64,000 bases of DNA from Strix aluco (Eukaryota; Chordata; Aves; Strigiformes; Strigidae). Made by a program: the position numbers and the translations under genes. The stretch spans positions 3,968,001 through 4,032,000 of the forward strand of contig NC_133955.1 in assembly GCF_031877795.1 (NCBI RefSeq), written 5' to 3'. The notes under the pieces are model-generated. The model made no database searches, had not been told where the DNA came from, and saw only the letters and a program-made list of their open reading frames with translations. The first letter of the stretch is position 1. The number at the start of each line of letters is the position of its first letter. This document shows positions 1 to 64,000 of the stretch, piece by piece.

Positions 1-9488
<9,488 letters not shown>

Positions 9489-9750
9489 CGCCCGGCGGGT
9501 GCGGGACTGCCACCCCCCCAGAGTACTGGAGTACGGGAGGGCTTCCGGGGTGAGAGCAGGACAGCGAGGCCTCCTGCGCTGGTAAAAAAAGGCTCTAGCG
9601 AGTTTCCTTCTCCGTTTTCAGCTGTTGCGAGCGTGAAGGGACATGTCTTTGGGCCCTCCTCTCTCCGCCTCCACATCGGCGGAGGTGAGGCATCAGATTT
9701 CCCGACACGCCTTGATCTTGTACAGGTGCCTCTGTGCCGGCAGCCGGGCA
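9489..9750 (-). promoter_or_regulatory. Probable MAPK13 5' UTR and CpG-rich promoter
   Basis: GC- and CpG-rich sequence lies directly upstream of the MAPK13 start codon and continues to about 10.35 kb. No TATA box is placed convincingly. The transcription start is inferred only from position. Confidence 0.5.
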
Positions 9751-11944
9751 GGCAGCCCCGCGGCAGGCAACGCCTCAGCCCCGGCTCGCGCTCTCCCACC
9801 GGGCCACCGGCCCAGAAATGTCCTCGTGGGGCTGGCAGGGGGGGTCTCATGAAAGCCCTGAACAAGCGAGTGAGTAAGGACTTGTCGAGCCGGGGAATCT
9901 GGGGGACAAGCCACAGCGCCTCGTCAGACACGCGGGGACATTCTTTGTTCCGGCTGATGGAGGACGGCTCCAGGCTCGTGACGAAGGACAGCAGGGCGTT
10001 ACAGCCGCGGAGGAGCACGAAGCGATGGCGGTTTTCTCCCAAGCCTGGTTTCCCGGCAGAGCGGGGACGCGGCCAGAGCGGGCTGAGGTTCTCCACCTTC
10101 GGCCAGGTGACTGCAGCAAGGAGGTTCAGGAACCGCCGTGAGATGGGACCATTCCGAGAAGTGTTGGTGCCCCAGGCTTTGCTGGGTCTGGTTTCATCTC
10201 CCACAGCAGGTCTAACCCCTTCTCGGGTCTTCCTGGCCAGCGCAGAGCCCAAGGTCACTGCCGCGCCCCCCGTGACAGGCCAGAGCAGCAAACCCAGCCC
10301 GCGGGAAGGTCCGGTCCCGGCAAGCAGAGAACACCTCGACATTTTGCTCCAACTCCACGAGGCTCAGGTGGCGCTCCCACACCGGAGGCTGGTGCATCCT
10401 ACAGACTTCCCAAAGGAAGTGACTAAGCCGCGCCTTACTGAGCCAGCCCAGCTGCTTACACCGTGCTGGACCCCGCCAGCCCTCAACCTGCCCACAGCCT
10501 CCGCTCCTTCCACACACATCACCCGCGTGGGTGCCCCTGCTCTGCGCACGCCTGCGCAGCGGGTCAGAGCCCCCCGATAAACGGGACTTACAGAAAAAGC
10601 ACCATCAGGGGTTTAGGAAAGATTCGTTTTACCTGCTTACAGGCAGCTGCTGCAACACTCATTAGCCTCAGCCCGTGTTCTTCAAAGAACAGGTCTGCTC
10701 TTTTATAAAACACAAACGAGGGACAAGGTGCTATGGCAGATTTTTTAACCTTGCACACACACACACGTGTGTAAATAAGCCCTGGCTACAGCAGGAGCAG
10801 AGTCAAGAAATAAACTGACAATCGGCTTGGTTCTATAAATACACCTGTGAGCAAGAGGTGTTACAGCAAAAACTCCTGGTACATAAGCAAACGTGTAACT
10901 CATTTGTTATTTCATGAGCACAACTCTTGCTCAACTACGCGCGCACACGCAGGTAATCAGTGCACAATTAGGGAGTTCTAATATCTAAGGCATGTCTTGG
11001 CTGTAGAAAGATGAATTAATTCAAGTGACCGATTCAAATCGAATAGGAAACCTTGAGTAATTGGATTTTGTCGGTGTAGTTTATTCTTTTCCCCAGCTCA
11101 ATTCTCACTGAGTTTAGTTTTGGGGTTTTTTTTTTTTTGCTAACCAGGACATATTGTAACCGAGCTCATTCTGCAATTGTGTACCTTGAGTTTTAGGCTT
11201 TTTTTTTTTTCTCCCCTCCCAGAAAACACTAAATGACAGGTCCTGTTTAGGCTTTTCTCCCCTCTGCTCTCAGTCTGCACCCAGGCAAGCAGAAGGTGAA
11301 AACAAGCAGGAGGGCAGCTTCCCTACAGCCGAGAGCACCCCCACGCTCTCCTCTGTCCTTACTCCCATGAGTAGCTCTGACGGGGAGCAGCTCCCTGGCC
11401 TGGACCAACGCACCCACCCTGGGTTATCCAGGCCTGGGAACTCGCACAGAACACTGCTCTGGTCAATCACTGCTCCGAGTGAACGGCACTGACACACAAC
11501 AGGCATTGGAAAATCTCCACTACGGGGAGCCACGATGCTCCTGCTCCCACAAACACCCTTCCACCACCAACTAGATGGCAGCTGAAGAGGAAAAAAAAAA
11601 AAAAATCACTTTTAAATAGCAAACACACACAAACCGGTACTACTGGGAAGGGTCCCAGGTCCGGGCAAGCAGCGAAACGCTGGTCTATTGTGTTGACTAA
11701 GCACTTCCCTACACTAAACAGAAAAATAAAGTATTTTTTTCTGTGTGCAGTGCTCGGGGTCAGACTCTAGGCTAGTTTGGTAGCAAAGAATCCACTTGGG
11801 ACAAATAGGGACACAAGCGCAGTGTCAGCAGACAGTCAGACAGACAGTGTGCGGCCTCGGCCCCCGCCCCAGGCAGGACACGACAGAGAAATTCACACCG
11901 TGCTAAAGGCAACCCTTTAGTGCAAGAGGTTTAGAAGTACCATC
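9751..11944. other. Intergenic stretch between MAPK14 3' end and MAPK13 promoter
   Basis: About 2.2 kb. The left half is GC-rich and carries long chance open frames on both strands. The right half is AT-richer, with a short CA/GT run near 10754-10770 and poly-T tracts near 11127 and 11200. No gene, conserved protein or mobile element was recognised. Confidence 0.6.
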
Positions 11945-14306
11945 AGCGCAGTAAATCTGAAAAATAGGTTTTATTTTTAACCAGTGGTATTGTGACATCT
12001 TATCTGGCATAACCAATTACAGCAAAATTCATGGATAGAAACAAAATAGCCGATCTCTTCTCCGAAGCGCGTCCTCGGGCTCAGCCTGCGGGCAGCTGAG
12101 CAGCCCCACGCCGGGGGCGGGCAGGGAGCACGGGGCCACGCGGGCTCCCGTCCCTACAGACTCCGAATGAAACATTCCCACTCACGCACAGACACACACA
12201 CCCACGCACACACGACATCTATATTTTTAAAAATCTTTAGCAATATTTCCGCATGAAATCACACTGTAGCATCTACACATAAAATGGCTGATAAAAATAA
12301 TCTTGCTGTAGGTTTACATAGTATATCTACATTTTCATCTGAATACCTGGACTGCTGGTCCAGCAGAAAAGGGAGGTTTTCTGTCTTGAATTTGTTGGGC
12401 TGAGGAGAGTTTTATCCCAGAGCATGAAATAGCTGCTCTCTTCATCTCACCCCAGACCTTTGTTAAGTGTTTGACCTGAAGAGATCACTGGAAAGTAGCC
12501 TAGGAAGAATCAATGGCTTTGTCATCCGTGTCCCATCCCTTTGTGCTGCCTCTTCAAACACAGGGTAAAAACACTACAAACGGTTCCTCTCCATCCCGTA
12601 GGTAACAAGAACACAAAATACTGCAAAAGCCTTTCTCCTCACATACACAGGTACGTTGTCCACACAGGATGCCTGCAACAAATAAATGTCTACAGACTTC
12701 TCCTCCACAAATCCTACAACCGGGCTCCTGAGCTCCCCAGGCACAGCTCTAGCACACAAACATGCTGAGAAACCTCCCTCCTGCCAGTCTCGAACTCTGG
12801 GTATTTCACTCACGCAGAGTCCTGTAAAATACAAAATATTTGAACCGTGTTTGCGTTCAAACATACTCCCTTTTCATGTTTCCTCAGGCAGAGATCAACC
12901 TGCTAAAAAACAGCCAAGCAGCTCTTATCTGAGAGGGTAAAAAAACCTCTACTAAATGTTAGTTTTATATATATATAAATATTTATATTTATAGATATAG
13001 ACAGTGAAAGGGAGATTGTGGTTTTATGCATGCTTATTTCTTTGCTTTGGATTCCAATACTTCTAAAAAAATTCTTTTCAGGAAATAACTTAAGTTCTGG
13101 CACAAGATGCCATAGTTGTTTCTTTAAAGAACATTTTTTACATTTGATCTCACAAGAAACCCTCCGTCCCGAGCTCTCCTTCTCCGAAACCAGAAGATCA
13201 GAACACAAAGAAAAAGGTGCACGTTTCTATGCCGTATATTTTATCCTGTCCTCGTCAAAGCCTCCAGAAGGGCAGGTATTTCACAAGGAGCTGCAGCACA
13301 AGAGGAAGGATGCTGTGATTTCACGGCACTGGCTGAGGTACTCGGTAAAAACAGTTCACTGACGATTTAACTGCCCCAGTGCCATCCCCAGAAAAGTAAC
13401 GACACAAATCAAGCAGCTCTACATGCACATACAGCTACGACATGCAAAAACACCCCACCTTTTAAGGAACAACATACACAAACGTGTGGCTAGCAAGAAT
13501 CTTCTCCAGCCTCTGTCTCCTGGGAGCTAACGCTGGGAAGCCTCAGAACGAGAGGAGGGGAAAAGGGAGAAGTACAGGAATACCCAATGCAGGGGTAGAG
13601 GCTGTTGCCTCAGAAAGTTATTTCCTGATTACATCGAGTTCATGCCTGGCTATCCGGGAGCCTTCACCCCTGAAAAAACAGTGGGTCAGAGATTTCCACT
13701 CCAGACTTCCTTTCCCCTCTCTCCCCATTCATTTAAGGCACAAACATATTTACAATTTCAAACGAAACCTTTTCACGTTCCAAGAATCAGAAGGCCTGGA
13801 TGTTCCGCTGTACCAGGAAGATCTGGACGTAAATGAGCCATCTGGGATTGAACAAGGACATCCCTCAACCCCACCTTCAGTCTTGAAGAGAACAGAGGAC
13901 TCTCTAAGCCTATAAACCAACTTCCATTCTTCTGAGGTTACTTAATTGTAGAAGAATTGATAAACGGCAATGATTGTAACCCAACTGTAAAGGTCAGCTT
14001 CCCCACCTTGCCCCAGCAGTGCGAACTGGTTGAGCACTGCTACTCTGGAAGGACTGGAGAGAGTCAGAACAGGTCCTCCGAGCTTGCCCCAGGCTGTACA
14101 CAGAATACAAGAGAGCATGCAGCATGTTTACATAGACTCAGCTTTCTTCCCCCCGCCCCCCCCCCCCCTCCCCAATTCAACACACACAAAACCCCTCCAC
14201 CAAGGAGAATATTGTTGTGACGAGGCACTTGAACGATAATCGGAGAGTCCCTATGAAAAGGCCTTCCCCTCACAGTGAAGTGGGACAAACAGAAGAGAGC
14301 AGCTTC
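11945..14306 (-). other. MAPK14: MAPK14 3' UTR (inferred)
   Basis: This is non-coding sequence downstream of the stop codon. The far end is set by an AATAAA (minus strand) at 11970-11975 and agrees with a UTR of over 2 kb in human MAPK14. It contains a dense G-run in the mRNA sense (14149-14173), an AU-rich patch (12955-13005) and a CA-rich patch near 12187-12212. Length is inference, not observed directly. Confidence 0.55.
11970..11975 (-). terminator. MAPK14: Candidate MAPK14 polyadenylation signal AATAAA
   Basis: A perfect AATAAA lies on the minus strand about 2.3 kb after the stop codon. Cleavage would be expected 10-30 bases further on, near 11945-11960. Confidence 0.5.
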
Positions 14307-38348
<24,042 letters not shown>

Positions 38349-38683
38349 TCAGGGGGCGGGCGCGGTGGGCGCCGGGGCCCCTGTCACTGCCTTCCCCCCC
38401 CCCACCTTCCCTCCCGCGGATCGCGGGATAAACCCCCGTGAGAGGTGAGGGGAGGTGAAGCGAGGCGCGGCGGGGACGGTCCCACCGGCGGCGGAGGGGC
38501 TGGCGGGCGGGGCGGCCGTGTGGGGACACACTCCCGGCGCAGGTAGGACGGCGCCACAGCCGCTGCCCCCGCCCCGCTCCGAGCGGCACAGCCCGGGCTG
38601 GGCCGGGGCAATGGCCGCCCCCCCCTCCCTCACACACCCCCCCACCTCCGCCCCGGCGGAGCCCAATGGCTCCTCGCGGCCGC

Positions 38684-38693
38684 TCTCGCGAGA
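38684..38693. promoter_or_regulatory. TCTCGCGAGA palindrome, copy 1
   Basis: A perfect 10-bp palindrome (12 bp with flanking C/G). This is the known core-promoter element often called M8 or the CGCG element, found in TATA-less housekeeping promoters. Confidence 0.8.
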
Positions 38694-38744
38694 GTTGAGG
38701 CGCCGAGGGCTGAGATGACCCAATATGGAACCAGCTCGCCGGCC

Positions 38745-38754
38745 TCTCGCGAGA
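38745..38754. promoter_or_regulatory. TCTCGCGAGA palindrome, copy 2
   Basis: A second perfect copy lies 61 bp from the first, centre to centre, again extended to CTCTCGCGAGAG. Confidence 0.8.
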
Positions 38755-38937
38755 GCGGCCCCGCGGGGACGGGGCGGAGCCTCGGGGGCGCCTCAGGGCT
38801 GGAGGGTCCCGCTCCAAACCACCTGCGGGCTAAAGCAGCTGAAATTGGGGAATTGTTGCCCTTCTTTCGCCTTTTCATGAGTCCTGCTTGGTTTTCCTGC
38901 GCGGTCCCCCTTAGGGTGTGCTTAAAGTAAAAAAGAA

Positions 38938-39388
38938 AGTGTGTCCAGAGAGGGGCAACGGAGCTGGTGCAGGGTCTGGAGCACAGGTCTGATGGGGAGC
39001 GGCTGAGGGAACTGGGGGGGTTTAGTCTGGAGAAGAGGAGGCTGAGGGGAGACCTCATGGCCCTCTGCAACTCCCTGAAAGGAGGGTGCAGAGAGGGGGG
39101 AGGAGTCTCTTGAGCCAAGGAACCAGCGCCAGGACAAGAGGGAATGGCCTCAAGCTGCGCCAGGGCAGGGTCAGACTGGCTCTTAGGAAGGATTTCTTTG
39201 CAGAAGGGGTTGTTGGGCGTTGGAATGGGCTGCCCAGGGCAGGGGGGGAGTCCCCATCCCTGGAGGGGTTGAAGAGTCGGGTTGACCCAGCGCTGAGGGA
39301 TCTGGTGGAGTTGGGAACGGTCAGGGTGAGGTTCATGGTTGGACTGGAGGAGCTTCAAGGGTTTTTCCAACCCAGATGGTTCTGCGAA
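38938..39388 (+). mobile_element. CR1 LINE, truncated 3' end (copy A)
   Basis: The sequence matches the known bird CR1 3' region: gtccagagaggggcaacgga at the start, then the stretch around tttagtctggagaagaggag and the ending tttttccaaccc. It is 5'-truncated and non-coding here. It shares a 139-bp identical stretch with copy B (39201-39339 equals 62187-62325). Confidence 0.88.
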
Positions 39389-42300
39389 AAGGAAAATAGA
39401 TGAAAAAACTTGCCTGAGGCAGCACTTCTGCAGGCCCAGGGTCACCAGTAACAGCCTGACACGGTGTATCTGGGGGTAACCAAAGCTTCTGAAGCCTTAC
39501 AAGCCAGTATTAACTGCGCTTGTAAACTTCCTAAGGACAGTCTGTTCCCTAAATGGCTTCAAGCCAGGAGCGATGGTGAGAGCGAAGCCCAGATTTCCCA
39601 GTGTCCTGATCCTTCTGTGTGTGTTTGGAGAATAAACTATTTCTCAATACCGTAACAGGCCTTGCAGTATCAAGGATACGTATGTGCTTGCTTTCAAGTG
39701 CGTGCCTAAGACTCAGTGAAGTTATTAAGTGCTGCAGGTTGAGCACATTTTGGAGTGGAGCTCACAGTGTCTTCACCAGGTAGTAAGTACAGAATGTCAC
39801 AGCAAGTAAATAGCGTTAGGGATTTGTGTTCAAGGCCGCTTAGGTTTTGATCTCAAGCTTGAGGAAGATGAGTCTTGTTAGCAGTACTGTGCAAGACAGA
39901 CATGTTCTGAATGGGATATGGAAGCCTGCTTTTAAAACATCTGGCTTCCCATGTCAAAACCCTTCTCTTTCTCTACACAGAGTAAGATTTGAGTAGGACC
40001 CTGTCCTCTGTGGCTGTGAGTCATTGAAGTCCAAATAAGAGGAGGGAACAGCTGAAAGTTACCATTGCTTGCATCTAAAAAGTAACTACTTGACGTGCTG
40101 GGGTTTTGAATGCCTTTAATTTGCAAACTCTAGCTGCTTGTTAGTTTTGCTTGTTGTGTCACCTTGCCTTGAAAAGAGGTGATGGTGCTCACAGGTGTTA
40201 GAAACAGCTAAGGCTTCAAAAGCTTGTACTGGGTATGAAAAGCTAATGACCAAAATGGCTCTGAAGGTCATCTGTGGAAGACCTTGATTTATCTCCTCCT
40301 TAAAAAAAGGGAGAAACTGTGCCCTAGGGATGGAGTGTGTTTGAGACTTGCCTGCTACTAGCTCTCTCTGGTTTAGAATGACTGGGATGCGTGTGCGTGT
40401 TGGTAGGTAATGTCTCACAAGACAGTAAATACTGTGCTGGAGTCCCTGATGCTGTATCAGAAGTAGCAGATCTCAGTGATGCAAAACACTAGACTGGCAC
40501 AAACTGATCGTGATGGTTCAGGAAATGAAATATGAGGAGAAAACTTAATCCCAATTAATTTTTTGCAGGTTTTGGTATTTTAAACTTAAATTGCATTCTG
40601 ATTAGGTTCTCCACTGCTCATTTGCAACTTTTTTATAGTTCCTCTTTTCTTTGTTCTGCCCATAGCAAAAAAAAAAAATCTTACTGCATGTCACCACCCT
40701 TCTTACATGTACTTTCACTTGGTAGCTCTGGATTTGATTTTTTTTTTTTTTTTTGCCTCAGATGTCAGTATGAGAACTTTGCCTTAGCTCTGCTCTTCCA
40801 CTGGACCTTTACTTAGTATTTACTTTGAGAACTCATATCTCACTTACTCTGAGTGATAGTGATTGAATTCAGATCTCCTTCCTGATATTAAAATTCTGAG
40901 GAACGAGAGTCAGACATTTTGGGGATTTGAAAACCTGAATGGTATCAGATACCAATTTTATACAGCAAGTTGTGGCATTTGTACAGCCTCCGATGTAGCT
41001 CCTCTCTGCATGATTCAAACTAAGCCTTTTTCCTCCAGGATTGGAAACAAGGAGAATTCAAACTGTTTCCTCAGCTGTGGCAGGTTTATGAAGAAGGACT
41101 GCATTTAGTTCCCTAAACACCAGCCTGCTTTTAGGATCACAAAATGGAGGGGATCCAGGCTGGTCTTTCCTACAGAGTAGGAACAAGGCAAGTTCCAGAA
41201 GGACCCAGTGTTCCTGCAACTGATTTGGCAGTTGATTTGTTTGATCCTAAGAGCAGCATGTCTTTTATGGATTTCATTCTCCAGAGCCTTGCTTATCCCC
41301 AGTGTAACTACTGGCTTCACAGGAGTGATGTTGGGATGGACTGATCACGTATCATATGTTTTGTTTTGGTTTTAGTAGATACTTCTGTGACTGTGTTTGT
41401 TTCTTCCAGTGAGAAAGAGAGTGTTCATCGTGGTCTCCAGCATTTGCTGTTCCTTTGTTTTTGACTGACTGTAGTCAAAAGGAAAATATGGTGCTCCACA
41501 ATGATACTGTTGGAATTACAGGCAACCAGCAGCTTACACGGTCCAAAGAGAAATGCAGACTGAGGAGCACTTCCAGGCATATTTTGAAAGAAAACTGTCC
41601 TCCACCTTGGGTGGAGAACCACAGATCCACCAAGAGAACAGACAGCTACAATACAGGTGAGTTCTATGCCAGGAATTTATCAGGTGTAAAGAAACTAAGG
41701 AGACTCTTCAAGCCCGTGTAAAAAAAAAAGTGCTAACTCTTCCACAGCTGGTAATTAAAATGCTGATCTGCACTGATTGGTAACCAAAGCAGAACACCCA
41801 GTTACAACAACTCACCTGAAGTGTGCAAGGTCAGTGCAGCACTGCACTATCAAAGTTGCTGTTTGCAATCTGCAGAAGTGTCTGTTCACTTCAGGACTAT
41901 GAGCGTGTGAGGGATATATGCCCTGTAACGAGAAACTGTCAATAGTTGTAGTTCCCTTCAGAGCCTCCCTCAGCCCAGCTGTCAGACACAGGCTTTCATT
42001 TGCTTTTTTCTGATTTGTGCCTTTTGCTACTTTTATTTCTTAAATTTCAAGAGCCTTTTTCTGTTCCCTCTTAGCTGAGGACGTGGGAAGTTGCACAATG
42101 GTGTGACCAAACTGCCTTGGCATTATTTTGGAGCTATGTTCCGACGTTCTTTGAGGAGAATGGGTGAGGCTAGGGTAGTGATAAGGCATTAATGCTTCCA
42201 CAGCCTCATTTTCCCATGTGCCAGAATTATCTTTTGGGCCTTATACTAAGAGTAGAAGCATGTCTCCTGCCAGAGGAGCCCTGCAGGCACACCAGAAGGC

Positions 42301-44152
42301 AGTCTTTTTTGGCAGTAGGATGACTTCTGGTGTCCTTCCAGCAAGGCAAATATAATAAAAAATAGGAAGCCAGTTCATCAGCTCCCCTTTTAGTTTTGTT
42401 TGACTTATGAATATCTCCGTTTTCTTTCTGAATCTCTTTTTGGATCTGGAGTGGACTGTCAATGGTCATGGCCGTGTCTACTCTACAAAGGTCTCCTAAA
42501 AAAGTAAATACGAAATCTCTGATTCATAATTTATCTGGGCTTTGTTTCAGCATGTATACTGAATGTCTACTGAAACTTAAACTCTTGTTTTGAGACCATG
42601 GCAGGACTTGAGACTCAAGTCTAGCTATGGGTGAGGTTCCACAAGGTGTGGTGAGCTAATCTAACAGCTTGCTGCTGCCAGAAGAGACAGGACCACACAG
42701 GGAAAGGAAAGGAGGGGAGCCAGACCTCTCTCTTTCTGTTTAACTACCTCTTACATCAGCTCAGCTATGTGTGGGACTGCAGCCTAAAACTATAGGTCAT
42801 GTCTAACTTACGCTGCTCTAAAGTAATTTCCTGGTGATAAGTGAAGGCAAGTGGAGCCATATTTGCTATTTGAGTTGCTATTGTGTTTTCTAGTTTTCAT
42901 TCACCATGAAGACCTGTCATCAAGATTAATTTCTGTAATAGTGAGATCCTTTAGATTGTGCAATAGCCTCTGTTCCAGCGCTGTCTTTTTATATATTAAA
43001 AGAAAATAAAATGTAAGAAGGGGATTGGATGAAGTTCTGGAGTCAGCAAAACAAAATTACTTGATGGAAAGGGTTGAATTGTGTGTAATTATGACATGTG
43101 ATCTAGAGTTAACAGTCTGTCCACCCAGAAACACCTGGTGCAATAAAATAAGTCTTGCCCAGAGATCAAAGGGAGAATTTTGCTGTAAAGTCATAGCTAA
43201 TATTATTGGAAACTTTATTATTGCACTTGATGCTTAATAATATCTCTTTATTTCCTCCCCCAACTCACCATTTAAGAACCATCTCGGCCTTGATTCCTCA
43301 TACTCTTTTCTCTGTTTCTTTTCCACTTCCCTATCTCATGTTTTCTCTCTTCCCCATTTTTTTCCACTTGACAGCCCAGTGTGTAATCACCTGGGACAAT
43401 AAAATGATGGAAGGGGACTCAGCTCTGTGATGTTAACTGGGGTCAGTTCCCACAGCCACTGTTCAGGGCTGCCAGAAGCCTCGGGTAGACACTACATCAC
43501 TTACATTTGGTTTGTAAGTAGAAAATCACCAACTTTGCCAGGGGATTAAAAAGGGGAAGAAGGAGCACAGGGCCGTGGGGTTAGTCAGAGTTTACCTACT
43601 GGAAATTCTGATTCAAAAACATACACGCAAAATAAATCATGTGGGTCAAGTCCTGCTTGCATCCCCTTATTAAATAACGTAATACAGGAAACATTTGACT
43701 GTTTTGCGGGAAGTGGGATAGGTTTGTCTATTTTTCCCCCCCCAGATGTAGTGTGTGTTTGTTTTTCTTCTAGATCAGAATAGGAGGAATCAAAATACCA
43801 TCTCCTATTTGTCTGCGGTGTTAATGAGGTCAAGTAATTGATGCATTCAGCGCTCTGGGCTCGGTCGCTGACAGGCTATCATGTGAATGGCACACAGAGT
43901 ATTTGTGATTCATCTGAATGGAATGCAAAGGCACGGGGGGGGTGGGGGGGTGGGGGGGGGTGCCTGTGTAGGATTCATGTTATGTGCCAGCTGGATCTGC
44001 AGCAGGCTAACCATCGCCTGTGCGTGGTACGTGGTGCCTGCAGAGAGCTGACCGGAGCAGTGTGGCTTTGCTGCCTGCAGAGCATGAGGCCGCTGCAGAG
44101 ATGGAGACTGTAAAAGGCATTGTGTATAGCTCAGCTATCTGATTCTTTTCAG
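39389..44152. other. Stretch between CR1 copy A and first recognised SLC26A8 exon
   Basis: About 4.8 kb of mixed sequence. It should contain the 5' UTR and N-terminal exon(s) of SLC26A8 if they persist, but none could be assigned. A G-rich tract lies at 43935-43961. A weak candidate exon (41488-41656) is discussed under findings. Confidence 0.5.
43935..43961. repeat. G-rich tract with quadruplex potential
   Basis: Three or more runs of 7-10 G separated by single T bases, about 190 bases before the first recognised SLC26A8 exon. Confidence 0.85.
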
Positions 44153-44291
44153 CTTCTCCTGGGGAGGTTTGGAAAGATCATAATCAAGATGTTCCCTGTC
44201 CTGAACTGGCTGTTTTTATATCAGTTCAGAGAATGGATCTTGAGGGGTCTACATGCAGGCCTAAGTGTTGGGATGTTTCAGATTCCTCAAG
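44153..44291 (+). pseudogene. SLC26A8: SLC26A8 exon: N-terminal end of transport core, open
   Basis: The exon encodes KMFPVLNWLFLYQFREWIL and on to GLSVGMFQIPQ, the first SLC26 signature region. It is intact, with acceptor TTTTCAG and donor GTAGGC. Confidence 0.88.
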
Positions 44292-44857
44292 GTAGGCAGA
44301 GAGAAAAAAACACTCCAGCTTCCTTTTGTATATCATGGTTTTCATCATCTATCTCCTGTGTGTGTTTCTGTTCTTTCTAATGTCATCAGGTTATGCGAGA
44401 ACTTTAACCTTGGAAGTTCCTTAAATCATTAACCTATTTATTTGCATATTTGCAGAACTTCTTTTCTATAATAAGATGTTACATGGTATAATTTCAAGGA
44501 CAGGACACTACTCAAAATGTAAACTAATATCAGCATTTTCCTATATTGCAAACAAAATAACATGGGCTTTAAAATCCACCTTGCAAAATCAGGTCTGTTA
44601 GATACTCACATGCATAGCCACCCTGCTAATAGGTTGCCTAAATGAAGAGTAGTTCTGGTTTGTTGTCTAATTTCCAGTTAGCAAGGGCCTGTTGTTGTAA
44701 AACAGCATTGGCTTTTGGCCTGGCTTTATCAGGTCCTGAATGGGGATTTTCATAAAGGTTGTCAGGTTTTCATCAGCAAAATTTTACTTAAAAATAGTAA
44801 TCAAAGATAGAGAGCCTTCCCAGTCCGCTTGATTTTAGGAACATTTTTGCTTTCCAG

Positions 44858-44974
44858 GGCTTTTAGGAGTTTGGCTGACCAGGTTACCTCTGCCAAATAT
44901 CAATGGCTTCCTTTCTGCATTCTGCTGCTCGATAACATATGTTATATTTGGGACTTCACATCATATCTCAATTG
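44858..44974 (+). pseudogene. SLC26A8: SLC26A8 exon: early transmembrane segments, open
   Basis: The exon encodes LLGVWLTRLPLPNINGFLSA and then FCCSITYVIFGTSHHISI. It is intact, 117 bp, and phases fit both neighbours. Confidence 0.88.
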
Positions 44975-45863
44975 GTGAGGTTTATTTTGTACTGTGAAAT
45001 GTTTCTGCAGGATTTAGAGATTATTCAGTGCTGCTTCAAAAAACTGGCAAGATGTCCTACCTATTTCATCTAATAGGCAGATATTACTTAGGTGAGAATC
45101 CAGACCCCCACGTTCTCAGTTCGTTGTTGTTCCACTTCTGCTGCTGATCCATGGTGAGAATTTCACCAAGTCAGTCAAGTTTCAGGTGCTTTGAACCCCC
45201 CGAGGATGGGAGCCAGCACGGCTCCTGTGTGACAGACACCAGTGCAAAGGAGAGGCTGGAGTGTCATGGAGGCGTCTCCTACGTAAAGGACCAGTGCAAG
45301 CTGCTTCACATTCACCTCCAGGATCTTACTGTGAATTATGATTTGGCTCCTGGTCTTCTCCATGCAGTTTCCATGACTGAACTGGTGATGGGTTTATGTT
45401 CTTAATGTGTTCAGCAGCTGCCTTATTAAAATGCTGTTTACATGTGAGAAGGCCCTTCACATTATCATAATGAGTGGGTATGTGGAGCTCTGGCCTCTTA
45501 GGTAAATTGGCAGTTCTTTCCCTGACTGTGTTTTTCAGCCTTTCTGGCAGCTCATTGCAATGCATCCATTTTTTGTGCTTTACATTAAAATCTTTTTGTT
45601 GTGCATCTGCCGAACTGAAGACTTCACTCGTAAAATAGTAGGAATATGAAATTTTCAGACAAGACTTTGAAAACTTTAGGTACTTACTCAGAAACAGTAA
45701 AAATGAATTATATATGTGGATTGTTAATATGAATGAAAATAGACTGTCTCATACTGCACAGACTGATGGTGGGGGGAAGAGATGGATGTGTGGTTTTAAG
45801 ACACGACTTTGTTGCAACATCTCATGCAGTTTCATTTTCTGTTCTCTGTTCTGTTGGTTCCAG

Positions 45864-46039
45864 GCTCATTCAGCATCCTAAATATGGTGGTGATAGACAT
45901 TCTGAAGACTCTTACTTTGAACCAAACATTTTCCACTAATGGTTCACTGGACAATTTCTCAGACCCTACACTTAGGAAAGGGTACATGGAGGCCTTGACG
46001 CTTACCGCCTCAATAACATTTTTGACTGGCATCATTCAG
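45864..46039 (+). pseudogene. SLC26A8: SLC26A8 exon: extracellular loop with N-glycosylation sites, open
   Basis: The exon starts (G)SFSILNMVVIDILKTL and ends TASITFLTGIIQ. Three NxT/S sequons (NQT, NGS, NFS) lie between, as expected for an outside loop. It is 176 bp and intact. Confidence 0.88.
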
Positions 46040-46522
46040 GTAGAAGATGAATCTATTTTACATTCTTAATGATGTATCCTGACATGCATTCTTCATACAA
46101 GTGTAAGAATTGGTACTGCTTACATACTCTTACCACAAATACTAAGCTACATTTGAATACGTGTTGTGCAAAGTGGGACATGAAGGTCTGTCTCTTCCTC
46201 TCATGCTGTCTGAAAAAGGTATGACAGGTGAAGATTCATGTGTCTATGATTAATATGTGTAAAGTAAATTATTTACACTGACCAGTTCTGCAATATGTTG
46301 ACCCTTAGGTAGTCCTGCATAACTGCACACACTTGATGTAAAGTGCTCCTATTTTGGTTTGGCAGTGTCTTACTTAATTGTGCATAATGAAAATAGCATG
46401 TTCCAATAACTATCCATCATGTATGGCAGTGAAGAATCACGCTCTTCAAATATGGAAACAAGAAGGACAGGGTTAGACATGGATAATTTTATCACATCTC
46501 ACTTCTTGTTTGTTCCATACAG

Positions 46523-46686
46523 TTGCTGCTGAGGTTGCTTTTGCCTGGGGTTTGTAACAACATACATGCCGAAGGCTCCTCAGTGCTCACCTCACCGCAG
46601 CAGCATTGCATGTCGTTGGATCACAGTTTAGCTTTATCTTTGACGTCATGCTTGACTTCCATAAGGGACCCCTGGGCATTTTCTAT
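46523..46686 (+). pseudogene. SLC26A8: SLC26A8 exon with two frameshifts
   Basis: The protein similarity jumps between frames: LLLRLL, then LGFVTTYMPK, then LLSAHLTAAALHVVGSQF and on to GPLGIFY. The exon is 164 bp where the family needs 165, which fits +1 then -2. Splice sites remain. Confidence 0.8.
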
Positions 46687-47397
46687 GTGAGTAAATTCAT
46701 TGTTAGTCAAAGAAATGCATGCTTTTTGGAGGGGAAAGAAAAGAGCAGCTTCAGAAATTGAAGGCAATTTCAATCTAAGTCAGTTGCTAAGGGATATTTG
46801 TGCAAGTCTCAGCTGTGGTTTACTTCACCTTCCTGTTGTCTTGAACAATGTATGGAGCTTATTGTCTGACATGCAAGAAGAAAAGTCTGTGTGCATATTT
46901 TTAATTACTTATGTAGTGCTATACTATATTTTCAGCATGCCTACAATTGTAGCGGAGCAAAGGTTAAAGGAAAAGGTACTTTTCTCCTCAATAGATCATC
47001 GTGGGCAAGCTGTTGGGTACACAGGATCTTTATCATACCTGACAAAGAAGCAGCAGACTCCAAGCTAAAGACAAGTTAAAGCTAATTCATCCTAATTTAC
47101 TTTAGTAATGTCAATCAGACAACTTGAGGAAAAGGTAGTGTAGAAGAGAGAAGAATGACAGCACTAGATCTGAGCTATTCGTGGCAGTGATTTCTCTGCA
47201 GATACCAATAGACGAGAGAGATTTTTCAAATACTGTTTTTCTCTTAGCATCCCTCTTCTTCTAACTGAAGATACCACCATAGCAGAAAGGTTGAGTTCAA
47301 GTGTCAGGGCAACCTATGTCAGTCTCCTGGAATACAGAAATAGTTGTAGTATCTGACTCTGATCCTTTCTGATGATTTTTTTTTTTTTTTTTTCCAG

Positions 47398-47547
47398 AAT
47401 CTATTTCGTTTCCTCCTGGTTCTCCCAGAGGCTAATGCCACCAGCATATTGCAATTTTTGCTTGGCATGGCCGTACTACGAGTCAATACATCTATCATGA
47501 TAACTTATAAACATAGTCCTAATGCATTTCCTATGGAACTTCTCTTG
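47398..47547 (+). pseudogene. SLC26A8: SLC26A8 exon: transmembrane segments, open
   Basis: The exon is 150 bp, 50 codons, the expected length. It includes PEANATSILQFLLGMAVLRV and ends FPMELLL before GTAAGT. Confidence 0.87.
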
Positions 47548-47781
47548 GTAAGTGATCTCCAAAATGCCATCGCGATAATTGAGCTAACAGAGAGTATAAT
47601 ATACTTTATTTCAAAAAACATGTAACGTATTACTTCAAGATGCTGTTATATTTACACACTGAATCTGTGGTTAAGTCCTTTAAATATTCCTGCAAGATTA
47701 ACTGTCTTCAGATGTATTGTATACAGTTTCAGGAACAAATGCTGTATAATCTCTGGTATTGCTTCTTGTTTTCTTTCCCAG

Positions 47782-47863
47782 ATTATCACAGTCATCATTA
47801 TTTCTAATTACATTCATCATCATGCTGAATCAGTAGTGCTGTGGTCAGTAAGATTCCTCAGAG
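47782..47863 (+). pseudogene. SLC26A8: SLC26A8 exon with net -1 frameshift
   Basis: The exon starts IITVIIISN in one frame but must end SKIPQ(R) in another to join the next exon. It is 82 bp where 83 would be in phase. Confidence 0.7.
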
Positions 47864-48205
47864 GTTAGTTTTCTATGCTGTTTTTGAGGTTGTACTTTTG
47901 AGATACGAAAGAGATGTTTCAGCCTGTTCTTGGAATCTGGCATGGGCTGACTTTTACTGGGAAGTACAGCTAGAAGAATAACTCTTCAAGAATTTTAATT
48001 ACATCACCATTTCTGAGAATATACAGAATTCAAACTGCAGTTTTCTGTGTTAGATTCAGGTTTTATTAGCACACAGAGGAAGGAATTTGGATTTTTTTTG
48101 TGAGGTGGATTGAGAGCATCTCCAGTGGGGTGCTGGATGCCTCTGATGATGATCCTGGGTTCAGAGTTACTGAACTGGCCTAAATTTATCTGCTCTCTCC
48201 TGTAG

Positions 48206-48353
48206 ATTTGTGCCTCCTACACTGCCAGATTTATCAAACCTGAGCAAGATCATACTGTATGCCTTCTCCCTTGCTATTGTAAGCTATTTCCTTCTTGGTT
48301 TTGCTGGGGAGAGATATGCTTCACTTCACAACTACAGTATTGCCAGCAATCAG
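48206..48353 (+). pseudogene. SLC26A8: SLC26A8 exon: transmembrane segment, open
   Basis: The exon encodes FVPPTLPDLSNLSKIILYAF and on to ERYASLHNYSIASNQ, a close match to mammalian SLC26A8. It is intact. Confidence 0.9.
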
Positions 48354-49279
48354 GTGAGAACAAAACTACAATACTTCCTAGGCCAAGAAGCAAGCTAAAC
48401 TCAACTTGCAAAGCCACTACCTACCTGCCAGTGGTAGAAACGCAAGGACAGAGTGAATATGCCACGTGATGGTTTTGTAGCAACTTGTTACCCTTTCCTA
48501 TTGCAAGTGTATGTTATAAGGCAATAACGTGAAGGCCAAAACACGGCCTTCTTTGACCAGGAGGCCTTTGTATATTCCCAGTGATTGGGATGAACCACAC
48601 ACACACAGAGTGCTGCAACTGATCGCTGAGGACCATTGCTGTCATGAATCCATGAGACTATAAAAGCATGATAAATGAAGAGCTGAATTTGTAAATGGCC
48701 AGAGCAGCTGTAGTTCTTTTCTGTATGTGGCTACTATCCCAGTGTATGGATTCTCTGCCCAGAGCAATTGCTCTGAGAGGCTTTTAAGCTAAAACTGTGT
48801 TAGTAAGTAAAACTGTGCTAGAGTTAGTAAGCATTAGGTGTTTTGTACTACCCCATGTTTAGCTTGTTGTGATGGCTTTGGATCTTTACTGGAATGGAAC
48901 TGAGCCAGTAAGGAAGCTGCCTCTGGGGATACAATATAAAGTGAATGTCTTTTCCACTCAGCTTTTGTCGAGGTGTACTCTGGCTGTGTACTCAGATTTG
49001 CCATGTGTTAGCTTGAAAGTTAGTGCTTCTTAGCTTTGAGGTTCTAAGTGGATTTCTTTGAAGGAAGGTTCATGAGATCCTCAGATGTGAAAACTGTATG
49101 CCTTTTAAGAGAGCTCATTTAACCACCAGAGACCTTGCTTTCCAGGAGGTTTCCTGACCTTAGCAATACAGATGAGCAACCAGCAAGTGTGAGCAAAAGG
49201 AAAGGAATCCCTGCTACGCTACTTCTATGAAGGTAAGTCATTCGTTTGGGGTTTGCTTCCTCCTGTTTCTGTTTTACAG

Positions 49280-49393
49280 GAGCCAGTAACTGTGGGGCTA
49301 TGGAATACTGGCAGCTCATTTTTCAAAAGCTTTGTTGTCAGCTGTGCTATTTCTGGAACTGTCATTCAAGAGAAGACAGGTGGAAGAACACAG
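49280..49393 (+). pseudogene. SLC26A8: SLC26A8 exon, open
   Basis: The exon is 38 codons: EPVTVGLWNTGSSFFKSFV and on to VIQEKTGGRTQ. It corresponds to the SLC26 motif ending in (Q/D)x(S/T)GG. It is intact. Confidence 0.88.
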
Positions 49394-50183
49394 GTGAGCT
49401 GGGCTGGATTTTTTTTAAGCTTCCAAACTCTCATCTAAAATCACTGTATACTGAGTATAGGCTGACACCTAATCGAAACAATTTGTGAAATATAAAGTTA
49501 CATACCCAGGCAACATGAATTCAGATCCCCTCTCTGTGGATGTTATACTACGTACTACACTTACAGCACGTGATATGCCACGAAGGAAGCCAGGATCCTG
49601 TGGGGAGAATAGGATATGTTGTTCATGTAGTTTAAAATTATTTTAGTGAATATGCTGAAAAGCCAAATGGAAAATTGTTCATGCACCCTTAATTCTGCCA
49701 CTTCTTCCTAACTCTTGAGTACTTGACATCATGATCTTTTTTTTTCCAGGGGGCAAAGAGGGTGTAATGTGTAATAATAGTATGTAAGAATGTTTTTATA
49801 ATACCTCTTGACTGAATGTCTGTATATGCTTTACTGCAGCGTAGAAATAATTTTGTTTAATAAAGAGTGTATTTCGAAGTCTGACTTGCAAGAGAAGTAT
49901 CTTATTACTCAGGTGAAATTATCAAACCCAAATCATTTGTTGCATTGTTCTGTTGTGCCTAAGAATAGTCCATTTAGGCCAAATTTATATCTACAGAAAA
50001 CTCTTCCATCTTGAGTATACTAGAATTTGTACCATGAGTTGCAGCATACCTGTGACCTTTGTTAATTGTCCCCTGGTTATTTTTCCCAGTCAGTGGTGTT
50101 ACATGGGCCACAGCTACTTGTTTAGAGAGGACGAGGGAGTAGATGGTTCTCCCGGGCCTCTCTAATAAAGTGTTTCTGTTCAG

Positions 50184-50250
50184 TTAGCAGCAGCGATTGG
50201 AGCTGGTGATTGCACTGAAACTAGGATGCTTTTTCCAGATGATACCTAAT
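50184..50250 (+). pseudogene. SLC26A8: SLC26A8 exon with 11-bp frameshifting deletion
   Basis: The exon reads LAAAIGAG in the first frame, then ALKLGCFFQMIPN in another. About five codons (VMLLL-like) are missing. It is 67 bp instead of 78. Both splice sites are kept. Confidence 0.82.
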
Positions 50251-51315
50251 GTAAGTGAACTTGAAGTAGTTATGGCAGCAGCCTACTTACTTCCTGAGCA
50301 TAAAATGAAGATTTTTTTCTAAGCATAATATCTAGATTTTTCTGGGACAGTTAGGGATTATATCATGCTCTAGAGTTAATTGTTTTCAGGCATGGACCAA
50401 ACCAAAACAATGACTTTAAGCTCTCCTAAATTCAGCAGGCTAACATATTAGGTAATGAATATTGCATCTCTCTCCCATGTCTCACTGAGCAGTACAAGCT
50501 AAAATTCATTGGCTAAAACTGGATTGAAATTTCACTGACAGCCTCTATAATTTAAACAGCTTGGTCTTTGAGGTTTATTTTAAAACCATATGGACCCCTA
50601 AACTGCCTTCTGTGGATTTTGCATTGCCAGTGCAATAAACATAAACATTTTGTTATCATAGATTATTCAGAGTACTCAGTTTTCCACTTTTCCCTTAATT
50701 TTTTATCTAGACTTTTTTTTTTTTCTGTAAGTTTTCTTAGGGAACCACTGACAGAGCATTACTTCCTGATTTTTTTCCTGGCCTCTTTGTAAGATGGGAG
50801 AATTAATCCCTTTCCCAAAACTAGCTGACAAAACAGAATTTAACCATCTACTTCCTTTCAGTCTCCTTTTCTTTGCTAAGAGGCTATTTCAACAAATGGT
50901 GTCAAAGAACTTCCTAAATCTGGCAACGAACTACCCATGCTAATTGAAACCATTCTTTGAAACAGCAGCTCTTAATTCTGTAGATGGTGTTGGCCTTTCT
51001 CCTAGTGCTGCAGGAGGCACAGGCATTCACTGAAGAACACTGTAATGGAAACTACACATAACAGTTCGAGAGGAAGTCCAGTTGTATTGGCAGAAGTGAT
51101 TGTGAAATCAAACAAGAAGCGACATGCTAGTTTCATGTTGGTTTGCAGATCAGAGGAGAACCGTTATACGTAGCTATAAAAATTATGGAAATAAAGGTAT
51201 TATAAGATTTTCATTTCAAGCAGTTTGTCTGTGATGGATATCTGTTCCTTAGCATGTTTGTGGTTGCAAACAAAAAATAACAAAATAATAGATGCTGGTT
51301 TTCTGATTTGCACAG

Positions 51316-51397
51316 GGTATACTGGCTGCTATTGTGGTATTTAACATGATCCCTTTTCTTGAAAAATTTCTGGACATCCCCATCCTGTGGAGACGGG
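51316..51397 (+). pseudogene. SLC26A8: SLC26A8 exon: late transmembrane segment, open
   Basis: The exon encodes GILAAIVVFNMIPFLEKFL and on to ILWRR, ending in phase 1 before GTAAGT. It is intact. Confidence 0.87.
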
Positions 51398-51932
51398 GTA
51401 AGTATCATTTTGTAAGTGACAAAAAAAAACCATCTAGGATTTGGAATGTTTCTTAAAGGGAGAAATGTTTTGAGAGGGCAAGGCAAAGCAGTGGCCATTC
51501 CCTAGGAAAGCGATCCTTTGAAATAGCCGCTGAAACAAGTGTATTGAAATCTCTTTAAATCAATTTTCAATTAGTTCTAATTATTGTTGTTGCTTCCCAC
51601 ATCCCTTAAGAAGGAAATTGTCTAGCTGCCAGCTAGGGCCACATTCTCATTTCAACTCTTGTGCAGGATTTCTCATAAAGACCCCCAATATGATGTGGTT
51701 TCATCCTGATAATTGAAGGCCTGTTAAAAAGTCTGGAGATTTGAACTGTGATTTGTGATCCTTGTTTGTGGCTACGTCCAGGACTGGGTTGGTCTAGATG
51801 TGCCAGCAAAGCTTTTCACGTATTACCATTTCTAGCCTTTTATATTGTCTGCAGTTTACAAATGCTGGGGCTGAGTTGGAGGTCATTTTGCATCTTTTTA
51901 TGGCTCATGTTCTCTCTGTCTCTCGTTCAAAG

Positions 51933-52025
51933 GTTATTTGGCTTGCAGCTTTTGCTGCAGTGATTTGTTGGTTTAGTGATCGCCATGGGATTTACGTTCT
52001 TCATAATCACCATTAGGTCACACAG
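51933..52025 (+). pseudogene. SLC26A8: SLC26A8 exon, shortened and frameshifted
   Basis: The exon reads VIWLAAFAAVIC, then after a gap GLVIAMGFTFFIITIRSH in another frame. The expected start (QYDx) and an internal LGLD-like stretch are missing. It is about 93 bp against about 121 expected. Confidence 0.75.
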
Positions 52026-53477
52026 GTACTTGTAAATTTTAAAACAAAATACAAGTTTTTCTTAGAGTTGATGCTTTAGAGATAGTTATATGTACAACAA
52101 TTAAATAGGTGTTTCATGTGTGTAAGCACTTCAGTCAGGTCATTCTGGAGTCTCTCTAATGCTATCCCAAACCAGTAATCCCTTCGAGTTTATGGGCTCT
52201 GCATTGGTCCCTTCTGCAGGTGTACCATGCTACTGAAGACAGCTTATTATGGAGTAGGCATCAGCCAGGAGAGGTGATCTGTGTACACACACTTGCATAG
52301 GGATGAAATGAGATATTGTGCCTTTATTTCAAATACATTCCTCAGTCTTCACTGCCATTTACCAAGTTGCTTTATCTTCTCCGTAAACTCCGTTCGTGAT
52401 AGGGGAGGGAGGTTACGTCAGGCACACATTACTCAGTTTATTAGCAGCTAATCCAAACAGGAAAATCATTCATAAATACAAGCCATACCTCATGAGATTT
52501 ACCATAATAGGGAGGTGCTTGTCTGAGTAGACTGAAGCCTGGAAAGAGGTAGGAAATAACTCAGTTGCTGTAAATATCGAACCACTTGTGATCTGATCCA
52601 GAGTGGCTCTGAAAGAATGAATACCTTCAGGAAGAATTTCAGTTGCTGTCCAAAACTCACAGCATTACTTCTGCTCAGAGTTAAGTTCTTGGGTTTGCCT
52701 TGGGACTTCATGAGCATTGTGAAAGGGCATTTCTGCAGCCACTTCTCCATTAAGTATCCCTGTTGTCCGTACTACCTTCAGGATATATAACTGCTTATCA
52801 GTTTCCTACCAGTGAGAGCATTATGCTGACAACATTCAAAAAAGCATGGGAAGTTATCTGCAAAGAGATTGCTTTGAATAGAGTGTCTTGACAAAAATTT
52901 TCCATACACCAGGGCCCGCTGCCTTCCAGTTCTCCAGCAACAAGCCAGCCAGTCCCATGTTTATTCCACCCATGCCCTGAACTGACCAGAACCTGTCCCA
53001 AAACCATCCAGCACCATTAGCAAAGCCCAGTACCCAAACCAAGATATTCTCTTTCAAGGCAAAACCCTGCATTAATGGTGCTACACGAGCTCTGGATCAG
53101 ACCTCACCTCTGAGCAGCCAGCTTTAAGCACAAGTCACCGCTGCCTCCACCAGACTGTGTAGATGTATCTTTGAGGAGAGCTGTGGGGAGACAGAGAGGG
53201 AACGTGCTTTCCAGCATAATAACAATCATCCAAGTGTTCCAGAGCTAGAAATGGGATATTATCCATTCTTGAGGACACCACTGTAGCTGAAGGTTGTGCT
53301 TGTGTACTGCTCCCCTACTCAAAGAACCCTAATTATGAGTGAATAACTTTTTGTACTCGCACCCTGTAAGTTACAGTTGGTGTATCCAGTGAAGAGGAGA
53401 GAAATGGAGATCAAGCTTTTGGGAACAAATGGTTTTTCTCTGTTCTCTGTGAAAACCTAATAAACATCTTGTTTCAG

Positions 53478-53553
53478 AATGAAGATGGTGGTGCTGGGAC
53501 AGATTCCAAACATGAATATTTATAGAAGTTTATCCGTCTACAGAGCCCTAAGA
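53478..53553 (+). pseudogene. SLC26A8: SLC26A8 exon after transport core, donor lost
   Basis: The exon reads MKMVVLGQIPNMNIYRSLSV and then YRA. Acceptor TTTCAG is present. The expected GT donor after YRE is replaced by gagccctaagagg, so normal splicing looks impossible. Confidence 0.78.
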
Positions 53554-54382
53554 GGAAACAAAAAACAAATGTTCCATCTCTTTCTGTAATCCAGCTCCTT
53601 CCCTTAAATGCCTGGGGGGACCATTCAGACTCAGTTCATTTGATTCAAAACTTTGAAAACTGAAGAATGCTAAAGTATCTGTGGTGAAGCGATTCGGATA
53701 CCTGGCTCAGCCTGCCCGGGCCCTGTGGAGCTCCTTGTGTCAATCTGTGTGATTGTGTCGAACGGTGGAAGCTGCACTGCTGGCACTTCCAGAGCTGTTT
53801 GGCGTTTTTTGCTGACCTGCTTTTCTCAGTCTGGTTTTGTCCACTCTACCTATGTTTTCACAATAACAACTGTGCATGTGCTAGACTGACTCATAGGTTC
53901 TCCCAATGATGGGAAAATAGGTAGGGCACGGGCCTTTTTAACACATTATTTTCAAGTCCTGCACCAGTTAGTGCAGTAGCAGAAAGCTTTACCTTTGCCA
54001 CATGGGTACCTTCCCAGTGCTACGCTGATGGATTGGAAAAAAATGGAATAATATAAGGACAAGGTTAGTAAGACAAAGGTATAGTGTATGTTTCCTGTAA
54101 TGAGCATCGAAAATAATTTCCCTTACTTTACATTAGAGCAGCCAGCTGCCATCTGTGATGGATGTGCTGGAGGTATGTTTTTAATTGCAAGAGAAGCAGA
54201 TTAGATTATGGTAATTAGGTCCATGCTGCCAATGCCCCTACCAGTATGCAGTGTAGTCAACAATGTGACCAGAGAAACTCTGTCCTTAGGGTAAGACCTT
54301 GCAGACTAAACATAGACAGTCAGGAGGGGAAAAATAGCTCCTGCTAGGTACAGCCCTCACAGATACAACTTTTGTTTTACAG

Positions 54383-54475
54383 GCAAGGGAGATTGAAAGT
54401 ATCAAAATCTTCCAGTGCTGTTCTTCCATCTCTTCCGCAAACATGAATCACTTCAAAACCTATTTGCTATGCAAG
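54383..54475 (+). pseudogene. SLC26A8: SLC26A8 exon: start of STAS domain, open
   Basis: The exon reads AREIESIKIFQCCSSISSAN and on to KTYLLCK. It corresponds to the first STAS strand, and donor GTAAAT is present. Confidence 0.85.
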
Positions 54476-54564
54476 GTAAATGCCACTTTCTCAGTCAGCC
54501 GAAGTTTCTAAGAGCCCTGCATTGGGGAGATAAAACCCCTAATAAAACTGCCTTTCTGTTTCAG

Positions 54565-54702
54565 ATGGACATGAAAGCAGTGCCTCTAGATGAAAGTGAA
54601 ATGAAGGCTTTAATTTCACTTAGTCTGTCTGACACTGCAGTGGAAGGAAAAGATCTTAAACGCCCTTGTGTCTGTGATCCACCTCCACCACCACCACCTA
54701 GG
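54565..54702 (+). pseudogene. SLC26A8: SLC26A8 exon: STAS intervening sequence, open
   Basis: The exon is 46 codons: MDMKAVPLDESEMKALISL and on to a proline run before R. This is the variable insert inside the SLC26 STAS domain. The donor is GTCAGC. Confidence 0.82.
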
Positions 54703-54819
54703 GTCAGCTTTAAAAGTATATTTATCTAGGCTGTTTGTTTGAGGTGCCTGGTTTTATGTTACTGAGGACAATGTTCTTAACTTGCCACACTGAAAAGGCT
54801 GTAAATGTTTATATAAAGG

Positions 54820-54835
54820 ATATATATATATATAT
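54820..54835. repeat. (TA)n microsatellite
   Basis: A TA dinucleotide run in the SLC26A8 intron after the proline-run exon. Confidence 0.85.
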
Positions 54836-55918
54836 TTGCTGTTTGAAAATAAGCAAACATTGCCACTGTATTTCTTTACGCATGCTTTATGTGATAGAGC
54901 AACAGTAGCTCAGCTTACTGGGTGAATTAACCAGCAGTTGAAGTATTCAACATACTCTCTCCTCAGTTGAAAGAATGATTTTTGTCAGGTTCTTTGGTAG
55001 GGATTTTCTTCTTTTTCCCCACTGAAGTGAGAGAATTCCCTTGCTTATGAGGAATTTGTTCCTGCCAATACTGCCAAATGCAAGTACAAAATACCTCAAA
55101 GGCAACTACGATTATCATGATTAGAGAGTTTCTCTTCTTTACTATAATTGGCCGCTGTGCATCTTCTAGAATCATTCTTGTTCCTTTTTATCTGAATTTT
55201 CTGAATTGTCTTAGACAATGTATGAAGGGAACTTCAGGGAATGGACTGTCTTCAGAAGTGTTTTGTAAAAGCCCTTGTATGAGAAACAGGTTGACAGTGG
55301 TTTGGAAAACGTATGTGGCACCGAGGTGCTTAGGGAGTTGAAGTGATAGACAATGCAACGTTATCTTCTAAAGTACAAAAAATGCAGAGAGTGACTTTAC
55401 CTTTCTTGCGTTATAAAAATTAAAGAACACATTGGGAACTATTGTGAAAGAAAAATTGGTTAAATTGGTCCTTTCTGTGACCAGCTGCCATACAAGAATG
55501 TAGATGAATCAAAGTTCTGCAGAACTCAGCCAGTAAGGGTCAGCTTAGTGCTGCTGAGAGAGGCAATGGCCATAGACAATTTTTTTGTTTTCTTCTTTTC
55601 TTTCCTGAAAGGTAGAAGTAACAAATCGGATTCCAGTATCACAGGCCATGTCCAGGTGTGGAAGAGTGAGGTACCACTGTACTATCTGGTGGCTGAAGGC
55701 ACTCTGCTAACCACATCTGAGACTTGCCTAAGTCACTTGCTGCTTTGCATGCTCTTGTGGGTTCGTGCTATATTTAGTGTTATTTCACATATGTTTTTTA
55801 CGACGAGAGAAAAAATATCATCTGATTTACAGTACTGTCTTACTTGCAGCAAAAATATTTTCCACCTCCTGGGCCCAATTCTTCCATCTGCTGATGCATT
55901 CTCCATTTTCCATCTTAG

Positions 55919-56273
55919 ATACCATCTACAGAGGAGAGCAGAACATCACACAGACAGCAATTCCTCGTCATCTTCAGTTAATTTGGTACATTGGTCAAAG
56001 CGTGGAGACAAGCTCAGCTCTGGGATGCTCTGGGCGGGAGCAGCCGATGCACAGTGTGCATCCCCAGGCTTTAACACGGGACTTACGACTGAGAAGAACA
56101 AGGACGAAGGGAAAAGAGCTTGCCTTTCACCAGGCTCTGCAACAGATAATTCCTCGGTACAGATAGATCAGGAGGAACAGCTGATGCATTTGCCATCTCC
56201 AGTTCACACCGTTATTTTAGTCTTCAGCATGGTGCAATTAGGGGATTTGGTAGGTTCAGTGTAACTGCAACAG
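55919..56273 (+). pseudogene. SLC26A8: SLC26A8 exon: STAS core with frameshift and premature TAA
   Basis: The exon starts IPSTEE in the phase required by the previous exon, then similarity moves to SVNLVHWSKRG in another frame. Near the end VHTVILVFSMV matches the STAS strand VHTIILDFSMV of mammals. A TAA at 56262-56264 sits four codons before the donor. Confidence 0.82.
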
Positions 56274-56929
56274 GTAAGTACCCTAACTGCACATAAATGT
56301 GAAACCTGAAGTTTACCCAATGGCTTATGTTTCTAGTTAGCCAAAAATGCCTTGCTACGTAACAACACTCACATCTTTCAGTTGACTAAGGGAGCTATCG
56401 AGTTTCAGAAATTAATAAATTCCGATAAAACCACTTTTTTTAAAAAACAAAAGCCCCACTATCCACACAAAAGACATGCAAAAACCTGTCATCCATTGTC
56501 ACCAGTTCTAGAGTCATGTAAACTAAAAGCACATTTATAAAAGATCTATTTTTTTTCCATTTTGGCTGTTTTTTTTTTTTCTTCTAGCTGGACACTTTAA
56601 AAAAATGCTCTTCTTTAAAAGTGTCGGATGTAAAACTCCCCGCAGTCTTCTAGAGTGATTTTGCTGTTATTGCTGACTGCCTAATTAGCCTTTCCTTTGA
56701 AGTATGCCTTGAACTTTTAAATCTCCAAGTGGGGATCCTAGCCAATGGAGACATAAATTTAGCAAAAATAAATTTCATGTAGCTGTGCTGCTTGGAAAGA
56801 TACAGTTCCAGATGGATTCTTAGTCAGCTCCCACAAACTCTATAGCTCAACTTCAAAAGATTTTTGTTTAATAACAGGTTAGACTAACACCTATTGGGAA
56901 TAATTGTGGACTGAGCTGTTGTCCCTGAA

Positions 56930-57050
56930 ATCCTTGAAGATTTATTCGCCACCCACTGAATGACCTTCCCATTGGGAAAGGGGGATAAAGTCAAAGTTTC
57001 TCCACATTCTTTCCAACCCCGTATTCTGAAATTCTGTGATTCTCTGAAAT
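56930..57050 (+). mobile_element. Probable old CR1 3' fragment
   Basis: The sequence ends with ttctttccaaccccgtattc followed by an attctgtgattctc tail, the typical CR1 3' end. The rest is too diverged to delimit well. Confidence 0.5.
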
Positions 57051-57623
57051 AATGAGTTTCGTTGCCTTTTTAAAAAAAAAATTAACTACTTTGAGATATT
57101 TTTGTTACAAAGGGTTAGGCATTGAGAAAATGGTGAGAATCTATCACCTTTAAAATCTGATTCCTTTAACACTAAGTTGATATATCTGAAAATGTTGGAC
57201 ATGAAAATTGAGACAACCAGAATTACAGGTCACGCTTGAAAATAGGGGTTCCTATTCTCGTTTACACGTGGGCATGGCATCTGCATACGGAGAGATGTTT
57301 CAAGTTAGTCTGTTCCTGTGAGAACTTTTTGTTTTAAGTGAAGAGATAGCACTGTGTGCTGCGTAGTGAACTGCAGGAGGGCCAGCACGGGGTCTGGCCG
57401 TGACCTGCCCTGGCTCTGGAGTCAGCATTCATTAACATCCCGGACATCTTGGCTGTTCAGTGCTGAACTAGAAAACAGGATCGGAGATAGTGGAATAAGG
57501 GTTTTCTTCAGAGATAAAACCCTGCAAGGGAGGGTTTGTTTCCCTATTTATGTTTTACCTCCTAGTTCACTTGTTTAATGCAGAATTGCTCTAATTCCTG
57601 CATGGAATTAATTCTTTGCACAG

Positions 57624-57676
57624 ATCATTCATGTTTCCCAATCCTGGCATTACAGCCCTCACAGCTGGTTGTCACT
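57624..57676 (+). pseudogene. SLC26A8: SLC26A8 exon: STAS strand, frameshifted
   Basis: The exon starts (I)IH and then reads FPNPGITALTAGCH in another frame, matching the mammalian stretch ending IAGCH. It is 53 bp instead of 55, so two bases are missing. Confidence 0.75.
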
Positions 57677-57802
57677 GTGAGTATAGTATTTGTTTACTAA
57701 TATTGACTTATCTCCAAGGATAAGTTTTAAACTTAGAGTGTTTTAGCAGTAGTACTTGGTGTGATTTTGCTGCTTTATTTATTTTCCCCCATTTTTTTAT
57801 AG

Positions 57803-57978
57803 CCGCTGTGATAGCAGACTTTGAGAAGAATGATTTCTTTGACAGCTGGGTCACCAAAGAAAGGTTCTTTCTAACTCTTCATGATGCTGTGCTGGCTGCT
57901 TTGGGCAAACATCAAAGCCCAGATGAGCTAGAACCTGCTGCGCAAGGGTCTGAAGAATCACTAGCTGAACAGCACAAG
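57803..57978 (+). pseudogene. SLC26A8: SLC26A8 exon: C-terminal STAS helix, open
   Basis: The exon reads AVIADFEKNDFFDSWVTKE and on to FLTLHDAVLAALGKH, the typical end of an SLC26 STAS domain. It is intact. Confidence 0.88.
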
Positions 57979-59102
57979 GTAGAACATTTAGCTTTAGAAC
58001 ATTTAAGCCCTCACGTTGTTAAATTATCCTGTCGGTAACTTAAACCTTGTCATGTGGCTGAGGAAATAGGGCAGAGCAGATGCTCTTTTGAATTCTCCAG
58101 TTTTTCACAGGTACTTGCCTTTTTTGCAATGGATCCATAATCCAATTTGTTTCTTTGAGTCCTGTGTTCCTGTTTGGGGAAAGGCATCTTTGTGTGCAGG
58201 CTGGAAAGGCATCCAGCTGAGTTTTGCGGCAGGGAATGACTTAGTTGCATTTTAAATTGTTTCCATTTCTCCGACAGAGCAAGGACCCTGCCAGGGCAGA
58301 GCAAAAGCTCCAAGTTTTTTATTTCCAGAGGTCACTGCACCAGGTCTCTTGGGGCTGATGGGGGAAATGAAGGACAGTGCTAGCTTGATTGCCTGAAGTT
58401 TATGCACATGCTCTTTCTGTCAGTACTCTGCAATAATTTTTAAGCTCACTGGCTGTCGCAGCCAAGTTTGAATAGGGCAGACGGTTGCAAGTTCCAGGAA
58501 AAGCCCTTGTTCTGAGTAGAAGATTCCAGTACTTGCCCCACCTAGGGAAAGAGCCCAGCCTTGACTAATCATCCTGTGCATATCGCCGGGCTGGGGTCCT
58601 ATAGCTGAAGGAGGTGAGAATGAAGGCAAAAACCTATGCAAATCTGTAGGTAAACAGGGTTCTGCTGCTCATGGAACAACTTGTTTAACTCTCTTATCTT
58701 GACATTGTACAGAATAGTCTGATGCAAGGGTATTGACCTTCTGGACTCTCTCCTCCCCATAGAAAAAAACTTCAAAGAATGAAGGTCACCGTTTATATTC
58801 ACCAATCTCCCTTTAATGGACGTGGCGGGGAGGGTTGGGAGCAGCTGCTGGGCAGGAGGTGATGATGATTCCCCACTTCGAGATGAGTGTGCAGGGCTGG
58901 GTGTGCAGACGGGACCCACGGCAGCTCGGTGACGTCGGCTTTGGCGGTCCCTGCTAGCTCCTTTCCTCGGGGATTCGGACTGTCCCGTGCTCCCACGCCA
59001 GCATGGCCCTCTCGCTGCTCACATGGTGTTGCCTTGGCACGGGAACTGCTCTTGACTGGCTCAACAGATCGGCCACCCTCGGCTTTTTTGTGTACATTTC
59101 AG

Positions 59103-59576
59103 GAAAGAAGTTTGCTCTTGAAGAAGAAGAAAGATTTTTTTTCTCTGCAAAGAACTCTGACAACGAACTTCTGCATGAAGAGCCAATATCAGATATCTCA
59201 CGCTCAGCCCAGAATAAAGCAGAGCCAAGCTCTCTCCAGCAGTACGATACTCCACCCCTTCAATCGGATATTCAGGACCCAGGCTGGGGGAAGAGATGGA
59301 AGTATACCAGCAATCCCTGAATTACAACTGTTGGGGAACTGGGATTTCAGTAGAGAGGAGAAAGGTACAGTTAAGAACAGTTCTGGTGATTCTTATCAGC
59401 CTTCGATCCTCTTTTTATGTTTTCTGTTCCAGAGTTATAAAATAGACAGCCTGCCTAATGCTTCCAGTAATTCTGTTGTTCTAAACAAAAAGCAATATTT
59501 ATGTTACTGCTTTCAAGCATTTTCAAATAGATATGATACCCAGCAATGCCAAAAGCACAGAAATGTCAATGTATAA
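59103..59576 (+). pseudogene. SLC26A8: Possible last SLC26A8 exon (C-terminal tail)
   Basis: It follows acceptor acatttcag. Two overlapping frames are open. One reads EEEERFFFSAKNSDNELLHE and ends SNP-stop at 59320; it resembles an acidic C-terminal tail. The other, in phase with the previous exon, is basic and runs to 59576. Assignment rests on position and composition only. Confidence 0.4.
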
Positions 59577-59779
59577 GATAATTCCTAGTTTTGTAGATAA
59601 TTCTAGCAAATTATTTGTGCTTGTTTTCCGAAATTTCCGTAGAAGTTTAATGTCCTGATTTAGTGTTTCTTATATATTTATTGCTTGCTAGTAAGTAAAA
59701 TTAATCTGCCATATTTCAACAGATTACATGCAGGCAGTTTCATTATTTTCAGATGTATTTAGAATGATGTGAAGCTTTA

Positions 59780-59785
59780 AATAAA
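59780..59785 (+). terminator. Candidate SLC26A8 polyadenylation signal AATAAA
   Basis: An AATAAA lies about 200-460 bases after the candidate stop codons of the last exon. Confidence 0.4.
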
Positions 59786-62149
59786 ACATTTTGTTATTAC
59801 TCTTCAACACTTTGAAGTTGATATTGTCTGCACTAATATAACATGGTCTATTATTTCTTCCTCAGTCCCTTTCTAATCCACCAGAACTAAATCCCAGTAA
59901 ACAATATAATAATTTTTTCAGGTTTTTATAGTCCTTTACTGAAATAGTGAAGAATGGAGGAATGTATTCACTGTGTTCTGAAAAGCCAGGAAAATTGTAG
60001 ACTTAGATACAGTTAGCACTTGAGAAAACAATCAACTTAGTTATATTTTCTTTAGATCAGCTGTAGAGTTTGATGCAATAACATCAGTACAGAGGTGTGA
60101 GCTGGGATTCCACTGAAAGGAGAAACATTTAACTACACCAGCAATACACATCACAAGGCTTCACCATGCCGTCGTCTGGAGGATTATCCCATGGCACAAA
60201 CTGCCGAGTGTGCAGAGCTGCAGGTGAATTAATTTCCGATGGGTGGCCAGCACTGTGTATATACACCATTCAGACCCCATTTTAGGGCAAAGCTTGGATT
60301 TAAATGATGGATCCTTTGTGTATAGATCCTGTGCTCTGGGCTAAATTTGTTAACATGTGAACAGCTCTAACTTTTGCTGCTGGGCATCGTGTGGTTTCTG
60401 GATGTGCAGTAACAGCAAAGTGGCTCCTCTGAATTCTGCTGCTCCTGGCTGCTAAATTTTAGCAATAATATGATGGCTAATAGAAATATTAATATTAAAC
60501 TATCTGTAATGTATTCCAGTGATTTCTTCTAATCTTTTTTTCATTTCTTCCCTTTACGTTTTTACTGATTCCAAGCAGTTTCTAGAGGGAAGCCACAGTA
60601 CTGCATTCGTAAACTGCAGTGGTAAAGGATTTTAGTGAGCATTACTGCATAGAGTTGCTTACTGTAGAGGAAACTGAGTCCTGGAACCCTCATACCTTTT
60701 GGATTGAAGGACAGGAAAAACTGAAAGCTCAAATGGTATTGAGTAATTCTCAAACCACATATGCTTCCCTGCATTGTTTTGGACAGTGGCTTCACGCCAA
60801 GCTCCTCTCAGCTCTGTTCAAAACAGAGTAACACAAAACCCATGAAAAGCATAGCTCTAATTTCCAGATTCTGTTGGCTCTCCTACGGCAGCCTTGATTT
60901 AAGATGAAATGGCATTCCTAGCTGTTGGCACCATCAAAAGTCTCCATTGCAAACTTAGGGTTTTTTTTGGCTTGTTCAGCAAAGTTCCAAATCTTTCCTT
61001 CCTACCCCCATGACTTGCAGAGTTGAGCACCAGGGGACAACTCAGACGTCAGTATGTTAGCGTTCAAATTATGGGTATTCGTGTTGCAAAACAAATATCT
61101 TGCTGAGAGGAAGTCCAGACAATCCTGATCTTTTTCCCTTATAGCTGTGCAGTGCCATAACTCTGCTCCCGCGTACATACACAAGGCTTCTGTGTTCAGC
61201 CAAGCACAGAGCCCTGGACCTGGGCTGTGAAGTGACAAAGCACGTACTTTATGGCCAAGGACTCCACCTATACCTCTAAAAAGCCACAGAAGTCAGAGTT
61301 CAAAGGCCTGTCTGTAATCATGTGTTTGCAGGCAGCTTGACGTTCTCACCTGACCTAGTTGTAACAACTACAGTTGTTTTGTGCACACAGCAACTTTTTC
61401 ATGTCCTTCCCAGCTAGTGTGATGCCACAATGTTTTCCTAGCAGGGCATGCTGCAGAAACCCAGCCAGCCCTCCCTCTGCACTGAATTAGAGGATACAGA
61501 TCCCCCGACATGCACATTATCATCGCAGATGTTGCAAAGTGTATATAACCACCCCTAACCCTGTTGTCAGTTTATTAACTCTGGTGCATAAACGGCTGTA
61601 GAAGACATAAAGCAGCTGAGGAACCTTGGGAGTCGTGCAGAGCGTGGCAGAAGCAGTTCTTGGGGCAGTGCACTGCGGTGTGTCACGCCGCGCAGGAAGC
61701 TATGAGGAAGGACCAGATAAACCAGTTACATGTGGGCATAGTTCGGGGGCATTTATTCTGCTTTAAAAATTAGTGCCAGCCTGGTTGTGGAAAAATTAAT
61801 GTATCTTGGCTTAGGCCTGGCTCAGCAACCTTTTGAGGGTGCTACCCCAGACTGTGTTTTTCTATCCCAAATTTGGAGAGGCGTGGAAGAAACTTGGCAA
61901 GAGTGAGGCTGCTCAGTAATATCTTGCTTCTGTAGGAACCTCTGCATGAGGCTCCTCGTTCAGACTGTGGTGGCAGCTACTGTTCGAGGGAACGTGACAC
62001 CTGACTCCACGCTTGCTTCGCTGTGTGGCTTTCCAAATCCGGCCACGTGTCGTCTTTGATGTCCTCACGTGAAGAAACCCAGCCTAGGCCAGTGGAAGTG
62101 TGAAACAGAGCGGTGGTCACGGCAGGTGTGAGCACACACCTTGCTAGAG
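59786..62149. other. Intergenic stretch between SLC26A8 and CR1 copy B
   Basis: About 2.4 kb of moderately AT-rich sequence without a recognisable gene, RNA or mobile element. Confidence 0.6.
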
Positions 62150-62396
62150 CCAACTGTTAGACTAGATACTAGGAAGTATTTATCTCCAGAAGGGGTTGTT
62201 GGGCGTTGGAATGGGCTGCCCAGGGCAGGGGGGGAGTCCCCATCCCTGGAGGGGTTGAAGAGTCGGGTTGACCCAGCGCTGAGGGATCTGGTGGAGTTGG
62301 GAACGGTCAGGGTGAGGTTCATGGTGGGGCTGGAGGAGCTTCAAGGGCTTTTCCAACCTGGACGATTCTGTGATTCTGATTCCGTGATTCTGTAAC
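62150..62396 (+). mobile_element. CR1 LINE, truncated 3' end (copy B)
   Basis: 5'-truncated CR1 ending cttttccaacc, then the characteristic octamer-like tail gattctgtgattctgattcc and gtgattctg. It contains the 139-bp stretch identical to copy A. Confidence 0.9.
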
Positions 62397-63249
62397 TGCA
62401 CGAGTCATTTTTTTGCAAACACAGCACAACAGATCCTGCTGAAGGAACAGGCTGCCTGTAAATTGAGATGATAGTAGCTTCTGTGTTCTGTTTGTATTGA
62501 CTTCTTTGAGGTGGGAGGTTGCTGTGCAACGCTAGCGGGGGGACTCCATCGTGCTTGAGATCTTCCAGCTCAACGTTACCTTGAACGCAGTTGTGCAAAG
62601 GCTGAAATCTGCCCCTCTCTGTTGCATTATCATCACAAAATCTTGTGCTGGTTTCTCAGAACTCTTTGCAGAACAGACAGATGTACTAAACATCTCATGC
62701 TTGTAGTGAGTAATAGAGCAACAACTACAAATTATGAAAAAGGTTCTTCCGCCTTCCAAAATTGCACAAACGCGTACCTGCCTTTCCATGAAAATATAAT
62801 CTGCTCCCAAAGCGTGCTCTCGGCCACGCTTTAAAATGCCATGTCCTAGAAATGAAAAGCAGAGCAGACAGGGCTCGAGCTCCGGTCGCAGCTGAGGGCC
62901 GTGACTCCCTCTGCCGGCTTCCCGGCAGGAGCAGGGGGGGTGACGATCCCCCGTAAAAACCTGACAGAATATTTAATGTGCTTGGAACAGCGCTCTGAGA
63001 GGTTTTGAGGAATCAAACAGCATTAAGCAAAGCTGCAGATAGAACTGGTGACAGTTCTGAGTATACAGCCACCTCAAAACACAGGTACTGTTCGGTGCTC
63101 ACAGTGAAATGCCACAATGGTCCAGCAGCTGAAAAGTTTAATTTTTTTTTCATGGCAATTATTAAATAATTTAAGAATCTCTAACAGGCACTTCACTCCG
63201 CTCAAGGCGTGCGATTTACGAATCTTTTCAGTGCAAAGCTTGACACACT
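62397..63249. other. Stretch between CR1 copy B and SRPK1 CpG island
   Basis: About 850 bases with no recognised gene or repeat. GC content rises towards the right. Confidence 0.6.
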
Positions 63250-63705
63250 GAGGAGAAGCGGCGTGTTCCGGCCTGCCGACACCCCGAGCCTTCCCCCGGT
63301 GGCGGCCGGCCGGCGGCAGCGTTTCGAGCCACGGAACTCGTGAGGTGAAAAATCCCTGTCCTGATGTCGCAGCGCGTGACTGCGGCGTCACCTCACCTCT
63401 ATTATTCTCCGGGCCTGAGGGACAGCGCGGGGCGGGGGATACACACGCGTCCCCGAGCGGCCCTCACGACGCCGCTCCCGCCGCCCGCCATGCCGCGGCG
63501 GGCGGGCGGGGGGCGTGGCCAGGCGCGCGGGGGGGCGTGGCTTCCCCCCTCCCAGCTCGAGCGGCTCCTCCCGCCAGAGCGAGGCCGGGGCCGCGCGGTG
63601 GCGCGCGAAGGCGCCGGTCCTGCGCATGCGCGGCCCGGCGTGGCGCAGGGGGAGGGCGCAGCGCGCAGGCGCGCGGGGGACGCGGGGCTACCGGCTCTGG
63701 CGGCC
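63250..63705 (+). promoter_or_regulatory. SRPK1: SRPK1 CpG-island promoter and 5' UTR
   Basis: A dense CpG island without a TATA box. It has two GGGCGTGGC boxes (63511-63519 and 63533-63541, Sp/KLF type) and a perfect NRF1 palindrome at 63621-63632. The start of transcription is probably in the last 100-200 bases before the ATG. Confidence 0.75.
63621..63632. promoter_or_regulatory. NRF1 binding site
   Basis: TGCGCATGCGCG is the consensus palindrome of nuclear respiratory factor 1. It lies about 75 bases before the SRPK1 start codon. Confidence 0.75.
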
Positions 63706-63886
63706 ATGGAGCGGAAAGGTGAGCGCCGCGCGGCCCCCGCACCCCCCGGGGCGGTGCCCCCCCTCCCCTTCTCTCCTCCCCCGGGCCCGCCGCCCCTCAC
63801 GCCTCTCTCTCCTTCTCCCCCTCAGTGCTGGCGCTGCAGGCCCGAAAGAAGCGGACTAAAGCCAAGAAGGACAAGGCCCAGAGGAA
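63706..63886 (+). CDS. SRPK1: SRPK1 (SR-protein kinase 1), first two coding exons
   Basis: SRPK1 phosphorylates arginine/serine repeats of SR splicing factors in the cytoplasm and so drives their nuclear import. Coding parts are 63706-63718 (MERK plus one base, donor GTGAGC) and 63826-63886 (acceptor CTCAG, donor GTAAGT). Joined they read MERKVLALQARKKRTKAKK and on to DKAQRK, the known N-terminus of vertebrate SRPK1. The kinase domain and the rest of the gene lie beyond the window. The start ATG sits in a CpG island and in GGCCATGG, a fair Kozak context. Confidence 0.95.
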
Positions 63887-64000
63887 GTAAGTGCGGCCCC
63901 CGGCTCCCCTCAGGCGGCAGCTCCCGCCGCCCCGCCGCTGCCTCCCGCCGGTACCGCCGCCTCTTTGTTACCCTCGGCCTTCCCCGCGGGGAAGCGGCGA
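63887..64000 (+). other. SRPK1: SRPK1 intron 2, beginning
   Basis: GC-rich intron sequence starting with GTAAGTGCGG. It continues past the window. Confidence 0.85.

Follow-up and report, generated by a model that had tools for sequence, protein, structure and literature searches.

Probable decay of SLC26A8 into a unitary pseudogene in the Strix aluco genome

Results and Discussion

In the window analyzed in this study (a stretch of 64,000 nucleotides from the Strix aluco genome), a multi-exon SLC26A8 locus was identified on the plus strand, flanked by MAPK14 and SRPK1. With high confidence, this locus represents a unitary pseudogene that decayed in place between its two neighbors. Because of about nine separate breaks in the gene, the SLC26A8 transporter is, as far as can be judged from the genome sequence, very probably no longer made in this bird, and the loss looks like one more sperm gene gone in a bird lineage. 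An earlier note on this DNA had described SLC26A8 as recently lost; the loss itself is strongly supported by our results, whereas its recency derives from a rough count of stop codons.

Identification of the SLC26A8 locus

The frameshift-aware spliced alignment proposed in the earlier note was carried out with the human SLC26A8 protein and reached a score of 1140. It comprised 18 exons on the plus strand between approximately 41520 and 57909, with 341 out of 746 residues (46%) being identical to the human protein. Null scores for the same query were 64 on the minus strand, 64 on the reversed sequence and 68 in another part of the window. Among the three queries compared at the locus, human SLC26A8 (1140) was followed by the bird’s own SLC26A9 (459) and human SLC26A2 (341). 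The gene order MAPK13-MAPK14-SLC26A8-SRPK1 found here corresponds to the one that PMC3202601 describes for vertebrates, including chicken. Moreover, the Pfam family PF00916 (Sulfate_transp) was detected above cut-off in two of five short exon pieces (53.8 and 50.2 bits), the other three giving no Pfam match, and the best PDB match of one exon piece was prestin, a member of the SLC26 family. Exons 13 to 18 align with the human STAS region, and two short pieces from there matched no Pfam family. Since the introns are kept, with splice sites of the 18 exons being nearly all canonical, the locus is not a retrocopy. The impression that most exons and splice sites are still open was thus borne out by the alignment.

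As to its extent, the locus had been placed between 44153 and 59785, but a 5’ coding exon (exon 1, 41520 to 41656, starting with RQPAAYTVQREMQTEEHFQAYFERK in the alignment with human SLC26A8) had been missed 2.6 kb upstream. Position 41520 marks where the local alignment sets in and need not be the true exon boundary; the stretch just 5’ of it (41381 to 41700 inspected) contains no in-frame ATG, and the start codon could come from an upstream exon. At the other end, exon 18 (57803 to 57978) is open and contains the end of the STAS region, a probable last exon with a non-conserved C-terminus was read by eye at 59103 to 59320, and an AATAAA motif (59780 to 59785) lies near the probable 3’ end. 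All of these features are on the plus strand, as are the exons described below.

Disrupting lesions in SLC26A8

About eight lesions had been noticed over the locus, a count that holds, and nine are well supported by the spliced alignment and by exon lengths relative to the bird’s SLC26A9 gene. Seven of these are indels, spread over six exons; the other two are a lost splice donor and an in-frame stop codon. Exon 2 (44153 to 44291; 139 nt compared with 140 nt in SLC26A9) carries a one-base deletion near 44163, exon 5 (46523 to 46686; 164 versus 165 nt) an insertion of one base at 46532 and a deletion of two bases at 46578, and exon 7 (47782 to 47863; 82 versus 83 nt) a one-base deletion near 47830. 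Larger changes were detected in exon 10 (50184 to 50250; 67 versus 78 nt), where a net 11 nt are missing near 50208 within the transmembrane domain, and in exon 12 (51933 to 52025; 93 versus 107 nt), where a net 14 nt are missing near 51963. Exon 17 (57624 to 57676; 53 versus 55 nt) lacks two bases near 57633. The exact deletion points of these indels are uncertain. Exon 13 begins at 53478, and its end at 53547 was inferred from the length of 70 nt in SLC26A9; there, GCC is followed by CTAAGA at 53548 instead of the expected GTAAGA-like donor. The TAA is located in frame at 56262 to 56264 in exon 16 (55919 to 56273), in the STAS region. A doubtful extra base called at 55934 in the same exon was dropped, as an alternative acceptor (ctacag followed by AGG) avoids the need for it.

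The other exons covered by both genes are intact, being exons 3 (44858 to 44974; 117 nt versus 111 nt in SLC26A9), 4 (45864 to 46039; 176 nt in both), 6 (47398 to 47547; 150 versus 153 nt), 8 (48206 to 48353; 148 nt in both), 9 (49280 to 49393; 114 nt in both), 11 (51316 to 51411; 96 nt in both) and 14 (54383 to 54475; 93 nt in both). For the latter, the aligner’s start at 54388 was set aside in favor of the canonical acceptor at 54383. Exon 15 (54565 to 54702; 138 nt) is open in the alignment with human SLC26A8. When read from exon 1 without repair, the frame ends at a stop at 44181 in exon 2, 55 codons into the aligned part, and the longest ATG-started frame over exons 1 to 12 encodes 220 amino acids, which cease to resemble an SLC26 protein within exon 5.

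A locus in which most exons are open and splice sites nearly all canonical might still give rise to a working protein that is truncated or lacks some exons, or else to an RNA with a function of its own; the disrupted exons 5 and 10 both start and end in phase 0, so that skipping either would keep the frame. However, such a protein would need to bypass every one of exons 2, 5, 7, 10, 12, 13, 16 and 17, by which much of the transmembrane domain would be lost and the STAS domain broken. To our knowledge, the solved SLC26 transporters retain both domains, and a residual product of this kind is considered very unlikely.

Comparison with the SLC26A9 gene of the same bird

The number of lesions called depended on the penalty used in the alignment, with 13 calls at −10, 9 at −16, 4 at −25, 3 at −40 and 2 at −60, because at harsher penalties the aligner opens gaps or uses odd splices instead. 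Even at −16, a cryptic donor was taken after exon 13 and the lesion there was not listed. Therefore, main reliance was placed on exon lengths in comparison with SLC26A9, which was identified by a PDB comparison with SLC26A9 as the top match (1.2e-125) and prestin at 1.6e-68. Among the 14 exons compared, six have equal lengths (the end of exon 13 being inferred), two differ by multiples of three, and six differ by non-multiples of three, SLC26A8 always being the shorter; the last six are exactly the six frame-broken exons. This agreement is the strongest evidence for the lesions.

With the bird’s SLC26A9 protein as query, frameshifts were called again at 46532, 46578, 47830 and 51963, but not in exons 2, 10, 13, 16 and 17; this alignment began after the break in exon 2 and crossed the remaining ones by opening gaps or choosing alternative splice sites. 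It also made an additional call in the tail, at 57904. In the reverse control, human SLC26A8 was aligned to the SLC26A9 locus at approximately 31% identity. Seven calls resulted, distributed over a skipped donor of exon 15 (one), an unconserved insert (four) and the C-terminal tail (two), and neither frameshifts nor stops were found in the transmembrane exons or in STAS exons 17 and 18. The core of SLC26A9, a paralogue of SLC26A8, is intact in the same assembly.

Controls within the window and the genome assembly

The neighboring kinase genes, for which no lesions had been noticed before, were likewise free of them in the alignments. MAPK14 (14310 to 38057, minus strand) comprises 12 exons and MAPK13 (1 to 9488, minus strand, extending past the left edge) 10 exons within the window, each with zero lesions, as were the first two coding exons of SRPK1 (63706 to 63887, plus strand), where only 25 residues aligned. 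In total, zero lesions were called in six out of six kinase alignments, four of which were mismatched at 47–68% identity. The RAG1 frame is also intact in this assembly over 1036 codons. The argument that intact neighbors speak against poor assembly was thereby upheld.

Accordingly, it is extremely improbable that an intact SLC26A8 was made to look broken by assembly or sequencing errors, and as an explanation of the whole pattern, assembly error was rejected on the basis of the kinase, SLC26A9 and RAG1 controls. The deletion in exon 2 lies in a GGGG run, which favors such an error, whereas the other indels lie outside runs of at least four equal bases, and nine changes of varied kinds, among them a substituted donor base and two larger deletions (11 and 14 nt net), all fall within one gene. 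As our results are based on one assembly, the lesions might occur in this individual alone or vary among members of the species; a young segregating variant would, however, hardly carry nine independent lesions on one haplotype, and this possibility is scarcely credible.

A second, intact copy was also sought. The protein search of the whole 1.41 Gb assembly yielded 23 matches, 7 of them at the SLC26A8 locus and the remaining 16 at most 44% identical, and the DNA search with positions 41480 to 46700 hit, apart from its own origin, a single stretch of 35 bases. Neither search of the assembly thus revealed another copy, although one may lie in sequence outside it. Decay in place of the one SLC26A8 copy found in the assembly is the preferred reading.

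Age of the loss

One in-frame stop was counted in approximately 2,508 nt of the mended SLC26A8 frame, in which the frame of the last exon is a guess. After 50 My, between 7.6 and 11.4 stops would be expected at assumed rates of 2–3e-9 substitutions/site/year, with a probability of 0.004 to 0.0001 for at most one, while at an assumed 1.5e-9 5.7 stops would be expected (P = 0.02). Because there is one stop in about 2.5 kb, these assumed rates suggest that the loss is at most about 24–37 My old. An older loss common to a large group of birds would be favored by the fair number of frame-breaking indels (seven) and by the survey in PMC6660944, in which CatSper and sNHE are gone across nearly all birds. 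The single stop, however, stands against the 7.6 to 11.4 expected at 50 My, and SLC26A8 is referred to as a gene in work on chicken (PMC6508745) and duck (PMC9643717), so that such an old, shared loss seems rather unlikely.

Possible course and meaning for sperm biology

Ancestral SLC26A8, residing at its conserved position, would have lost selective constraint in the lineage of this bird. The first break would then have been late, no more than roughly 24–37 My ago at the assumed rates, the remaining lesions presumably piling up neutrally. The most likely reason would be that the sperm of this bird do not need the mammalian capacitation route of bicarbonate, soluble adenylyl cyclase and CatSper, in which SLC26A8 acts together with CFTR. 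With CatSper and sNHE already absent in nearly all surveyed birds, SLC26A8 may have been easier to dispense with. The R domain of CFTR is present and open in this assembly. CATSPERB, the one CatSper subunit searched, gave zero matches in a search run without a positive control.

SLC26A8 is located at the sperm annulus, a ring that is defective in mice without the gene. According to statements in a review (PMC8812575), the annulus is absent in passerines and prominent in non-passerines. It is conceivable, but improbable, that the loss of SLC26A8 followed loss of the annulus. If this were true and the bird belonged to, or paralleled, an annulus-less lineage, the decay of SLC26A8 would be a genomic footprint of changed sperm architecture, and further cases of independent origin would be predicted among birds that lack the annulus. 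Markers of bird order were mixed in this respect. The positions of CFTR on C5 and of RB1 on C2 suggest that chromosome 1 is split, a condition known from passerines (PMC5271350) and reported in some doves as well (PMC7349364). In contrast, comparison by eye of MYC exon 3 with chicken MYC revealed no additional codon like the insertion reported for Passerida, to which the bird therefore probably does not belong. RAG1 is shortened by 5 residues at the N-terminus, which PMC2803162 gives for birds except some fowl, ducks and palaeognaths, and the 4-residue insertion of core Passeroidea was not seen by eye in comparison with human RAG1.

According to PMC6813192, SLC26A8 is needed for sperm motility in mouse, and men with asthenozoospermia have been associated with variants of the gene, from which we infer a possible functional consequence for bird sperm. 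A bird reproducing without SLC26A8 would be a natural knockout, in which one could ask if the essential role of the gene in mammals stems from the bicarbonate/sAC/CatSper route, from the annulus, or from both of them. It should not be assumed that every bird can do without SLC26A8, because duck and chicken sources report the gene: Slc26a8 is described as expressed and male-related in duck gonad RNA (PMC9643717), and in chicken it is mentioned next to MAPK14 (PMC6508745). In these and a further source on the two species, the gene is no more than named (PMC6508745, PMC9643717, PMC12046372). Among the matches listed in the open-licence literature, none described a loss of SLC26A8 in birds, although such a report may already exist.

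Comparison with known systems

Compared to mammalian SLC26A8/TAT1, the testis anion transporter, the bird locus is alike in syntenic position, exon structure and 46% identity to the human protein, but its copy is frame-broken in six exons and has, in addition, one stop and a lost donor. The finding resembles the CatSper and sNHE losses summarized in sections of PMC6660944, where a sperm ion-transport gene of mammalian capacitation likewise decayed or was lost in birds. There, sNHE is kept by no bird surveyed and CatSper by two palaeognaths only, so that these losses span nearly all surveyed birds, whereas the SLC26A8 loss was seen in one genome and the gene is reported in chicken and duck. Because those losses in birds are already known, the loss of SLC26A8 is notable rather than revolutionary. 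A further parallel is provided by WDR93 and CFAP46, for which PMC10445033 describes how gene-disrupting changes inactivated a ciliary gene independently in particular bird lineages; those are different genes, and their inactivation was demonstrated with about 500 vertebrate genomes and transcripts, while that of SLC26A8 is known here from one genome.

Lesions in the SLC26A8 Locus

The window, carried by contig C25 of the 1.41 Gb assembly, contains MAPK13 and MAPK14 (both on the minus strand), the SLC26A8 locus (plus strand) and SRPK1 (beginning at 63706), an order that matches the one described for vertebrates, chicken included (PMC3202601). Using a purpose-written, spliced and frameshift-aware protein-to-DNA aligner and the human SLC26A8 sequence, 18 exons were placed between 41520 and 57909 with a score of 1140, compared to 64 to 68 on three null sequences, and 341 out of 746 aligned residues were identical. 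A probable last exon (59103-59320) was read by eye. The earlier note had located the gene at 44153..59785; the locus is indeed present, but the exon at 41520-41656 had been overlooked.

Nine lesions were well supported by spliced alignment and exon lengths, in agreement with the "about eight" proposed previously: a 1-nt loss in exon 2, a 1-nt gain and a 2-nt loss in exon 5, a 1-nt loss in exon 7, net losses of 11 nt in exon 10 and of 14 nt in exon 12, CTAAGA instead of the expected GT donor after exon 13, a TAA stop in exon 16, and a 2-nt loss in exon 17. The additional call made at 55934 was not counted, because an alternative acceptor avoids it. The number of calls depended on the aligner penalty (13 at -10, 2 at -60), harsher penalties allowing lesions to be masked as gaps or unusual splices, so that no single setting should decide the count.

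The bird's own SLC26A9, which shares the contig with SLC26A8 at a distance of approximately 2.5 Mb and whose name is supported by its best PDB hits (1.2e-125 to SLC26A9, against 1.6e-68 to prestin, the next family), served as a length ruler. Its exon borders were taken from the alignment with human SLC26A8, most of them falling on canonical splice sites. Lengths were equal for exons 4 (176 nt), 8 (148 nt), 9 (114 nt), 11 (96 nt), 13 (70 nt, the SLC26A8 end being deduced) and 14 (93 nt, counted for SLC26A9 from the printed sequence), and SLC26A8 and SLC26A9 measured 117 and 111 nt in exon 3 and 150 and 153 nt in exon 6. In 6 out of the 14 exons compared, the difference was not divisible by three, namely exons 2 (139 and 140 nt), 5 (164 and 165 nt), 7 (82 and 83 nt), 10 (67 and 78 nt), 12 (93 and 107 nt) and 17 (53 and 55 nt), these being the same six exons with counted frameshifts. 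Counting 70 nt, the SLC26A9 length, from the start of SLC26A8 exon 13 leads to CTAAGA and no GT donor. The ruler thus represents lesion evidence drawn from the bird's own genome.

When the bird SLC26A9 protein was used for the alignment, it again gave calls at 46532, 46578, 47830, and 51963, and an additional one at 57904, where the tail is poorly conserved. Lesions in exons 2, 10, 13, 16, and 17 were not called by this query, because its alignment begins past the exon 2 break and spans the others by gaps or other splice sites. Human SLC26A2 reproduced 46532, 47830, the exon 12 break at 51963 and the failing exon 13 donor, while the second exon 5 break shifted to 46572 and exon 10 was misplaced.

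Two repeat copies whose open frames are almost identical (GVVGRWNGLPRAGGESPSLEGLKSRVDPALRDLVELGTVRVRFMVGLEELQG) were also observed in the window (39026-39403 and 62132-62395), the second with a GATTCCGTGATTCT tandem repeat after it (62364-62392); they resemble the 3' portion of a CR1 retroposon.

Controls and Search for Another Copy

As stated in the earlier note, the neighboring kinase genes were free of lesions (MAPK14, 12 exons; MAPK13, 10 exons within the window). The same was true for four mismatched queries of 47-68% identity (MAPK1 and MAPK13 on MAPK14; MAPK14 and MAPK1 on MAPK13), resulting in lesions in 0 of 6 kinase alignments. Human SLC26A8 on the SLC26A9 locus (approximately 31% identical) yielded seven calls: one at the donor of exon 15, whose canonical site the aligner had passed over, four in an insert that is not conserved, and two in the tail at the C-terminus. 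No frameshift or stop was detected there in the transmembrane exons or in STAS exons 17-18. The RAG1 frame in the same assembly is open over 1036 codons.

When the whole assembly was searched at the protein level, using 314 residues of SLC26A8 from this bird, 23 matches were obtained, seven at the locus itself and 16 at other places, none of the 16 exceeding 44% identity. Fourteen of the latter also match human SLC26A2 by tblastn and the remaining two lie beside SLC26 genes, suggesting that all 16 are probably SLC26 paralogues. A DNA search of the assembly with 41480-46700 found the locus and one 35-base match, sequence outside the assembly being a possible site for another copy.

The SLC26A2 copy on contig C13 (at approximately 12.55 Mb) showed 76% identity to human SLC26A2 over the long exon and is adjoined by a third, partial match. 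A second open SLC26A2-like gene (55%) lies on C41 (at approximately 60.49 Mb), a contig of 97 Mb that comes after the contigs ordered by size and may represent the Z chromosome.

Consequence and Age of the Loss

Left unrepaired, the exon 1 frame runs into a stop in exon 2 after 55 codons, and the longest ATG-started frame across spliced exons 1-12 comprises 220 residues, departing from SLC26 sequence in exon 5. Exons 5 and 10 could each be skipped in frame, but many exons would need avoiding together; hence, a working transporter appears very unlikely.

The mended frame of approximately 2,508 nt (last exon in a guessed frame) contains one stop. If nonsense changes make up 3.0% of all random substitutions, the single stop translates into 0.013 substitutions per site, with 95% limits of 0.0003 and 0.073. 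At substitution rates that we assume to be 3e-9 to 2e-9, the loss would be at most approximately 24 to 37 My old, and a rate of 1.5e-9 gives a limit of approximately 49 My. These ages presume neutral decay after one inactivation and leave indels aside. Since a loss 50 My ago predicts 5.7 to 11.4 stops compared to the one observed, the description of the loss as "recent" is reasonable on the scale of the bird radiation.

Further Observations in the Assembly

CFTR and RB1, both presumably on chicken chromosome 1, were found on different contigs (C5 and C2). Fission of chromosome 1 has been presented as a trait of passerines (PMC5271350), and it is also known from some doves (PMC7349364). MYC exon 3, compared by eye with the chicken sequence, has no extra codon, and absence of this codon argues against Passerida (PMC3917694). 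The evidence for the order of the bird from these markers is therefore mixed. Among contigs C1-C6 and C31, the chromosome-like ones measure 173, 138, 133, 132 and 89 Mb, followed by a drop to 45 Mb. RAG1, a gene of chicken chromosome 5, resides on a contig of 4.6 Mb, a hint of some unusual rearrangement.

Loss of SLC26A8 and Sperm Biology

In mouse, Slc26a8 loss leads to immotile sperm, annulus defects and failed capacitation signaling, and SLC26A8 stimulates CFTR (PMC6813192). The CFTR R domain is intact in this assembly, indicating that SLC26A8 decay was not accompanied by CFTR loss. In one survey, sNHE was kept by no bird and CatSper by two palaeognaths only, with soluble adenylyl cyclase being patchy (PMC6660944). 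The C-terminal domain of CatSper beta was not found by a CATSPERB_C family search of the whole assembly, run without a positive control; this would fit the loss of CatSper in birds. The decay is most simply read as a relaxation of selection on SLC26A8 in a lineage of birds with sperm that would use another route. Slc26a8 expression reported in duck gonad data (PMC9643717) and a chicken study naming SLC26A8 beside MAPK14 (PMC6508745) argue against a bird-wide loss.

A review describes a prominent annulus for non-passerines and none for passerines (PMC8812575), and in sperm of mouse and human, SLC26A8 localizes to this structure (PMC6813192). In a bolder reading, SLC26A8 and the annulus may have been lost together, if the bird is a passerine. 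No report of SLC26A8 loss in birds was found in searches of an open-licence library, publication elsewhere being possible. As a unitary pseudogene, SLC26A8 represents a known kind of event.
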